NCBI RefSeq assembly: GCF_026616195.1
Contig: NZ_JANHDH010000003.1
Location: 434,001 to 498,000 of the forward strand
Reading direction: 5' to 3'
DNA length: 64,000 bases
Origin: Haloarchaeobius amylolyticus
Lineage (GTDB): Archaea > Halobacteriota > Halobacteria > Halobacteriales > Natrialbaceae
Shown in pieces: positions 1 through 64,000 of the stretch. Numbering within the stretch: the stretch's first letter is position 1; every line of letters begins with the position of its first letter. Both the position numbers and the translations under genes were made by a program. The notes below the pieces were generated by a model that was given only the letters and a program-made list of their open reading frames with translations, did not search any database and was not told where the DNA came from.

Positions 1-111
1 CGGTTCGTAGCGAACATCAGTGAATCCCGGAACGTTCTCCATTCGTTCTTTGAGCCGACGAAGTCCTTCACGCCGGGTGAAGCCCCGGCCTCCTGCAAGA
101 AAGATCACCAT
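1..111 (-). CDS. Unrecognised protein, 3' part outside window
   Basis: An open frame runs from an ATG at 111 off the left edge. The 37 visible residues begin MVIFLAGGRGF and continue with an Arg/Glu-rich helix. It starts 9 nt after the stop of the winged-helix gene (120-671), so the two are probably co-transcribed. The frame is also open upstream of this ATG, so a longer product overlapping the neighbour is possible. No family is recognised; the fragment is too short to assign. Confidence 0.45.
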   Translation of the reverse strand, partial: MVIFLAGGRGFTRREGLRRLKERMENVPGFTDVRYEP

Positions 112-119
112 TCGTTCGA

Positions 120-671
120 CTACCCTTCCTGTGGGAGCGTTTCCGACGGTCCGTTGCCGAGCGAGTCAGCACCGAGTGTCGTCAGGGAACTCTTGAGGCT
201 GATTGCGAGTTGAACCGACTCCCGAACCTCGATGTTGTACTCCCATTCCTCGATGACATCGAGGCGCTCGCGGCGCTCTTCTCCGGAGAGGTCCTCATCT
301 CCGATGCTCTGGCGCAGGGCTGGGAGCGATTCGACGTCGTACGTCTCTTTCCACGAGTCGATTTCGTCCCCGATGGCGCTGAGCTCTTGGGTCAGTTCGT
401 CGAGCGTGTGCGATTCGGCAAGCTGCCGGACTTCTTTGAGGAACTGCGTGACTGTATCTGGCCTGTAGCTCGTTCCATCGCCGGTTTCGAGTTTCTTCAG
501 GTCGCCCTGGTCGACCATTCGGTTGAGGTACTTCACAGCTGTGTCGCGAGAGACATCCGCTTCTTCGGCGATCCATCCGGCATTCCGTGCTTCGGTCCGT
601 GTGAGTGCGACGTGCCGGACACGTTCTGCCGCGTCCATCTCGTCAGGCCACATTGGTTCTTTCTCGGTCAT
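120..671 (-). CDS. Winged-helix DNA-binding protein (DUF7342-like)
   Basis: A 183-residue acidic protein with an N-terminal winged helix (about residues 10-65; the segment WIAEEADVSRDTAVKYLNRM is the helix-turn-helix) followed by a long helical region. The layout matches the haloarchaeal DUF7342-type regulators found in proviruses and plasmids. An in-frame ATG at 689 would add six residues, but the TATA-like element at 697-706 lies about 30 nt from the ATG at 671, which suits a leaderless start there. It probably controls itself and the partial gene downstream. The family assignment rests on sequence resemblance from memory. Confidence 0.7.
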   Translation of the reverse strand: MTEKEPMWPDEMDAAERVRHVALTRTEARNAGWIAEEADVSRDTAVKYLNRMVDQGDLKKLETGDGTSYRPDTVTQFLKEVRQLAESHTLDELTQELSAIGDEIDSWKETYDVESLPALRQSIGDEDLSGEERRERLDVIEEWEYNIEVRESVQLAISLKSSLTTLGADSLGNGPSETLPQEG

Positions 672-696
672 TAGTGGAGACTTGGTCATGTGTGTA

Positions 697-721
697 CTAA
701 TAATTTCGTGCTAGTGCTAAC
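697..721 (-). promoter_or_regulatory. Promoter with tandem hexamer operator candidate
   Basis: On the minus strand a TATA-like AAATTATTAG (697-706) is preceded directly by two tandem copies of TAGCAC (708-719), at the position where the transcription factor B element normally sits. A repressor bound to the tandem hexamers would block promoter recognition. The regulator gene at 120-671 is the obvious candidate ligand. The elements are visible; binding is inferred. Confidence 0.45.
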
Positions 722-812
722 TATTTGGTTTACTGTGCTGGGGTGATTTCCCACCAACACGCTTGGCATGGGGGCAGGGTTCTCCGAACGCAGTTCTCTG
801 ACCAGCAGTCGG

Positions 813-968
813 CTACGTTTCGTCCGGACTGAAATCGACACGCTCGCGTGTCAGCAAGGGGTCCTCACCATCACGCAGCGGCGGCTCACCGAGGGCTTCT
901 GGATCGAGGGACGGGGCACTCAAGAACTCCTCTAGCGCGCTGGTCCCGTCTTCGTTATCTGCCGTCAT
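813..968 (-). CDS. Small acidic protein, 51 residues
   Basis: An ATG at 968 opens a 51-codon frame ending in TAG at 813-815. The product starts MTADNEDGTSALEEF and has about fifteen Asp/Glu residues, a typical haloarchaeal composition. A GGGTGG sequence lies 6-7 nt before the ATG and could pair with 16S rRNA. No domain is recognised. It stands alone; the flanks 722-812 and 969-1267 hold no other gene that I can support. Confidence 0.5.
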   Translation of the reverse strand: MTADNEDGTSALEEFLSAPSLDPEALGEPPLRDGEDPLLTRERVDFSPDET

Positions 969-1267
969 CGGTGTCCACCCTTGATGAGAGAGTAGTGGTT
1001 CGCCTGGATTAATTCCTCCGTCGTAATTTTGGTGTACTACACCCGCTGCAGTGTGGAAAACTGGCTCTGTTAAAATGTTCAGTCGCGGGTAATTTTTGGG
1101 GGCCGTGCTGAATACAGGGCGCGAATCGGGTACCGACCACTGGCCAACCAGAGGACGGCTGATCCGGTTGATTCAGAGGGCTGGGTCTGTCACTCGTCAT
1201 CGAGTGGGAGAGAATCACCGTGATTCTGGCACAAAGGCTTTGCCATCAGTTCATAAATAGGACACAT

Positions 1268-1621
1268 ATGGGTTCTGGAATGTGTCGGCGTCACTTTCTT
1301 GTTGGTCTCTCTGTGAGCCTCACCATGCTTGGCGGATGTGGCGAATTTACGGGGACACAACGGTACAGCGTGCGGATTCGAAACGAGACCGAACGTCCTG
1401 TTGACGGGTTTCTGAAAATTGTGTCTACTGATGGTGGGGATGTCGTTCTCGACGAGTCTCTGAATGTGGGGTCGGGCGAACAAGTAGAGTACTGGGTAGA
1501 GGAAGGCAAATATAATCTGGTGGTTACGTATAACGGAAACGAGTCCACACACATCTGGATTGCCGACGAATTAGGGTTGGACGTAGTCATACACGAAGAT
1601 GGGGTCAGTTACCCTGAATGA
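1268..1621 (+). CDS. Tat-type lipoprotein, unknown function
   Basis: The product has an N-terminal CRRHFLVGLSVSLTMLGGC: a twin-arginine motif, a hydrophobic stretch and a lipobox whose Cys would be lipidated after export. The mature part is about 90 residues, beta-rich by pattern and with no recognised domain. A TATA-like CATAAATAG at about 1252-1260 is some 25 nt before an internal ATG at 1280, which could be the true leaderless start (MCRRHFL...). It is the only plus-strand gene in the left half of the element. Confidence 0.75.
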   Translation: MGSGMCRRHFLVGLSVSLTMLGGCGEFTGTQRYSVRIRNETERPVDGFLKIVSTDGGDVVLDESLNVGSGEQVEYWVEEGKYNLVVTYNGNESTHIWIADELGLDVVIHEDGVSYPE

Positions 1622-1777
1622 GCAACTCGCAGTCTCGGTCTGTCGGCGTATTCAGTGAACAGGTGGTGAAACAAACGAACGTCGGGTGCTGACTGCATCC
1701 TCTGTATCTTGCACGGACTTTCTGCCAAGGTCTGAGGAGCTCTATCGAGTCGAGAAACTCTATTTTCTCGCTGCTAC

Positions 1778-3016
1778 TTAGCCATCGTCACGACCAAGCA
1801 GTCGTTTCGTTCGCGAGACCAGGGACGTGGCTGGGTCCTGCCCATCGGTCTGATCGCATTCCTCGTGTTCACAGACCTCTGGTTCGTTTTCTCTGCCTTC
1901 GAGTTCTGCCTGTAGCCGCTCCACCTGGGTTTCGAGCGATTCAATCCGCTCGTCCTTCTCTTCGAGCGTTGCTTCGAGCGCTGCCACACGATCGGCCAAC
2001 AGCTGGTTCTTCTCGGATAGGTACGCGTTCTCCTTGCCCGTATCCACGGTGTCCGTCGCAGCTGGTAGCTCGGTAGTCTCGACTGATCTTCCACCCTTGC
2101 CCGGGTCGTAATACTCCGATGTCCTCGAAATCGCGCGTTCGACGGTTTTCTCGCCGTACGTCGACCCGTCGGCGTAGTGGACTTCATCCCATTTCTCACG
2201 GAGCAGCCCGGACTGGCGGAACAACTGGTCCATCTGGGCACGGTCGCCGCCGGTCCAGAACGCCAGCATGCAACACAGCGCCATGTCCGCTTCGGACTGA
2301 CTGTCGTAGCCGAGGATGTTCCCGTTCCAGAGTCGCTCGAACTTTTCACCGTTCGAGGCGTTCTTGGCCTTCCGAAGAAGCTCGTTGTCGTCGAGGTCAA
2401 CGTCTGGTGTAGATGTGGTGTCCGTTCTGTCCTCTGTAGTAGCGCCCTGGCCGGTTTCTTGGTCCGGTTCGTCTTCCTGCACGTATTCGCGGTGAATCGC
2501 CACGAGCGCGTCCTGACGACGTGCTACCTGTGTCGGCGTTTCTTCGACGTGGTCCCCGGTCACGGTGAAGAATCGAGCCTTGTCGTAGAGTTCCACGCTC
2601 CCACGCCGGTTCCGCCCGTCGGGGAGTTCGCCTTTGATGAGCACGTGGTAGCCCGTCCCCGAAGGCGAAACCTCGGTGAATGAGTCCAACCGGTCGATGA
2701 TGTTCCGTGCGTCTTCCTCTGCCTCACCGGTGTCCGGGTCACGGCACTTGTCCAGGTCGATCCCGACGAACTCGTCCTCCTCGGTGAACACGAACCCGAT
2801 ACCATCCGCCCGCCCCTTCTGCACGAACGCGAGTGCCGTTCTGAAATCAGCCCACGTTTCGGCGTCAGTCGACGACGCGAATGACCCCGTTCCGGGCGTG
2901 ACCGGAATCTTCGTCAACCTCCCATCGCGCCGTTCTTCCTTCCAGCACACCCACTGTTCTACCTGCCGAAGCACGGTTGGGATTGCACTCGCATTGACGA
3001 TCGAGTCTCCACTCAT
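1778..3016 (-). CDS. NrS-1-type primase-polymerase, no helicase domain
   Basis: A 412-residue protein related to the phage NrS-1 polymerase family of archaeo-eukaryotic primases. Catalytic signatures are visible: D87-x-D89 in GIDLDK, S119...H124 in SGTGYH, and the YDKARFF segment near residue 144-150. A helicase-binding-type domain follows (about 215-310, with FERLWNG and the Cys-Cys segment). Unlike the roughly 700-residue founding member it has no helicase module; instead residues about 325-375 form a coiled coil and the tail carries CEHEEC. It probably starts replication of the excised element. Its ATG overlaps the stop of the weak frame 3013-3375 as ATGA. Confidence 0.8.
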   Translation of the reverse strand: MSGDSIVNASAIPTVLRQVEQWVCWKEERRDGRLTKIPVTPGTGSFASSTDAETWADFRTALAFVQKGRADGIGFVFTEEDEFVGIDLDKCRDPDTGEAEEDARNIIDRLDSFTEVSPSGTGYHVLIKGELPDGRNRRGSVELYDKARFFTVTGDHVEETPTQVARRQDALVAIHREYVQEDEPDQETGQGATTEDRTDTTSTPDVDLDDNELLRKAKNASNGEKFERLWNGNILGYDSQSEADMALCCMLAFWTGGDRAQMDQLFRQSGLLREKWDEVHYADGSTYGEKTVERAISRTSEYYDPGKGGRSVETTELPAATDTVDTGKENAYLSEKNQLLADRVAALEATLEEKDERIESLETQVERLQAELEGRENEPEVCEHEECDQTDGQDPATSLVSRTKRLLGRDDG

Positions 3017-3375
3017 CTAGTCTCACCTGACATGACTTCCACCTCTGTAGAGTCGCGACAAACTGGCCTGCTTCGCGCAGGCCGATCCAAATCCTTGGTC
3101 CCAACGGGGACCCCCCATCCATTATTGGTTGGTTTTTGCGTTAACGGCCCCTCGGAACAAGCAGTAGAACCGGTGAGATTCCGCCGTAATGCATTGAAGA
3201 CAAAATCCTTCACTGCATCGTCTGTTAACGCATTCGGTCGAATGCTGTAACAGGGTGCAGTCTTGCGGTTTTCCAAATTCCTCTGGTGCGGATTGACTGT
3301 GATTTGTCGCAGTCGCTGGAAATGCTGTACACTGGTTTGAGCGCGTCCGAGATGGATGGATTCGCTATTCATCAC
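3013..3375 (-). other. Doubtful 120-codon frame in a structured spacer
   Basis: The space between the coupling ATPase gene and the primase gene is spanned by a minus-strand frame that overlaps both neighbours by a few bases, as a real operon member would. The predicted product, however, is not acidic, has no recognisable domain or hydrophobic segment, and its middle is occupied by two adjacent hairpins (3065-3112). I consider a structured non-coding spacer more likely than a gene. Nothing else coding is seen here. Confidence 0.3.
3065..3112. ncRNA. Two adjacent perfect hairpins
   Basis: GGCCTGC-ttcgc-GCAGGCC (3065-3083) is a 7-bp stem with a 5-nt loop, and GGTCCC-aacg-GGGACC (3097-3112) a 6-bp stem with a 4-nt loop, separated by 13 nt. 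On the minus-strand transcript both would fold between the ATPase and primase genes. They could be a processing site, an attenuator or part of a replication origin beside the primase. No RNA family is recognised. Confidence 0.4.
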
Positions 3376-6300
3376 TAACCTCCGTTCGACGGAGTCTCAG
3401 CCCTTCGTAGCACCGCACCTGTGACCCGTCTTGTCGTATTGTTGCCGGTTCGAAATCGACGTGTTTCTTCAAACGTCGACCGAACCAGCCCTTGGAATCT
3501 GGCTCCAGATTATGTGACTTCACCCACTCCTCGTACAACTCGTACACCACTGGAGAAGTGACTGATTCGCCCTCGTCTTCAACGAGATATTCCGAAGCGA
3601 ACCGCCCGGTTACAGCATCCGCGTCGTCCTTCCAATCATCGTCTGCAGATGGAAGCGCTGGGGTCGTCTGAGTCTGCTCCTGGACCGCCATCCCAAAGCT
3701 ATCTTCACGCTGGCCGACGGCGAACGACGTATCCAGAAGTGTTTGGATCGGCACCGTCGTCCCGGAGTCGTAGACCACTGATTCACCTCCCTCAGGAAGG
3801 ATCACGATTCCATACGCGTCGGTCCCGAACTCCGGATTCGGAAGCTCCTCAGCAGGGATGAACGGCGCGTTGATTCGGGCCCAGTCAGCTTCGAAGTCTG
3901 CTTTCGACTCGTAGGTGTGCGTCTCACCCGGTTCATGAACGAGGTACTCGGCACTGGCGTGGTCATAGCTGTATATCGCCGGTACTCGGTTTTTCGTAAC
4001 AGCATCGAAGGAATCGACTCGGAGATGCTCCGTGCCCGCTCCATCACGGAGAACGAGGGAACCGTCGTCCTGAACCCAGACACTACGATTCGTGTCGCTG
4101 CTCTCGGTCCTCGGACGAACAGCTGTCACGCCGCCTTCTTTTGTTGCGCCACCGTTGAACGTGAGAGTCGAATCAGTCGTGTAGAACTGGATGCTGCCAT
4201 CGTCGAGTTCACGGACGGGAGGATTGAGAATCCCGTCAACACGCTTGGCCCAGTCCGTCTTCTCGTTCCCAGTTCGAACAACAAACAGCGGTACTTCCTC
4301 TGCTTCCTGTGCCTTCCGGAAGTTCGTGAGAACCTTCACCGGGTATTCGGGCGTCGTCGTTTCGACCTCGATGGCGAACGTCTCTTCTAGGTCGGGATGG
4401 GTAGCCTGTGCGTCGGATTTCTCGCTCCCGTCCTGTGAGAGAATCGTGACGGTGAACCCAAGCGAGGTGAGTTCTTCTTCAATCTCCAGAAGGGCGGCGT
4501 CGTGGTCACTGCCACCGGCGGCTCTGACATCTCCTGTGTCGGGTTCTGCAATCTTTTCGCCTGCCTCCGTGAGTCGAATCACGATCTCGTCGGCGTCGAT
4601 GTTCACAGTGTTCTCGAGGAACCTCGACCGTTGGCGTATGGTAGTTAATTCGTCGTACGACGGCACATCTGTGTCGACGTCATCGAATAAGTTCCGAAGG
4701 TCGTCGTCAACTGTTTCGACCGACACCCAGCCGTTCTCTTCGCGAACACCCTCCCGAAGCTGGACACTCCGAACGATTTTCGCGATGGCAACGTCCAGTT
4801 CGTCGGTATCGATGTCAAGAACCTCGTGCAACTCTTCCGGTGTCTGCGTTGTGGGGGCTGCATCGTCTGGCACGCCGTACTCGTCGGTGGCGCGCTCGTG
4901 GATGTCCGAGAGTGTCTCAGAGAACAGCTGTTCCTCACGTTTGGTGAGTGGGGCGTCGCTTTCAGGGTGGCCTGCAGGAATCGGGAGCGGGTCGAGACTG
5001 AACGGATACGGGCCAGTTTCACCGAAGGTCGGGCTCGGTAGACTGGCGATCCATTCACCACGGGGGAGCGACCGGATGCGGTTCGCGAAGTCCTCCGGGC
5101 TCATCTCCTCGTGGGCCATTGCCCGGGCGAGTTCCCTGTCGACATTGATTTTCCCGACGAGCAGTGTCCCGATGTTGTTCAGCGTGTTCAGGTACATCTT
5201 CCGCCCACCTGCGGCCTCCATCTGCTCGGGGAACTGCATCGACAGTCCAACGGAGAGTCGGAAGCTGCGGCCTCGTTCGAGGAGGTTGTTCATGATGTCC
5301 GAAACCACGACGGAGGCTGCCTCGTCGATAATCAGGTTCACGACGTAATCATCGGGGTACATCGGGATCTCGTGGCTTTGCTCTCGAATCGCATCCTCGA
5401 GGTTAGTGAGAATGAGCCCTGTCATGAGGCGGGCTGCCTCGTCTCGGAGGTCGCCGAGGTCGAACAGGATGACCGTGTTCTCGTCAAGGTGGTCACGGAA
5501 GTCGAAGTTATTCTCGGTATTGTTGAAGACGGGACGCAGCCGGTCGTCAAGGGAGATTGGGTCGAGTCGATTCGAAACCCCGTTCATCATGATCGTGAAC
5601 GACTGCTGGTCCTGCTGAAGCTGGCGGCGAATCGTCCGGGTGACCGCCTCGTTGCTCGACTTCGGGGCTTCACTGAGGTCGACCTGTGGTGGGCCAGCCT
5701 CCCTGAGTTGGTCAATTACCTGGTGGAGGTGCCGGAACTCGAAGTAGTCCGTCGACTCCCGATAGTGGCCGTGCTCACGGCCGTATTCCTCGTCGAACAG
5801 CAGCTTGACGAGCATCTTGATGAGCGTGGGGGCGACCTTCGCGCTGTCGTAGGCGTCGGGACCCATCGCGAGGCGGAGAATCTCCTCGGTGTGGTCGGCT
5901 TTGCGTTGGACAGCATCGGTTCGATTTCGACCGTTCTCCAACGCGGGTTCGAGGTCGAAGAAGGAGAACCCGGGGAGCGTATTGGGAACCCGAAAGTGGA
6001 TGACGTTCTCTTCGAGGTCGGTCATGCCGAAGCGCCGGGCGTGCGCTCGCATATAGTTCTCAGCCATCCCGTCGCCTTTGCGGTCGATCAGGATGACCGG
6101 TCCGTCCGTGTTGGCATAGGCCGAAAGCTTGTCGTTGATCGTCGCGACTGACTTCCCTGCACCAGTAGTCCCGAACCGACCGTAGTGCGTCGGTAGGAGC
6201 CCGGGTGGGACCGTCGTCGGAACGTCTTCTGGCTTGCTGTTCTCGTCGAGAGCGTAGCCGATAGCCATCCCATCCCGGAGTTCTTGCATGATATCCTGGT

Positions 6301-7651
6301 GGGGGCGTGGCAGTGGGTTGCGACTCTGCTGTTCAGCACGAGTCCCTCTCGCGCCTTCGATGCTGAGTTGCTCAGCCGGCGGAATGAGGATGAAGTTCGC
6401 GAGTTCGTCGCCGTTCAATACGAGGTCTGGTCGCCTCTTGCCCGTGTCTGTGACGAGCTCTCGATTCAGGAGACGTTCCAGTTCCGTTCTGGCGTTCTTC
6501 TGCTTCGTCTTTTGTCGCCACCCTGAATCTCGGAGACTCTTCCCAACGATGCTGTAGTAGGACCCAGCAACCTTCCCGAAGGCAGCCTGGAGTGAATTGA
6601 GCCGTGACTCCAATCGCTTCAAATCGCCGTCGTCAGCTGGAACGGTGACTGCCCGGAGGTTCACGTGGAACGTCCGGTTCGGGGTCTTGTCTCGGATGCG
6701 GCTGACGCGTTTTTTCGCACTTTCGCTCATCAGTCGGTCGGGAGCCTCACTGGATTCCTCGTAGAGTGTCAGGCTGTCACCGACCCATCTCTGAAATGTC
6801 GTGTCCATCCCGCTCTCGAGGTCTTCCATTCGCGTTTCTGCGCTCCCCGTCCAGTCACCGCGACGCTCGAAGACAACCTGGAACGCGATTGGGTGCTCGG
6901 TATCGTTCAGGTGGTCGATGACCGTTGCCAGCGGCAGGTCAGTGACTTCCCCCTCGTCGTCGTTTCCGGATGCTTCCGAGAACGGAGTAATCGTCGTCAT
7001 CCAGTCTTTCTTCCTGGTGGCCGTGCCGAACCACCGGACACCCAACGGGTGAAGTAAACCAACGTCTGGGCGAGCCAGTATGGTCCCATCAGTAGTCAGC
7101 GTCGGTCGGTCGACCACGGTCTGTGTCCCAGGCTCCAAACGCGAGACTGGAGAACCAACCTGAACCAGTGTGTCGCCCACTTCGACCCATGTTTGCTCAC
7201 TGGCGTCCTCTCCGACGGACGTCCCGTCGACGGAGGAGTCCACCTCCTTCGTCTGTCGCTCGTCAGTACCGAACTCGTACAGCAGTTGGTCGTTCTCGAC
7301 TGCCTCGGTAAATTCCTCGCGGCTGTACTCAGCTGGGGGAATCAGTTTGGTCGTTGGGTCGATTTCGACGTGTTCAATGTCGAACGACGACGGGTAGATA
7401 GAGCGAAGCCGAGCTTCGAGCGTGTCGAGGTGCTCGTCAGTCCCGTAGTAGAACTCGACTGGGTCTTCTGGCCCTTCGCTGATGATGAGGAACTCGAATC
7501 GCGGTGGGAGAGTTGAATGGAGTGGGTTAAGCTTTTGCAACAACCCTGGTTGCTCACTCGACCGCAGTGTGTGGAGACTTGCAATCGCCTTCGGAATCCC
7601 GGTCGCAGTGAGTTCTCCCGAGGTCGGTGTGACACGGAGGTATTCACGCAT
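3365..7651 (-). CDS. VirD4/TraG-like coupling ATPase with C-terminal extension
   Basis: A 1428-residue ATPase of the conjugative coupling-protein/HerA class. Walker A GTTGAGKS is at 494-501 and Walker B LIIDEAA, with D776-E777, lies in the second half of the motor. Such proteins bring DNA to the type IV secretion channel at the membrane. The N-terminal 450 residues are a large non-catalytic region without an evident membrane segment. After the motor, about 950-1045 looks like a winged helix, and about 1048-1140 has alternating strand/helix features with AIEVETTT and a downstream Lys, resembling a restriction-endonuclease fold. It overlaps the VirB4 gene by 8 nt, so the two are translationally coupled. 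Confidence 0.8.
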   Translation of the reverse strand: MREYLRVTPTSGELTATGIPKAIASLHTLRSSEQPGLLQKLNPLHSTLPPRFEFLIISEGPEDPVEFYYGTDEHLDTLEARLRSIYPSSFDIEHVEIDPTTKLIPPAEYSREEFTEAVENDQLLYEFGTDERQTKEVDSSVDGTSVGEDASEQTWVEVGDTLVQVGSPVSRLEPGTQTVVDRPTLTTDGTILARPDVGLLHPLGVRWFGTATRKKDWMTTITPFSEASGNDDEGEVTDLPLATVIDHLNDTEHPIAFQVVFERRGDWTGSAETRMEDLESGMDTTFQRWVGDSLTLYEESSEAPDRLMSESAKKRVSRIRDKTPNRTFHVNLRAVTVPADDGDLKRLESRLNSLQAAFGKVAGSYYSIVGKSLRDSGWRQKTKQKNARTELERLLNRELVTDTGKRRPDLVLNGDELANFILIPPAEQLSIEGARGTRAEQQSRNPLPRPHQDIMQELRDGMAIGYALDENSKPEDVPTTVPPGLLPTHYGRFGTTGAGKSVATINDKLSAYANTDGPVILIDRKGDGMAENYMRAHARRFGMTDLEENVIHFRVPNTLPGFSFFDLEPALENGRNRTDAVQRKADHTEEILRLAMGPDAYDSAKVAPTLIKMLVKLLFDEEYGREHGHYRESTDYFEFRHLHQVIDQLREAGPPQVDLSEAPKSSNEAVTRTIRRQLQQDQQSFTIMMNGVSNRLDPISLDDRLRPVFNNTENNFDFRDHLDENTVILFDLGDLRDEAARLMTGLILTNLEDAIREQSHEIPMYPDDYVVNLIIDEAASVVVSDIMNNLLERGRSFRLSVGLSMQFPEQMEAAGGRKMYLNTLNNIGTLLVGKINVDRELARAMAHEEMSPEDFANRIRSLPRGEWIASLPSPTFGETGPYPFSLDPLPIPAGHPESDAPLTKREEQLFSETLSDIHERATDEYGVPDDAAPTTQTPEELHEVLDIDTDELDVAIAKIVRSVQLREGVREENGWVSVETVDDDLRNLFDDVDTDVPSYDELTTIRQRSRFLENTVNIDADEIVIRLTEAGEKIAEPDTGDVRAAGGSDHDAALLEIEEELTSLGFTVTILSQDGSEKSDAQATHPDLEETFAIEVETTTPEYPVKVLTNFRKAQEAEEVPLFVVRTGNEKTDWAKRVDGILNPPVRELDDGSIQFYTTDSTLTFNGGATKEGGVTAVRPRTESSDTNRSVWVQDDGSLVLRDGAGTEHLRVDSFDAVTKNRVPAIYSYDHASAEYLVHEPGETHTYESKADFEADWARINAPFIPAEELPNPEFGTDAYGIVILPEGGESVVYDSGTTVPIQTLLDTSFAVGQREDSFGMAVQEQTQTTPALPSADDDWKDDADAVTGRFASEYLVEDEGESVTSPVVYELYEEWVKSHNLEPDSKGWFGRRLKKHVDFEPATIRQDGSQVRCYEGLRLRRTEVSDE

Positions 7652-9851
7652 CGTCGATCAACTCGCTCCCCCGACCGCCAGTTTCTGCGGAAACGGTGGT
7701 GTCTCCCTTCTCCTGTGATGCCTGTTCGAGTTCCTCGCGAAACATCGCTACGTCCGTTGTTTCAGTGACACGATTCGCACCCGGCAGTGACTCCGTTTTG
7801 TCTTCATTCGCGTCGAAGTCGATGACTGCCTTCTCCTTGGGCATGGCTTCGACCTTGATGCCACGCCATTCCCCGTCAACGCCGACCAGTGCCTCGGAGA
7901 ACCCAGATTCTTCGTTCCCGGGGACCGCGTCCTGCACGTAGCGCATCTGGGCGTAGTTCAGGCCGAACTCGTCGGCCCACTGGTCGTCCATTCCGTCCAG
8001 CCGATGGAACTGCTTGACTGCACACTGGTCGAGGATGGCCTCGGATTCGGTGTGCTCGAAGAACTCGTCGACGGTCTGCGTGACGAGACGAATCGAGAGG
8101 TCGTGGTGGCGGTGATGTCGGAACACCGTTTCGAGGAACGATAGACTCGCGGCGTCCTGCATGATGTAGCGCGCCTCGTCGATGACGAACACGACCTCCT
8201 TGTCCGTCTCCTTCGCCCGTTCGTACACGAGCGAGATGAGCAACTGCATCGTCAGCGCCGTGCTGCTGTCGACGCTGCCCTCCTGTTGTGCAAGGTCGAG
8301 ATAGATGACTTTCTCGTCGCGGATGTCGAACTCTGAAGACTTCCCGAGGTTGGCGTGGCGACCCTCTGCCTCGAACGGACGAAGCTGGTCCAGGAGCCAC
8401 GTCGCGTCCTCGCGGATTTTCCCGGCCTCCTCGTCGGAACGGACCACGAACGACTCGGGGTCGTCGACCATGTCCTCGAAGACGTCCATCATGTCTCGGA
8501 TGGTCGGGCTCGGGTTGCTGTGCGTCGAAATATCGTCGGTGATGTCGTTGCGCTTGTAGGCGCGCTTGAGGCCGACTTCGAGCGTCGTCCGACGGTCACC
8601 GAGCGAGATGCCCCGAAGGGCGAAGAAGTTCGTGAGGAAGCTCATGGCGTCGTCGAGCTTCTCGTTGAACGGGCTCGCGTCCTCACCCATCGCCCGCTGG
8701 ACGTGGTCGGGCGTCTGGCGAATCTCCAGGGGATTCAGCCCGAGCGTCCCACCGACGGTGATGCGTTTCGCTCCGAGTGCTTCGGAGACGCCTGCCCAGT
8801 TGTTGAGCGGTTCGAGGATGATGCCGATGCGGTCCTTACTCTGCTCGATAGAGCGGATGAAGTTCTGTTTCGAGCCGAACGACTTCCCAGACCCAGTATC
8901 GCCGACGGTGAACATCGCATACCCGTTGTCACGTGCGAATGGGTCGATGACGACGGGACTCTGGTTGTCCTTGTGGATACCGAACTCGACCCCGCCCTCT
9001 TCGAGGATAGTCGCGTTATGTGGTGACGAGAGGAGGGCACCAACGGCCCCACCAAGGGCGATAGACTCTCGCCCGAAGACGTTGTCTCCGATGGGAGCAG
9101 CAGACTGCAGTGCGAGGTCCTGTCGACAGATCGCGGTCTTCGGCGTGAGATTCGCAGGGTCGTCACGAAGCGCACTCTTGACCTTCTGAACCGAGTCTTT
9201 GAGACCATCCCTGTCGTCGGCGCGAACCGTCACGAACATCCCCTGGTCGAAGACGTTCGCGCCGCTCTCGACGGCCTTGTACGTCGCAGCAGCTTCGTTC
9301 GCTCGCTCCTGGAGGTATGCACTGCGGACACTCTGTTCCAGATCGGCGTCGACCTGGAGGTCGTCAGCAATGTCCTGTAGTTCGTTCCGTGCTCGCTGCT
9401 GGTTCTTCGGGGTGATGTGCGCTGTGAGGTCGAACTCGACGTCGGTCAACTCGAAGAGGTCGCTCAGATAGCCGTCGTTCGGGTAGTCGGCGTAGTCCGC
9501 GATGTAGAGCGTCGTCGTCCACTGCTCGCCAACGCGTGCGGCTCGTGTCTCCCATTCGATGGCTGCCGGCGCGGTCACCGTCTTGTGGGACTCGGAGATG
9601 TCGTCGAGGAGCTGGCCCTCTGCGTGACCTTCTTCGAGTGTCTCCTCGTCGAGGACATCTGAGAAGTCGACTTCGGGTTCTTCGTCAGCGGTGTGCCGGT
9701 CCCAGAGGAGTTTACCGACGACTCCGAGGACGACAACCAGTATGGCGTACATCGCTGCACCTTCGGGTGACGTGGGGTTCAGGAGCCACTCTGTCAGCTG
9801 GGCGAGTGACCCACCGCTCGCCTGCAAGATGGCGTTACGCATCGGTCTCAT
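7644..9851 (-). CDS. VirB4-like secretion ATPase
   Basis: A 735-residue protein with one N-terminal membrane segment (about 31-50), a VirB4-type N-terminal domain, and a RecA-like motor: Walker A GDTGSGKS at 317-324, Walker B VVFVIDEAR with D558-E559, and a TQTVDE sensor-like segment near 591. VirB4 is the conserved ATPase that powers assembly of conjugative pili and substrate transfer. An alternative start three codons downstream (MRNAIL) is possible. The start overlaps the end of the VirB3-like gene by 17 nt and its end overlaps the coupling protein gene, as expected for stoichiometric subunits of one membrane complex. Confidence 0.85.
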   Translation of the reverse strand: MRPMRNAILQASGGSLAQLTEWLLNPTSPEGAAMYAILVVVLGVVGKLLWDRHTADEEPEVDFSDVLDEETLEEGHAEGQLLDDISESHKTVTAPAAIEWETRAARVGEQWTTTLYIADYADYPNDGYLSDLFELTDVEFDLTAHITPKNQQRARNELQDIADDLQVDADLEQSVRSAYLQERANEAAATYKAVESGANVFDQGMFVTVRADDRDGLKDSVQKVKSALRDDPANLTPKTAICRQDLALQSAAPIGDNVFGRESIALGGAVGALLSSPHNATILEEGGVEFGIHKDNQSPVVIDPFARDNGYAMFTVGDTGSGKSFGSKQNFIRSIEQSKDRIGIILEPLNNWAGVSEALGAKRITVGGTLGLNPLEIRQTPDHVQRAMGEDASPFNEKLDDAMSFLTNFFALRGISLGDRRTTLEVGLKRAYKRNDITDDISTHSNPSPTIRDMMDVFEDMVDDPESFVVRSDEEAGKIREDATWLLDQLRPFEAEGRHANLGKSSEFDIRDEKVIYLDLAQQEGSVDSSTALTMQLLISLVYERAKETDKEVVFVIDEARYIMQDAASLSFLETVFRHHRHHDLSIRLVTQTVDEFFEHTESEAILDQCAVKQFHRLDGMDDQWADEFGLNYAQMRYVQDAVPGNEESGFSEALVGVDGEWRGIKVEAMPKEKAVIDFDANEDKTESLPGANRVTETTDVAMFREELEQASQEKGDTTVSAETGGRGSELIDDA

Positions 9852-10956
9852 CCTCCCGGCGCGAGTGGCCGATAATCGGTTGCTCGCGAATGACGTATGC
9901 TGCGTCGTCGTAGTCGTGCTCCCGTCCGTTCCAGAAGTCCATGTTCAGGACGAACAGTTCGACCGTGCTGAGCCGGCGAGCTGACCACCCCGATGCTTGT
10001 TGGATGAACTCGGATCGGACGTCGTTGATGCGGTTATCGAGTTTTTCGAACATCTGGACCCGCCGTTCGACAGCGGTGAAGTCCTCGCGCCTCGTCACGA
10101 AGGGGTTGAACAGGAACCCGAGGACTGGGAACTGGGTCAATTTCTCCGCAGGCGTTCCTTCGTCTCGATATCGGTCGTAGACTTCCAGCGGAGTCACCTC
10201 GACGCCCATGTAGTAGCGAACCTGTTGGATGCCGCGGTCACGCATCTCCCGGGGGCGTGTCTCGCGGTACTCCTCAAGGAGTTCCCGGAAGATTGCATTC
10301 GCTGCGACATCTTCATCCGTCAGTCGGTCTTCGATGGTCTCCGTGATTTTGTTCACCGGGAATGAGCGGGTCGTTGCGTGAAGTTTGAGCTTCGAATCGA
10401 GTTCCTTGTTCGCGAATTCTTCGCCCACGTTCTGGAGTTGGGCCCAGTCGTTGGACATCGCGAAGTCCATGTTCCCAGGAGCGATCTCGATGAACGCCTC
10501 CATCGTTCCGTCCGTCCGCTGTATTGCGCCTGCCCCTGGCCACGCCCGCTCAACGTTGGTAAGGTCCTGGGTTCGTTCATCGGGCTTGAATGGCGTGTAG
10601 TTCACTAGTCCGCCCTCGTTTCGGTCTGTCTCGTTCGTGCCGCTATCCGCCTCTGCAGGAGCACTGAACGTGACTCGCGGGCGCTTGGCGTACCGATAGA
10701 CGTCTTTGGTCCACGTCCACGCATTCAGGTGGTCGGGAGAGACGTAGATTACTGCAGCACCGAATCCGAGCCCGCCGGCCACAAGCGGGAGTGCGAGCGA
10801 TTCCACTCCGGTCAGGCTCGCGACGAAGAGCCCGATAATCGGGAAGATGATGAGTACGCCGATATCACCCTCCTCGATATTGAGGTAGGGAATCCGGCTC
10901 TCCTCGCCAAACTGGTTCATGATACGCCGTGCTGCTGCGTCTGGATCTGTAGACAT
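9835..10956 (-). CDS. VirB3/PrgI-like membrane protein
   Basis: A 373-residue protein with two close hydrophobic segments (about 31-50 and 53-72) near the N-terminus, followed by a soluble alpha/beta region resembling the N-terminal domain found in VirB4 partners. The position just before virB4 and the paired membrane helices fit the VirB3/PrgI role, in which the protein anchors VirB4 to the inner face of the membrane. It is much longer than bacterial VirB3 (about 100 residues). Start and preceding stop overlap by one base. Confidence 0.65.
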   Translation of the reverse strand: MSTDPDAAARRIMNQFGEESRIPYLNIEEGDIGVLIIFPIIGLFVASLTGVESLALPLVAGGLGFGAAVIYVSPDHLNAWTWTKDVYRYAKRPRVTFSAPAEADSGTNETDRNEGGLVNYTPFKPDERTQDLTNVERAWPGAGAIQRTDGTMEAFIEIAPGNMDFAMSNDWAQLQNVGEEFANKELDSKLKLHATTRSFPVNKITETIEDRLTDEDVAANAIFRELLEEYRETRPREMRDRGIQQVRYYMGVEVTPLEVYDRYRDEGTPAEKLTQFPVLGFLFNPFVTRREDFTAVERRVQMFEKLDNRINDVRSEFIQQASGWSARRLSTVELFVLNMDFWNGREHDYDDAAYVIREQPIIGHSRREDETDA

Positions 10957-12065
10957 TAGTGGATACCTCGGTCGTACTCCATCCCGCGTTTCTCACTCGA
11001 TGCGTCTGCCGTAGGGCCGCTTGGGTCGTTCTCGGTCCGACGGTACGACGGGCCTCCGTCCTCACCATGGCCACCCCGAGCAGCAGCTTTCTGTGCGACT
11101 ACCTGGCCGGCTGCCGCTTTCGGTCCCCACCGCGCTGCGTTCGTCGCGACCCCAGCGCCACCGACATACGCACCGGCTGCGACACCGCCGATGAGGGCCG
11201 CTCCTCTCGTCGTTCCTCCTACGACTCTGGCGGTCAGTGGAGTGGCGTACTTGAACGTCTTCCAAGTGAGATAGACCGCAATCAGGGGTAGGGATGAAGC
11301 GATCAAATACTTCAAAAATGGACTGTTTGGGGTGAGTGCGCCTTCTGAGTACAGTAGATCATATCCTTTGAATACAACCGCTGCTGGGAGTGGAAGGACC
11401 ACAAGTGGTACGAATCGCTTTGAAAAACCCATAGCGATGTCAGAGAGAACCGGGATATTTCCGTAAGCTAAGGCGAACGCAATCGGCATTCCATACACAT
11501 ACACATAGAGCAGAACCTCTCGAACGTAGTAGAGGGCCTCAAGAGCCCACATCGAGAGACCTCCCATAACCGCAAATAGTAGACTGAGCCCCGGGTTGGT
11601 CAGCGACTCCTTTAGGAAATTCAGCATCGCATCTCCCAGTGAGCTTAGACTCGGCATCAGAGCGATTGTAAAACCATCAACTAAGTACAGTCCTAGGACG
11701 CTCACCCAGTACCAACTGATGATAAGAAACGCTCCAACCCAAGCTGTCTTTTTTGTCCGCCTTGCCTCATAGGCGCTTCCAATATTGAAGATACGAACCG
11801 TGTGTCGAGCCTGTACGGACATCACTAGCAAAAGCAATGAAATCAACATAATCTCACCACCAACTAGCGCATCACGAATTGCTGGCCATGGCCCATTCGT
11901 TGGTGCACCGAAAACAAACGCTCCGTCTGTCTTGGGAGTGGGCGTTCCAAACATCTCCGAAGAGAGGGTATCATATCCCGTGTTCAGCCCCTCCATGAAG
12001 AGACTGATCACCCAGTCGACAACCTCTTTGAATCCCTCTAATACAACATCTATTAAATCAACCAT
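10956..12065 (-). CDS. VirB6/TrbL-like polytopic membrane protein
   Basis: A 369-residue protein with about six to seven hydrophobic segments between residues 70 and 300, then a Gly/Ala-rich and hydrophilic tail with Arg and Glu. This layout (many helices, Gly-rich tail) and the location between the lipoprotein and VirB3-like genes are those of VirB6/TrbL, which forms the membrane channel. The gene is the most AT-rich of the operon, particularly 11300-12060. Only 2 nt separate it from the upstream lipoprotein gene. Sequence identity to known VirB6 cannot be seen by eye, so the assignment depends on topology and context. Confidence 0.65.
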   Translation of the reverse strand: MVDLIDVVLEGFKEVVDWVISLFMEGLNTGYDTLSSEMFGTPTPKTDGAFVFGAPTNGPWPAIRDALVGGEIMLISLLLLVMSVQARHTVRIFNIGSAYEARRTKKTAWVGAFLIISWYWVSVLGLYLVDGFTIALMPSLSSLGDAMLNFLKESLTNPGLSLLFAVMGGLSMWALEALYYVREVLLYVYVYGMPIAFALAYGNIPVLSDIAMGFSKRFVPLVVLPLPAAVVFKGYDLLYSEGALTPNSPFLKYLIASSLPLIAVYLTWKTFKYATPLTARVVGGTTRGAALIGGVAAGAYVGGAGVATNAARWGPKAAAGQVVAQKAAARGGHGEDGGPSYRRTENDPSGPTADASSEKRGMEYDRGIH

Positions 12066-12067
12066 AG

Positions 12068-12928
12068 CTACGTCTCGCTAATCGAAATTTCACAGTTATC
12101 GAACTCTTCTGATGCGGAGTACTGGATGCTGTACGTCTTAGAAATCTCTTCAGCTCGGACTCGTGTCTCTAAGATGAGCTCAAACTCACTAGTCTGTTCT
12201 TCGCTCTTGCACGATGTTCCCTCTCCCCGAATGAAAGCAAACGGAGACCGGTAACTGTACAGTGTAATCTGCTCTCCAGGCTCCACGACTACAGATTCGA
12301 CTTCTGTATCCGATTCTGGATCGTAGATGCCGCTTACGTCGTCATTGTCGGCGTAGTTTGTTCCCTCTTCATCTGATGGGTACGGAACATCCCCGATGAA
12401 GAGAAGCTTAGTTACTGCATCCGGGCCACTGCCTCGGTTTTCAACAGTTACGAATGCCTCTTTGGATATTTTATCGCTCGAACCTACCCACATCTTCTCG
12501 GGCTGGTTCCTTCCAATACCCATCTCTACGATGCTGAGGCTCGGCTGTATGGGGAGAGAGGTCTCCACCACACTCCCCTCGCCTTTCAGAGCGACCACGC
12601 GGTATTCACCAGGCTCGTAAGCGGTTCCAATCTCGAACGAGACCTGCCGAGCCCCTGCAGCCACGTCACGCTTCCCGAACAGCTCTCCATTCGGCTGGAT
12701 GAGGTTGACCTGGTCGACGTTGGCTTCTGCCGAGAGTTCGACGACGAGTGTCGTCTCCTCGATAGCGACACGCGTGAGCGGGCCGTCTGTATCTGAGGGA
12801 GTCGTCTCGTCCCCGGGCGTCCCGGAGCTGCCACCGTTGTTCAGACAGCCAGCTACGCTCGCGAGCGTAGCACCTGCGAGTGTTCGGAGGACGTTTCGTC
12901 TACTGAGGTGTGGGGTGTTTCTTGTCAT
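12068..12928 (-). CDS. Tat lipoprotein of the conjugation operon
   Basis: The start is set at ATG 12928, whose ATGA overlaps the stop of the preceding surface-protein gene; upstream frame is an extension without coding character. The 286-residue product begins with SRRNVLRTLAGATLASVAGC, a clear twin-arginine signal with lipobox, followed by a Gly/Ser/Thr linker and beta-strand-rich domains. It would be lipid-anchored on the outer face of the membrane. In this operon it may take the place of VirB7-type lipoproteins or contribute to cell-cell contact; that role is inferred from position only. Confidence 0.75.
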   Translation of the reverse strand: MTRNTPHLSRRNVLRTLAGATLASVAGCLNNGGSSGTPGDETTPSDTDGPLTRVAIEETTLVVELSAEANVDQVNLIQPNGELFGKRDVAAGARQVSFEIGTAYEPGEYRVVALKGEGSVVETSLPIQPSLSIVEMGIGRNQPEKMWVGSSDKISKEAFVTVENRGSGPDAVTKLLFIGDVPYPSDEEGTNYADNDDVSGIYDPESDTEVESVVVEPGEQITLYSYRSPFAFIRGEGTSCKSEEQTSEFELILETRVRAEEISKTYSIQYSASEEFDNCEISISET

Positions 12929-14712
12929 GGGTTTCGTTGGAAGAGGTCTTCTGGACCGAGCATTCTGAGGAGACGATGTCCAGCGTAGAACGCCACGAAG
13001 AACGGGATGAACTGCCAGAAAATCTCGAAGACGAAAGCGAACCAGCCGTCGATGGTTCCGAGTGGGTGCCACCGAGCAGTCGCCGTCTCACTCACATAGG
13101 CCGGGTTGTGGCCGAGCCACGACCCCGGGTGATAGCGTGCTGTGTAGATACCGGGTTGAGCGACTGTCACGATGGCAACGCCTGAAGCGTTGGTCTCGAC
13201 CTCCTGATTGGCGATGGTGATGTAGCCATCACGCGTGCTCCCCCCGATAGGGAAGCGACGGGCGCTGTCATTGAGGATTATCGGTGCGCCAGTCTGGTTG
13301 TCACGCAGTTCGATTCGGAGCGTGGCCTGCGACTGGTTCTGCTGGATGACCTCGACCGTCAGATTGCTGCGTCGGAGCTGCCGCTCGGAACCAGCATCAG
13401 GCTCAATGATAGATGCGTTCACGCCGCGAACGATTCCGGAAACGTGTAGCGCCTCTCTGTCGACGTTTTCGGCACGAACTGCGACACCGTACGTCGTCTC
13501 GTAGGACTGGTTTACGACTTCGATGTTGACGTTCTCGCCGATGGTCCCGAGCGGCGATGGACGCTCGATGCCCCACGTTTCGATGATCTCTGGACCGTCA
13601 CCGACCGGTTCAGCACGTGGTCCAATCCTGGAAGGATAGGCGTGGACGTACACAGGGATGGCGTCGGATTGAACTTCCGTGCTGCCGTTCCGGTCGGACC
13701 TGACGAGCCTGTCCCAGTTGGTGTCGCGGGCAGTGTAGAACCGCCAGACACCACGCACGCTCGCGTTCCCGTCGTCGGTGAGCGTGTACCCCTGCCACGG
13801 CCGAGACTGGAAGATGGCTACGCCAGCGTCACCGTTGGGATACTCGGCGTAGTAAGGGTACGCAGAGAGGTCGTAAATCTCGACGTCAATCGAGTCCGAG
13901 ACGTTTCGCGTCTCCTCACGATAGGTGACGTTCACGCCGGTTCCATTGCCCAGGTTGGTCCGGTTGGTCTTCTTCAGCCGGACATTGATCTCTGCTTCGA
14001 GCGTGAGGGTTGCACTCCAGTCGTCGTCTTCAATCTGGTAGTCGATGGCCGGCGTGTGCGACCCGTCGGTCCTCGAGATGGTTTCTCCGTCTTTCTGTAG
14101 TCGAGCTTCCTCGATTTCGTGGTAGGCGAGCGACCACTCGACGGTCCTGTTCCCCGAGGCGTTGTCGTTTGGGACACGGACGCGGTAGTCGATGAACCCG
14201 CGAATCATCCCATTCGGTGCGATGTACAGTGGGGTCTCACCGGACTCCAAATGGCCCCGGGTCGACGGCTGAACCGCGAATACGGTCGCGTGAGCCTCCT
14301 CGATGAACACACCGTCTTCGAGCGACGCGTGCGGCGGATGGACGGATGTGTTCGAATCACCGGGCTCGAGGTCCTCGAAATCGTTCTGAGTCCACGTTGC
14401 GGCAGTCTCGGGCGGCCGCTTGAACGTGATGTCTGTCCCGTTCGCGAGCTGGTGGATGGCTGTCCGCCCCTCACCGTAGCGCTGGCGGTACTCTTCTTCA
14501 GTGATGTAGTTGTCCGCATCGCGAGACCAGAGTGTTGCAGACTCGTTCTCAGTGAGTCCATTTCCTTCCGTCCCTGGTCGTGGTGGACCTGCCGAGACGA
14601 TACCCGTGACTACACTAGTCACGCAGAGGACTGTGATGAGCACGGAAATTTCTCGGTGTGTTAGGGGTCTCACGATGTGAGCAGTGAGTTTACCAGGGGA
14701 CGAGGTCGACAC
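12925..14712 (-). CDS. Large surface-exposed membrane protein
   Basis: A 595-residue protein with an N-terminal membrane segment (about 21-42), a long extracellular region with more than ten N-x-S/T sequons, and a C-terminal hydrophobic segment (about 558-585). The central part is beta-rich and the region near 480-545 (ETNASGVAIVTVAQPG...) resembles an Ig-like carboxypeptidase-regulatory-type fold. Such a glycosylated double-anchored protein could be a mating-pair or adhesin component. It overlaps the pilin gene by 23 nt and the lipoprotein gene by 4 nt. No named family is recognised. Confidence 0.7.
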   Translation of the reverse strand: MSTSSPGKLTAHIVRPLTHREISVLITVLCVTSVVTGIVSAGPPRPGTEGNGLTENESATLWSRDADNYITEEEYRQRYGEGRTAIHQLANGTDITFKRPPETAATWTQNDFEDLEPGDSNTSVHPPHASLEDGVFIEEAHATVFAVQPSTRGHLESGETPLYIAPNGMIRGFIDYRVRVPNDNASGNRTVEWSLAYHEIEEARLQKDGETISRTDGSHTPAIDYQIEDDDWSATLTLEAEINVRLKKTNRTNLGNGTGVNVTYREETRNVSDSIDVEIYDLSAYPYYAEYPNGDAGVAIFQSRPWQGYTLTDDGNASVRGVWRFYTARDTNWDRLVRSDRNGSTEVQSDAIPVYVHAYPSRIGPRAEPVGDGPEIIETWGIERPSPLGTIGENVNIEVVNQSYETTYGVAVRAENVDREALHVSGIVRGVNASIIEPDAGSERQLRRSNLTVEVIQQNQSQATLRIELRDNQTGAPIILNDSARRFPIGGSTRDGYITIANQEVETNASGVAIVTVAQPGIYTARYHPGSWLGHNPAYVSETATARWHPLGTIDGWFAFVFEIFWQFIPFFVAFYAGHRLLRMLGPEDLFQRNP

Positions 14713-15109
14713 ACTGCGCCAGCGGAAGGCCCATCATCGATCCGGCAACCGTGTACAACGGTCCGAGGATAACGAGGACCACAGCGGACTTCATCGCCGA
14801 GCGCTTGTGGCGCTTGAGTCCCTTCTTCTGGTCCGGGTTGAGCGTGAACATCTCGATGAGGGAGTCAGCCTGCCAGACGACAGCCAGACCAACAATCCCC
14901 AGCCCAGTTGTCAACTGGAAGAAGCCCTCAATCATCTCAGGGAGGTTGTCAGCACCACAAATACCGCTCTGTGCCGTCTGTTGAGCGAGTACTGGCTCAA
15001 CCGCCGCGAGTGAGAGGACTGCGAGAGCGAGTGGGAATTTCAGACTAAGAGCGCCCAGGGCAGTTGTTTTCGGCTTTTCTTGCGGAGAGTCGGGATTTGT
15101 TCCGTGCAT
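14690..15109 (-). CDS. VirB2-like conjugative pilin
   Basis: A 139-residue protein with a secretory signal (hydrophobic 25-40, cleavage plausible after VLA-Q near residue 42) and two further membrane segments (about 60-80 and 107-128) separated by a short basic loop QKKGLKRHKRS. This is the VirB2/TrbC pilin topology. Two Cys residues, in ICGAD and QCVDL, lie at opposite ends of the mature chain and might pair. It is the first gene of the operon, directly downstream of the promoter region shared with the divergent repressor. Confidence 0.75.
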   Translation of the reverse strand: MHGTNPDSPQEKPKTTALGALSLKFPLALAVLSLAAVEPVLAQQTAQSGICGADNLPEMIEGFFQLTTGLGIVGLAVVWQADSLIEMFTLNPDQKKGLKRHKRSAMKSAVVLVILGPLYTVAGSMMGLPLAQCVDLVPW

Positions 15110-15239
15110 ACGTTTCTGTGTTCAGCTGTCCCATCGTCCGAGAGAGTACGTGCTCGCAGCGGATGCGTGGAATCAGCGTTCAGTTCTAGCACTATTCGAC
15201 TGAGTATTTGAATCTGAACATTCGTTCGTATTCTTGAAA

Positions 15240-15330
15240 ATGCGTCTGTATCTCAGGGCAGTTGATAAGATGTCTGAGAAACGCATCGAGTGATATATAC
15301 ATCGCACTGGATGACAGTGCGAATAATCAA
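15240..15330 (+). promoter_or_regulatory. Repressor promoter and operator-like inverted repeats
   Basis: TGATATATAC at 15291-15300 is a good TATA box 30 nt before the ATG at 15331. Between them is a perfect inverted repeat, CGCACTG-gatga-CAGTGCG (15303-15321), covering the expected transcription start. Upstream an imperfect dyad, ATGCGT...CTCAG / CTGAG..ACGCAT (15240-15286), could serve the divergent conjugation operon. The arrangement is that of an autoregulated lysogeny-type switch. Binding by the 15331-15597 product is inferred. Confidence 0.55.
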
Positions 15331-15597
15331 ATGTATCGGGAAGTCGATTGGGCAGTACCTGCGGACCCATACATTCTCGAAGAACTGGGGAAGTACGAGG
15401 GGTGGCACACAGCAAAGAATCTCGAGATTAATACTGAATTCAGCCGGCAGTGGATCTCCCAACGCTGTCCAGTATTTGTCGATTACGAACTTGCCGAGCG
15501 CCACAAGGAGGAACCAGCCTACCGTATCACTGACTTTGGTAGAGGCGTTCTCAACGGTGAAGTCGGATATGAAGAGCTCAACGAGGAGAATGAATGA
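15331..15597 (+). CDS. PhiH1-like winged-helix repressor
   Basis: An 88-residue winged-helix protein: helices ILEELGKYEGWHTAKNLEI, recognition segment EFSRQWISQRCPVFVDYEL, wing EEPAYRITDFGRGVLNGE. The pattern is that of the haloarchaeal phage PhiH1 repressor family, common in integrated elements. The ATG at 15331 is chosen because a TATA box lies 30 nt upstream and the frame before it has no coding character. It is transcribed divergently from the conjugation operon and probably represses that operon and itself. Confidence 0.75.
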   Translation: MYREVDWAVPADPYILEELGKYEGWHTAKNLEINTEFSRQWISQRCPVFVDYELAERHKEEPAYRITDFGRGVLNGEVGYEELNEENE

Positions 15598-15789
15598 ACA
15601 TGGGACGGCCCGAAATCCTTCTGCCTACCCAGTACCGGTTTGATCAGTAGAGGGACTCCCGCCCGTAGATGAGTCAAGCAGGACCTTGACGAATCGAAAC
15701 CTGTTGACGGAAGTGACCGAATCGTCGTGTCACGTGTTCGTGCGAGAATCTGTCGTTGTCGGTGGTCGCTCGCGCGAGTCGTGTCGCTG

Positions 15790-16584
15790 CTAGTGCGACA
15801 GGTCCGACGCTTCGAGCGGCCGCGACGCCTCCCAGTACGCCTCGAACCGGTCGATGGCCCACGACTGGACGGCCTCGGCGTCGGTGTCGATGGAGCCCTG
15901 CAGGATGCCGCGGTCGTCGCGCAACAGCAGGTGGACCACGTCGTCCGCGACGGTCACGGCGAGGGGGACCTCGCCGTCGTAGACCCGGACGTGGGCGTCC
16001 TCGGCCTCCACGAGCGACCTGAGCAGGTGGCACAGCTCAGACTCGGCGGTGAGCGCGTCGATGGCCGAGTTCGAGAAGACGCCGGAGAAGACGAGGTCGC
16101 CGTCTGCGACCTGCTGTTCGACGGTGGCGAGGCTCTGGTTGTTGAAGGCGTGTGAGAAACTGCGGATCTCCGAGCACGCCGTCGTGAGGTCGAGCGTCCG
16201 CTGGAGCGGCGCGCTCGGTCGGGTCTGCGTCGGCTGGACGATGGTCGCGTCGGCGAGGTGGGCGAGGTCGAAGTCGAGCGCGTCGGCCGGCAGGTAGGGG
16301 ACGAGTTCGCGCAGGGATTGCTCGGTCTCGACGATGGTCAGCAGGTTCGTGAAGCCGTCGGAAACGAGTTTTCCGGTCGGCGTCGCGGTGTAGGTGCCGC
16401 CGTCGCGCCGGATCCACGACCGTTCCTCGAAGTCCTCGAGGATGCGCCCGAGCGTGGCCTGGGAAGCGCCCGTCGCGTCCGCGAGGTCGGCCCGCGACTG
16501 TGGCTCTGCGGCGAGTCGCTCCAGCACCGTCACCCGGTTCGCGGAGAGCGCCAGGAACTCGATCTCCTCGAGTGCGGTTTCCAT
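15790..16584 (-). CDS. FilR1-like winged-helix transcriptional regulator
   Basis: A 264-residue protein with an N-terminal winged helix (about 10-75, with SRADLADATGASQATLGRIL as helix-turn-helix) and a middle/C-terminal domain like that of the methanogen regulator FilR1 family, which includes many haloarchaeal regulators of unknown ligand. The start METALEEIEFLALS at 16584 is preferred; the ATG at 16623 adds 13 residues without homologous character. It is the first chromosomal gene right of the element and is transcribed away from the divergent EamA transporter gene. Confidence 0.75.
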   Translation of the reverse strand: METALEEIEFLALSANRVTVLERLAAEPQSRADLADATGASQATLGRILEDFEERSWIRRDGGTYTATPTGKLVSDGFTNLLTIVETEQSLRELVPYLPADALDFDLAHLADATIVQPTQTRPSAPLQRTLDLTTACSEIRSFSHAFNNQSLATVEQQVADGDLVFSGVFSNSAIDALTAESELCHLLRSLVEAEDAHVRVYDGEVPLAVTVADDVVHLLLRDDRGILQGSIDTDAEAVQSWAIDRFEAYWEASRPLEASDLSH

Positions 16585-16831
16585 AGCGCCACTGAGTCCG
16601 TCTGGTTGAAACCACTTTCGCACTGTGAAAGGATTTCAACTCGTGAAACTGGCGTGCATCGCGTCGGTGCTTGCACGTCGTATTAGATTTTAGAAACGAG
16701 CCTAAGCCCCCGAAGGAGCTAGACAGGGACAAGATGGATACGCCTCTCTCGGTCCACGGTTCTGCGGTATCGGTTCGGCAACAGGTCGTCGCGGGTGCCC
16801 GTCGGCGCCCCGGCGCGGAGGGCAGCCCCTG

Positions 16832-17815
16832 ATGGTCGTCGACCGGCAGACCCTGCGGTACTTCCTCACGGCAGCGGTCCTCTTCGGTGGGACCTTCGTC
16901 GCCGCGAAGGCGGGCCTCGCGTACTTCCCGCCACTGCTGTTCGTGGCGTTCCGGTTCGACATCGCGGCGCTCGTCCTCGTGGGCTACGTGCTCGCGACCC
17001 GGAGTCGCAGTGAACTGCTACCCCGGACCCGGGGCGACGTGGTCGGTATCCTCGCGACCGGCGTGTTCGCCATCGGCGCGGCGAACGCACTGCTGTTCGT
17101 CGGGCAGCAGTACACGACGAGCGCGGTCGGGGCCATCATGGCGAGCCTCAACCCCGTGCTGACGCCCGTCTTCGCCGCGCTCCTGCTCGGTGACGAGCGC
17201 GTGTCGCCGCGGGTGGTCGCCGGCCTTCTGCTCGGACTCGTCGGCGTGGGCCTCGTCGTTGGGTTCGACCCCACGAGCGTCTCCAGCCTCGGCGTCGGGA
17301 AGCTCGTCCTCTTCGCCGGTGCGGCCATCGGCGCCCTCGGGACGGTCCTCATCCGGTGGGGCGACGGCAGCCTCTCCAGTACGGTCCGGACCGCGTGGGG
17401 CCTTCCCTTCGCCGCCGCCCTCACCCACGGGCTCAGCTGGGCGACCGGCGAACAGCTCTCGGCCGTGACGGTCGCACCCGCCGGCCTGCTCACGCTCGTC
17501 TACCTGGGCGTCTTCGCCGGTGCCATCGCCTACATCGCCTACTTCGGCCTCATCGACGAGGTCGGGGCGGTGCGCGCGAACCTGGTGTTCTACGCCACGC
17601 CCATCGTGGCGACGCTCGGCGGCTGGGCGCTGCTCTCGGAGGGTATCTCCGCGAACGCGATGCTCGGCTTCGGCGTCATCTTCGCCGGGTTCGCCGTCCT
17701 CGGCAGCGACTCCATCGACCTCGGTGACGTGCTCCCCGCAGTCGGTGACACCCCGGAGGAATCGGGGTCGGCGTTGAACATCAACGGCGAGCCTCGCGGC
17801 TTCGAATCCGACTGA
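16832..17815 (+). CDS. EamA/DMT-family transporter
   Basis: A 327-residue integral membrane protein with ten predicted helices arranged as two EamA repeats (about 8-140 and 155-300). The first repeat includes the family-typical FRFDIAALVL and SLNPVLTPVFAALLLGDE, the second YLGVFAGAIAYIAYF and FYATPIVATLGGW. Members export amino acids or other metabolites; the substrate cannot be read from sequence. A hydrophilic tail of about 30 residues follows. The gene stands alone, divergent from the FilR1-like regulator gene, which may control it. Confidence 0.85.
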   Translation: MVVDRQTLRYFLTAAVLFGGTFVAAKAGLAYFPPLLFVAFRFDIAALVLVGYVLATRSRSELLPRTRGDVVGILATGVFAIGAANALLFVGQQYTTSAVGAIMASLNPVLTPVFAALLLGDERVSPRVVAGLLLGLVGVGLVVGFDPTSVSSLGVGKLVLFAGAAIGALGTVLIRWGDGSLSSTVRTAWGLPFAAALTHGLSWATGEQLSAVTVAPAGLLTLVYLGVFAGAIAYIAYFGLIDEVGAVRANLVFYATPIVATLGGWALLSEGISANAMLGFGVIFAGFAVLGSDSIDLGDVLPAVGDTPEESGSALNINGEPRGFESD

Positions 17816-17905
17816 ATCGGGTCCCGACCAGCAGCTATAAACCGGCTCCTGTCCGGATTCCTGACGAACGCGTTCCCGCACAGACCGGAGCGCAAAACGT
17901 CCTCG

Positions 17906-19396
17906 ATGATGCCACTCCCACTCGAGCCACGGTTACAGGTCGCCGCGGGCGCACAGTCGCTCGCACAGGTTCAGGAACTGCTCGCGGCGATGGGACCGGC
18001 GTTGCTCATGCCGATCATCGTCTTCCTGCTCGGGGTCGCGGTCGGGCTTCCACTACTCGAGGCCGCCCGGTCCGGCCTCCTCGTGGGGGTGGCGTTCGTG
18101 GGTATCTTCGCGCTCCTGGATTTCGTTCTCGGGCCGATTTCGGTGACGATACAGGCGCTCGCGACCGTCTGGGGCCTGAACCTCGTCGGCCTCGACATCG
18201 GCTGGGCGCCGGTCTCGGGGTTCGCCTGGGCGATGGGCGTGACCGCACTCGTGATCCCCCTCGGCCTCGGCGTGAACCTGGCCCTGCTCGCGGTCGGCTG
18301 GACGCGGACGCTGGATGCGGACATCTGGAATTACTGGCAGTGGGCACTCAACGCGGCAATCGTGTACGTGGTCACCGGGAGCTGGGTGCTCGGACTCGCC
18401 GCCGCCATCGTCACCGAAGTCATCGTGCTCCGGCTCGCGGACTGGACCGCTGAACTCGGGCAGGCCTACTTCGAGATTCCGGGCACGAGCCTCCCGCACG
18501 CCCAGAGCGTCCTGCAGGCCCCGTTCGCGTTCGCCATCGACCGCTGTCTGCGGTCGGTGCCCGTGGTCGGGAGCGTCGAGGTGAGTCCGGAGGCCATCGA
18601 ACGGCGCATCGGTGTCTTCGGCGAACCCGTCATCCTGGGGTTCCTCGTCGGGCTGTTCGTCGGCGTCCTGGCGCAGCGACCGCCGCTCGAGAGTTTCCGG
18701 ACCGGGGTGTACGTCGCCGGGCTGTTGACGCTGTTGCCCGAGATCGTGGGGTTCCTCGTCGACGGCCTCGACCCCGTCGTCGACCGCGCATCGACCCGAA
18801 TCGACGAGAGTGACCGCTTCGGCGGCGAGACGGTCGTCATCGGCATCGACGCCGGCGCCATCGTCTTCGCCGACACCACGTCGGTCGTCGCCGGGCTCTT
18901 GCTCATCCCCTACGCGCTGGGGCTCGCGGTCATCCCCGGCATCGTCGTGATGCCCCTGGCCGACCTCGTCGTCCTTCCCATCTTCTGCATGTGGGCCGCC
19001 GCCATCAGCCGCGGGAACCTCGTCCGGACGGTCATCGGTGGTGCGATGATGACGACCGTCGTCACCGTCGCGAGCACGCTGCTCGCACCCTACATCACGG
19101 CGATGGGGCGGTCGACCGGTGGGTTACAGACGATAGACACGAACGGGGCCGAACTCGTCTCCGCGCTGAGTGCGGGTGGCCACTGGTGGTCGCTCGGCCT
19201 GTTCGCACCACTGGGTCTCGGGAAGGAGATAGAGACCACGGTCGTCGTCGCCGGTCTCCTCTCGGCCGTGCTCGCCTACGGCTGCTACCGGTGGACCCGT
19301 GAGATGCCGGCCAGGGTAGCCGCCGCCTGCGAGACCGAGACCACGGAAGCGGTCGACCGAACGCCGAAGACGCCGGCCGTCGAGACTGACGATTGA
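17906..19396 (+). CDS. PTS galactitol-type EIIC permease (orphan)
   Basis: A 496-residue protein with about eleven membrane segments matching the EIIC-GAT (GatC) family, the sugar-translocating subunit of galactitol-type phosphotransferase systems. Family-like segments include GFAWAMGVTALVIPLGLGVNLALL, FGEPVILGFLVGLFVGVLA and LFAPLGLGKEIETTVVVAGL. No EIIA, EIIB, HPr or EI gene occurs in the window, so either partners are elsewhere or it works as a facilitator. A short ATG-ATG start is present; the second ATG is equally likely. Confidence 0.8.
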   Translation: MMPLPLEPRLQVAAGAQSLAQVQELLAAMGPALLMPIIVFLLGVAVGLPLLEAARSGLLVGVAFVGIFALLDFVLGPISVTIQALATVWGLNLVGLDIGWAPVSGFAWAMGVTALVIPLGLGVNLALLAVGWTRTLDADIWNYWQWALNAAIVYVVTGSWVLGLAAAIVTEVIVLRLADWTAELGQAYFEIPGTSLPHAQSVLQAPFAFAIDRCLRSVPVVGSVEVSPEAIERRIGVFGEPVILGFLVGLFVGVLAQRPPLESFRTGVYVAGLLTLLPEIVGFLVDGLDPVVDRASTRIDESDRFGGETVVIGIDAGAIVFADTTSVVAGLLLIPYALGLAVIPGIVVMPLADLVVLPIFCMWAAAISRGNLVRTVIGGAMMTTVVTVASTLLAPYITAMGRSTGGLQTIDTNGAELVSALSAGGHWWSLGLFAPLGLGKEIETTVVVAGLLSAVLAYGCYRWTREMPARVAAACETETTEAVDRTPKTPAVETDD

Positions 19397-19425
19397 GAAA
19401 TCGAAGGGTCGCCGACTAGCGGTTG

Positions 19426-20487
19426 TCACCGACCGACGCTGGTCGAGAACAGTTCGCCACCGTCGGGTGCGCGGACGGTGACCGAGAGTTCGTCGCCGAA
19501 CGCGGTGGTCGCGTCACTGCCGGCACCCTCGGGTGCGACCCGGAGTTCGCCGTCGCCGTCGACCCAGAGCGTCAGGGTGCCGCCGCGGAACGGCTCGACG
19601 AGCGTGGTCTCGTAGACGACGCCCCCGGATTCGAGCGTCACGGTCGAGCCGGCGGGGACCGCGTCGCCGTGGGTGTGGACCAGCGTGACGGTGCTGTCGT
19701 CGAAGGACTCCAGGTCGAGGCCGAGTTCGAGGGCGGCGCTGGCCGGGACCTCGTCGACCCAGTCGGGTCGTTCGGGCGCCGTGACGCCGAGTCGCTCGAC
19801 CGTGTAGGTCGTGCGGTACGCCGTGCCGTCGCCGTACTCCACGACGGTCTCGGCGGACCGGATGACACCGCTGTCGTCGACCGCGAGGGTGACGGTCGTG
19901 TCGGTCTCGCCGTCGGACCCGACCCGGTCGAGCGCGGCCTCGAGTCTGACGGTGTCCGCGTCGGGCCCGGTGGTGACCCGGTAGGCGGTCGCAGCGGTCT
20001 GCACCTCGCGCTGGAGGCCACCGGACCAGACCATATCGCCGGGGAGCGTGACACGCTCACCGACGTCGAAGGTCGTCTCACCGGCCTCGACGTGCCGGAG
20101 GACCCGAGTCGTCTGGTTCAGCCACAGGTCGACGTCGGTGACGATCTCGGTCCCGTCCGCGTCGTACCCGGTAGACCTCGCGGTCTGGCGGACGATCTCA
20201 CCGCCGGGGCCGGCGGTCGTCGTCTGGGTCAGCCGCACCTCCTCGACCCCGTCGTGCGCGACGGTGGTCGTCTGCTGGACGACGAAGCCGTCGGTGAGGA
20301 GTGCACGCTGGTGTGCCTCAAGGAGTCGGATGGGGTTGTCCAGCCCGGCCTCGGTGACCCCCGGCGCGAGTTCGCCCGGCTGGAGTTCGTCACCGGTGGT
20401 CGTGCCTACGGCTGGTCCATCTGTCACCGTCAGACAACCAGCGAGTACGACAAGCGCTACCACGGCGAGTACGAGTGTCCTGTTCAT
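19426..20487 (-). CDS. Haloarchaeal lipoprotein (DUF7537-like)
   Basis: The start at 20487 gives MNRTLVLAVVALVVLAGC, a Sec-type lipoprotein signal; the longer frame upstream is non-coding. The mature 335 residues are beta-rich with repeated motifs such as LNQTTRVLRHVEAGE and TYTVERLG, resembling haloarchaeal outer-surface lipoproteins of the DUF7537 type, some of which recall LolA/RseB-like folds. The gene is divergent from the HTH regulator (20631) across a region with two operators, so it may be regulated by it. Function is unknown. Confidence 0.7.
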   Translation of the reverse strand: MNRTLVLAVVALVVLAGCLTVTDGPAVGTTTGDELQPGELAPGVTEAGLDNPIRLLEAHQRALLTDGFVVQQTTTVAHDGVEEVRLTQTTTAGPGGEIVRQTARSTGYDADGTEIVTDVDLWLNQTTRVLRHVEAGETTFDVGERVTLPGDMVWSGGLQREVQTAATAYRVTTGPDADTVRLEAALDRVGSDGETDTTVTLAVDDSGVIRSAETVVEYGDGTAYRTTYTVERLGVTAPERPDWVDEVPASAALELGLDLESFDDSTVTLVHTHGDAVPAGSTVTLESGGVVYETTLVEPFRGGTLTLWVDGDGELRVAPEGAGSDATTAFGDELSVTVRAPDGGELFSTSVGR

Positions 20488-20581
20488 GTGATATATTCGT
20501 CCGACGGGACGATATCCCAGCCGCTGATTCTCCGGCGGCGAGAACGAGTCGTGCCGGCTCCCGACGGAAATCGGGTGCGAC

Positions 20582-20626
20582 GTTGGAGTTCGCACCAACA
20601 CTCTTGCTGTTGGAGTGCGTACCAAC
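20582..20626. promoter_or_regulatory. Two tandem 18-bp palindromic operators
   Basis: GTTGGAGTTCGCACCAAC (20582-20599) and GTTGGAGTGCGTACCAAC (20609-20626) are near-identical copies, 16 of 18 bases the same, with centres 27 nt apart. Each carries GTTGG...CCAAC inverted arms. They lie between the divergent lipoprotein and HTH genes, the second ending 5 nt before the GTG start of the regulator. This is a strong sign of repressor dimers binding side by side and autoregulation. Repeats are seen directly; the bound protein is inferred. Confidence 0.65.
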
Positions 20627-20630
20627 AGCC

Positions 20631-21074
20631 GTGACCGAGGAGCAGGGGGCCACGACTGGTGTCGACGACACCGAGAACACGACCGACCGCACGCTCCACG
20701 TCCGCTTCCGCGAGGGGAGCGACGACGACCTGGAGGAGGCACTCGCCGCGCTCGACCGCGGCGAGACGCCCGACCCGCAGTTCGAGGTCGTCTTCCACGA
20801 CCCGGGCGACGTCCACCTCGTGACCCGGCCGAAGTCCCTCGAACTGCTCCGGGCCATCGTCCAGCACGAGCCGGCGAGCATCCGCGAGACCGCCCGGCTC
20901 GTCGACCGCGACGTGAGCCAGGTGCACCGGAACCTGACCGAACTCGAGGCGTTACACCTCGTCGAACTCGTCGACGAGGGGAACGCGAAGCGACCGGTCG
21001 TCTGGTACGACGCCATCGACATCGACCTCCCGCTCGTCAAGCCGGCGGTGGATTCCGACGAAGCGACCGTCTGA
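20631..21074 (+). CDS. HTH DNA-binding protein (HVO_A0114 type)
   Basis: A 147-residue protein starting at GTG 20631 (MTEEQGATTGVDD...); the frame upstream is non-coding and crosses the operators. The core, residues about 60-120 (LLRAIVQHEPASIRETARL, RDVSQVHRNLTELEALHLV), is a winged helix of the type found in the haloarchaeal HVO_A0114 family. The tandem palindromes immediately upstream are its likely binding sites, which would control itself and the divergent lipoprotein gene. Confidence 0.75.
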   Translation: MTEEQGATTGVDDTENTTDRTLHVRFREGSDDDLEEALAALDRGETPDPQFEVVFHDPGDVHLVTRPKSLELLRAIVQHEPASIRETARLVDRDVSQVHRNLTELEALHLVELVDEGNAKRPVVWYDAIDIDLPLVKPAVDSDEATV

Positions 21075-21120
21075 GCCGGGATGCAAACTTTTTACTCGGT
21101 GATGAAATAATACTTCAGTA

Positions 21121-22620
21121 ATGACCGAACGGTTCGACCGACGGAGTGGTGTCTTCTTGCACGTGACCGCCCTGCCCGGCGAGGGCGGCATCGGAACACT
21201 GGGGGAACCCGCCGAGGCGTTCGTGGACTTCCTGGCCGACGCGGAGCAGTCGCTCTGGCAGGTCTGCCCGCTCGGCCCGGTCTCGGGCGCCCACGGGAAC
21301 TCGCCGTACCAGTCGCCCTCGGCGTTCGCGGGCAACCCGCTGCTCGTGGACCTCGACCGGCTGGTCGAGGCGGGGTGGCTCGACGAGGCCGACCTCGACG
21401 CCGTCCCCGACCTCGGGCAGGACCAGGTCGACTTCGACGCGGTGCGAGAGTACAAACTCCCGCTGCTGCGCGAGGCGTTCGAGAACTTCGAGTCGCGGGC
21501 AGACGAAGCCGACCGCGAGGCCCTCGCAGACTTCCGTGAGGAACAGGACTGGCTCGACGACTACACCCTCTTCGTCGCGCTGAAGGACCGGTTCGACGGC
21601 GCGCTCTGGACCGAGTGGCCCGAGGAGTACCGGATGCGCGACGCGGACGCCCTCGCCGCAGCGCGCGAGGAACACGCCGAGGAGATCCGGTACCAGGCCC
21701 TCGTCCAGTACTGGTTCTACGACCAGTGGCACGACCTCCGGGCCTACGCGAACGACAACGGCGTCGAGCTACTGGGCGACCTCCCCATCTACGTCGCGCT
21801 CGACAGCGCCGACGTGTGGGCCGCCCCCGACGCCTTCCAGCTCGACGACCAGAACCGACCGACCGCGGTCGCCGGCGTCCCCCCGAACGACGGCGACGAC
21901 GGCCAGAAGTGGGGCAACCCCCTCTACGACTGGGAGACGCTGGCCGACGACGACTTCGACTGGTGGGTCGACCGCCTCGGTGGCCTGCTCGACCTCGTCG
22001 ACGTGGTCCGCATCGACCACGTGAAGGGCTTCGACAGCTACTACGCCATCCCGGTCGACGGCAGCCCCGCCGACGGCCACTGGGCGGACGCCCCCGGCCA
22101 CGACCTGTTCGAGACGGTCGAGGACGAACTGGGCGACCTGCCCTTCGTCGCCGAGGACCTCGGCTTCCCCGACCCCGACCTGACCGCGCTGCTCGACCGC
22201 TTCGACTTCCCCGGCATGAAGGTCGCCTACTACGCCGACTGGTGCGCCGACGACCACGAACACCTCCCGCACACCTTCCCCGAGGACACCGTCGGCTACA
22301 CCACCACCCACGACACCGACACCGCCGTCGGGCTCTACGACTCGCTCTCCGACGCGGACCGCGAGTGCCTGGAGCACTACCTCGAAAGCGGCCGCGAAGA
22401 CGTGCAGTGGGCGCTCATCGACGCCGTCTGGCGGTCCGACGCCGTCATCGCCATCACCACCATGCAGGACGTGCTCGGCCTCGGCTCCTGGGCGCGGTTC
22501 AACACGCCCGGCACCGCCGAGGGCAACTGGGACTGGCGCACCCGGTACGAGCACCTCCACGAGGACGTATCTGGGCGGCTTGCGGACGTGACGCGGAATC
22601 GTGGACGGGTTCGGGACTGA
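21121..22620 (+). CDS. malQ: 4-alpha-glucanotransferase
   Basis: A 499-residue GH77 enzyme that transfers alpha-1,4-glucan segments between maltodextrins, used in glycogen or maltodextrin metabolism in the cytoplasm. Recognisable family segments: GNSPYQSPSAFAGNPLLVDL near the N-terminus, WGNPLYDWE, DVVRIDHVKGFDSYYAIP with the nucleophile Asp, FVAEDLG with the acid Glu, and the YTTTHDTDT stretch with the third carboxylate. Full length for the archaeal/plant-type enzyme. T-rich and A-rich promoter-like sequence (21088-21110) precedes it. No other glycan gene is adjacent. Confidence 0.92.
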   Translation: MTERFDRRSGVFLHVTALPGEGGIGTLGEPAEAFVDFLADAEQSLWQVCPLGPVSGAHGNSPYQSPSAFAGNPLLVDLDRLVEAGWLDEADLDAVPDLGQDQVDFDAVREYKLPLLREAFENFESRADEADREALADFREEQDWLDDYTLFVALKDRFDGALWTEWPEEYRMRDADALAAAREEHAEEIRYQALVQYWFYDQWHDLRAYANDNGVELLGDLPIYVALDSADVWAAPDAFQLDDQNRPTAVAGVPPNDGDDGQKWGNPLYDWETLADDDFDWWVDRLGGLLDLVDVVRIDHVKGFDSYYAIPVDGSPADGHWADAPGHDLFETVEDELGDLPFVAEDLGFPDPDLTALLDRFDFPGMKVAYYADWCADDHEHLPHTFPEDTVGYTTTHDTDTAVGLYDSLSDADRECLEHYLESGREDVQWALIDAVWRSDAVIAITTMQDVLGLGSWARFNTPGTAEGNWDWRTRYEHLHEDVSGRLADVTRNRGRVRD

Positions 22621-22629
22621 AGCCAGCCG

Positions 22630-23661
22630 TCAGTACTCGAGGACCATCTCGAGGTCGGAACCGTCGTAGTTGTACGACTTGATACCGTTCGAGTCGCAGT
22701 AGTCCGCCAGCTCGGCGGGCGCCGGGACGTCGCCGTCGAGTTGTCCTTCGTACACTACGTCGACCGAGGCGTCCTCACAGCAGGCGATGACCACGGCAGG
22801 GTCCGGCTCGTCGTGCGAGGTCTTGACGACTCTATCGCCGGGAACGAGCGGGTTCGTCGCCGGTTCGAGGTTCGTGTGGTTGTACCGGTACAGTTTCACG
22901 GACTGGTCGTCGCAGTACGAGGCGAGCAGGGCCGGATGGATCTCGCGCCACTTCCCCGGGCCCTCGTCGAGCGCACTCGGGAACGCGACGTTGACCGCCT
23001 CGCCGTCCATCTGGTGGCCGAAAGCCGTCTCGTTCTTCTCCGGTGGAAGCACGTCGACGACCACGCCGACCGAGGACCCGTCCGACCCGGCCTTCTGCAC
23101 CCGGTCGCCGGGACCGAAGGGGTTCTCGGGTTTCTGGTTCATGTGCGCCGTGTTCGGGCCGAGGTCGATGAGTTCGTTCATCGGACGGGCGGCCAGATGC
23201 GTGAGCTTCTCCGGCTCCTCACCGGAATACGCCGCCTGACTCTCGACCTTCGAGTGGAGCGTCGAGAGACGTTCCCAGCCGAGCAGGATGAGACTGTCTT
23301 CGGCGTCACGGTGCCAGACCATGACGACGATGTCGTCGTCCGGGTCGTTCTCGACGATGGACTTCGGCGTGAACGCGGACACGTCGCGAGACGTCTTCAC
23401 GTCGACCTCGTAGCCGAACACCTCGAAATCGTACGCAGAGAAGCTCTCCGGGTTGCAGTAGCGCATCGCGTCCTCGTTCTTCCACTCCCACATCTCGACC
23501 GGCAGGTACTCGCGACAGAACTGTTCGAACGCGAGTTCACCGAGGTTCCCGATGCGCTTGACAGACACGTCGTCTGCACCTTGCTTGACAGCCTGATGGT
23601 TGGCCCGTCTCTTGTCTACGTCGTCCGGTTTGAACTCGTACACGGGATGAGAAAGTCGCAT
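22630..23661 (-). CDS. PD-(D/E)XK-like protein with duplicated C-terminal module
   Basis: A 343-residue protein from ATG 23661. Residues 1-165 resemble a restriction-endonuclease fold: a helix with GELAFEQF (E42), then YDFEV with D78 and EVDVKT with E85, D87 and K89, the D...(D/E)xK pattern. Residues about 178-262 and 270-343 are two copies of one module, each beginning NP...GDRV.K and ending YCD..(S/G)(V/I)K.Y.Y....LE. The fold suggests DNA or RNA cleavage, but no methyltransferase, helicase or toxin partner is adjacent. It is transcribed toward malQ. No named family is recognised for the whole protein. Confidence 0.6.
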   Translation of the reverse strand: MRLSHPVYEFKPDDVDKRRANHQAVKQGADDVSVKRIGNLGELAFEQFCREYLPVEMWEWKNEDAMRYCNPESFSAYDFEVFGYEVDVKTSRDVSAFTPKSIVENDPDDDIVVMVWHRDAEDSLILLGWERLSTLHSKVESQAAYSGEEPEKLTHLAARPMNELIDLGPNTAHMNQKPENPFGPGDRVQKAGSDGSSVGVVVDVLPPEKNETAFGHQMDGEAVNVAFPSALDEGPGKWREIHPALLASYCDDQSVKLYRYNHTNLEPATNPLVPGDRVVKTSHDEPDPAVVIACCEDASVDVVYEGQLDGDVPAPAELADYCDSNGIKSYNYDGSDLEMVLEY

Positions 23662-23711
23662 TACCAACATCAATCCAGATGCCTCCCATGTCAAGCATCC
23701 GGGCGCGCTGC

Positions 23712-24113
23712 CTATCTCCGACTCTCCTCGTCCTCCTCGGTACCGCTCCCGACGAACGAACCCTCACGCGCGAGGCTGTACCTGAGCAGCCGGTACAGCA
23801 GGTAGCTGAACACGGCGAACATCACGAACTCGACGAGATATATCTCCGCGACCTCCAGCAGCGTCAGTTCGTCGAGGAGGGCGCTGCGCGTCACGCTCAG
23901 GATGACGAACAGCAAGAGCAGGGTGAGGGCCGGCATGGTCACGAGCAGGATGCCGGCGACGACGAGCCAGAGCCGGTTCTCCAGCGGTCGCTCTCCGAGG
24001 GCTGCCGGACCGATTCCGGTGTCCGGCGGGTCGTCGGCGGTGCTGGCGCCGGGGACCGACGGCTTCGACTGACGGTCACCGCGCCCAGAGGGGTACCGCG
24101 GATCGGACTCCAT
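23712..24113 (-). CDS. Small two-helix membrane protein
   Basis: A 133-residue product from ATG 24113 (MESDPRYPS...), with a hydrophilic N-terminus of about 45 residues, two membrane segments (about 48-75 and 90-113) and an acidic tail. A TATA box (TTTATATATC on the minus strand, about 24133-24142) lies 25 nt before this ATG, supporting a leaderless start there rather than at ATG 24122. It is divergent from the Mrp operon. No family is recognised. Confidence 0.6.
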   Translation of the reverse strand: MESDPRYPSGRGDRQSKPSVPGASTADDPPDTGIGPAALGERPLENRLWLVVAGILLVTMPALTLLLLFVILSVTRSALLDELTLLEVAEIYLVEFVMFAVFSYLLYRLLRYSLAREGSFVGSGTEEDEESRR

Positions 24114-24247
24114 ACCAGCCATAAGTTCCAGTGATATATAAAATCTCCCAAAAATTTACCAGAATGGTCATATACTCGTGATACTTTTACCAGACTGTGA
24201 ATAATGTCGGTCGTAGCGACACCCCCACACCGGCGGAGGAACCGACC

Positions 24248-24841
24248 ATGAACCCGCAATCCGCGGCCGCGGCGACCGAGCGGCCGCGCCGGAAGGCCGC
24301 GCGGTACGGAACGGTCGCCATCGTCTCGTTCGCGTTCTACCTCGCGCTCGGTGACCCCAAGGACCCCTTCGACCTCGTCACGGGTGTCGTGAGCGCCGCG
24401 GTCGTCGCACTCGTACTCGGTCGCATCGCCACCGAACGCGCCCCGACCGCCCAGACCTTGCGCTCGTTCCTGCGCGCGGCTGTCTTCCTGCCGAAGCTCC
24501 TCTGGGCGGTCGTCCGGGCGAACCTCGCGCTCGCCGTCGTCGTCCTGCACCCGCGTCTCCCAATCGAGCCGTCGCTGGTTCGCATCCCTGCACCCGAGGG
24601 CGTCTTCGCCCGCGCGCTGCTGGCGAACAGCATCACCCTGACGCCGGGGACGGTCACGGTGGACATCGACGGTGACGAACTCGTCGTCCACACGCTGACC
24701 GCCGCCTCGCGCGCAGAGCTGCTGGAGGGCTCGCTCGTCCGTGCTGTCGCCGCCGTCACCAGTGACGGGTCGCCACACCCCGAGCAGGCCGTCCGAACCG
24801 ACGGCGGGAGCGACCGGAACGCCGGAGGGAAGACCGGATGA
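24248..24841 (+). CDS. mnhE: Mrp antiporter subunit E
   Basis: A 197-residue subunit of the Mrp/Mnh multisubunit cation/proton antiporter. The ATG at 24248 is preceded by GGAGG, fixing the start. Two N-terminal membrane segments (about 20-60) are followed by the family-typical PKLLWAVVRANLALAV, NSITLTPGTVTVDIDGDELVVHTL region. MnhE is needed for assembly of the complex. It opens a nine-gene operon and overlaps mnhF as ATGA. Upstream (24155-24194) a TTTACCAGA repeat occurs twice, 31 nt apart, around the promoter. Confidence 0.9.
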   Translation: MNPQSAAAATERPRRKAARYGTVAIVSFAFYLALGDPKDPFDLVTGVVSAAVVALVLGRIATERAPTAQTLRSFLRAAVFLPKLLWAVVRANLALAVVVLHPRLPIEPSLVRIPAPEGVFARALLANSITLTPGTVTVDIDGDELVVHTLTAASRAELLEGSLVRAVAAVTSDGSPHPEQAVRTDGGSDRNAGGKTG

Positions 24842-25116
24842 CCGACCTCGTCTCGACCGGTCTGCTCGTCGGCGCTGCCGCCCTGGTCCTGCTCGCACTC
24901 GGCCTCGCGGTCCGGGTCGTCGTCGGCCCCAGCACCGCGGACCGCGTCGTCGCGGTGAACGTCATCGGGACGGCCACCGTCGTCGTCATTGTCATGCTCG
25001 GCGCGGCACTCGACGAGCCGGGCTTCCTCGACGTCGCCCTGGTGTACGCCCTGCTGAACTTCCTGCTCTCGCTCGGGCTCTCGCGGTACTCCGTCGAGCG
25101 CGGAGGGCTGCTGTGA
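24838..25116 (+). CDS. mnhF: Mrp antiporter subunit F
   Basis: A 92-residue membrane protein with three helices and the family signature RVVVGPSTADRVVAVNVIG in the first loop. MnhF is a small subunit of the Mrp membrane complex. It overlaps mnhE and mnhG by four bases each. Confidence 0.9.
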   Translation: MTDLVSTGLLVGAAALVLLALGLAVRVVVGPSTADRVVAVNVIGTATVVVIVMLGAALDEPGFLDVALVYALLNFLLSLGLSRYSVERGGLL

Positions 25117-25454
25117 CCCCGGTCGAGGGGCTGGTACTCGCCCTCGTCGCGGTGAGCGTGTTCTTCTCGCTCGTCGCGGTGGTCGGGTTCGCTCGGCTCC
25201 CCGACGTGTTCGCACGCGCCCACGCCGCCTCGAAGAGCGAGACGCTCGGCGCGCTCTCGGCGCTGGCCGCGGCAGCGGTCGTGTTCGGCCCCGGCGCGGA
25301 GCTGGTGAAACTCGGCCTGCTCGCGCTGTTCCTGCTCGTCACCGGCCCGACGGCCGCCCACGCCATCGTCCGGGCGGCCGCCCTCGCCGGGGCGACCCCG
25401 TGGACCCGCGAGACGGCCGACCCGGTGCCGGAGCCGGAGGTGACAGAGCGATGA
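25113..25454 (+). CDS. mnhG: Mrp antiporter subunit G
   Basis: A 113-residue membrane protein from GTG 25113, which overlaps the mnhF stop as GTGA. It has three helices and the family segment GFARLPDVFARAHAASKSETLG, diagnostic of MnhG/PhaG. It forms part of the Mrp complex with the E and F subunits. Confidence 0.9.
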   Translation: MTPVEGLVLALVAVSVFFSLVAVVGFARLPDVFARAHAASKSETLGALSALAAAAVVFGPGAELVKLGLLALFLLVTGPTAAHAIVRAAALAGATPWTRETADPVPEPEVTER

Positions 25455-26059
25455 TGCCCGAGACCCTCGTGCTCGCCGGCCTGTTCGGTTTCGTGGCGGT
25501 CGCCGCCGTGGTGACCGCCCACGCGAAGCGCCTTCCGACCGTCCTGGTCGCCTTCGGCGCGTACAGCCTCGGGCTCGCCATGGTCTGGGTCGTCTTCCGC
25601 GCCCCCGACGTGGCACTCACCGAGGCCGCGGTCGGGGCGGGCGTGACCACCGCGCTGTTCATCCTCGTGGTGGCGCGCTCGCGAAAGCCCGCCAGCGGTG
25701 CGGCCGGTGGCAACGAGCCCGGGGGCGCCACCGTCGGCGGCGTCTCGGCGACCGGTTCGCCCACCACGACGGAGCGCCCCCGCCGGGTCCGCCCGGCGTC
25801 TGTCGCTCTCGCACTGCTCGTGACCATCGGAATCCTGGCCACGGTGCCCGCGCTCCCCGCCATCGGGGACGCCGAGGCGCCCGCCTTCGGCCCGGTCACG
25901 GAGTACTACCTCACGGACGCGGCCGACCGCGGCATCGACAACGTCGTGACGGCGGTCCTCGTCGTCTACCGCGGCTTCGACACGTTCGGCGAGATCGCCG
26001 TGGTGTTCGCGGCCGCGGTCGCCGTGCTCGCCGTACTCGGCCGGGAGGTGGTCGTATGA
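25451..26059 (+). CDS. DUF4040 / MbhD-MbhE-type Mrp subunit
   Basis: A 202-residue protein from ATG 25451 (ATGA overlap with mnhG). The first half (helices about 5-78, with RAPDVALTEAAVGAGVTTALF) is the DUF4040/MbhD-like domain that in bacteria is the C-terminal part of MnhA; the second half, after a hydrophilic linker of about 40 residues, has a MbhE-like part ending TEYYLTDAADRGIDNVVTAVLVVYRGFDTFGE. In haloarchaea and hydrogenase-type complexes these are separate from the NuoL-like channel, as here. Confidence 0.85.
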   Translation: MMPETLVLAGLFGFVAVAAVVTAHAKRLPTVLVAFGAYSLGLAMVWVVFRAPDVALTEAAVGAGVTTALFILVVARSRKPASGAAGGNEPGGATVGGVSATGSPTTTERPRRVRPASVALALLVTIGILATVPALPAIGDAEAPAFGPVTEYYLTDAADRGIDNVVTAVLVVYRGFDTFGEIAVVFAAAVAVLAVLGREVVV

Positions 26060-26550
26060 GCGACCGTCGTCCCGTGAACGGCCGGTCCGAGGCCGAGCAG
26101 TCGGGCGTCCGGAAGACGCCGCCGACCCCGGACAGCCCCGTCGTCACGACGACGGTCCGGGTCCTCGCGCCGTTCATCCTGACGTTCGCCCTGTTCACGC
26201 TGTTCCACGGCACCAAGTCCGTCGGTGGCGGGTTCCAGGGCGGCGTCGTGGCCGCGGCCGTCGTGGTCACGCTCGCGTTCGCCTTCGGCGTCCGCGCGAC
26301 CGCCGCGTGGCTGTCGCCCGGCCGGCTCCTCGCGCTCGCAGCCACCGGCCTGGTCACCTTCGGCGTGGTCGCCCTCGCCGGCATCGCGTCGGGTGGGGCC
26401 TTCCTGCAGTTCGACGTGTTGCCCATCCCGAAGGCGTCGGTGTACGCCACCGAGGCCATCGAGCTGGGCATCGGCGCGACCGTCGGTGCGGTCGTCGTCG
26501 TGCTGTTCGTGAACCTCGCGGACTCGCTCAACGGGGGTGTCGGCCGATGA
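26056..26550 (+). CDS. mnhB: Mrp antiporter subunit B
   Basis: A 164-residue membrane protein with four helices and the MnhB signature FTLFHGTKSVGGGFQGGVV. A hydrophilic N-terminal stretch of about 30 residues precedes the first helix. It is a core small subunit of the antiporter. ATGA overlaps on both sides indicate translational coupling. Confidence 0.92.
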   Translation: MSDRRPVNGRSEAEQSGVRKTPPTPDSPVVTTTVRVLAPFILTFALFTLFHGTKSVGGGFQGGVVAAAVVVTLAFAFGVRATAAWLSPGRLLALAATGLVTFGVVALAGIASGGAFLQFDVLPIPKASVYATEAIELGIGATVGAVVVVLFVNLADSLNGGVGR

Positions 26551-26957
26551 GCACCATCGAGAGCCTGCTGCTCACCCGCGGCGCGTACGTCCTGTACGCG
26601 CTGCTGGTCGGCGTCGGGCTGTTCGTCCTCGTCGACGACGACAACCTCGTGAAGAAGGTCGTCGGGTTGAACCTGTTCCAGACGGGTGTCTTCCTGTTCT
26701 TCATCGCGAGTGCCTTCCGCACCGGCGGGAGCGCCCCGCTCCTCTCCGGCGAGGGGCCGTACGTCAACCCGCTCCCGCACGTGCTCATCCTGACGGCCAT
26801 CGTCGTCGGCGTGAGCGTCACGGCGGTCGCGCTCTCGCTCGTGGTCCGCCTGTACGACGAGTACGGGACGTTCGACGAGCGCGAGATTCGTGAGCTCCGC
26901 CGGCAGCAGCGCGCCGTGGCGGGCGAGACTCCCGAGGGCGCGGAGGTGCCGCGATGA
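26547..26957 (+). CDS. mnhC: Mrp antiporter subunit C
   Basis: A 136-residue NuoK-like protein with three helices; the segment DDNLVKKVVGLNLFQTGVFLF and the following PLPHVLILTAIVVGVSVTAVAL are typical of MnhC. Conserved acidic/basic residues inside the membrane are expected to contribute to the proton path. The C-terminal 30 residues are charged. Start at ATG 26547 overlaps the mnhB stop. Confidence 0.92.
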   Translation: MSTIESLLLTRGAYVLYALLVGVGLFVLVDDDNLVKKVVGLNLFQTGVFLFFIASAFRTGGSAPLLSGEGPYVNPLPHVLILTAIVVGVSVTAVALSLVVRLYDEYGTFDEREIRELRRQQRAVAGETPEGAEVPR

Positions 26958-28447
26958 ACCACCTCCTCCCGCTGCTCGTGGCGGTCCCCCTGCTCGGGGC
27001 CATCGTCCCGTTCGTCCTCGGGGCGCGCTACCCGCGGCTCGCGGTCCGAGCGACCGCCGCGGTCCTGCTCGCACAGGTCGGTATCGCGGTCGCGGTCGTC
27101 GCCGCGGTCGCCGCGTCCGGCCCCCAGACCTACGTCCTCGGCGGCCTGCCCGCCGCGGTCGGCATCGGCCTGCTCGTCGACCAGGTGTCGGGCATCTTCG
27201 TGGTGCTCGTCGCGGTCGCCGGCGCGGTGCTCTACCTGACGGTCCGCGAGGACGCGACCGGCCCGGGTGACAGCCTCTGGCTGCTCCTCGTCGCCGGCCT
27301 GACCGGGGTCGTCGTCACCGCCGACGTGTTCAACCTGTACGTCTTCCTCGAGATATCGGGGCTGGCCGCCTACGGGCTGGTCGCCAGCCGGCGGGGTGGC
27401 ACGGCCGCCCTGGCCGCGCTGCACTACCTGCTGGTCGGGACCGTCGGCGCGACGTTCTACCTGCTCGGCGTTGGCTACGCCTACGTCGCCACGGGGACGC
27501 TCGCGATGGCGGACCTCCAGCCCGCGCTCGCCAGTGTCGGCTACGACTCGCCGCTCGTGCTCACGTCGTTCGTCTTCGTGACGCTCGGGCTGGCGGTCAA
27601 GCTCGCGCTGTTCCCGGTCCACGCCTGGAAGCCCGACGCCTACGCCGGGAGCGCCCACGACGTGGCCGCGCTGCTGGCGACGCTCGGCTCGACCGTGGCC
27701 GGCTACGCGCTGGTCCGCGTCGTCTTCGGCGTGTTCACCGCGGAGTTCCTCGCCGCGGTCCCGCTGGTCCAGACGGCCCTGCTGGCGGCCGGCGTCGTCA
27801 GCGTCGCCGCGGGCGGGTACCTCACGCTCCGGCAGTCCAACCTGCGCCGGTTGCTGTCGTACTCCTCCATCCTCCAGTTCGGGCTGGTCCTCGTCGGCCT
27901 CTCGCTGGCCACGGCCGCCGCCGTCACCGGCGCGCTGGTCCTGCTGGTCGGCAACGCGGTGGCGAAGGGCGGCCTGTTCGTCGCCACCGGCCTGTTCGAG
28001 CGCGAGCTCGAGGCCGTGACCGTCGCCGACCTCGCCGGGAAGGCCCGCGAGGCCCCCGTGACGGCCGCCGCCGTCGCCCTGGCGTTCACCTCGCTCGTCG
28101 GCCTCCCGCCGACCGCCGGGTTCGCCGGGAAGTGGTACGTCACCCTCGCAGCCGTCGATAGCGGTCGCTGGGTCGTCGCCACCGTCGTCGTGCTGAGCAC
28201 GCTGGTGTCGCTGGCCTACGCGGGCCGGGTCGTCGAGCGCCTGTACCTGGCCGACGGTGACGGCGAGGCAGGCGCTGGCCACGCGGTCGCCGACGGCGGG
28301 CAGCCTGCCGATGCACGATTCGTCCCCGGCCTCGAATCCCGCGCCGTCGCGGTCGTCGTACTCGCGGCCCTCGCCACCCTGGTCCTCGGCCTCGGGTCGA
28401 CCGCGCTCGCGGACTGGGTGGCCCCGGTCGTGGAGGTGTGGCTGTGA
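26954..28447 (+). CDS. mnhD: Mrp NuoL/M-like subunit D, first copy
   Basis: A 497-residue proton-conducting membrane protein of the NuoL/M/N family with about fourteen helices. Family marks include the helix with YVFLEISGLAAYGLVA (the channel Glu) and LALFPVHAWKPDAYAGSAHDVAALL (channel Lys and the HxW..DAY loop), then YSSILQFGLVLVGLSL. It is the first of three consecutive paralogues in the operon. Confidence 0.9.
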   Translation: MNHLLPLLVAVPLLGAIVPFVLGARYPRLAVRATAAVLLAQVGIAVAVVAAVAASGPQTYVLGGLPAAVGIGLLVDQVSGIFVVLVAVAGAVLYLTVREDATGPGDSLWLLLVAGLTGVVVTADVFNLYVFLEISGLAAYGLVASRRGGTAALAALHYLLVGTVGATFYLLGVGYAYVATGTLAMADLQPALASVGYDSPLVLTSFVFVTLGLAVKLALFPVHAWKPDAYAGSAHDVAALLATLGSTVAGYALVRVVFGVFTAEFLAAVPLVQTALLAAGVVSVAAGGYLTLRQSNLRRLLSYSSILQFGLVLVGLSLATAAAVTGALVLLVGNAVAKGGLFVATGLFERELEAVTVADLAGKAREAPVTAAAVALAFTSLVGLPPTAGFAGKWYVTLAAVDSGRWVVATVVVLSTLVSLAYAGRVVERLYLADGDGEAGAGHAVADGGQPADARFVPGLESRAVAVVVLAALATLVLGLGSTALADWVAPVVEVWL

Positions 28448-30093
28448 CCGACGTCTCGTCGGTGCTGCCCCTCGCGGCGGTCGCCGTACCCACGCTCGCC
28501 ATCGTGTGCATCTACGCCGCGCGAACCCGGCCGAACCTCCGCGAAGCCAGCACGCTGGCCGCGGCCGTGGCGACCCTCGGGGTCGTCTGGGCCATGACGC
28601 GGGTCGCCGGGAGCGAGACGCACGTCTCGACGCTCGGGTCCATCGCGGGCATCGAGTTCGCGCTCCGGGCCGACGCCGCCGGACTGCTGTTCGCCCTGCT
28701 GGCCGCGATCCTCTGGCTCGTCACCAGCGTCTACAGCATCGGCTACGTCCGGGCGCTGGGCGAGCACGCCCAGACGCGGTACTTCGCGGCCTTCGCCGCC
28801 AGTATCGCGGCGACGATGGGCGTCGCCTTCGCCGCGAACCTGTTCACGCTGTTCGTGTCCTACGAACTGCTGACGCTCGCGACCTACCCGCTGGTCGTCC
28901 ACAAGGAGTCCGCCGAGGCCCGTGCCGCCGGCCGGACCTACGTGGCGTACACCCTGGGCGGCGGCGTCCTCGTCTTCGCCGGCATCGTCATCGTCGGCGC
29001 CCTGACCGGGACGGTCGCCTTCGACGCCGGCGGCATCGCCGGCCTCGGCGGGGCCGACCCGACGCTCGCCCGCGTCGCGTTCGCCCTGCTCGTGGTCGGC
29101 TTCGGCGTCAAGACCGCCATCGTGCCCCTGCACGGCTGGCTGCCGACCGCGATGGTCGCGCCCACCCCCGTCTCGGGCCTGCTGCACGCGGTCGCCGTCG
29201 TCAAGAGCGGCGTCTTCGCCCTCTCCCGGACCGTCCTCTACGTGTTCGGCCCTGAGACCACGTGGGACCTCGGCGTGGGGCTCCCGCTGGCGGTCGCCGC
29301 GGCCGCGACGATGGTCGTCGCCGGCATCGTCGGCCTCCGGCAGGACAACCTCAAGCGCGGGCTGGCGTACTCGACCATCAGCCAGCTCTCGTACATCGCA
29401 CTGGGCATCGCCATCGCGACCCCGGTCGCCGTGTTCGGGGCGTTCCTGCACGTCGTCGCCCACGCGTTCATGAAGATCACGCTGTTCTTCGCCGCGGGGG
29501 TCGTCTACGTCGAGACCGGCGAGAAGTACGTCTCGGACATCGCGGGCGTCGGCCGCCGGCTCCCCGCGACGATGACAGCGTTCGCCATCGCGGCGGCTGG
29601 GCTCGTCGGCTTCCCGTTCGTCGCCGGCTTCGTCAGCAAGTTCTACCTCGTCCTCGGGACGGGCGACAGCGTCCACCCGTGGCTCGTCGCCGCCTACCTC
29701 GTGGCCGGGCTCTTGAAGTTGCTGTACTTCTGGCCGGTCATCTACGCCGCGTTCTTCGGCGAGCGCGGCAGTGCCGACGACGCGAGCCGCCACCCGTTCG
29801 CCCCGGCGCACGCCACCGACGGCGGGTTCAGTTCCCTCGACATCGAGGACGCCAGCTACGGTGACGCGACCGACGGCGGTGTCGCGACCAGCGACGGTGT
29901 CGCTGCCGGCGCCGCGGGGGCCTACGCCCGGTCGATGACGTGGGAACGTCGCACCCTCACCACCGAGACCTCGCCGGCACTCCTCGTGCCGGTCCTCGTC
30001 ACCGTCGGCTTCGCCGTCGCGCTCGGCCTCGTGCCGACCGCGTTCCCGTTCTGGGCGCTGGCCGAGGCCGTCGTCACGGAGGTGTTCGGATGA
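28444..30093 (+). CDS. Mrp NuoL/M-like subunit, second copy
   Basis: A 549-residue paralogue from GTG 28444 (GTGA overlap). It has the NuoL/M helices FVSYELLTLATYPLVV (channel Glu), KTAIVPLHGWLPTAMVAPTPVSGLLHAVAVVKSG and YSTISQLSYIALGIAI. The conserved LPTAMVAPTPVS loop is closest to classical NuoL/M/MnhA-type channels. A glycine/aspartate-rich hydrophilic insertion (about 445-500) precedes the last helix. It probably takes the place of the N-terminal part of bacterial MnhA, whose C-terminal part is encoded at 25451-26059. Confidence 0.85.
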   Translation: MTDVSSVLPLAAVAVPTLAIVCIYAARTRPNLREASTLAAAVATLGVVWAMTRVAGSETHVSTLGSIAGIEFALRADAAGLLFALLAAILWLVTSVYSIGYVRALGEHAQTRYFAAFAASIAATMGVAFAANLFTLFVSYELLTLATYPLVVHKESAEARAAGRTYVAYTLGGGVLVFAGIVIVGALTGTVAFDAGGIAGLGGADPTLARVAFALLVVGFGVKTAIVPLHGWLPTAMVAPTPVSGLLHAVAVVKSGVFALSRTVLYVFGPETTWDLGVGLPLAVAAAATMVVAGIVGLRQDNLKRGLAYSTISQLSYIALGIAIATPVAVFGAFLHVVAHAFMKITLFFAAGVVYVETGEKYVSDIAGVGRRLPATMTAFAIAAAGLVGFPFVAGFVSKFYLVLGTGDSVHPWLVAAYLVAGLLKLLYFWPVIYAAFFGERGSADDASRHPFAPAHATDGGFSSLDIEDASYGDATDGGVATSDGVAAGAAGAYARSMTWERRTLTTETSPALLVPVLVTVGFAVALGLVPTAFPFWALAEAVVTEVFG

Positions 30094-31781
30094 GCGACCT
30101 CCTGACGCTGGTGCCGCCCTGGGTGGCGTTCCTGCTGGCGGCCGCCATCGTCGTGCTGGCCCCGCGCCGGGTCGGCGCCGCGGCAGCCGTCGTGCTCACC
30201 GCACTGACGGTGCCGTGGGTGCTGCTCGCTCCGGCGGGGACCAGCCTCGCCGTCGCCCCGTTCGGCTTCGACCAGGTGCTGTTCCGGGTCGATTCGTTCA
30301 CCCGCCCCGTCGCCGCCCTGTTCGGCTTCGTGGCGGCCCTGAACGTGCTCTACGGCTACGGGACCGGCGAGGACTCGCGCCAGACCGCCTACTCGCTGTG
30401 CTACATGGGCTCGGGCGTGGCCGCGGTGCTGGCCGGCGACTGGCTCACCATGCTCGTCGCGTGGGAGCTGCTCGCCGTCACGGCGACGGTCCTCGTCTGG
30501 CACCACGGCGGCGATTCGGTCCGGCCGGCGTTCCGGTACGCGGTGTACCATCTCGTCGGCGGGACGCTGCTGGTCGCGGCCGTGGCGCTGCACTACCTCG
30601 ACGCCGGCACGTTCCTGTACGGGAGCGGTGTCGGCGGCGGCCTCGCGGCCGGCCTCCCGACGGCCCTCGCCATCCTCGGCGTCGGCATCAACCTCGGGTT
30701 CGTCGGCCTGCACGCCTGGCTGCCGGACACCTACCCGCGCCCGCACGTCGCCGCGAGTGTCGTGCTCGCCGGCTTCACGACGAAGGTCGCGGTGTACGTG
30801 CTCGCCCGTGTCGCGCCCGACGGCGACGCTATCGTCGTCTGGCTGGGTGCCGCGATGGTCCTCTACGGGGTCACGCAGGCCATCCTCCAGACCGACATGC
30901 GGCGGCTGCTGTCGTACCACATCATCTCGCAGGTGGGGTACATGGTGGTCGCCGTCGGCATCGGGACCGCGGCCGGCCTCACCGGCGCGTTCGCCCACCT
31001 GACGGCACACGTCCTCTACAAGGGCCTGCTGTTCATGGTGGCCGGCGCCATCATCGTGCGGACCGGCCAGTACTCGCTGAAGCACCTCGGCGGCCTCGGC
31101 CGCCGGATGCCCGTGACGTTCGTGGCGTTCCTCGTCGCGGCCCTGGCCATCACCGGCCTCCCCGGGTTCTCCGGGTTCGTCAGCAAGGGCCTCGTGACGA
31201 AGGCCGCCGAGAGCGCCGGCGGCGAGGCGCTCTGGTGGGTCCTGGTGCTCGGCAGCGTCGGGACCGCGCTCTCGTTCGCGAAGTTCGGCTACTACGCGTT
31301 CGTGCGCCGCGAACCCACGCCCATCACGGTCTCGCGCGCCCCGCTGGCGCTCTCGGCCGCCCTGGTGGTCGCCGCCGTCCCGTCCATCGTCTTCGGGTTG
31401 CTCCCCGGGGTCTTCCTCGGCGCGCACCCGGGCGACCCCGGGACGTTCGCACCCTACGCGACCACCGAACTCACGAAGGCGCTGGCGGCGACCGCCGCCG
31501 GCGTCGTCGGGTTCGCCGTCCTGAAGGGCCCGCTCGGGCGCATCCACCCGGTCGATGTCGACCAGGTGTTGCACCCGGTCGGTTCCTCGTTCGCCCGCGC
31601 GACCGCCGCGACCGCGGCCGGCATCGGTGCCGCCGCGAGCCGCACCGGCGCCGCGACCACCCGCCGTCTCGGGTCTCTCGTCGGCCGAGACCCGTCGACC
31701 GCCGAATCGTCCATCCACGCCGCGCTGGCCGCGCTGGCGCTTACCGCGGCGGTAGCCCTGCTACTCGCCGTCCTGGCCTGA
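30090..31781 (+). CDS. Mrp NuoL/M-like subunit, third copy
   Basis: A 563-residue third NuoL/M-family paralogue from ATG 30090 (ATGA overlap). Channel segments: MLVAWELLAVTATVLVW, LGFVGLHAWLPDTYPRPHVAASVVL and YHIISQVGYMVVAVGI. The C-terminus carries additional helices after a linker. Together the three copies would give three proton half-channels in one complex. It ends the operon; the next gene, 19 nt downstream, is a soluble protein. Confidence 0.88.
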   Translation: MSDLLTLVPPWVAFLLAAAIVVLAPRRVGAAAAVVLTALTVPWVLLAPAGTSLAVAPFGFDQVLFRVDSFTRPVAALFGFVAALNVLYGYGTGEDSRQTAYSLCYMGSGVAAVLAGDWLTMLVAWELLAVTATVLVWHHGGDSVRPAFRYAVYHLVGGTLLVAAVALHYLDAGTFLYGSGVGGGLAAGLPTALAILGVGINLGFVGLHAWLPDTYPRPHVAASVVLAGFTTKVAVYVLARVAPDGDAIVVWLGAAMVLYGVTQAILQTDMRRLLSYHIISQVGYMVVAVGIGTAAGLTGAFAHLTAHVLYKGLLFMVAGAIIVRTGQYSLKHLGGLGRRMPVTFVAFLVAALAITGLPGFSGFVSKGLVTKAAESAGGEALWWVLVLGSVGTALSFAKFGYYAFVRREPTPITVSRAPLALSAALVVAAVPSIVFGLLPGVFLGAHPGDPGTFAPYATTELTKALAATAAGVVGFAVLKGPLGRIHPVDVDQVLHPVGSSFARATAATAAGIGAAASRTGAATTRRLGSLVGRDPSTAESSIHAALAALALTAAVALLLAVLA

Positions 31782-31800
31782 CCACACCACACAGACATCC

Positions 31801-32214
31801 ATGACGACCAGAATCAACACCGGTACCAGCCCGAACTACGACCGCCTCGTCGCCTACCTGCGCGACCGCTTCGACGACGACCTGCGCTGGGTCGCCTCGT
31901 TCGACACCGAGAGCTACGACTACGCGGTGGAGTACATCCGACCCGACCTGCGGACGGAGCTGTCGACCCACGAGTTCGACACCGTCGTCCACCGGTCCAT
32001 CGGCCTGTTCCGCCGGCCGTACGTCGAGTCTGTCTACACGCACCTCGGGCCGGCGCGGACCCTCGTGGTCGAACACGAGCGTGCGACCGCCGTCCACCTC
32101 TACCTCACGGACACCGAGGGCGTCATCATCAAGATCAAGGAGGGTAACGAGATCTGTCTGCCCGACTTCGCCGACGAGTGTCTCGCACAGCTCCTGGAGG
32201 ACCACGAGCAGTGA
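31801..32214 (+). CDS. Conserved haloarchaeal protein (DUF7522-like)
   Basis: A 137-residue soluble protein lying 19 nt after the Mrp operon in the same direction, so it may be co-transcribed. It alternates helix and strand, with RLVAYLRDRFDDDLRWVASFD at the N-terminus and LFRRPYVESVYTHLGPAR in the middle. It resembles haloarchaeal proteins of the DUF7522 type, of unknown function. No catalytic motif is visible. Confidence 0.65.
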   Translation: MTTRINTGTSPNYDRLVAYLRDRFDDDLRWVASFDTESYDYAVEYIRPDLRTELSTHEFDTVVHRSIGLFRRPYVESVYTHLGPARTLVVEHERATAVHLYLTDTEGVIIKIKEGNEICLPDFADECLAQLLEDHEQ

Positions 32215-32320
32215 CCCGTCGCGTGAGACGACGAGGGCCCGCGGGACACGGCCACGACCGTGACCGCTGGCTCGCCGTCAGGACCGGTGGCGATCCGGCC
32301 GGAGTACCGGAGGGGATGCC

Positions 32321-32812
32321 GTGACGCTCGACGGGCTCGACGCGCTCGACCGGCGCATCCTCCACGGGTTGCAACAGGACGCCAGACACGTCTCCTCGCG
32401 GGACATCGCGGCGTCCATCCCCGCGTCGCCGAGCACGGTCAGGAAGCGCATCGCCAGGCTCGAAGAGAACGGTATCATCGGCGGGTACAGCGCCGACGTC
32501 GACTACGACAGGGCGGGCTACCAGCTGCACGTCCAGATCGTCTGTACCGCCCCGGTCGCCGAACGCGAGGCGATGAGCGACGCCGCGCTGTCGGTCCCCG
32601 GCGTGGTCCGGGTCCGGGAGCTGGCGACGGGCGAGCGGAACGTCGTCGTGACCGTCATCGGCGAGGACGGCGACGACCTGACCCGCATCGCGACCGACCT
32701 GAGCGACGTGGGCCTGACCGTCCTCGACGAGGAGCTGGTCCGGAGCGAGCGGACACAGCCCTTCTCCGGGTTCGACCCGGAGCGCAGCGATGCCCGAGTG
32801 CGGGCCGAGTGA
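32321..32812 (+). CDS. Lrp/AsnC-family transcriptional regulator
   Basis: A 163-residue regulator from GTG 32321. Residues about 5-60 are the AsnC-type helix-turn-helix (LDALDRRILHGLQQDAR, SRDIAASIPASPSTVRKRIARLEENGII), residues 70-145 the RAM-type ligand-binding domain. Lrp/AsnC proteins bind amino acids and control amino-acid metabolism; the target here is not evident. It stands alone between unrelated genes. Confidence 0.85.
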   Translation: MTLDGLDALDRRILHGLQQDARHVSSRDIAASIPASPSTVRKRIARLEENGIIGGYSADVDYDRAGYQLHVQIVCTAPVAEREAMSDAALSVPGVVRVRELATGERNVVVTVIGEDGDDLTRIATDLSDVGLTVLDEELVRSERTQPFSGFDPERSDARVRAE

Positions 32813-32839
32813 CCGGCAAGGGTCGCAGCCGGCCAGGGT

Positions 32840-33220
32840 TCAGGCGGTCGTCGCCAGCGAGTCGGCGACCTCGGCGAGCCGGTCGTACAGCTCGTCGGCC
32901 CGGTCGTCGTCGTAATCGGTGTGGTACTCCTTGGAGACGCCCGCCTTCGCGAGGTTGACGTGCTCGTCCGGCGTCACGTCGTGGTCCGCCAGACAGGTCC
33001 GGGCACATTCGAGTGGACAGCCGTCGATGACGAGCGTCGGCCGGCCGCTCGTCGCGGTGTCGACGAGTGGCGCCACGTCACCCCCGACCCCCGCGATGCA
33101 GGACATCTCGGCACGGCCCTCGCGGTCGAGCCTGACCGCGAGGTCGTTGGCCAGCTGTGCGGCGCTCGAACAGCCAGAACACGAGTACACCAGTGGCAAC
33201 TCGTCGTAGTTCACGTCCAT
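32840..33220 (-). CDS. DGC-domain putative zinc-binding protein
   Basis: A 126-residue protein with paired cysteine motifs, YSCSGCSSAAQLAN at the N-terminus, MSCIAGVGG in the middle and IDGCPLECARTCL, a pattern known from the DGC-domain family (named for conserved Asp-Gly-Cys). The domain is proposed to bind zinc or another metal; its cellular role is not known. The gene is single and convergent with the Lrp regulator gene. Confidence 0.8.
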   Translation of the reverse strand: MDVNYDELPLVYSCSGCSSAAQLANDLAVRLDREGRAEMSCIAGVGGDVAPLVDTATSGRPTLVIDGCPLECARTCLADHDVTPDEHVNLAKAGVSKEYHTDYDDDRADELYDRLAEVADSLATTA

Positions 33221-33304
33221 CGGCGACGACTTCTCGACGGACCCGCGAAGGTGTTGTCCCGAACGTCGTTCGGGCAGGCGACGACGCCACGAGGGGTCTG
33301 ATTC

Positions 33305-33967
33305 TCAGCCGCGGAGCAGGTTCATCACCTCGTCCGCCACGTCTGATTCGAGGGCGACCACGTACCGGTTGCCCGGTTCCAGCACCGTCTCGGGGCCGCC
33401 GAGGCGGTTCCCCGCCGAGTCCACGACGATGAGACTCCCGCGGGGCAGGCGCACCTCCTCCAGCGTCCTCCCGGCCGCGGGCGCGTCGGCGGCGATCTCG
33501 ACCTCGACCACCTCGACGTCGCCCCCGATGTCCTCCAGGGTCCGGACGCCCTCGACGATTATCTCGTTGACCGCGGCGCGGGCCCCGAGCGACTCCGGGA
33601 AGACGACCCCGTCGACGTACTCGCTGTAGAGGTCGTCCTCGCCCTCGGAGATACGCATGACGGCCCGGATGTCGGCCATGCGCTGGGCGGCCATACAGAC
33701 CGCGAAGTTCGTGGCCTCGTCGTCGGTGAGCGCGGCGACCACGTCCGAGCGGTCGGGCTGGGCCTGTCGGAGGATGGAGGGTCGGGCCGCGTCCCCCTCG
33801 ATGACGGTCCCGACGTACTCGTCGCTGAGACGGTCGGCCCGTACCGGGTCGGGTTCGACGAGGACGACGCTGTGGCCGCGGTCGGCGAGCAGTTCGGCGG
33901 TCCGGAGGCCGACGGTTCCGCCGCCGGCGACGATGACGCGAAGGTCTTGCGATGATGACTGTGACAT
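33305..33967 (-). CDS. trkA: TrkA-type NAD-binding regulatory subunit
   Basis: A 220-residue protein with an N-terminal Rossmann domain (VIVAGGGTVGLRTAELL, with acidic VEPDP at the end of strand 2) and a C-terminal TrkA-C domain (about 140-218). Such subunits gate cation channels and some permeases in response to NAD(H)/NADP or cyclic dinucleotides. It begins 3 nt after the stop of the APC permease gene, so the two are co-transcribed and probably form one transport unit. Confidence 0.88.
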   Translation of the reverse strand: MSQSSSQDLRVIVAGGGTVGLRTAELLADRGHSVVLVEPDPVRADRLSDEYVGTVIEGDAARPSILRQAQPDRSDVVAALTDDEATNFAVCMAAQRMADIRAVMRISEGEDDLYSEYVDGVVFPESLGARAAVNEIIVEGVRTLEDIGGDVEVVEVEIAADAPAAGRTLEEVRLPRGSLIVVDSAGNRLGGPETVLEPGNRYVVALESDVADEVMNLLRG

Positions 33968-33970
33968 GGG

Positions 33971-35392
33971 TTACTCCGTGGATTCGTCCGCTGGGGGGAG
34001 GGTGACGTCCTGTTCGGGGTCGGCGATCTCGGTGTCGCCCGCGCCGACCACGTCCTCGACCTCCTCGACCGAGTCGACGGCGCCCCGGCGCGACAGCAGC
34101 CAGTAGACGGCGATGCCGAGACCGAGCCACGCGAGCGCGAGCACCCACGTGACGGGGTCGATGAACAGGCCGAGCAGCAGGTTCAGGACGATGCCGAGTA
34201 TCGGCGGAATCGGGTAGTACGGTATCTCGAAGGGACGGCGCAGGTCGGGCTGCTGGCGGCGCAGCCGGATGACGCTCAGGTTCACGATGACGAACCCGAG
34301 CAGCGAGAACAGGCTCGCGAGGTTCCCGACGATGCGGATGGGGACGACGAGGACGGCGAGCAGCATGACGCCGGCACTGGCGACGATTGCGACGAAGGGC
34401 GTCCCGTACCTGACGTGCAGACGCCCCAGCCGCGCGGGGAGCTGGCGTTCCCGGCCCATGGCGAACGCGACCCGGCTGGAGCCGATGACGACCGCGTTCA
34501 GCGCGCTGATGGTCGAGAAGACCGCCCCGAAGGCGATGATGGCCGCGCCGGTCCCGATGAACGGGAGCGCGGGCATGAAGCCCTCCGCGGCCTGCGCGAT
34601 GGCCGTCTCGCCGGCCCCGCCGAGGCCCTCTGCCCCGAGGGTGCCGATGGCGACGAACACGACGAGCAGGTAGACCACGATGGTCACCAGCACCGAGAGC
34701 AGGATGGCTCGCGGGATGTTCTGCTGTGGGTTCTCGACCTCCTCGGTGACGGTCGCGATGAGGTCGTAGCCCTGGAACGCGATGAAGGTCAGCCCCATCG
34801 CGGGCAGCATGGCGACCGGGCCGTTGGGGAACAGCGGCTCGAAGTTCCCCAGGTCGACGAACGAGAGCCCGAACGCGACGAAGACGAGCAGGATGAGTAT
34901 CTTCACGAGCGTGATGACCGTCTCTGCGCTGCCACTGGCCTCGGTCGAGACGGCGTTGAGCGTCACGAACGCGGCGACGGCCGCCAGCGCGTAGACGACC
35001 GGCGGGCCGGGGAGGCCGATGCCGTAGAGGTGGAAGAACTCGACGAAGTTCGAGGCGAACCCGAGCGCGTACAGCGCCCCGGCGATCATGTACGTGAACC
35101 AGCGCGTCCAGCCCATGACGAACGAGACCGGCGCGGAGAACACCTCGCGGACGTAGGCGTACCCGCCGCCGTTCCGGGGGATGGCCGCCGCGAGTTCGGC
35201 GTACGAGAGCGCGGTGAACGTCGTGACGCCACCGTTGAGCGCGAAGACGACGAGCGCGGCAGGCCCGGCGCCTCGCGCCGCGAGTCCCGTCAGGACGAAG
35301 ATGCCCGCGCCGATCATCGCGCCGATGCCGACCATCGTGGCGTCGAGCAGCGTGAGGCTGGCGGCCGGCGACCGGTCGCCCGCGTGGCTCAT
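33971..35392 (-). CDS. APC-superfamily permease
   Basis: A 473-residue transporter with twelve helices. The N-terminal helix has GIGAMIGAGIFVLTGLAA, the substrate-loop signature of APC amino-acid/polyamine/cation transporters; later segments ALSYAELAAAIPRNGGGYAYV and AFQGYDLIATVTEEVENPQQNIP are also typical. The acidic tail of about 40 residues is cytoplasmic. Pairing with a TrkA subunit suggests nucleotide-dependent control. The TATA-like TTTATATTACC (minus strand, about 35464-35474) gives a leader of roughly 50 nt. Confidence 0.88.
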   Translation of the reverse strand: MSHAGDRSPAASLTLLDATMVGIGAMIGAGIFVLTGLAARGAGPAALVVFALNGGVTTFTALSYAELAAAIPRNGGGYAYVREVFSAPVSFVMGWTRWFTYMIAGALYALGFASNFVEFFHLYGIGLPGPPVVYALAAVAAFVTLNAVSTEASGSAETVITLVKILILLVFVAFGLSFVDLGNFEPLFPNGPVAMLPAMGLTFIAFQGYDLIATVTEEVENPQQNIPRAILLSVLVTIVVYLLVVFVAIGTLGAEGLGGAGETAIAQAAEGFMPALPFIGTGAAIIAFGAVFSTISALNAVVIGSSRVAFAMGRERQLPARLGRLHVRYGTPFVAIVASAGVMLLAVLVVPIRIVGNLASLFSLLGFVIVNLSVIRLRRQQPDLRRPFEIPYYPIPPILGIVLNLLLGLFIDPVTWVLALAWLGLGIAVYWLLSRRGAVDSVEEVEDVVGAGDTEIADPEQDVTLPPADESTE

Positions 35393-35591
35393 GCCGGTCG
35401 CTCCCCGTGGGCGCCGCGATAGCTGTCAGCCAGGGCCATAGGAATCGGTTCGACGAGCAGGGTAATATAAACAGGGCGTCAGTTCCGCCCCGAGGGCGAC
35501 CACAGGGGGCCAGGACCGTGGTCAGGGTCGGCCTCGCGGCCGATGCGGCGAAAAATCCTAAGAGGGGGCAGTCACCATACCACTGGCAGAC

Positions 35592-36401
35592 ATGTCAGCC
35601 GAGCAATCGCACGAGGCTGTGGGGGGAACGGAATCGGACGCCCGTGAGGGTATCAGGGGGACTGTGGTCGGGATGGCCGAGCAGGCCAACCCGGCGTTCG
35701 CGGTCGGGGTGGTGGTCGTCCCGCTGCTGGCGCTGGCCTACGCGGTCGAGGTGGCGCCGCTCCAGCACCACATCTACGTCCACGTGATGGCGGGCGTGAT
35801 GTGGACCGGCACCGACCTGTTCTTCGGGCTGGTCCTCGGGCCGGTCATCGGCGGGCTCTCGGAGTCGGAGAAGGCCAACGTCTTCGAGCGACTGACGCCG
35901 AAGACAGGTTTCCTGTTGCCCGTCCTCGCCCTGACGACCATCTTCGGAGGCATCACGCTGGCCATCCGGGAGGGGTGGTTCCCGCACTCGAACGCGTGGT
36001 TGGCCGTCTTCACCGCGGTCAACCTCGTCCCCGCGGTGGCACTCATCGGCTGGAACTTCGACGCGCTGGGTGACTGGCGCTGGCAAGGCTGGCAGGCCGT
36101 CGTCACCGTCGGGAGTCTCGCCTGGGTCGCGACCTCCTACCAGAACCTCGGGACGATTCCCGTGCCCATCGCACTCGCGCTCGCCGTCGTCACCATCCTC
36201 TCCGTCCAGGGCTTCGGCCTGCTACTGCCCGGCGAGGTCCGCATCTACACCGAGATGCGGTCGGCGAACCCCGACCACGAGGTCGTGAGCCGCATCGGGA
36301 TGCGAAACGCCAGACTCTCCGGGCTGCAGGGCTTCTTCCAGCTCTGTCTCATCGCCGTCATGGTGTGGCTCAGCGCCGGCAGTTTCCCGCTCCCGTTCTG
36401 A
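35592..36401 (+). CDS. Polytopic membrane protein, CopD-like
   Basis: A 269-residue protein with a hydrophilic N-terminus (about 30 residues) and seven to eight helices. Histidine-rich HHIYVHVMAGVMWTGTDLFF and the following FGLVLGPVIGGLSESEKANVFERL recall the CopD/DUF2269-type membrane proteins with His ligands for haem or copper, but the match is weak. No partner gene is adjacent. ATG at 35592 follows a short A-rich promoter-like stretch. Confidence 0.6.
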   Translation: MSAEQSHEAVGGTESDAREGIRGTVVGMAEQANPAFAVGVVVVPLLALAYAVEVAPLQHHIYVHVMAGVMWTGTDLFFGLVLGPVIGGLSESEKANVFERLTPKTGFLLPVLALTTIFGGITLAIREGWFPHSNAWLAVFTAVNLVPAVALIGWNFDALGDWRWQGWQAVVTVGSLAWVATSYQNLGTIPVPIALALAVVTILSVQGFGLLLPGEVRIYTEMRSANPDHEVVSRIGMRNARLSGLQGFFQLCLIAVMVWLSAGSFPLPF

Positions 36402-36441
36402 GCCGGGGACGGGCTGGCGGTCGCCGCAGCCACCCGGCGAC

Positions 36442-37665
36442 TCACCGGTTCGGCTCGCCGAAGCGCGTCAGCACGTCGAGTTCGGACTCGTCCACGTCGT
36501 CGAACGCCTCGCGGGCGATGACGCGTCTGTGGACCTCGTCGGCCCCGTCGATGATGCGGAAGGCGCGGACGTCCTCGTAGAAGTCCGCGAGGGGCAGGTC
36601 CTTCCCGATGCCGTTGCCGCCGCAGAACTGGACGCAGGTGTCGATGATGTCCTGGACGGTGTTCGCGGTGAACACCTTCGCCATCGCGACGGGGATGCGC
36701 GCCTCCTCACCCGCGGCGATGCGGTCGGCCGCGTCGCGTATCATCGTCCTCGCGGCGTGGAGCTGTATCTCGGCGTCGGCGATCTCGTACCGGATGGCCT
36801 GCTTCTCCGCGAGAGGTGAGCCGAACGCCTCGCGCTCGCTGGTGTAGGCGGTGGTCACGTCGAGGGCGCGCTGGGCCATCCCGGAGAAGCGCATGCAGTG
36901 GGTGAGGCGGGCGGGACCGAGGCGCTGCTGGGCGTGCTTGAAGCCCGCGTTCTCGGTGCCGAGGAGGTTCTCCTCGGGGACCCGCACGTCCTCGTACAGT
37001 ATCTCGGCGTGGCTCCCGCCGGTGACGTTCCCGCCGACGTGGGGGATGTCACGGACGATCTCGACGCCCTCGGTGTCGGCCGGGACGAGGAACAGCGAGG
37101 TGCCCCGGTAGGGGTGGGCGTCGGGGTCGGTCCGGGCCATGACGATGAGCAGGTCGGCCTCCGAGCCCTGCGTCGTCCACCACTTGTGGCCATTGATGAC
37201 CCACTCGTCGCCATCTTTCTCGGCCGTCGTGCGGATCATCTTGGGGTCGGAGCCGCCGCCGTCGTGGGGTTCCGTCATCGAGAACGCCGACCGGATGTCG
37301 CCGGCCACGAGGGGGCGCAGCCACTCCTCCTTCTGGGCCTCGGTGCCGACCAGTTCGAGCGTGTGCATGTTGCCCTCGTCGGGGGCTGCGATGCGCATCG
37401 CGCTCGGGCCGAGCAGGCTGCGGCCCGCCTCTTCGAAGAGGGGCAACACGTCGCGGAAGTCGAGGCCGAGGCCACCGTACTCCTCGGGCATCTGCGGGGC
37501 GTAGACGTCGTGCTCGCGAGCCTTCGCGCGCAGGTCCGCGATGGTCGCCTCGTCCACCGGCTCGCCGCCCAGATGCTCGCGTTCGACCGGAACGACGTAC
37601 TCCTCGACGAACGCCCGTGCCCGGGCCGCGAGGTCTCGTGCGGTCTCGGAATCGGTGTACTCCAT
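36442..37665 (-). CDS. Acyl-CoA dehydrogenase family protein
   Basis: A 407-residue flavoenzyme of the acyl-CoA dehydrogenase family. Visible marks: FSMTEPHDGGGSDPKMIRTTAEKDGDEWVINGHKWW in the middle domain (FAD/substrate contacts) and the C-terminal helical domain with CVQFCGGNGIGKDLPLADFYEDVRAFRIIDGADEVH. The last segment has the family-typical GxxG and R-x-x-x-I-x-D/E-G pattern. The gene is divergent from an aminoglycoside-phosphotransferase-like kinase gene; the two domains are fused in eukaryotic ACAD10/ACAD11. Substrate may therefore be a hydroxyacyl-CoA (inference). Confidence 0.88.
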   Translation of the reverse strand: MEYTDSETARDLAARARAFVEEYVVPVEREHLGGEPVDEATIADLRAKAREHDVYAPQMPEEYGGLGLDFRDVLPLFEEAGRSLLGPSAMRIAAPDEGNMHTLELVGTEAQKEEWLRPLVAGDIRSAFSMTEPHDGGGSDPKMIRTTAEKDGDEWVINGHKWWTTQGSEADLLIVMARTDPDAHPYRGTSLFLVPADTEGVEIVRDIPHVGGNVTGGSHAEILYEDVRVPEENLLGTENAGFKHAQQRLGPARLTHCMRFSGMAQRALDVTTAYTSEREAFGSPLAEKQAIRYEIADAEIQLHAARTMIRDAADRIAAGEEARIPVAMAKVFTANTVQDIIDTCVQFCGGNGIGKDLPLADFYEDVRAFRIIDGADEVHRRVIAREAFDDVDESELDVLTRFGEPNR

Positions 37666-37745
37666 GGCACCGGCAACACACTCGAGGTGTGTAAATCTTT
37701 AACATGCGGAAAGTTGCAAAGGTAGGTAGGAATGGAGGTAAACCT

Positions 37746-38822
37746 GTGACCGACCCACACACAGACGAGTCCTACTTCGACCGACTCGTCGACGAGGACG
37801 CCCTGGAGTCGTACCTGCGCCGGGAACTCGGTGACGCCGAATCCTTCGCCGTCGAACACCACCAGGAGGGCCACTCGAACGAGACGCTGTTCGTCACCTG
37901 GGGCGACCGCGAGCTCGTCATCCGGCGGCCGCCACCGGGCGAGACCGCCGACACCGCCCACGACGTGTTGCGGGAGTACCGCGTCATGGCGGCCCTGCAG
38001 GACACCGACGTGCCGGTTCCCGGGACCGTCCGCGCCTGCGACGACCACGACGTCCTCGGCGCGGACTTCTACGTGATGGACCGGGTCGAGGGGCACGTGC
38101 TGCGCGAGCGCGAGCCCGAGGTGTTCGCCGCGCCCGAGCACCGCCGGCGCATCGGCGAGGAACTCGTCGACACGCTCGCGAGCATCCACGCGGTCGACCC
38201 CGAAGCGGTCGGCCTCGGCGAGTTCGGTCGGGCGCCCGGGTACACCCAGCGACAGGTCGACCGCTGGCAGAAGCAACTCGGCTGGGCGTTCCAGGTCACG
38301 GCCGAGGAGCGCGAGGTCCCGACCCTCCACCGCGTCGGCGAGTGGCTCCAGGACAACGTCCCCGAGGACCACCCCGAGACGCTGGTCCACGGCGACTACA
38401 AGCTCGACAACGTCATGTTCGCGCCCGAGGCTCCGCCGGAGCTGGTGGCCGTCTTCGACTGGGAGATGAGCACCCTCGGCGACCCGCTGGCCGACTTCGG
38501 CTGGATGCTGTCGTACTGGCGCGACGCGAAGGACCCCGAGCCCGCGGTTCCCGAACTGACGGCGACGTTCATGCAGGACGAGGACTACCCGACCCGGCGG
38601 GAGCTGGTCGACCGCTACGAGGCCCAGACCGGGTTCACGTTCGAACGCGACCGGTTCTACCGGGCACTGGCGGTGTACAAGCTCGCCGGGCTCGGCGAGA
38701 TGTTCTTCCGGCGCTACCTCGAGGGGAACAGCGACGACCCGATGTATCCCCTGATGGAGGACCGCGTGCCGGCGCTGGCCGACCGGGCCGAGCGCATCAT
38801 CGAGGGCGACGAGCCGCTCTGA
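37746..38822 (+). CDS. Aminoglycoside-phosphotransferase-like kinase (ACAD-linked)
   Basis: A 358-residue kinase of the APH/choline-kinase fold, family branch associated with acyl-CoA dehydrogenases. ATP-binding strand with VIRRPPPG, catalytic loop LVHGDYKLDNVMF and metal-binding VFDWEMSTLGDPLADFGWM are all intact. GTG 37746 is preferred as start because GGAGG lies 8 nt upstream; ATG 37704 would add 14 basic residues not typical of the family. The intergenic region with the acyl-CoA dehydrogenase gene is only 80 nt, implying joint control. Confidence 0.88.
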   Translation: MTDPHTDESYFDRLVDEDALESYLRRELGDAESFAVEHHQEGHSNETLFVTWGDRELVIRRPPPGETADTAHDVLREYRVMAALQDTDVPVPGTVRACDDHDVLGADFYVMDRVEGHVLREREPEVFAAPEHRRRIGEELVDTLASIHAVDPEAVGLGEFGRAPGYTQRQVDRWQKQLGWAFQVTAEEREVPTLHRVGEWLQDNVPEDHPETLVHGDYKLDNVMFAPEAPPELVAVFDWEMSTLGDPLADFGWMLSYWRDAKDPEPAVPELTATFMQDEDYPTRRELVDRYEAQTGFTFERDRFYRALAVYKLAGLGEMFFRRYLEGNSDDPMYPLMEDRVPALADRAERIIEGDEPL

Positions 38823-38923
38823 GCACGGTCGGTGCTCACCACTGGAGCCCCGTTTCGACCCGTCGAACCCCCAGATTTTCGCTGATACGCTAGATTATAT
38901 CGCCTCCACCTGTAGCTAGAGCC

Positions 38924-41119
38924 ATGGAGAGTGGGCACTACCTCGACCAGTTGCTCGACTGCTCGTCGTCGTTGCTGACGCTCGTGGACGACGACGGCGT
39001 GGTGTCGTTCGCCAGCGGGTCGAGCCAGCGCGTCCTGGGGTACGACTCGGGGACCCTCGTCGGGGACCACCTCTCGGAGTACGTCCACCCGGACGACCAG
39101 CCGCTGTTCCGGCGGATGCTGGCCGACGGGAGCGTCATGCCGGTCGACACAGTCGAGTTCCGGGTGCGCGATGCCGGCGGGGCCTGGCGCTGGTTCGAGG
39201 CGACGGCGACCGTGCTGGCCGAGGACGCGACCGAGTCGGTGGTCGTCGACCTGCGGGACGTCACCGCCCGCAAACGGGCCGAACGACAGCTCGAGACGAT
39301 ATTCGAGAACACGACGGACGCGGTGTACGTCAAGTCCCTCGACGGCCGGTACGAGTGGATGAACGAGGCCGGTGCCGCGTTGTTCGGCCGTGACCCGACT
39401 GAGGTCGTCGGCAAGACCGACGACGACATCTTCGACGCCGGGAGTGCCGGGAAGATAGCGACCATCGACCGCCACATCGTCGAGACGGGGACGACGGACA
39501 GACGGGAGACGGTCAGGCACATCGATGGCAGGCGCCTGGTCTTCGTCGACGAGAAGTTCCCACAGTTCAACGAGGACGGGGAGGTCTCGCGGATCATCGG
39601 TATCAGCAGGGACGTGACCGAGCGCAAGCAGCGCGAGCACGAACTCGAACGGGTCAAAGAGGAGTACCAGACCGTCTTCGAGAACTCACAGGACGCACTC
39701 TTTCTCCTCTCCGTCGACGGCGACGAGGTCCGGTTCTCGCGGTTCAACCCGACCGAGGAGTTCGTGACGGGGCTCTCATCGGAACAAGTCCACGGCAAGA
39801 CGCCGGTCGAGGCGTTCGGCGAGGAACTCGGCGGCCAGATGGAGGTGAACTACCGACGGTGCCTGGAGCGACGGGCACCCATCTCCTACGAGGAGGAACT
39901 CGACCTCCCGGGCGGGTTCCGGACGTGGCACACCAAGCTCGCCCCGGTCGTCATCGACGGGGAGGTGACACAGATCGTCGGCTCGGCCTCCGACATCAGC
40001 GAAGAACGCGAGCACAGGGAACAGCTGGAGGCACTCCACGGCGCGACCCGGCGCCTCATCGACGCCGAGTCGCGCGAGGGGCTGGCCGAGGTCGTCGTCG
40101 ACGCCGCCGAACAGTTGCTCGGGTACCCGTGGTCGTCGGTGTGGTACGTCTGTGACGCCGGCACCGACCTCGTCCTGTCGGCCGACTCCGGCCACTTCGT
40201 CCGTGGTGACGGCGCAGAACACGAGCATCCGGGCGGTGGCTGGCTGTGGGAACTGTTCGAGGGTGGCGAGACCGAGACGGTCGACGACGTGCCGGTGGAC
40301 GCCTTCCCGGCGAACGTGCCACTGGGCAGTGCCATCGTCGCCCCGTTCGGGGCAGACGGCCTCGTTGTGTGTGCGACCGAGGAGTCCCGGGTGTTCGACG
40401 CGACCGACGTGGCGCTCGTCCAGATACTCGCCCAGAACGTCGAGACGGCACTCGCCGGCCTCGACCGCCAACGGGAACTCGAACGACAGAACGAGCGCCT
40501 CGACGAGTTCGCGGGCGTCATCAGTCACGACCTCCGGAACCCGCTGAGCGTCGCGAGCATCCGGCTCGAACTCGCCCGCGAGGAGACCGACAGCGAGCAC
40601 CTCGACAGGCTCGATGGCGCACTCGACCGGATGGAAGAGCTCATCGAAGACGTGCTGACGCTGGCGCGGCAGGGTCGCGTCATCGACGAACCGAAGGCCA
40701 CCGACATCAGCGCGATCTGTTACAACGCCTGGGAGAACGTCGAGACGGGCCACGCCGAGTTGACCGTGGAGACGAACGGGACGAACCCGTTCGTGCGGGC
40801 GGACCCCTCACGGGTCACGGAACTGTTCGAGAACCTGTTCCGGAACTGTATCGAACACGGCGGCGACGGCGTCTCGGTCCGGGTCGACCAGTTCGACGGC
40901 GGGTTCGCCGTCGAGGACGACGGCCCGGGTATCTCGCGGTCGGCGCGAGAGCACGTGTTCGAGTCCGGGTACACCTCCTCGGCGACCGGGACCGGGTTCG
41001 GCCTGGCCATCGTGGAGGCCATCGCCGAGGCACACGGCTGGGAGTGCTCGGTGACGGCGGGCGAGGACGGCGGCGCCCGGTTCGAGTTCTCGGGCGTCGA
41101 GTCGGTCAGGCAACCGTAG
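38924..41119 (+). CDS. PAS/GAF sensor histidine kinase
   Basis: A 731-residue kinase. Order: PAS with PAC (about 5-120), PAS (about 125-240), PAS (about 245-365), GAF (about 370-510), HisKA with the phospho-acceptor His535 in GVISHDLRNP, and HATPase (about 600-725) with N box NLFRNCIEHGG, DDGPGIS and GTGFGLAIV. No membrane segment is visible, so it is cytoplasmic and senses redox, light or small molecules through its PAS/GAF domains. No receiver-domain gene is nearby; it is an orphan as is common in haloarchaea. Confidence 0.92.
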   Translation: MESGHYLDQLLDCSSSLLTLVDDDGVVSFASGSSQRVLGYDSGTLVGDHLSEYVHPDDQPLFRRMLADGSVMPVDTVEFRVRDAGGAWRWFEATATVLAEDATESVVVDLRDVTARKRAERQLETIFENTTDAVYVKSLDGRYEWMNEAGAALFGRDPTEVVGKTDDDIFDAGSAGKIATIDRHIVETGTTDRRETVRHIDGRRLVFVDEKFPQFNEDGEVSRIIGISRDVTERKQREHELERVKEEYQTVFENSQDALFLLSVDGDEVRFSRFNPTEEFVTGLSSEQVHGKTPVEAFGEELGGQMEVNYRRCLERRAPISYEEELDLPGGFRTWHTKLAPVVIDGEVTQIVGSASDISEEREHREQLEALHGATRRLIDAESREGLAEVVVDAAEQLLGYPWSSVWYVCDAGTDLVLSADSGHFVRGDGAEHEHPGGGWLWELFEGGETETVDDVPVDAFPANVPLGSAIVAPFGADGLVVCATEESRVFDATDVALVQILAQNVETALAGLDRQRELERQNERLDEFAGVISHDLRNPLSVASIRLELAREETDSEHLDRLDGALDRMEELIEDVLTLARQGRVIDEPKATDISAICYNAWENVETGHAELTVETNGTNPFVRADPSRVTELFENLFRNCIEHGGDGVSVRVDQFDGGFAVEDDGPGISRSAREHVFESGYTSSATGTGFGLAIVEAIAEAHGWECSVTAGEDGGARFEFSGVESVRQP

Positions 41120-41257
41120 TCGCCCTTCGGATGCCAAGGCGAGACGTATCCCTCTGCCTGCCATCTCTCCCGGTAGAGGGTCGTTCGGTCGGTGGCTGAC
41201 CTGTGACGACGGTCGGCACACGACGCCCACCGCGACGAGGGGCCACTCCACTCACCG

Positions 41258-41452
41258 ATGCAGGGATTCGACCGGAACGACGCCGGAGGACAGGGACCGT
41301 CGACGACCCGGACGTGCAGTAACTGCAACCAGGCCCGGGGGCGGGAACGGGACCTCGTCTGCGGGGGTGACCGGTCGGTGCAGATAGTGCTCTGCCCGGT
41401 GTGTCTAGACGCCTACCTCGACGAGGAGTGGATACACCGGGCACAGGACTGA
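41258..41452 (+). CDS. Small four-cysteine zinc-finger protein
   Basis: A 64-residue protein with CSNC near residue 20 and CPVC near 46 (plus one more Cys at 35), the two knuckles of a small zinc ribbon. Archaeal proteins of this type are often regulatory or RNA/DNA-binding. It lies about 140 nt downstream of the sensor kinase in the same direction. No name is assigned. Confidence 0.55.
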   Translation: MQGFDRNDAGGQGPSTTRTCSNCNQARGRERDLVCGGDRSVQIVLCPVCLDAYLDEEWIHRAQD

Positions 41453-41554
41453 CCCGGCTGCCGGACCGCCCGCGTCGGTCGGTTCTTGCCTGTTACGTCT
41501 GGCCTGATACTGCATGGCAAAGAGGTGTTGCGCTCGGCGTCGAAGACCTGTACA

Positions 41555-42166
41555 ATGTCAGGGGAGACCAGCCCACCGACGCCCGGACTTGTGCACGAAT
41601 GGGTAGACCAGGGCATCGAGGACCGCGACGACTGGGCACGCCGCCGCCAGAAGGGCATCCCGAACGACGAGCAACTGCTCGTCATCGCGTGCATGGACGA
41701 ACGCATCCCGCTGGAGGACGCCCTCGGTATCGAACTCGGGGACGCCCACGTGTTCCGGAACGCCGGCGGGAAGGTGACCGACGACGTGATCCGCAGTGCC
41801 GCGTTGACGACCAACTTCTTCGACACCGAGGAGATAATCGTCGTGAACCACACCGATTGCGGGATGATGAGCGCCCCCGACGAGACGGTCGTCGAGGGGC
41901 TCGAACACGCCTGCGGCGGCGACATCGACCGCGTCGAACTCGACCCGTCCTTGCCCGCGTTGAACATCGGTGACGCCTCGCTGGCCGAGTGGATCCGGAT
42001 GACCGACGACATCGACGACGCCTGCGAGCGACAGGTCGCCTTCCTCAAGAACCACCCCTTCATCCCGGACGACGTGACGGTCCACGGGTACGTCTACGAG
42101 GTCGAGAGCGGGGCGCTCCGGCGACCTCACGAACGCCTGTCCGAGGCGGTCAACACGCGGGAGTAG
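41555..42166 (+). CDS. Beta-class carbonic anhydrase family protein
   Basis: A 203-residue protein from ATG 41555. Zinc ligands of the beta-carbonic anhydrase fold are visible: C46-x-D48-x-R50 in IACMDER, and H99-x-x-C102 in NHTDCGM. The RNAGG segment after strand 2 is also conserved. The enzyme would interconvert CO2 and bicarbonate in the cytoplasm; some relatives act on carbonyl sulfide or CS2. It stands alone. Confidence 0.85.
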   Translation: MSGETSPPTPGLVHEWVDQGIEDRDDWARRRQKGIPNDEQLLVIACMDERIPLEDALGIELGDAHVFRNAGGKVTDDVIRSAALTTNFFDTEEIIVVNHTDCGMMSAPDETVVEGLEHACGGDIDRVELDPSLPALNIGDASLAEWIRMTDDIDDACERQVAFLKNHPFIPDDVTVHGYVYEVESGALRRPHERLSEAVNTRE

Positions 42167-42181
42167 GTGCCTGCGACCGGC

Positions 42182-42460
42182 TCACGCCGCGAGAATCCGG
42201 TCCACGATGTCCTTCGCCTGCCTGACGTGCTCGTCGGCTTCCTCGCTGCCCGTCCCCTCGACCTGTGCGAGCAGGTGCTCGACGTGGCCGACGCGTTCGC
42301 GGACGACCGAGTCTGCCAGCTCGGAGTCCGCGAGGTCGCCCGCGACCGCCTCCGCCTCGGCGATCCAGCGGCTCGCGGTCCGTTCGATGGGGAGTTCCTC
42401 GGTCGCGTGGAGGTGCTCGTAGAGGGCCCGGAGGAGCGCGTCGGTGTCGGCATCGTCCAT
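42182..42460 (-). CDS. Small helical haloarchaeal protein
   Basis: A 92-residue acidic protein, almost entirely helical (LLRALYEHLHATEELPIERTA...), from ATG 42460; ATG 42469 adds three residues. It resembles short haloarchaeal proteins of unknown function. The gene is convergent with the carbonic anhydrase gene, 15 nt apart, and no motif suggests an activity. Confidence 0.6.
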   Translation of the reverse strand: MDDADTDALLRALYEHLHATEELPIERTASRWIAEAEAVAGDLADSELADSVVRERVGHVEHLLAQVEGTGSEEADEHVRQAKDIVDRILAA

Positions 42461-42586
42461 ACCGGCCACTCAGGGCTCGGTCCCCCATGATACCTCCGTC
42501 GGCCACCATAACCGTCACCCGGACTCGTGTCGAAAACGCACGACTGCTCAACCCTGAAGGCCGGCGCCCGCCGAGGAGCGACCACG

Positions 42587-42940
42587 ATGTCGAAAGCAGC
42601 CATCATCGTACTCGCAGGCACAGAATCCCACGCCGACCTCGGTCGCGTGTTCAACGCTCTGGAAGCCGCAACGGAGTTCGCGGAGGCCGGCGACGACCTC
42701 GAACTCATCTTCGACGGCGCCGGCACCGAGTGGATCGCCGAACTGGAGGACGAGGACCACGACGCCCACGCGCTGTACAAATCGCTGGAGGAGCACGTGC
42801 AGGTCTGTGACTTCTGCGTGAGCGCCTTCGAGCAGGACGACGCTATCGAGGACGCGGGCGTCGAGCGCGTCTCGGAGTTCGACGGGCACCCGAGCGTCAG
42901 GGAACTGGTCGACGACGGCTACGAGGTCGTGACGTACTGA
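42587..42940 (+). CDS. DsrE-family protein
   Basis: A 117-residue DsrE/DsrF-like protein from ATG 42587. The first strand KAAIIVLAGTESHADLGRVFNAL and the VQVCDFCVSAF segment, with two Cys near residue 75, fit the DsrE fold, where a conserved Cys carries persulfide sulfur. It may take part in sulfur transfer. The upstream 20 residues of the frame are non-coding. No tus or dsr partners are nearby. Confidence 0.75.
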   Translation: MSKAAIIVLAGTESHADLGRVFNALEAATEFAEAGDDLELIFDGAGTEWIAELEDEDHDAHALYKSLEEHVQVCDFCVSAFEQDDAIEDAGVERVSEFDGHPSVRELVDDGYEVVTY

Positions 42941-42949
42941 GCGCCGTCT

Positions 42950-43897
42950 TCACCAGGAATCTGTCGCCTGGCGCGACGGGGTGTCGCGGTTCGTCGGTGC
43001 CACTGCGGCGCGAAGGCCGAACACGGCCCTGAACAGTACCACCGCAGCGACGAACCGGCCCACCCACCGCAGCTGGCCGACGGTGTTGGCCAGCACCACC
43101 TCGTACTTCCCGGGGTCGACCACGAGCAGCGAAGCGCCGAGTGACCCCACGACCACGGTGAGCGCTCCAGCGGCGACGACGACGGTCGGAACCGAGAACT
43201 CGCGTCGGAACACCACGCCGAGTGCAACGAGGAGGGCCCCGGTGGGCCCGGCGACCAGGGCGAACGACGCCCACCCGACCTTCCAGAGGTCACCGCCCAG
43301 GACCGACAGCGACGGCCAGCCGAAGACGCCGAGGAGCAACTGGACCACGGCCACCGCGACCGCCACGTACGCGATGTCACCGAGTGGCCCAGCATCGAAC
43401 GGAAGGTAGCCCTCCTTCGCGGGCTCGGTGGTACTCGAGACGCCGACCCGTTCCCACAGCCCGCCGTCGCGGTCGCTGGCGAGGTCCGGCCGTCCCGCCA
43501 GACACCGTGTCAGGACGACGAAGACCCCCAGTGCCGTGACCACCGTCGGGCCGTATATCCACGCCAGCGTGGCCAGGCCAACGGTCGGGGCCGATTGCAG
43601 TGTGATGGTGATGACAGCAGCCAGCACGACGAGACTTGCCCCGACCAGGAACAGGCGGTTCGCCGGACTGGACACAGCCCCGGAGGAGGGAGGTCGGCTG
43701 AGGAGCCCACCGACGAGACAGAAGAGTGCGAGTGTCAGGACCGTGTTCGTCCCGAAGCCGGTGAAGACCATATCCGGGGACAGACCGAGGCCGAGCACGA
43801 GACTCTGGGTGACACGGGCGCCGAGCGAGCCGACGAACAGCACCAGACCAGCGAGCGCGACGCTGGGGAGGACCGGTCGATGGGCGGACGTGTTCAT
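42950..43897 (-). CDS. Polytopic membrane protein, unknown
   Basis: A 315-residue protein with eight to nine hydrophobic segments throughout and one hydrophilic loop (about 148-168, SDRDGGLWERVGVSSTTEPAKEG). No transporter signature is recognised. It sits 58 nt downstream of hutI in the same direction, exactly where hutH might be expected, but shows no similarity to histidine ammonia-lyase. Confidence 0.6.
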   Translation of the reverse strand: MNTSAHRPVLPSVALAGLVLFVGSLGARVTQSLVLGLGLSPDMVFTGFGTNTVLTLALFCLVGGLLSRPPSSGAVSSPANRLFLVGASLVVLAAVITITLQSAPTVGLATLAWIYGPTVVTALGVFVVLTRCLAGRPDLASDRDGGLWERVGVSSTTEPAKEGYLPFDAGPLGDIAYVAVAVAVVQLLLGVFGWPSLSVLGGDLWKVGWASFALVAGPTGALLVALGVVFRREFSVPTVVVAAGALTVVVGSLGASLLVVDPGKYEVVLANTVGQLRWVGRFVAAVVLFRAVFGLRAAVAPTNRDTPSRQATDSW

Positions 43898-43954
43898 AAT
43901 CTGCCAGTCCCACAGAGGAATGAAAGTTGTTCCGGTGCCAGTGCCGGAGGCGGG

Positions 43955-45181
43955 TCAGCCGTGGACGCGCTCGCCGGCCTTGAACACCGTCTCCACCACG
44001 TTCGTCCCGTACTGGTAGGGGACGTGGCGGGAGTACGGGGCGTCGAGAATCGTGATGTCGGCGGGTGCCCCCTCGCGCAGGGTCCCGTGCCTGGCGGGCA
44101 GGTCGAGGGCGGCCGCCGCGTTCGTCGTGCTCGCCCGGAGCGCCTCGGCCGGCGTCATGCCCATGCCGACGCAGGCCAGCGACTGGGCGAAGCCCATGCT
44201 GTGGCTGTGACAGTTCGGGTTGAAGTCGGTCGCGATGGCGACCGGGGCGCCACGCTCCAGCATCAGCTGGGCGTCGGCGTACTCCTCGCCGAGGCCGAAG
44301 GCGGTGCCCGGCAGCAGGACGGGGACGACCCCGGCCTCGACCAGCGCGTCCACGTCGTCCTCGGTCGAGTAGAGCAGGTGGTCGGCGCTGGTCGCGCCGA
44401 TCTGGGCGGCGAGTTCGGTCCCGCCGATGTGGGCCAGCTCCTCGGCGTGGACCTTCGGCGTGAGACCGTGGTCGCGCCCGACCTTGAGGATACGCCGGGA
44501 CTGTTCGACCGAGAAGACGCCCTCCTCGCAGAACACGTCACAGAACGTCGCGATGCCCTGGTCGGCGACCGCGGGAATCTGCTCCTCGCAGACCTCCTCG
44601 ACGTACTCACGGGTGTCCATCCCCTGCGGGACGGCGTGGGCGCCCATGAACGTCGGAATCACGTCGACGGGGTGCTGCTCGTCGGCACGGCCGATGACCC
44701 GCAGCATCCGGAGTTCGGTCTCGGTGTCGAGGCCGTAGCCGGACTTCACCTCGACGGTGGTGGTGCCGTGCTCGAGCATCACGTCGAGGTGGGACATGAG
44801 GTTCGCGAGCAGGGTATCCTCGTCGGCCTGCCGGACCGCCTCGACGGTCCGGAGGATACCACCGCCCTCGGCGAGTATCTCCTGGTAGGTCTGCCCGCGG
44901 AGCTTGGCCTCGAACTCGTCGGAACGGTCCCCGGCGAACAGGGCGTGGGTGTGCGGGTCGACGAAGCCCGGGACCACGGCCTGTCCGGCCGCGTCGTAGC
45001 TCTCGTCCGCACTCGACGGCGGGTGCTCGCTGGTCACCGCGTCGGTGTCGCCGACGGCGACGACCTCGCCATCCGCGACCGCGACGGCCGCGTTGTGGAC
45101 GAACTCCATCGGTTCGTCGGTGCCGGGCCCGACCGCCAGTTCCTCGATGTCGTAGACGACGAGGTCGGTCACGCCGACCAC
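43955..45181 (-). CDS. hutI: Imidazolonepropionase
   Basis: A 408-residue amidohydrolase that opens the imidazolone ring in the third step of histidine degradation, giving N-formimino-glutamate. Metal ligands appear in [21 protein letters not shown] (HxH), [15 protein letters not shown], and [13 protein letters not shown] (Asp). It overlaps hutG by 13 nt. It is the last recognisable hut gene in the transcript. Confidence 0.93.
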
Positions 45182-46089
45182 CCCGCGAGGAAGTGGGCGA
45201 CGGCCCTGGCGGCCGCGTCGACCGTCACCCCGTTGCGGTCCAGCGGCGGCGCGGTCTCGACCACCTCGAAGCCAGCCACCCGGTCGTCGCTCGCGGCCAG
45301 CCGGAGCATGCGGTAGAGTTCGCGCGTTGTGATGCCGCCGGGGGTCGGCGCGCTCGCGCCGGGCGCGAGGGCCGCATCCAGCACGTCCACGTCGACCGAG
45401 ACGTACAGGTGGTCCACGTCACCCAGCGAGTTCAGTGCCCTGTCGACGCAATCGACCGGGTCGTCGCCGACCTCCTCGGCGACGCGGACCTCGGCCTCTT
45501 TCTCGCGGACGAAGTCGTCGTAGGCACTGGAGGTCTCGAAGTGACGGGCGCCGACGCAGGCGTAGGATTCGAGCCCCTTCTCGAACAGCTGGCGGTACGG
45601 GGTGCCACTCGTCGGGCCGTCCTCGGGCACCTCGCGGCAGTCCAGATGGGCGTCGAAGTTCAGGACGCCCACGGACCCCGAGTCGAGGAGCGGGCTGGCG
45701 TTCGGGACCGTCAGGGAGTTGTCGCCGCCGAGGAACACCGGGAGCGCGTCGGTCTCGTGGACCGCCGCGGTCGTGTCGGCGAGGATGTCCTGCACCATCG
45801 CCACGCCCCCGCTCGGGATGGCCACGTCGCCCAGGTCGCCGACGCTTCCGACCGGGCCGGCGTCGAAGTGGTGCGTCTTCACGCCCGCGAGGGACTCGCG
45901 GATGGCCCTTGGACCGTCGGCTGCGCCCTTGCGGCCGATGACCGCGCCGTCGTAGGGTTCGCCGACGAGGACCGCGTCGTACTCGCTCGCGGTGTCGAGC
46001 GTGGCCGGTTCGACCACGTGCCCGAACTGCTCGTCGTTCGGGTCGCTGGACGTGCCCTGCCACGTCGGTGGGTCTGTGAAGGTCGTCAT
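45169..46089 (-). CDS. hutG: Formimidoylglutamase
   Basis: A 306-residue arginase/ureohydrolase-family enzyme that hydrolyses N-formimino-glutamate to glutamate and formamide. Binuclear manganese motifs are visible: [32 protein letters not shown]. The gene lies in the hut transcript between hutU (4-nt overlap) and hutI, which makes formimidoylglutamase more likely than agmatinase. Confidence 0.92.
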
Positions 46090-47828
46090 TCGTCCTCTCG
46101 CATCGGCACCCGGACGTTCGAAACTGTCGCTTCGTCCAGCGCCTCCTCGTAGCCGGCGTCGGCGTGGCGGATGACGCCCATGCCGGGGTCGGTGGTGTAG
46201 ACGCGCTTCGCCTTCTCGGCGGCGAGGTCCGACCCGTCGAGGACGACGTGGTTGTTCGTGTGCAGCGAGTTCCCGATGCCGACCCCGCCGCCGTCGTGGA
46301 CCGACACGATGTCCGCGCCGGAGGCGGTGTTGAGCAGGGCGTTCAGGATGGGCCAGTCCGCGACCGCGTCGGAGCCGTCCTGCATGGCCTCCGTCTCGCG
46401 GTTCGGGGAGGCCACGGAGCCGGCGTCGAGGTGGTCGCGGGTGACCACGACCGGGGCCGAGATCTCGCCCTCGGCGACGAGTTCGTTGATTTTGAGGGCG
46501 AACTTCGCGCGCTCGGTCAGGCCGTCGTCGTCCGTCGAGTAGCCCAGCCAGCAGACCCGGCTCGGCAGCCCCTGGAAGTGGACCTGCTCCTGTGCGAGGT
46601 CGATCCAGCGGTGGAGGTGCTCCTTCTCGGGGAACAGTTCCTTGACTGCCTCGTCGGTCCGGTGGATGTCGGCGGGGTCACCAGAGAGCGCGGCCCAGCG
46701 GAACGGGCCCTTGCCCCGGCAGAACAGCGGCCGGATGTAGGCCGGGACGAAACCGGGGAAGTCGAAGGCATCCTCGCGGCCCTTGTACTCCTTGACCTGC
46801 CCGCGGATGTTGTTGCCGTACTCGAAGGCGATGGCGCCCGCGTCCTGCATCGCGAGGATGCCGTCGACGTGGCGCTCCATCGTGTCGATGCTCTCCGCGA
46901 CGTACCTCTCGGGGTCGCGCTCGCGGAGTTCGTCGGCCTCCGCGACGGTGTAGCCCGACGGGTAGTACCCCTCCAGTTCGTCGTGGGCGGAGGTCTGGTC
47001 GGTGACCACGTCCGGGACGAACCCGCGCTCCTCCATGCCCTCGAACATGTCGGCCGCGTTCATGTGTAGGCCGATGGAGTACGGCTCGCCGTTCGCGGCG
47101 GCTTCCTGGGCCTTCTCGATGGCCTCGTCGAGGTCGTCGGTCTTCTCCATGCAGTAGCCCGTCTCGATGCGGCGGTCGATGCGGTGTTCGTCGACCTCGG
47201 CCGCGATGCAGACCCCGTGGTTCATCGTCACGGCGAGGGGCTGTGCGCCGCCCATGCCGCCGAGGCCGCCCGTGACGGTGATCTTCCCCCGCAGGCCGTC
47301 GTTGTCGGGGTAGTGCTGGCGGGCCAGTTCGGCCAGCGTCTCGTAGGTCCCCTGGATGATGCCCTGCGTGCCGATGTAGGCCCACGACCCGGCCGTCATC
47401 TGGCCGTACATGATGAGCCCCTTCGACTCGAGTTCGTGGAAGTGCTCCCAGTCGTCCCACTTCCCGACGAGGTTCGAGTTCGCGATGAGGACCCGCGGGG
47501 CGCGCTCGTGGGTCTGGAAGACGCCGACGGGCTTGCCGGACTGGACGAGCAACGTCTCGTCGTCCTCCAGGTTCCGGAGCTCGTCGAGGATGGCATCGTA
47601 GGCGTCCCAGCTCCGGGCCGCGCGGCCGGTGCCGCCGTAGACGACGAGGTCCTCGGGCTTCTCACCGACCTCGGGGTCGAGGTTGTTGTTCAGCATGCGC
47701 AGGGCGGCCTCCTGTCGCCACCCCTTGCACTCGATGTCCGTGCCTGTCGGTGCCCCCTGGTACTCCCGCCACTGCTCGGAGGGTTCGCCGACATCGTGTC
47801 GCTCCTCGGACTCGGGTTGTTGCGCCAT
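46086..47828 (-). CDS. hutU: Urocanate hydratase
   Basis: A 580-residue NAD-dependent enzyme adding water to urocanate, the second step of histidine degradation. Strong marks are [18 protein letters not shown] (NAD binding), [10 protein letters not shown], and [16 protein letters not shown]. The start at ATG 47828 ([12 protein letters not shown]...) is chosen because the upstream frame crosses the divergent regulator gene. It is the first gene of the hut transcript. Confidence 0.95.
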
Positions 47829-47880
47829 ACCATAACGATGGACCGCCAGTTGGATAGAATACCCCCTCCGTTCGGTCATA

Positions 47881-47890
47881 CTTTTATATA
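47881..47890. promoter_or_regulatory. Shared TATA region of divergent hut promoters
   Basis: CTTTTATATA (47881-47890) lies 21-30 nt before the ATG of the plus-strand regulator, giving a leaderless message. On the other strand the same bases read as TATATAAAAG and sit about 55 nt before hutU, which would give a leader of about 30 nt. Transcription in the two directions may therefore compete for one TATA element. Confidence 0.5.
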
Positions 47891-47910
47891 GTCCGTGCGA
47901 TAGGGTGGCC

Positions 47911-48555
47911 ATGTACGAGGCCGTGTTCCGCATCGTGGGTGGCGGGGCGTACGAGGTCGCGACCGATGGGACCGACACCTCCATCGAGGTGTGGTGTAAC
48001 GACCACTGCGACCTGTTGCACGTCAGTGGTTCGGGCGGCGACCGCGTGCTCGACGAGGTGGAACAGACGGTCGGTATCAGGGAGCGCCTCTCACAGGGGA
48101 ACGAACAGGTTCTCATCACCGCCGACTGCCTGACCGCCCACATGGAGAACAACGTCGAGACCTACCTCGCCAGCCACGGTTGTCTCCTCGTGCCGCCGCT
48201 GAAGTACGTCGATGGCGCGAAACACGTCCGGGCACTCGCCCTGGATGCGGACTCGCTGTCGGCCGTGTATCACGACCTCACCGAGGAGTGCACCGTGTCG
48301 GTGGAGTCGAAGCGTGAGATACGGTCGGTGACGCCCGACGCGCCACTGCTCACGGTCGACGCCGTGTTACCGGAGCTGTCCTCACGCCAGCGCGAGGCCT
48401 TCCTGACCGCCCACGAACGCGGCTACTACGAACTTCCGCGGGAGACGACGACCGAGGAGATCGCCGCGGTCATCGGTGTCAAGCGCCGGACCGTCGAGGA
48501 CCACCTGCGCCGTGCCGAGAAGAAGATCGCCGATTCGCTGGTCGAGTACCTGTAG
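47911..48555 (+). CDS. Bat-type HTH regulator, probable hut regulator
   Basis: A 214-residue protein whose C-terminal part (about 155-214) is the bacterio-opsin-activator [54 protein letters not shown]. The N-terminal region is a Bat-associated sensor-like domain with Cys/His residues ([11 protein letters not shown]). ATG 47911 is 25 nt downstream of the TATA box. Divergent position beside hutU suggests control of histidine degradation; this is inference. Confidence 0.82.
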
Positions 48556-48560
48556 CAGGA

Positions 48561-49982
48561 CTACAGCAGCCCCAGCGCGGCGACCAGATGGGTGATGCCC
48601 GCGATGAGCGGGAGCAGGATGACCGTCCGGAGGACGAACAGCGCCAGCAGGTCCCGGAAGCGGATGGGCACGTCGCTGAACATGTCCATGATCATCGGGC
48701 CGACGCTGGAGAAGAAGATGAGCTGGGAGACCGCGAGGACGGCGACGAAGAACTTCGCCTTCACCGCCACGCCCGTCACCAGCAGGACCGGGACGTACAT
48801 CTCGGTGATGCCGACGATGGTCGCGGGCGCGACTGTCTCGGCGTTCGGGATGCCGAGTGCGGCGACGACCGGCGTGAGGGGCTTCCCGAGGATGTCGAAG
48901 ACTGGCGTGTTCGCGGACAGGAGCGTCGCGGCCAGCCCGACCGCGAGGATGGTCCCCAGGATGAGACTCGTCAGCTGCAGGCCATCGACGAACCCGCGCT
49001 TTGCAGCCTGCACGAACGACTCGCCCTCCTCGGCCTTGCCGACGGCCTCGCTGATGGCGAGCTTGACGTAGTCACCGGGCGACCCAGAGAACGCGAGTTC
49101 CGGGTCCGGCTCCGCGATGTACTCCGGGTCCGTGGTCGAGATGGGGGGAATCCGCACGAGGATTATCGCGGTGACGGTGACACAGAAGAAGTACGCCGCG
49201 AAGATGAGGGGGAACAGGGGGAGCATGTCCAGCGTCGCCGCGACCACACCGACGAAGCCGACGGACACCGTCGAGAAGCAGGTCGCGATGGTGAACACGT
49301 CGCGCTTGTGGTAGCCGCCCTGCTCGAAGACGTTCCGGGTGACGTAGAGGCCGACGCTGTAGGAGCCGACCCACGAGGCGAGGCTGTCCAGCGCGGCGCG
49401 CCCGGGCACCTTGAACAACGGCTTCATCACGGGACGCGCGAGGGTGCCGACGAACTCCAGCCCGCCCAGTTCGACGAAGATGGTGATGAAGATTGCGCCG
49501 ATAGGGATGATGATACCGACGCTGTACACCAGCGTCCCCCACATGAGCCCACCGGTCCCGGGCGTGTGCAGCCAGCCGGGACCGAGCTTGAAGAACATGA
49601 CCGGGGCGAGGACGAGACCGGACACGCGGAGCAACCAGAACACGCCCGAGGTCTCGAAGGACGAGAGGTCGAAGTCGCGGAACTCGCCGTCACCCACCAT
49701 CGCGAGCGTGGTCAGCACGCCCCCGGCGACGATGATGGCCAGCGAGTAGACGCCGACCGCGTCCGGGAAGGTCTCCGTGATGGTGCTGACCGCGATGTCG
49801 AAGGGGACGGTTATCTCGCCCTGGTACGGCACCGGCAGGAGGAAGAACACCCCGCCGATGAGGAACGCCACGACGAACTTCGCGACCGGCCGCATCGCGA
49901 ACTCCTGTAGGTTCACGTCCTCGATGTTCCGTGCGGACGGTTCCGTGTCGACCGTGTACGTGCCACCTGTTTCGGTAGACAT
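48561..49982 (-). CDS. YjiH-type transporter (nucleoside-recognition fold)
   Basis: A 473-residue membrane protein from ATG 49982 (MSTETGGTYTVD...), with about eleven helices and two Gate/nucleoside-recognition-type domains: the first has VGSYSVGLYVTRNVFEQGGYHKRDVFTIATCFSTVSVGF, the second ITEMYVPVLLVTGVAVKAKFFVAVLAVSQLIFFSSVGPMIMDMF. It resembles the YjiH family. Located next to the hut genes (convergent with the hut regulator), it is a candidate histidine or urocanate uptake protein; substrate not proven. Confidence 0.75.
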   Translation of the reverse strand: MSTETGGTYTVDTEPSARNIEDVNLQEFAMRPVAKFVVAFLIGGVFFLLPVPYQGEITVPFDIAVSTITETFPDAVGVYSLAIIVAGGVLTTLAMVGDGEFRDFDLSSFETSGVFWLLRVSGLVLAPVMFFKLGPGWLHTPGTGGLMWGTLVYSVGIIIPIGAIFITIFVELGGLEFVGTLARPVMKPLFKVPGRAALDSLASWVGSYSVGLYVTRNVFEQGGYHKRDVFTIATCFSTVSVGFVGVVAATLDMLPLFPLIFAAYFFCVTVTAIILVRIPPISTTDPEYIAEPDPELAFSGSPGDYVKLAISEAVGKAEEGESFVQAAKRGFVDGLQLTSLILGTILAVGLAATLLSANTPVFDILGKPLTPVVAALGIPNAETVAPATIVGITEMYVPVLLVTGVAVKAKFFVAVLAVSQLIFFSSVGPMIMDMFSDVPIRFRDLLALFVLRTVILLPLIAGITHLVAALGLL

Positions 49983-50145
49983 TGACACACTATTTCCGAT
50001 TGTGCAGGATAGTCCTGCGACCACCATCTGGTGTGGGTTTTATATATGGCTGCGGTCGACACCACCGATTTCTGAATCAGAACTCGTCGTGGCCTGCATC
50101 GGCGAAACCGAGAACCAGAACGAACCGACGTTTCGAAAGTTAGTG

Positions 50146-50355
50146 CTACGACGCCCGCGGCTGCACGACGACCCGGACGACCGTGTCGTCACGGACGACG
50201 TAGAACTTGTTCGCCTGGAAGCCAGCACCGTGGACCTGTCCCTTCGTCGAGCTCACGACCGCGCTCGACCCGTCTGCGAGGGCCTGGTCGACCGCGGCAT
50301 CGACCGGACTCCCGTCGGGCACCTCGGACGAGTCGTAGACCTGTTCGTCGCTCAT
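50146..50355 (-). CDS. Small hypothetical protein
   Basis: A 69-residue acidic protein with a compact beta-rich C-terminal half (GAGFQANKFYVVRDDTVVRVVVQP). It overlaps the preceding 50352-50543 gene by ATGA, so the two are one transcript. No family is named; similar short proteins occur in haloarchaea. Confidence 0.55.
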   Translation of the reverse strand: MSDEQVYDSSEVPDGSPVDAAVDQALADGSSAVVSSTKGQVHGAGFQANKFYVVRDDTVVRVVVQPRAS

Positions 50356-50543
50356 CGGGGAGTCAACGACGGTCGCCCGGAGTTCGACCGGGGCGAGTCA
50401 CTGGCACCCAGCAACACGCCGAGGAGGACGACGATTCCAGCGAGAGCGACGAGGCCGACCAGTACCTTGCTGGCCGTGCTGAGGCCGCCACTCTCGGGAT
50501 TGACGGGGAGGGACCAGCGGGGCATGTGCGGGGTTTCCAGCAT
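50352..50543 (-). CDS. Small single-span membrane protein
   Basis: A 63-residue protein from ATG 50543 (MLETPHMPRWSLPVNPESGG...) with a membrane segment VLVGLVALAGIVVLLGVLL near the centre and a hydrophilic tail. A second ATG at 50525 (MPRWSLP) is equally possible. Translationally coupled to the 69-residue protein downstream. Function unknown. Confidence 0.55.
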   Translation of the reverse strand: MLETPHMPRWSLPVNPESGGLSTASKVLVGLVALAGIVVLLGVLLGASDSPRSNSGRPSLTPR

Positions 50544-50651
50544 CCGGGTGAAGTGTCTTGGGGTGGAGGGGAAGAGATCCCCGATGACAGGGTAACTCGG
50601 CAATCGCGTTCTCCGCGGTGATAGGTTCGTGTCGGCTTCCCGTCCTGGTCC

Positions 50652-51698
50652 TTACCCACCCAGCACCGCCTGTATCACGAACAGCGAGGCGACGCTGACG
50701 AGCACCAGTGTGGTGAGCACCAGCGCGACGGGTCGGACCCCCGTCTCTCGGAGGTCCCCCACGTCGACGCTCAGGCCCAGACCGGCGAACGCGAACAGGA
50801 ACAGCCAGCGGTAGGCGTGGGTCAGCTGGGTCGTATCGGCGGACGAGACGAGCGCGGTCGAGGTGAGCACCATGACGGCGAAGAAGCCGATGACGAACTT
50901 CGGGAAAGACGACCAGAGCGTGGCTGCGGAGACAGCCGACTCGCCGGCTTCACCCCGACCTGCGTACCGGATCGAGTAGGCGGCGACGAGGCCGCCGAGC
51001 AGCAAGTTCCGTGTGAGTTTCGTGACGGTGGCCCACTGCCCGGCGGTCTCCGAGACGGCGAAGCCGGCGGCCGTGACGGGTCCCGTGCTGAACATCGTCA
51101 GCCCTGCCCAGACGCCGAAGACGCGGTCCGCGAGACCGAGCCACTCGCCGACCGCCGGGTAGACGAACAGGGTGACGACGTCGAACAGGAGGATGGTACC
51201 GGCTGCGTAGGCGATCTGCTCTTCGTTCGCGCGGATGCTGCCAGCGACGCCGACGACCGCCGAGACGCCACAGATTCCTGCACCGGCGGCCAGTAGCGAG
51301 CCGAGTTTCTGGGGGACATCGAAGACGGACACCGCGAGGAGTTCGACGAGCAGGATGGTCCCGAGGACCCCGAATGCGACCACGAGGGCCAGTTCCGCCC
51401 CAGCCTCGAGTAGCGTCTCGAGGGAGATGCGTGCACCCATCAGGACGATACCTGCCTCGAGCCAGAGCTTGTGCGTCTCGGTACCGGGTGAGAGCCGGTC
51501 GGGGACACCGACGAGGTTCCCGAGCAGTATTCCGATCGCGACCGCCGCGATGAGGGCGTTGACGTACGGGACGACCTGACTCAGAAGCCGGGCGACGAGG
51601 CCGATACAGATGAGTGCAGCGACACCGGGGAGGTACGACCACAGGCTCGCCACGAGAGTGGGAGAATCGGCCGGGCCAGCCTCACTGCGTTCTGTCAC
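50652..51698 (-). CDS. YeiH-family putative anion exporter
   Basis: A 348-residue transporter with ten helices of the YeiH/UPF0324 family, often called putative sulfate exporters. Family-like segments: NALIAAVAIGILLGNLVGVP, KLWLEAGIVLMGARISL, LLAAGAGICGVSAVVGVAGSI and LFAFAGLGLSVDVGDLRE. The gene is preceded, with 6 nt between, by a 45-residue membrane protein that is probably its partner. Confidence 0.85.
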   Translation of the reverse strand: MTERSEAGPADSPTLVASLWSYLPGVAALICIGLVARLLSQVVPYVNALIAAVAIGILLGNLVGVPDRLSPGTETHKLWLEAGIVLMGARISLETLLEAGAELALVVAFGVLGTILLVELLAVSVFDVPQKLGSLLAAGAGICGVSAVVGVAGSIRANEEQIAYAAGTILLFDVVTLFVYPAVGEWLGLADRVFGVWAGLTMFSTGPVTAAGFAVSETAGQWATVTKLTRNLLLGGLVAAYSIRYAGRGEAGESAVSAATLWSSFPKFVIGFFAVMVLTSTALVSSADTTQLTHAYRWLFLFAFAGLGLSVDVGDLRETGVRPVALVLTTLVLVSVASLFVIQAVLGG

Positions 51699-51704
51699 CG
51701 CTGG

Positions 51705-51842
51705 TCACCAGGGGACCGTCACCCCGACCTCGACCAGGAGGGTGACGACGATTCCGACGGTGATAGCTTTCCAGCCGCGGTCGATGGCCCTCCAGCGATG
51801 CAAGAGACGCTCTCTCACTGATGTAGAGTCGGTCGGTTGCAT
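51705..51842 (-). CDS. 45-residue membrane peptide upstream of transporter
   Basis: The frame from ATG 51842 encodes MQPTDSTSVRERLLHRWRAI..., a basic amphipathic start followed by one membrane helix ITVGIVVTLLVEVGVTVPW ending the protein. The longer frame upstream has no coding character. It ends 6 nt before the YeiH-family gene, as small accessory peptides of haloarchaeal sulfur-anion transporters often do. Its short length makes it easy to miss. Confidence 0.6.
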   Translation of the reverse strand: MQPTDSTSVRERLLHRWRAIDRGWKAITVGIVVTLLVEVGVTVPW

Positions 51843-52351
51843 GTCGGTAGTTGTGATGGTGGGTGTGGTGAGCCGTCGTGTGGTTGGTGTCACTCCGAGA
51901 TAGCGGATACTTTTTCCGCGGTCGGAGTACAGGAGGCGACGACCCCGCCGGGTCGCCCCCGCCGATGAAACCGTGGTCGTGCTCAACGGCCCTGTGCCTG
52001 TTCGAGCGTCGGTCCCGGTGGGATTAACCTTCTTCGGTCTGGGCGAGGTCCCTGGATGGGAGGAACATCCGTCTTCTAACTCTCCACAGTACCAGCAACA
52101 TTTTCTGTTATTCCGGACGGGAAATTGACTGCGCTCCTGATTGGAGCGCTATCACACGACAGCCACTGTCCTGGCACCTCGCCGACTCTGCACACGGGTT
52201 TCCAACCGACTTCTACGTTTCCCACAGGACCACGACAACAGAACTCACAATCTCGTAGAACGGTGCTTCGGCGGCAGATTCCAGTGAGAGCGACTCGTGC
52301 CCGGTCGAATCGCCGCAAGACGTTTCCTGCTGCTCCTCCGATACCGAGGTG
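51843..52351. other. 509-nt intergenic region with hairpins
   Basis: No gene is supported here. Visible elements: GCGGA-tactttt-TCCGC (about 51904-51920), which also holds a promoter-like A/T tract for the minus-strand transporter operon, and a perfect hairpin GCGCTCC-tgatt-GGAGCGC (52131-52149). The hairpin lacks a following T-run, so it is not a typical terminator. The rest is unstructured sequence leading to the plus-strand gene at 52352. Confidence 0.5.
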
Positions 52352-53356
52352 ATGGCCGCCGACGCGACCGAGACGCCGCCGGACGGTGCCCCCGACGACC
52401 TCCGGGTGCTCGACCGCCGAACAGACGGCCTGCTCGTCCGTGACCTCGCCGGCGGTCCGGACTGGCGCGCGGTTCGCGCCGAGTCGGACCCGTGCGCCGC
52501 CCTGGACTCGCAACTCGGCGGCACCGTACTCGTTCGAGACAGCGAATACCCACCCGAGTTCCAGCGACAGGTCGACCGCCTCCGGCCGGGCTACCGGGTC
52601 CACGGCGGACTCCGCCGGGAACCCGACGGCTGGGGGTTCGATTCGACGGCCGATCTCACCGTCCACGAGGCCGTGACGCTCGACTACGCGACCGAGGCCA
52701 GGTGGGCGTTCGCCCCCGCAGAGGGCCTGTGGCAGGACGCGGTCGAGGCCGCAGGCGGGGAGCGACGCGTCGCCTCAGGCGCAGAGGTGCTGACCGACGA
52801 TTTGGACCGGCCCATCGCCCACTGTCACGTGTTCGCGGACCCGGTGGGTGCCCCCGACCCCCCTCTCCTCGCCGAGATGCGCACCGGGCGGTCCCCACAC
52901 CTCGAACTGTTCACCACGGACCCCGGCGACGACCTCGACGGCGAGGTAGTCGACGTCATCGTGGTCTCGCCAGCGGAGCGCCCCTACGTCGCGGTCCTTT
53001 CGGTCGCAACCGGTGGGGAGTGGCTCTCGCACGACGTGCGCGAGGAGGTCGGCCTGCCGGTAGTCCACGCTGGCACGACCGGTTCCAGAACCGCGGCACA
53101 GCCGGTCCGCTGGCACGACGAGTACCTCCGACACGAGCGCGTCGACGGCGAAGACAGGCTGTACGAGCGCAAGGGTGCGGCGGCCGACGGCCCAGCTGTG
53201 GGCGATACCGACCAGGGTTACATCCAGGTTTCGACCGGTGCGGTCCACGACACGTCGACCATCCACGGCAGCAGCGTCGGGACCGACCGCGTCTACACCA
53301 GCACCGCGGCTGGTGATCCGGTCGAGGTCGCCAGGGTACAACGCACCGGAGACTGA
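52352..53356 (+). CDS. Conserved haloarchaeal protein, unknown function
   Basis: A 334-residue acidic soluble protein. The N-terminal 90 residues contain GLLVRDLAGG and an RLRPGYRVHGGL segment that looks like an OB-fold or nucleic-acid-binding barrel start; the C-terminal 70 residues (YERKGAAADGPAVG...GRVY) contain short repetitive turns. No catalytic motif stands out. An in-frame GTG one codon upstream (52349) is an alternative start. The gene is isolated between a transporter operon and the subtilase gene. Confidence 0.65.
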   Translation: MAADATETPPDGAPDDLRVLDRRTDGLLVRDLAGGPDWRAVRAESDPCAALDSQLGGTVLVRDSEYPPEFQRQVDRLRPGYRVHGGLRREPDGWGFDSTADLTVHEAVTLDYATEARWAFAPAEGLWQDAVEAAGGERRVASGAEVLTDDLDRPIAHCHVFADPVGAPDPPLLAEMRTGRSPHLELFTTDPGDDLDGEVVDVIVVSPAERPYVAVLSVATGGEWLSHDVREEVGLPVVHAGTTGSRTAAQPVRWHDEYLRHERVDGEDRLYERKGAAADGPAVGDTDQGYIQVSTGAVHDTSTIHGSSVGTDRVYTSTAAGDPVEVARVQRTGD

Positions 53357-53473
53357 CCGCTTCCAGCAGGCCGACAGATAGTCGGACAGACTTCACAGCC
53401 CGACGACGTGTCATCGTAGCGTTTTTTCCACATCGCGGGTGACCTTCGAGACGATGACCAGCGGGTGTTCGCG

Positions 53474-54964
53474 ATGACAGGCGACGACCACCCCCACGGC
53501 CGGTTCGGGGGCTGGCCGACGGACCGCGGGACGGCCCGGCTGGTAGCCGTGGTCTGCCTCGTCGGCCTGCTGGTGGGCGGGGTCGGCCTGTTCGCGACCA
53601 GTTTCCCGACCGATGGCACGGGGAGCGCCGGGTCTGCCTCGGCCATCGACCCATCGGCGAACCTCTCGGACCTGCACGACCGGAGCATCACCGGGGAGAA
53701 CGTCACGGTGGGCGTCGTCGACGTGACCGGCTTCGACACCGACCACCCGGCCATCGCGGACCGCGTCGTGGCGGCGCGCTCGTTCGCGGCGGGCGAGACC
53801 GTGGCGAACGACGGCCAGAACGCCCACGGGACGGCGGCCGCCTCGCTCGTCTCCCGGGTCGCGCCGGACGCCGACCTCTACCTCGCGTCGTTCGATACGG
53901 GGCAGGACTACCGTCGCGCGATGGCATGGATGGTCGAGCAGGACGTCGACGTGGTCGTCGCCCCCGTGACCTTCTACGGGAAGCCCGACGACGGCTCCGC
54001 CCGGGTCGACCGCGTCGCACACAAGGCGCAGTCACAGGGGACCCTCGTGGTGGCCTCCGCGGGCAACCTCGGGCAGAGCCACTGGACCGGACACTTCGAC
54101 CCCGCCGACGGTGCCCACCGCTTCGACCAGCGACTCGCGGACGAGGACGCAGAGACCGAGGACCGCTTCGAGGCCGACACGCGGAACTACCTCGTCGGTG
54201 ACGGCCGGCGGGAGGTCTCGGTCTGGCTCTCGTGGGAGCAGGCGCGACCCGACGCGAACCTCACCCTCGAACTCTACGCCGAGGAACAGGGTGGCTCACG
54301 CCTGGTCGCGCGCTCGCAGCCCTACCGGGCGGACGACGTGCCCAACGAGCGCATCCACGCGACGCTCGACCCCGACGAGTCCTACTACGTCACCGTCACC
54401 GGCGGCGAAACCGCGACCGGCGTCCGGTTCTCGCTCTCCTCGCCGACGCACTCGTTCGAGCACCGCGTCAGGTCCGGGAGCATCGCCGCACCCGCGACCG
54501 CGGAGGACGTGCTCGCCGTCGGCGCCTACAACGGTCGGACCGGACGGGCAGAACCGTTCAGCGGTGCCGGGCCGGTGCCCCCGTCTCGCCTCGGCATCGA
54601 CCTCGTGGCGCCGGACCGGCTGTCGGCCGCGAACCACCCGAACGGCTTCGTCGGGTCGTCGGCGGCCGCCCCGTACGTCGCCGGGGTGGCCGCCCTCGTG
54701 CTGGAGGTAAATCCCGACGCGTCCCCGGCCACGGTCCAGCGCCTGCTACTCGCGACCGCGAGCGACGTCCCACCACAGGGACTCGACCCCGTGTCCGGCC
54801 ACGGGACGGTCGAACCGGCGCGAGCGGTCGCAGCAGCCCAGAACGGGACCACTCAAAACCGGGTTTTAGTAATGCCGAGTTTTAGTAGTGCAGCGATAGA
54901 AACTCCCGATACCGAACATGTCTGGCCTCATCGACCGCATCCAGGACCGAACGGCGACGGCTGA
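53474..54964 (+). CDS. Membrane-anchored subtilase (S8 family)
   Basis: A 496-residue serine protease from ATG 53474. One N-terminal membrane helix (about 22-42) would anchor it with the catalytic part outside. The triad is D83 in VGVVDVTG, H118 in NAHGTAAA and S396 in GSSAAAPYVAG; the oxyanion Asn is in VVASAGNLGQ. Between Asn and Ser an insertion (about 236-330) has the strands of a PPC-like beta sandwich. The last 16 codons overlap the following regulator gene by 47 nt. No propeptide or C-terminal domain is evident. Confidence 0.85.
   Translation: MTGDDHPHGRFGGWPTDRGTARLVAVVCLVGLLVGGVGLFATSFPTDGTGSAGSASAIDPSANLSDLHDRSITGENVTVGVVDVTGFDTDHPAIADRVVAARSFAAGETVANDGQNAHGTAAASLVSRVAPDADLYLASFDTGQDYRRAMAWMVEQDVDVVVAPVTFYGKPDDGSARVDRVAHKAQSQGTLVVASAGNLGQSHWTGHFDPADGAHRFDQRLADEDAETEDRFEADTRNYLVGDGRREVSVWLSWEQARPDANLTLELYAEEQGGSRLVARSQPYRADDVPNERIHATLDPDESYYVTVTGGETATGVRFSLSSPTHSFEHRVRSGSIAAPATAEDVLAVGAYNGRTGRAEPFSGAGPVPPSRLGIDLVAPDRLSAANHPNGFVGSSAAAPYVAGVAALVLEVNPDASPATVQRLLLATASDVPPQGLDPVSGHGTVEPARAVAAAQNGTTQNRVLVMPSFSSAAIETPDTEHVWPHRPHPGPNGDG
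54853..54891 (+). promoter_or_regulatory. Palindrome and 13-mer direct repeat before regulator
   Basis: AAAACC-G-GGTTTT (54855-54867) is a perfect palindrome within TCAAAACCGGGTTTTAG. Two 13-mers, GTTTTAGTAATGC (54863-54875) and GTTTTAGTAGTGC (54879-54891), repeat with a 16-nt period. The second includes a TATA-like stretch about 30 nt before ATG 54918. The elements lie inside the end of the subtilase gene. They are candidate operators for the regulator that follows. Confidence 0.55.
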
Positions 54965-55544
54965 CGAGCGGATGCGCGTGCTCGGGATGGCCGAGGCCGA
55001 CACGGACGAGGTGCTCGACGCGCTCTCCTCGGAGACCGGGCGGACAACCTTCCGGACGCTGTTCGACGAGCCCGGGACCGCCTCCGAGCTGGCCGACCGG
55101 CTCGACACCTCCGTCCAGAACGTCCACTACCACCTGACGAACCTGCAGGACGCCGACCTCGTCGAGCCCATCGACACAATCTACTCGGAGAAGGGGAACG
55201 AGATGACGGTCTACGGCCCGGCGAACGACCCCCTCGTGTTCGTGGGGGACGACGACCGCCGGTCGGTCGTGGAGACCTCGCTGACGCAGGTCGTCGGCGG
55301 CCTCGGGCTCCTCGCGGCCGGGAGTCTGCTCGTCCAGTGGGGCGCCGAGCGACTGGTCCGCGAAGGGACGGCGGGTGGGGCCACTGGCGGCCCGGCCGGC
55401 CCTGCCGGGGAAGCGGCTCCGTCACTGTTCGCCGACGGGTCGCTCGGCTACCTCGTCTTCGAGGTGTTCGAGCCGGGGTTGCTCTTCTTCGCGTCGTGTC
55501 TCATCGTGGCCGCGGTCGTCGCGGTCGGCTTCAGGGACAGCTAG
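54918..55544 (+). CDS. Membrane-anchored winged-helix regulator
   Basis: A 208-residue protein. Residues about 30-95 form an ArsR-like winged helix (ALSSETGRTTFRTLFDEPGTASELADRL, NVHYHLTNLQDADLVE, wing KGNEMTVYGP). After that are two hydrophobic segments, about 122-140 (TQVVGGLGLLAAGSLLVQW) and 180-203 (GLLFFASCLIVAAVVAVGF), so the DNA-binding domain would face the cytoplasm from the membrane. A Gly/Ala/Pro linker joins the helices. It overlaps the subtilase gene; a surface protease paired with a membrane regulator suggests signal-dependent processing. Confidence 0.8.
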   Translation: MSGLIDRIQDRTATADERMRVLGMAEADTDEVLDALSSETGRTTFRTLFDEPGTASELADRLDTSVQNVHYHLTNLQDADLVEPIDTIYSEKGNEMTVYGPANDPLVFVGDDDRRSVVETSLTQVVGGLGLLAAGSLLVQWGAERLVREGTAGGATGGPAGPAGEAAPSLFADGSLGYLVFEVFEPGLLFFASCLIVAAVVAVGFRDS

Positions 55545-55621
55545 GTTACGTTTCGGAAGAAGACGGATTCGAGACGAGTTCGTTCGCCTGTCGCCGATAC
55601 AGCGATGAAAACGTGGGAGGG

Positions 55622-57103
55622 CTAGTTCGCGACCTTGAGCAGGTAGAGCACGCCCGCGATGGCGAAGACGCCACCACCGACGAGCGCGCCTGCGCCGACG
55701 AAGTCGAAGTCGTCGTCACCGGGTGAACTCGAGTCCGGGCCGGCGTTTTCGCCAGCGGTCTGGTTCGTCCCGGCGCTGGAACTCGTCGTCCCCTGCGCGG
55801 TGTCGAGGTAGAAGCCATCGCGGACCGCGAGCGTCCCCACGTCGTCGGCACCGTCGGTGTTCGTCCCGCGGTAGAGCGAGATGTCGAACATCGCGGCCGG
55901 TAGCCCGGTGTCGAGCGTCGTCTCGCTCTTTACGGTCACCGAGTCGGGACCGTCGGCCGCGGTCAGCGTCGCCTCGTCCGGGTCGCCCGCGGCGGCGGTA
56001 TCGAAGCGCAACTGGACGACGCCGTCGTCGTTCCCGTCGCTGACGGTCGCCGTGAGCGCGTAGCCCGCACCGTCGCTCCCGACCGTGATGGTCGCCTGCT
56101 CGCTGGTGCCCATCGAGAGCCAGAAGCTTGATACGTCGCCCTGCTCGGTCGTGACGATGTCCTCCTGGAGACCGAACTCCCCGGCGCCGTCGGGCCAGGC
56201 CTCGTAGGAGTACTCCGTCTCCTCAGCAGACTCGTTGGCCTGGACGACCATCGAGGACACCTGCACCGCCGACTCGTCGGTGGTGCTCTGCCCCCGGTGG
56301 AGACTGAACTGGTACGACCCCGCGTCCATGATGCCCAGCGACGGCTTCCACTGCGTCTCCGAGCCGGAGTGGACTCGGAGGGAATCCCCTTCGTCGGCGA
56401 CGGAGAGCGTCTCTGCAGGGTGGCCCGCGTTCACCGTATCGAAGAGGACGACGACGCGACCGTCGCCGGTTCCGTCGCTGACCGTCGCGTTGATACGGTA
56501 GTTCACCTCCTCGGACCCGATGGCGAGCGTCGCCTCGTCGGCGTCGCCGAGTGCGACGGGTATCGGGATTTCTTCGCCCTGCGCGCCGACGACCGGGTCC
56601 GGGACCGCGAGGTCCTCGCTACCGAACTCGTCGGGGTCGGTCGGGTCGAGGTTCCGGTCCTCGACGGGCATCGTCGCGGTCAGGTCGTCGCTACAGTCGC
56701 CCGAGCACTCGACGACGGTCCCGTTCTCCGTGGCGAGCGATTCGCCGTCGCTGACGGCCGAGACCTCGAACGTCACGCCGGGTTCGACGTCGGAGAAGTC
56801 GAACGTCGCCACGAACCGCCCCTGCTCGGTGACGACGACCTCCGTCGTCTTCAGGAACGGCTGGCTGGAGTCTGTCGACTGGATGCGGACGCTGACGTGC
56901 GTGCCGGCGGGCAGGTCGGACTGGCCGACGATGGCCTGGTCCTTGCCCGCGGCGACGGTGACGGTGTCGCCCTCGTGGACGAACGTCGTGCCGTCCGGGG
57001 CCTCGGACATGGAACCGGCCGCCGCGGCACTGGCCGCAGGCGCGAGTGTGCCCATCGCGAGCACTGCCACCAGTGCCAGTGCGAGCGTCGATCTGTCGGT
57101 CAT
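55622..57103 (-). CDS. BGTF-type surface protein
   Basis: A 493-residue exported protein. A signal peptide (about 1-26, ending ASAAAAG), repeated beta-rich BGTF-like modules (FDTVNAGHP and FDTAAAGDP segments mark two homologous units with the theme YxxxATVSDG.GDG.V.L.FDT), a Ser/Thr/Gly linker, and a C-terminal membrane helix (about 467-489) are visible. It resembles haloarchaeal S-layer-associated proteins, anchored without a PGF motif. It lies convergent to the regulator gene; its upstream region carries a copy of the regulator palindrome. Confidence 0.8.
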   Translation of the reverse strand: MTDRSTLALALVAVLAMGTLAPAASAAAAGSMSEAPDGTTFVHEGDTVTVAAGKDQAIVGQSDLPAGTHVSVRIQSTDSSQPFLKTTEVVVTEQGRFVATFDFSDVEPGVTFEVSAVSDGESLATENGTVVECSGDCSDDLTATMPVEDRNLDPTDPDEFGSEDLAVPDPVVGAQGEEIPIPVALGDADEATLAIGSEEVNYRINATVSDGTGDGRVVVLFDTVNAGHPAETLSVADEGDSLRVHSGSETQWKPSLGIMDAGSYQFSLHRGQSTTDESAVQVSSMVVQANESAEETEYSYEAWPDGAGEFGLQEDIVTTEQGDVSSFWLSMGTSEQATITVGSDGAGYALTATVSDGNDDGVVQLRFDTAAAGDPDEATLTAADGPDSVTVKSETTLDTGLPAAMFDISLYRGTNTDGADDVGTLAVRDGFYLDTAQGTTSSSAGTNQTAGENAGPDSSSPGDDDFDFVGAGALVGGGVFAIAGVLYLLKVAN

Positions 57104-57225
57104 GGCTGCACCTCTGGTCTCTGTGTCGGTCTGCGAGCTCTACAGCGTGGAGGGGCTGTTTCGAGCGGGTACCTGACAGTCATCGCATGTGGATAGTGTG
57201 GCTGGTGAAGGATATTGAAACCGAT

Positions 57226-57243
57226 AGTTCAAAATCGGGTTTG
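57226..57243 (-). promoter_or_regulatory. Palindromic motif upstream of surface-protein gene
   Basis: TCAAAATCGGGTTTGAG (57227-57243) is nearly the same as TCAAAACCGGGTTTTAG at 54853-54869: 15 of 17 bases agree. It lies about 125 nt before the surface-protein start and close to a TATA-like CAATATCC (minus strand, around 57210). It is a candidate binding site for the membrane-anchored regulator. Confidence 0.5.
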
Positions 57244-57304
57244 AGTGGTCGGTGAAACGACAGGGCAGAGATTTCTGGAAACAGAGTAGAAGAATCCCGC
57301 AGCC

Positions 57305-57703
57305 TCAGGCGACCGTGTAGGTGCCGATGATGTTGCTTGAGGAACCGCTGGATGCGGACCAGACGATGTTCACCTTCTGGCCACTCGATGCCGAGATGGT
57401 GAAGGTTTCGCCAGCGGTCCACGAAGTGTCACCGCTGAATGGTGACGTCTGATCGACACCGTCAACAGTGAACGTCACCTGGCCCGTGGCAACTGACTCA
57501 CCGCCATCGTGGGTGATGTCCAATCCAGTACCATTCACTGCGAACGAGAAACTCGCCTGCGGCACCTTCTCCTGGTTCCCACCGATGTTCAGCACGAACG
57601 CGCCGATGACGGCGGCGAGGATGACCGTGATGGCCACCATGAGGATGACGCCGATGACCGGCGACACTGCGCGCTTCTCCGTGAATAGCTGTGTAAGTTG
57701 CAT
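57305..57703 (-). CDS. Archaeal type IV pilin
   Basis: A 132-residue type IV pilin-like protein. A short basic leader with [31 protein letters not shown] is the conserved haloarchaeal pilin N-terminus; cleavage by the prepilin peptidase is expected just before AVSPVIG. The helix drives assembly; the mature domain is beta-rich ([19 protein letters not shown]...). Role is adhesion or biofilm-type pili. No assembly genes (pilB, pilC) are in the window. Its promoter is far upstream (see leader). Confidence 0.9.
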
Positions 57704-57789
57704 TGTATACTCCCGGCTACCGGGTGGCAGAGCGACGAGGACGCGTGAAGAAAGTCCGCAGGTCCTGTTGCTTCGGGGGTCACCCCGTA

Positions 57790-57859
57790 GTCCTTGTCAG
57801 GATAAGGACTCATTAGGAGATAAGGGTTTCTCTGCTGTTATGTTGTCTTTATAATACGA
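57790..57859 (-). promoter_or_regulatory. Pilin promoter and leader hairpin
   Basis: On the minus strand TATTATAAAG (within 57848-57859) is the best TATA box, placing transcription start near 57825 and leaving a 5' leader of about 120 nt before the pilin ATG. Inside the leader GTCCTT-atcctgac-AAGGAC (57790-57809) forms a hairpin. Long structured leaders are unusual in haloarchaea, where many messages are leaderless, and suggest post-transcriptional control. Confidence 0.45.
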
Positions 57860-57996
57860 CCCGATATTTCTCCGCCCTTCGAAAACCAGACCGCCGACCA
57901 TCCCGATAACAGGTCGTTCCCACGGTTTATCTACCAGCCCGCGGCCAGAGCCAGCGTCATGTGTACGAACGATTCGAACCGACAGGGGCGGTGACG

Positions 57997-58569
57997 ATGG
58001 GTCACCGCGCGCTGGTGGCATACGAACGCACAGACGGCCGACTCTCGGTCCACCACTCGCAGTGGGGTGCACTCGGCTGGCAACTGCTCACGACCTGCCG
58101 GTCCAACAGTCCGTTCGGCGGGAACAACGACTGGGAAGAACGGTGTCACGAAGCCATCGTCGCAGGCGAGGACCCGGACCCGCCGGCGAACCCGGACACG
58201 CCGGTCGACCCACATCCCCGGACCGTGGTCGAGAGCCTCGACGCCCTCGTCTCGGCGTTCGACTTCCTCGAGTACGAGGCGTGCTACGTCGTCTCCCGGA
58301 CGGTCGACGTCCGGGGGTTCCAGCCGCTCTGGTTCGCCCGCGCGTTCCCGGACGCCGACCCGGTGGGGTCGGGGGCGCTCGTGTCGCTCCGGCGCGACCG
58401 GGACCCCGTCGAGGACGCGGCGCGACTCACGGCGTGGTTCCGGGGCGTCGCGGACACGGTCGCCGCGATGCGAGAGCGAGGACTGCTCGCCGAGTCCGAC
58501 GCGGGGGACTACCTGCGAGAGCGTATCCGAGAATGGGAGGCCGACGGCAGAGAGGTGTACGTGGGCTGA
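57997..58569 (+). CDS. DUF6735-like haloarchaeal protein
   Basis: A 190-residue protein from ATG 57997 (MGHRALVAYERTDGRLSVH...), the characteristic start of the haloarchaeal DUF6735 family. The family is soluble, with conserved Trp and Tyr residues near the N-terminus, and its function is unknown. The 12 residues upstream in the frame are non-coding. It lies convergent to nothing and 67 nt before nucS in the same direction. Confidence 0.75.
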   Translation: MGHRALVAYERTDGRLSVHHSQWGALGWQLLTTCRSNSPFGGNNDWEERCHEAIVAGEDPDPPANPDTPVDPHPRTVVESLDALVSAFDFLEYEACYVVSRTVDVRGFQPLWFARAFPDADPVGSGALVSLRRDRDPVEDAARLTAWFRGVADTVAAMRERGLLAESDAGDYLRERIREWEADGREVYVG

Positions 58570-58605
58570 GTCGGTCCCAGGAAGTCGCTCCCCGGTCGCG
58601 GGCCG

Positions 58606-58615
58606 TTTTTATACG
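58606..58615 (+). promoter_or_regulatory. nucS promoter (TATA box)
   Basis: TTTTTATACG at 58606-58615 is centred about 26 nt before the GTG start at 58637, the spacing of a leaderless haloarchaeal promoter. This supports the GTG start of nucS. Confidence 0.6.
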
Positions 58616-58636
58616 CTCGCGCCGGTAGAACGTATC

Positions 58637-59383
58637 GTGACACGGGAGCGAACGGCCGAAGGGGTCACGACGGTGGTCACGCCGGACCACGAGACAGCAC
58701 GGGCGGTCGTCGCCGAAGGCCTCGCCAGCGGTCGGCTCGTGACGGTCTTCGGGCACTGTACCGTCGCCTACGACGGCCGGGCGAGCAGCCAGCTCGGCCC
58801 CGGGGACCGGCACGTGATGTGCAAGCCCGACGGGGCCGTCCTCGTCCACACCGACGAAGGCCAGAAGCCGGTCAACTGGCAGCCGCCGGGGTGCACCCAG
58901 GAGGCGCGCCGGTCGGAGGAGGGCTACCTCGAGGTGTTCAGTACGCGCGACTCGCCGGCCGAGGAACTGGTCGTGACCTTCGAGCGCGTGACCCAGGTGT
59001 CGACGTTCGCGATGACCGACGAGGAGCAACTCACCCTCGCCGGCTCCGAGGAGGACCTCCGACAGCGCATCCTCGACGACCCCGCCCTCGTCGAGGCCGG
59101 TTTCCAGCCGCTGGCGACCGAACGCGAGACCGCCGCCGGCGCGGTCGACATCTACGGCCGGGACACCGACGGGAACGTCGTCGTGCTGGAACTGAAGCGC
59201 AAACGCGTCGGCCCCGACGCCGCGAGCCAGTTGAACCGCTACGTGGAGGCGCTCCGACGGGACCTCCACGCCGGCGCCACGGTGAGAGGAATCCTCGTCG
59301 CGCCGTCCGTCACGGACCGGGCGCGGCGGCTACTGGCGGAGAACGGGCTGGAGTTCGTCGCGCTGGAGCCGCCGGCGCCGTAG
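58637..59383 (+). CDS. nucS: Mismatch-specific endonuclease NucS/EndoMS
   Basis: A 248-residue endonuclease from GTG 58637. The N-terminal domain (about 1-110) binds DNA; the C-terminal RecB-like catalytic domain has the residues of the D...ExK active site in AVDIYGRDTDGNVVVLELKRKR and the following QLNRYVEAL. NucS cuts double-stranded DNA at mismatches in archaea and actinobacteria. Full length for the family. A mutS C-terminus is also present in this window (63487-64000), so the genome has both systems. Confidence 0.92.
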   Translation: MTRERTAEGVTTVVTPDHETARAVVAEGLASGRLVTVFGHCTVAYDGRASSQLGPGDRHVMCKPDGAVLVHTDEGQKPVNWQPPGCTQEARRSEEGYLEVFSTRDSPAEELVVTFERVTQVSTFAMTDEEQLTLAGSEEDLRQRILDDPALVEAGFQPLATERETAAGAVDIYGRDTDGNVVVLELKRKRVGPDAASQLNRYVEALRRDLHAGATVRGILVAPSVTDRARRLLAENGLEFVALEPPAP

Positions 59384-59428
59384 CTCGCGGGACTGGCCGA
59401 GAGCGCGATACCAGAGAAACGGTTCGGG

Positions 59429-59638
59429 TCAGCTCGGCGCGCCCAGACGCAGTGTTCGCTTCCGGATCTCGCCACAGCTCGGACAGATGTGTGTATAGCG
59501 GACGCTCCCACCGTCGGTCCGGGCCTTCCAGTGCCCGTCACCGTCCTCGTGCCCGCACTTCGGGCAGACGAGGTCGAGGTCGTAGTGCGTCGTGAGGCGG
59601 TCGAACGCGCTCGCACCGCGTCTGGTATGCGCAGACAT
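59429..59638 (-). CDS. HVO_0649-family zinc-finger protein
   Basis: A 69-residue zinc ribbon from ATG 59638: CPKCGHEDGDGHWKA and CPSCGEIRKRTL give two CxxC knuckles. The short N-terminus AFDRLTTHYDLDLVC matches the haloarchaeal family called HVO_0649. It is convergent with nucS, 45 nt apart. Zinc binding is likely; partner unknown. Confidence 0.75.
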   Translation of the reverse strand: MSAHTRRGASAFDRLTTHYDLDLVCPKCGHEDGDGHWKARTDGGSVRYTHICPSCGEIRKRTLRLGAPS

Positions 59639-59750
59639 ACCATGGATTACTCCGTGCGACCACAAAAAACGTCCGGTGAAACGTCTCTCGGCGAAACGAT
59701 GGGCGGGTTCGCGGTCGAAACCACGATACGTCGGTCGGTTTGTCCGGCTG

Positions 59751-60836
59751 CTACCTCGGCTCCGGCTCGAGGGTCGCGAGGAGCCGGTCACGGAGCGTCG
59801 CCGCCGCGCCTTCGCGTTCGCGGTCGGTCGCCCCGTAGGCGTCGAACAGCCCGTCGAAGAGCACCATCGTCCGGAGCAACTGGAGCGTCGCGTAGCAGTC
59901 ATAATGCGCCCGGAACTCCGTCAGGACAGCCGGCGAGCCGACTTCACGGTACCCCTCCAGGAGGCCGTCACGGACGAGCCGGCGGTAGTCCGGCGTATTT
60001 GGGAGCAGTCCCCACTGGCCACCGCTCAGCCAGAACTCGGCGAACACCATGTCGTTCGCGGCCGTCATCGACGCCACGAACTCCCAGTCGAGCAATCCCG
60101 TGATTGTTCCGGCCTCGCGGTCGAAGAGGACGTTGTCCAGCGAATGCTCGACGCGCCCGATGACCGGGTCGAACGGCTCGGTAGCCCGAAGTTCGGCGAC
60201 CATCGGCTCGACGGCCTCTGCGACGTCGGGGCAGACGTCGTCGAACCGCGAATCCTCGAGTGCGTCGAGTAGCTCTTCGAACGAGGATTCGACGTGGGTG
60301 GCCCACGAGGTATCACCGTCCGGGACCCGCAGCGTTCCGGGGTCACCGGCTGGTCTGCCACCGGAGAGCGGCTCGCCCTGCTGGATGTCGACCACGCCGA
60401 AGGCGTCGACAGCATCGAGGGCGTGGAGTTCCGCGAGGTGGCGACCGGACGAGACCGCGATCTGTCGGAGGGTCTCCTCGGAGAGTGTGTCGGTCTCCGA
60501 TTTGTCGACGCTCTCGCCCGGTACCTCCTCCATGAGGAAGAACGGTGCCGGGAGGTCGTCGTGCTCGTCGACGACGCCGAGGACGGTGGGCACTGGGAGG
60601 GTGGTGTTCGAGTCGAGGACCGCGAGCAACCGTGCTTCACGGCAGAACGGTTCCTCGTCGTTCGACGCCTTCAGGACCACCCGCCGGTCGCCCGACGGTG
60701 TCTCGACGTGGAGGCGGTGGGTGGCGTGCCGCCCCGACGGTTCCGGGTCGTCCGCCAGAATCGACCAGTCGGGGGCGACGAGCTGTACCATCCGTTCGAG
60801 GGTTGCGGTCGTGGTGAGTCGGTCTCTGTCTGTCAT
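59751..60836 (-). CDS. Phosphotransferase family protein, altered catalytic loop
   Basis: A 361-residue aminoglycoside-phosphotransferase-fold protein. The nucleotide-binding lobe (VVLKASNDEEPFCREARLL) and the metal-binding GLLDWEF (D250) are present. In the catalytic loop, where relatives have HGDxxxxN, this protein reads RVEHSLDN: His is replaced by Arg and the catalytic Asp by Glu230, with Asn235 kept. It may be inactive, or use Glu. The neighbour at 37746 keeps the standard loop HGDYKLDN. Substrate unknown. Confidence 0.75.
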   Translation of the reverse strand: MTDRDRLTTTATLERMVQLVAPDWSILADDPEPSGRHATHRLHVETPSGDRRVVLKASNDEEPFCREARLLAVLDSNTTLPVPTVLGVVDEHDDLPAPFFLMEEVPGESVDKSETDTLSEETLRQIAVSSGRHLAELHALDAVDAFGVVDIQQGEPLSGGRPAGDPGTLRVPDGDTSWATHVESSFEELLDALEDSRFDDVCPDVAEAVEPMVAELRATEPFDPVIGRVEHSLDNVLFDREAGTITGLLDWEFVASMTAANDMVFAEFWLSGGQWGLLPNTPDYRRLVRDGLLEGYREVGSPAVLTEFRAHYDCYATLQLLRTMVLFDGLFDAYGATDREREGAAATLRDRLLATLEPEPR

Positions 60837-61151
60837 CGTGTGGTGTGTCGTGGGAGTGTCGTAGGGGTGCTGTGTCGTGGTGATCTATCGAGTGGTGGTC
60901 GGCGACCTGACGAGGTGTGAGAGGGCACTGCGCCGGCGCAGTCGCTGCCGAAGCGAGCAGGCGGCGGAGCCCGGAGTCGGAGACCAGATGGTACCGAGGG
61001 TGGGCAGGTCGCGAGACTCCGGAGTCCGGTCAGAACGCGACGTTCATCGGTCTGCCTCGTACGTGTTCGAATCAGGATAAATGCTTTCTGTGGCCACACC
61101 TGAGCGCTCGCTCCACGACAGGTGGACGAAGAAGCCGCTTTCGGCCGTCGT
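60837..61151. other. 315-nt intergenic region with palindromes
   Basis: No gene is supported. ACTGCGCCGGCGCAGT (60927-60942) is a perfect 16-nt palindrome and GACTCCGGAGTC (61015-61026) a perfect 12-nt one. They may form cruciforms or RNA hairpins at the end of the minus-strand membrane-protein gene. No T-rich terminator is obvious apart from a short run near 61080. No tRNA or known RNA is recognised. Confidence 0.5.
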
Positions 61152-62411
61152 TCAGTCTCCGTCGGGGAGTTCGATAGTCGTCGGGAGGTGTGGAAGCCTG
61201 ACCTGGTCGTCGTCCCTCTCGACGACGAGTGTCCTCGTGCCGAACACCCGGTCTGCGACGGTTCGGCGGTGCTCGCAGTCTGCGACCTGCTCGCGGGTCA
61301 GCCGGTACTGCGGCCCGAACAGCCGGTCGTAGCCGACCACGTCTCCCGCGACCCGGTACTCCATCCCCAGGTACCGTATCGTTCTGTCGAGGAGGCCGAA
61401 CACGGCGAAGATGCCGAGGAGGGCCGCGACGACCTGGGCCACCAGTCCGACGACGGCCCAGTTCTGGGTCGCCAGGCCGAGCAACCCGAGCGCGAGGGAG
61501 AGGGCCACGAACACCAGACAGAGGGTCGACCGGAACCCCCGAAGGACCCCGTCGATGAGGAGCGCGAGTCTGTGCGGGCGGACCGTCTCGGTCGCGTCGT
61601 GACGGTCCGCATCGACTGCGGGCCACCCGGAGAACTCGACAGCCAGCCCGATGTCGAGGTCCGTGCGGTCGTCGAAGGCGACCAGCCGGTCGTGGTAGAT
61701 GCGGCCAAGGTCGACCGCCAGTTTCATCGACAGGATGCTGGCCAGGCCGACCGGCGCTGGCGCGCCAGCGACGACGAGCCCACTCCCGACGACCATCACC
61801 CCGCCGATGCCGAGCAATGGCAGGAGTGCCGACTGGAGCGGGCTCTGGACGGGAACGTCCTCGTACTCCCTCGGCAGGAAGTACTCCGACCCGGCGTCGA
61901 TGGCCCGGCCGAGGAACACGGCGACGACGCCGAACCCGGCGGAGACACGCTCCGACTCGGTGAGGCCAGTCCCGGCTGCCCACTCGCCGAGGGCCCCGAT
62001 GGAGAAGACGCCGACGAGCACCCAGACCAGCCCGAAGACGAAGACGGCGACGAGGACGGCGGGCAGGTTCGCGACGCGAACCGAGAGCGGGGTCAGTGGA
62101 ATCGAGAGCCCGCCACGCTTCGCCTCGAGTGCCCCCAGCACCATCGGGTCTGCGTCGTTCTCGGGCGGCAGCTGCGCGAACAGTCCCTCGAACGCGGCGA
62201 ACGCGAGGTTGACGCCGAGGTCCCACCAGTAGACGACGAGCAGGGCCAGCAGCGACCAGTCGAGGGCGACGACGCCGACCAGCGGAACGACGTTGACGAG
62301 CAGGGCCAGCAGCGACCAGTCGAGGGCGACGACGCCGACCAGCGGAACGACGTTGACGAGCAGGGCCGCGAACAGCGAGTGGCGGCGGTCGAGGGCAGGT
62401 GTCGGACGCAT
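61152..62411 (-). CDS. DUF6498-like polytopic membrane protein
   Basis: A 419-residue protein from ATG 62411 (MRPTPALDRRHS...), with about eight membrane helices and a soluble C-terminus of about 75 residues. The N-terminal region contains a perfect duplication, VNVVPLVGVVALDWSLLALL twice in succession, caused by the 60-bp tandem repeat at 62235-62367; a single copy would give the usual family layout. DUF6498 proteins occur widely in archaea; function unknown. The duplication adds one membrane span, so topology of the copy may be altered. Confidence 0.75.
   Translation of the reverse strand: MRPTPALDRRHSLFAALLVNVVPLVGVVALDWSLLALLVNVVPLVGVVALDWSLLALLVVYWWDLGVNLAFAAFEGLFAQLPPENDADPMVLGALEAKRGGLSIPLTPLSVRVANLPAVLVAVFVFGLVWVLVGVFSIGALGEWAAGTGLTESERVSAGFGVVAVFLGRAIDAGSEYFLPREYEDVPVQSPLQSALLPLLGIGGVMVVGSGLVVAGAPAPVGLASILSMKLAVDLGRIYHDRLVAFDDRTDLDIGLAVEFSGWPAVDADRHDATETVRPHRLALLIDGVLRGFRSTLCLVFVALSLALGLLGLATQNWAVVGLVAQVVAALLGIFAVFGLLDRTIRYLGMEYRVAGDVVGYDRLFGPQYRLTREQVADCEHRRTVADRVFGTRTLVVERDDDQVRLPHLPTTIELPDGD
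62235..62367. repeat. 60-bp perfect tandem duplication in a coding region
   Basis: Base i equals base i+60 for every position from 62235 to 62307, so the repeat covers 133 nt and about 2.2 perfect units. It lies inside the 61152-62411 gene and, being 60 bp, keeps the frame and duplicates 20 residues of a membrane helix. Absence of any mismatch in the copies points to a recent slippage event. Confidence 0.95.
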
Positions 62412-62566
62412 CGGAGGGGTATCGAGGATTTGGTTGGAGAACTGATAATCGGACGGGTTTCCGTCGTCCGTTCGGGTCGGTTGCGGTCGGTTCCCGCGTC
62501 GGCACTGCTCCGCGAGTCGCGGGTGAGCCATTGCTTGAAGTACCTCGAATCGCAACCCTACACCAG

Positions 62567-62920
62567 ATGACCCGTGGGCTGCGTCCGACCGAGACCGTCG
62601 ACAACCGACTCACGGTCGTGGTACTGAGCGACAGCAGTGGGCGAACACAGCACCACTGCAACTCGTACAGTGCTGCTATCGCCACCACCAAAGAGCACCT
62701 CGCCGCGGACACCGTCGTCAAGATCGAGAACCGCGACGACGAGGTCGTCTTCACGTCCGCGGAGATGGACATCGAGGCGTGGGAGGTCGAGTGGAAGAAC
62801 GCGAAGCGTCGCCTCTCGGTCGACGTGCCCGAGCACGACTGTCCGTACGACACCATCAGTTGCTTCGCGGACGACCTGTGCACGCGGTGCCAGATCGACC
62901 GGGTGCAAGAGGAATCCTGA
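62567..62920 (+). CDS. Small conserved protein with C-terminal cysteines
   Basis: A 117-residue protein from ATG 62567. A beta-rich N-terminal region (RLTVVVLSDSSGRTQHHC...) is followed by a C-terminal cluster HDCPYDTISC...LCTRC, four Cys spaced like a zinc site. It resembles haloarchaeal proteins of unknown function. It is divergent from the membrane protein gene and lies about 90 nt before the cupin gene in the same direction. Confidence 0.6.
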   Translation: MTRGLRPTETVDNRLTVVVLSDSSGRTQHHCNSYSAAIATTKEHLAADTVVKIENRDDEVVFTSAEMDIEAWEVEWKNAKRRLSVDVPEHDCPYDTISCFADDLCTRCQIDRVQEES

Positions 62921-63009
62921 GCGACGCCTTCCCGGCCACGACGCGGACCCTCCGGCAGGCGGCGCCGACAGACTTGCGTTTTTCAGGCCGGAGCGAGTGG
63001 GTGCCGGAT

Positions 63010-63471
63010 ATGGAACACGTCGACATCGACGACGTCGAGAGCAACTTCCTCGGAGACTCGGACCTCGACCGCCGCGGCCTCTCGGACCCCCTGGGGACGA
63101 GCGACCTCGCCATCAACTACTACGCGCTCGAACCCGGCGAGTCGTTCTCCGGCGGGATGCACACCCACATGGACCAGGAGGAGGTGTTCTACGTCGTGGA
63201 GGGGACCGCGACGTTCGAGACACCCGAGGAGAGCGTCGAGGTCGGCCCGCACGAGGCGGTCCGCTTCGGCCGCGGCGAGTACCAGCAGGGGACGAACGAG
63301 TCCGACGAGCAGGTCGTCGCGCTCGCGCTCGGCGCCCCCAAGGGAAGCGAGGACGTCCGCGTCCCGATGGAGTGTCGCGAATGCGGGGAGAGCGACTCCC
63401 TGCGGTTCATCATGGGCGAGGACGGGCAGCAGTTGCGGTGTCCGGAGTGCGGGATGACGAAGGACCTCTGA
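63010..63471 (+). CDS. Cupin protein with C-terminal zinc ribbon
   Basis: A 153-residue protein from ATG 63010. Residues 35-110 are a cupin barrel with metal-binding motif GMHTHMDQEEVFYVVEG (His, His, Glu). The C-terminus (about 120-150) has CRECGE...CPECGM, a zinc ribbon added to the cupin. Enzymatic role is not known; metal binding is expected. The upstream part of the frame lies over the neighbour and is not coding. Confidence 0.85.
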   Translation: MEHVDIDDVESNFLGDSDLDRRGLSDPLGTSDLAINYYALEPGESFSGGMHTHMDQEEVFYVVEGTATFETPEESVEVGPHEAVRFGRGEYQQGTNESDEQVVALALGAPKGSEDVRVPMECRECGESDSLRFIMGEDGQQLRCPECGMTKDL

Positions 63472-63486
63472 GACGGGACCCCGGTC

Positions 63487-64000
63487 TCAGTCGAGGTCGC
63501 GCTTGAGGTCGTCGAGGATGCGGAGCGCCTCCATCGGCGTCGTGTCCGCGACGTTCAGGGCCTCGAGACGGTCCTGGATGGCATCGAGGTCGGGCGAGCC
63601 GTCGACGGACCCGCCGTCGGCGGTGGCCGTATCCGGCTCCGACGCCCCCGCCACGTCGTTCGCGTCCGGTTCTGCGACGCCAGTCGCCGTCTCGGGGGCG
63701 TCGGCGACCGTCTCCTCCTCGAGCAGTTCGTGCGCCCGCGCCAGCACCGGGTCCGGCACGCCGGCGGCCTGGGCGACCTCGACGCCGTAGGAGGCCGTCG
63801 CCGCGCCCCGGCCCACGTCGTGGTTGAACTTGACCTCGCCGTCGACCTCGGTCGCGTCGAAGTGCAGGTTGAACACCCCGTCGAGGTCGGCGGCGACCGC
63901 CGTGAGTTCGTGGTGGTGCGTGGCGAACAGCGTGGTCGCGCCGAGTTCGTCGTGGACGTACTCGGTGACCGCCTTCGCCAGCGCGAGGCCGTCGGCGGTC
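63487..64000 (-). CDS. mutS: DNA mismatch repair protein MutS, C-terminal part
   Basis: The frame enters the window from the right and ends at 63487. The first visible part reads [34 protein letters not shown], the MutS ATPase C-terminal segment with its His-rich switch. Then follow [32 protein letters not shown] and a divergent acidic linker before the C-terminal dimerisation helices. The product is cut at position 64000; more than 700 residues lie outside. Confidence 0.92.

Follow-up and report, generated by a model that had tools for sequence, protein, structure and literature searches.

How might a winged-helix regulator held in the membrane control a surface-protein gene, and what part would a neighbouring protease play in that control? 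The question is raised by a 64,000-nucleotide stretch of Haloarchaeobius amylolyticus DNA (the window), in which genes for a subtilase, a membrane winged-helix regulator, a BGTF surface protein and a type IV pilin follow one another (Table 1). All four genes named in the initial annotation were recovered by Pfam and NCBIfam searches where it had placed them, and the palindrome that it reported before the regulator and before the surface-protein gene is present as two 18-mers, identical at 15 of 17 positions on the same strand. The overlap that it described between the subtilase and regulator genes is real in the window (47 nt) but is not conserved, as most orthologous subtilases end 50–90 nt before the regulator. 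The overlap was rejected as a mechanism, since only in the window and in one or two other genomes (L051 and L105) does the subtilase frame run up to or past the start of the regulator. The pilin, which had been counted as part of the same module, was rejected as a member because it is not conserved near the locus and its promoter carries no copy of the operator. Elsewhere in the window, positions 1–16000 are low in GC (0.53–0.61 versus 0.66–0.74 in the rest) and contain long minus-strand open reading frames that match an NrS-1-type polymerase domain, HerA/TraG-like ATPases and AAA-like ATPases; this part is probably an integrated plasmid or conjugative element.

Table 1. Features of the locus, with positions in the window
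Feature	Position	Strand	Remarks
N-terminally membrane-anchored subtilase (S8)	53474..54964	+	PF00082, 4e-29
Operator palindrome CTCAAAACCGGGTTTTAG	54852..54869	+	48 nt before the regulator ATG, within the subtilase reading frame
Probable BRE/TATA segment in the regulator promoter, GAGTTTTAGTAG	54877..54888	+	Assigned from position and the orthologue consensus ACAGgncTTaGtgG
Membrane-bound regulator, 208 aa	54918..55544	+	HTH_20, 6.6e-12; HVO_1552_C, 2e-9
Predicted extracytoplasmic loop codons of the regulator (residues ~153–174)	55374..55439	+	GPAG is the local version of the orthologue GPASP
BGTF/DUF7827 surface protein	55622..57103	-	NF045517, 1.1e-23; two DUF7827
Short upstream ORF MTVRYPLETAPPRCRARRPTQRPEVQP (then stop), 27 aa	57183-57100	-	Start 44 nt after the operator; CCTCC and GAGGTG motif
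Putative TATA-like element of the surface-protein promoter	57213..57221	-	Assigned from position
Operator palindrome CTCAAACCCGATTTTGAA	57228..57245	-	Upstream of the surface-protein transcription unit
Type IV pilin	57305..57703	-	Pilin_N, 1.1e-23; real gene, outside the module

Co-occurrence beyond this strain had been set beforehand as a test of the proposal, and comparison of genome sequences confirms a conserved module of subtilase, regulator and BGTF surface protein that is kept, together with the shared operator, across several haloarchaeal families. The regulator search covered 195 genomes of the order, 194 of them besides that of the window, and returned a clear top class of orthologues (E below 1e-56) in 26 other genomes. 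The subtilase lies directly upstream of the regulator on the same strand in 25 of these 26 loci, and 25 of 26 have a BGTF gene (24 in the neighbourhood survey, with L058 found later); the orthologue L071 has neither gene as a neighbour. Searching in reverse, with the subtilase as query, gave 26 strong matches (E below 1e-90; the next at 7e-62), every one of which adjoins a regulator by comparison of coordinates, with none found away from a regulator. The module occurs in Haloarcula, Halomicrobium, Halomicroarcula, Halosimplex, Halorussus, Halorientalis, Halorubellus and Halorarius. The arrangement of the main lineages has the subtilase directly before the regulator (same strand, 50–90 nt) and convergent with the surface gene; Natrialba, Natrarchaeobius and Salinadaptatus differ in that the surface gene precedes the subtilase and shares its strand. 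Two Halosimplex species keep the regulator, the operators, the surface gene and the loop motif described below with no subtilase next door, which shows that the regulator and surface gene form the core and that the protease is a usual but dispensable partner. Within the window's own family the distribution is patchy (8 of 125 genomes and none of five congeners carry a regulator orthologue), and in the regulator tree the window groups with Halorubellus, Halorarius, LT46 and a Natronomonas MAG (support 0.88, with weak deeper nodes). Recent acquisition of the window's module from Haloarculaceae, considered in the light of this patchiness, is at most possible, as the tree shows only this grouping. 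Extra BGTF genes, divergent and upstream of the subtilase, are seen in L047–L049, L084 and L087, and an operator separates the subtilase from the divergent extra gene in L049 and L087.

The regulator falls within the PF24267 (HVO_1552_C) family, scoring 38 bits against a cut-off of 27, and combines in one protein a DNA-binding domain (HTH_20) with two predicted C-terminal hydrophobic helices. Its AF2 model comprises a confident winged helix (residues 26–101), a first transmembrane helix (112–152), a disordered outer loop (about 153–174) and a second transmembrane helix (175–207) containing a conserved EPG, and the winged helix stops about 10 residues before the first transmembrane helix. The domain search found no HAMP match in the protein. 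From this model, the predicted topology is that of a one-component transmembrane transcription factor, with the winged helix in the cytoplasm, two helices through the membrane and a short flexible loop outside. The loop is variable apart from a PAS/PAG motif, which reads PAG rather than PAS in the window. A P[AT]S motif is found in the loops of 43 of 49 distinct regulators with a neighbouring subtilase versus 3 of 25 without one (it is absent from the L071 regulator); two of these three are the Halosimplex orthologues and the rest of the non-subtilase group are paralogues, so that phylogeny accounts for part of the contrast. The motif is a candidate site at which the subtilase may contact or cleave the regulator.

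The subtilase has the residues expected of an S8 protease. By sequence, Asp83, His118, Asn198 and Ser396 are in place in the window copy as catalytic triad and oxyanion Asn, with one residue inserted after the Asp (D-V-T-G rather than D-T/S-G) and an inserted beta domain between the Asn block and the Ser block; the window copy contains no twin-arginine motif. His118, Asn198 and Ser396 are invariant among the orthologues and Asp83 is nearly so; the catalytic Asp is lacking in L050 and in L051 and L105, two loci that may come from one strain, and some of these subtilases may therefore be inactive.

Two roles can be considered for such an enzyme. It could serve only in the maturation or quality control of the surface protein, with the regulator sensing something else and proteolysis lying outside the signal. 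We hold this to be a serious possibility, with a chance a little short of even: a protease and its substrate are often encoded together, the subtilase usually has no operator of its own, and the two Halosimplex species retain the remainder of the module with no subtilase beside it. What a maturation role would leave unaccounted for is the placing of the subtilase directly before the regulator in the main lineages, the fact that its close homologues never occur away from a regulator, and the retention of the PAS motif in a flexible outer loop whose other residues vary. The other role, which we prefer, is in signalling: the membrane-anchored subtilase would act outside the cell, most likely on the regulator loop or on the surface protein, and would in this way link surface-protein output to the condition of the envelope. 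That the regulator itself is the protein cleaved is a tentative proposal, drawn from the loop motif and the co-occurrence of the genes, to which we give about a third of our belief.

The regulator would exert its effect through the palindrome. The operator consensus is GTTAAAnCCGGATTTAAG, built on GTTAAA-N6-TTTAAG. Allowing up to one mismatch, the loose pattern CTCAAANCCGNNTTT matches three times in the window (0.06 expected), and the exact pattern occurs in the whole 4.6-Mb genome only at the two sites of Table 1 (reversed control, 0). In every one of the 25 module orthologues the palindrome lies 62–76 nt ahead of the regulator start, with related sites at -63 and -61 in the distant module loci L077 and L082, respectively. 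A symmetrised matrix was derived from 26 regulator sites (window included), the surface-gene upstream regions lying outside the training set; its best site before the surface gene scores 9.6–22.7 in 24 of 26 loci (L058 included), versus 13 of 819 control stretches of 400 nt scoring above 9.5. Before the surface genes of L046 and L065 the operator is weak or unclear. Where the surface gene is relocated and inverted, in Natrialba and Natrarchaeobius, an operator precedes it still (scores 9.5–19); in L083, L093 and L104, too, one stands before the BGTF gene that lies farther off, and the site likewise stays with the surface gene after insertions in other genera. The strict pattern is confined to the module promoters in two Haloarcula genomes and is found at one further place in a third. 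A further palindrome, TTTAAAACYAGTTTTTAG, is present in Haloarcula (L053–L062). It lies at about -1800 relative to the regulator and roughly 400 nt before the subtilase, where no gene start is obvious nearby.

The position of the operator bears on the sign of the control. In the surface promoter, the palindrome is followed by CTAWCG, about six bases, a weak TATA (e.g., CTTTTT) and an ATG 41–44 nt past the palindrome. In the regulator promoter, with the consensus ccGgTTAAAtCngGnTTTAAgCtAnGnACAGgncTTaGtgG, the operator ends about 10 nt before a weak TATA-like element. Of the protein-coding transcripts of Haloferax volcanii, 72% are leaderless, and CGAAA and TTWT have been given as the BRE and TATA motifs of haloarchaea (PMC4983044). 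Taken with these motifs, the promoter layout places the operator directly upstream of BRE. The activators ArnR and ArnR1 bind flaB from -43 to -84, likewise upstream of BRE/TATA (PMC6396743), which makes activation the preferred reading; by this analogy, the regulator is on balance probably an activator, most likely of its own promoter and that of the surface protein.

The rival reading is a repressor that blocks both promoters at the palindrome and is relieved by a membrane signal or by cleavage. The nearest solved folds of the regulator are ArsR-type, the best matches including ArsR/SmtB repressors and the P. furiosus heat-shock regulator, and ArsR-type winged helices are mostly repressors; autoregulation through a shared operator is common among repressors, and the right half-site TTTAAG is itself TATA-like. 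Against this stand a second TATA-like element at a constant distance after the operator and, in surface promoters, leaderless starts 41–44 nt past it, which put the operator upstream of BRE and not over the TATA or start site. These second elements are weak (CTTAGTGG and CTTTTTGG), and repression is in our judgement possible, at about a third of the weight. In the reading that we prefer, a dimer of the regulator would bind the palindrome just upstream of BRE/TATA, and we hold it very probable that the regulator controls both its own promoter and that of the surface protein.

The paralogues bear on whether the local protein is the one that binds. Among paralogous regulators without the module, 12 of 21 (some of them close relatives of each other) carry a site between -57 and -78 relative to their own start that scores above 8, where 0.04 would be expected, which ties the palindrome to the regulator family and not to surface genes. 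No other evidence speaks as strongly as these sites for binding by the local regulator, and the palindrome is probably the regulator's own operator. It is improbable that another transcription factor occupies the palindrome and that the local regulator is merely one of its targets: membrane regulators can act on distant genes, but the paralogues elsewhere bear the same palindrome before their own genes, and the pattern is nearly absent from other places in the genomes tested. We note that L119, L121–L126 and the paralogue in the window's own genome, L078 (G000:C1:1322427-1322912), are each preceded by a palindrome of this kind, and this suggests a family-wide autoregulatory operator across the wider, uncharacterised haloarchaeal membrane winged-helix regulators. 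Surface proteins and subtilases are numerous in haloarchaeal genomes, and the pilin is just such a chance neighbour, but a chance neighbourhood of unrelated surface-related genes is contradicted by the reciprocal co-occurrence over several families and by the operator moving with the surface gene, and hardly deserves credence.

The target of the proposed circuit scores 83 bits with NF045517 (BGTF; cut-off 40), a cut-off that all six orthologous surface proteins scanned also exceed, and is predicted to have a signal peptide, Ig-like beta domains and a C-terminal transmembrane anchor. With the S-layer equivalog model NF041335 it reaches 114.8 bits where 1100 are called for. No PGF-CTERM motif was seen by eye in the window protein, and the sequence comparison with solved structures gave no credible match; the fold comparison returned general Ig-like matches, the Haloferax S-layer protein among them, at low TM-scores.

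At most loci, the ATG 43 or 44 nt past the operator opens not the surface protein but an open reading frame of 26–49 residues; at the others, the ATG at the same distance is the surface-protein start itself. The stop codon of the short frame overlaps the surface-protein start as ATGA or GTGA in nearly all loci that have one (ATGA in the window), with a GGAGGTG-type motif just before. The amino-acid sequences of the short frames differ between lineages; CCTCC, which is complementary to the SD, is present in 35 of 38 (7.4 expected from dinucleotide shuffles), conserved in nucleotides and not in amino acids. In the leader frames of L049, L055, L086 and similar loci it often reads GCCCTCCA, and in L049 it also occurs in the leaderless surface gene, with no SD following. 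Sequestration of the surface-gene SD by CCTCC, though striking in composition, was rejected, as the predicted folds do not consistently pair the two and their energies give no support (z near 0). Termination-reinitiation through ATGA overlaps is established in Haloferax volcanii (PMC6728339). If transcription of the surface gene usually starts on the short-frame AUG or close beside it, as the layout suggests, the surface protein would be made by termination-reinitiation after the short frame, and we propose this mode of translation.

In sum, we favour, as the probable explanation of the whole, a locally acting envelope-signalling circuit. Its module, shared operator, link to the regulator family and short-frame layout are supported by sequence comparison; we infer the activation from the membrane and the choice of protease substrate (outer loop or surface protein). 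Control by proteolysis or membrane stress, which the initial annotation had put forward, may apply to this circuit. In its most complete form, a membrane-anchored extracellular subtilase would cleave or clip the PAS loop of a membrane winged-helix regulator that controls its own gene and that of an S-layer-like protein made by reinitiation. Such three-component envelope sensing would be a convergent counterpart of bacterial site-1-protease envelope-stress pathways, with neither sigma factor nor intramembrane protease, and in this full form we think it rather unlikely.

Little has been established about the ways in which archaea monitor and adapt their envelope, ArnR and ArnR1 being the characterised membrane-bound archaeal regulators that we found. 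The module pairs a defined regulator and a conserved operator with one dedicated surface-protein target and adds a candidate input by proteolysis; it is present in culturable species of Haloarcula, Halorussus and Natrialba. As a whole family of haloarchaeal membrane regulators, so far uncharacterised, seems to share the operator, one binding result would open the family.

The initial annotation knew of no described system of this composition. The open-access literature searched likewise contained no description of the module or of HVO_1552-type regulators and no functional study of PF24267 regulators. The regulator and its many paralogues belong to that family by domain match, but the paralogues, about half of those sampled having the autoregulatory palindrome, are without subtilase, surface gene and PAS loop. 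The transmembrane transcription regulators (TTRs) as a broad class share with the regulator a DNA-binding domain and transmembrane helices in one protein, and the passages covered of their census (PMC10269533) contain no module of subtilase, regulator and surface protein. Like the Haloferax S-layer glycoprotein (NF041335; 7ptp) and BGTF/DUF7827 proteins, the surface protein has a BGTF domain, DUF7827 repeats and an Ig-like beta fold; unlike that glycoprotein, it lies far below the equivalog cut-off, has a C-terminal transmembrane anchor and stands behind the module operator. The 4-nt ATGA overlap and internal SD motif recall the termination-reinitiation pairs of Haloferax volcanii (PMC6728339), whereas the upstream frame here is a leader of 26–49 residues with low conservation and a conserved CCTCC, situated at the predicted transcription start.

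The closest analogue is the ArnR/ArnR1 pair of Sulfolobus acidocaldarius (PMC6396743). Both are, like the regulator here, membrane-bound one-component proteins with an N-terminal HTH and two C-terminal transmembrane helices, and in both systems inverted repeats lie just upstream of BRE/TATA and the targets are surface-structure genes. However, ArnR has HAMP and sensor regions where the present regulator has an outer loop of about 20 residues and no HAMP; its boxes read TCGAC-N5-GTCGA rather than GTTAAA-N6-TTTAAG; its partners are kinases and its targets archaellum and pili, in place of a subtilase and an S-layer-like BGTF protein; and its sequence family differs from the HTH_20 plus HVO_1552_C architecture seen here. 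The module can be described as a kind of transmembrane one-component regulator that is new in its partner protease, its operator, its target and its leader ORF.
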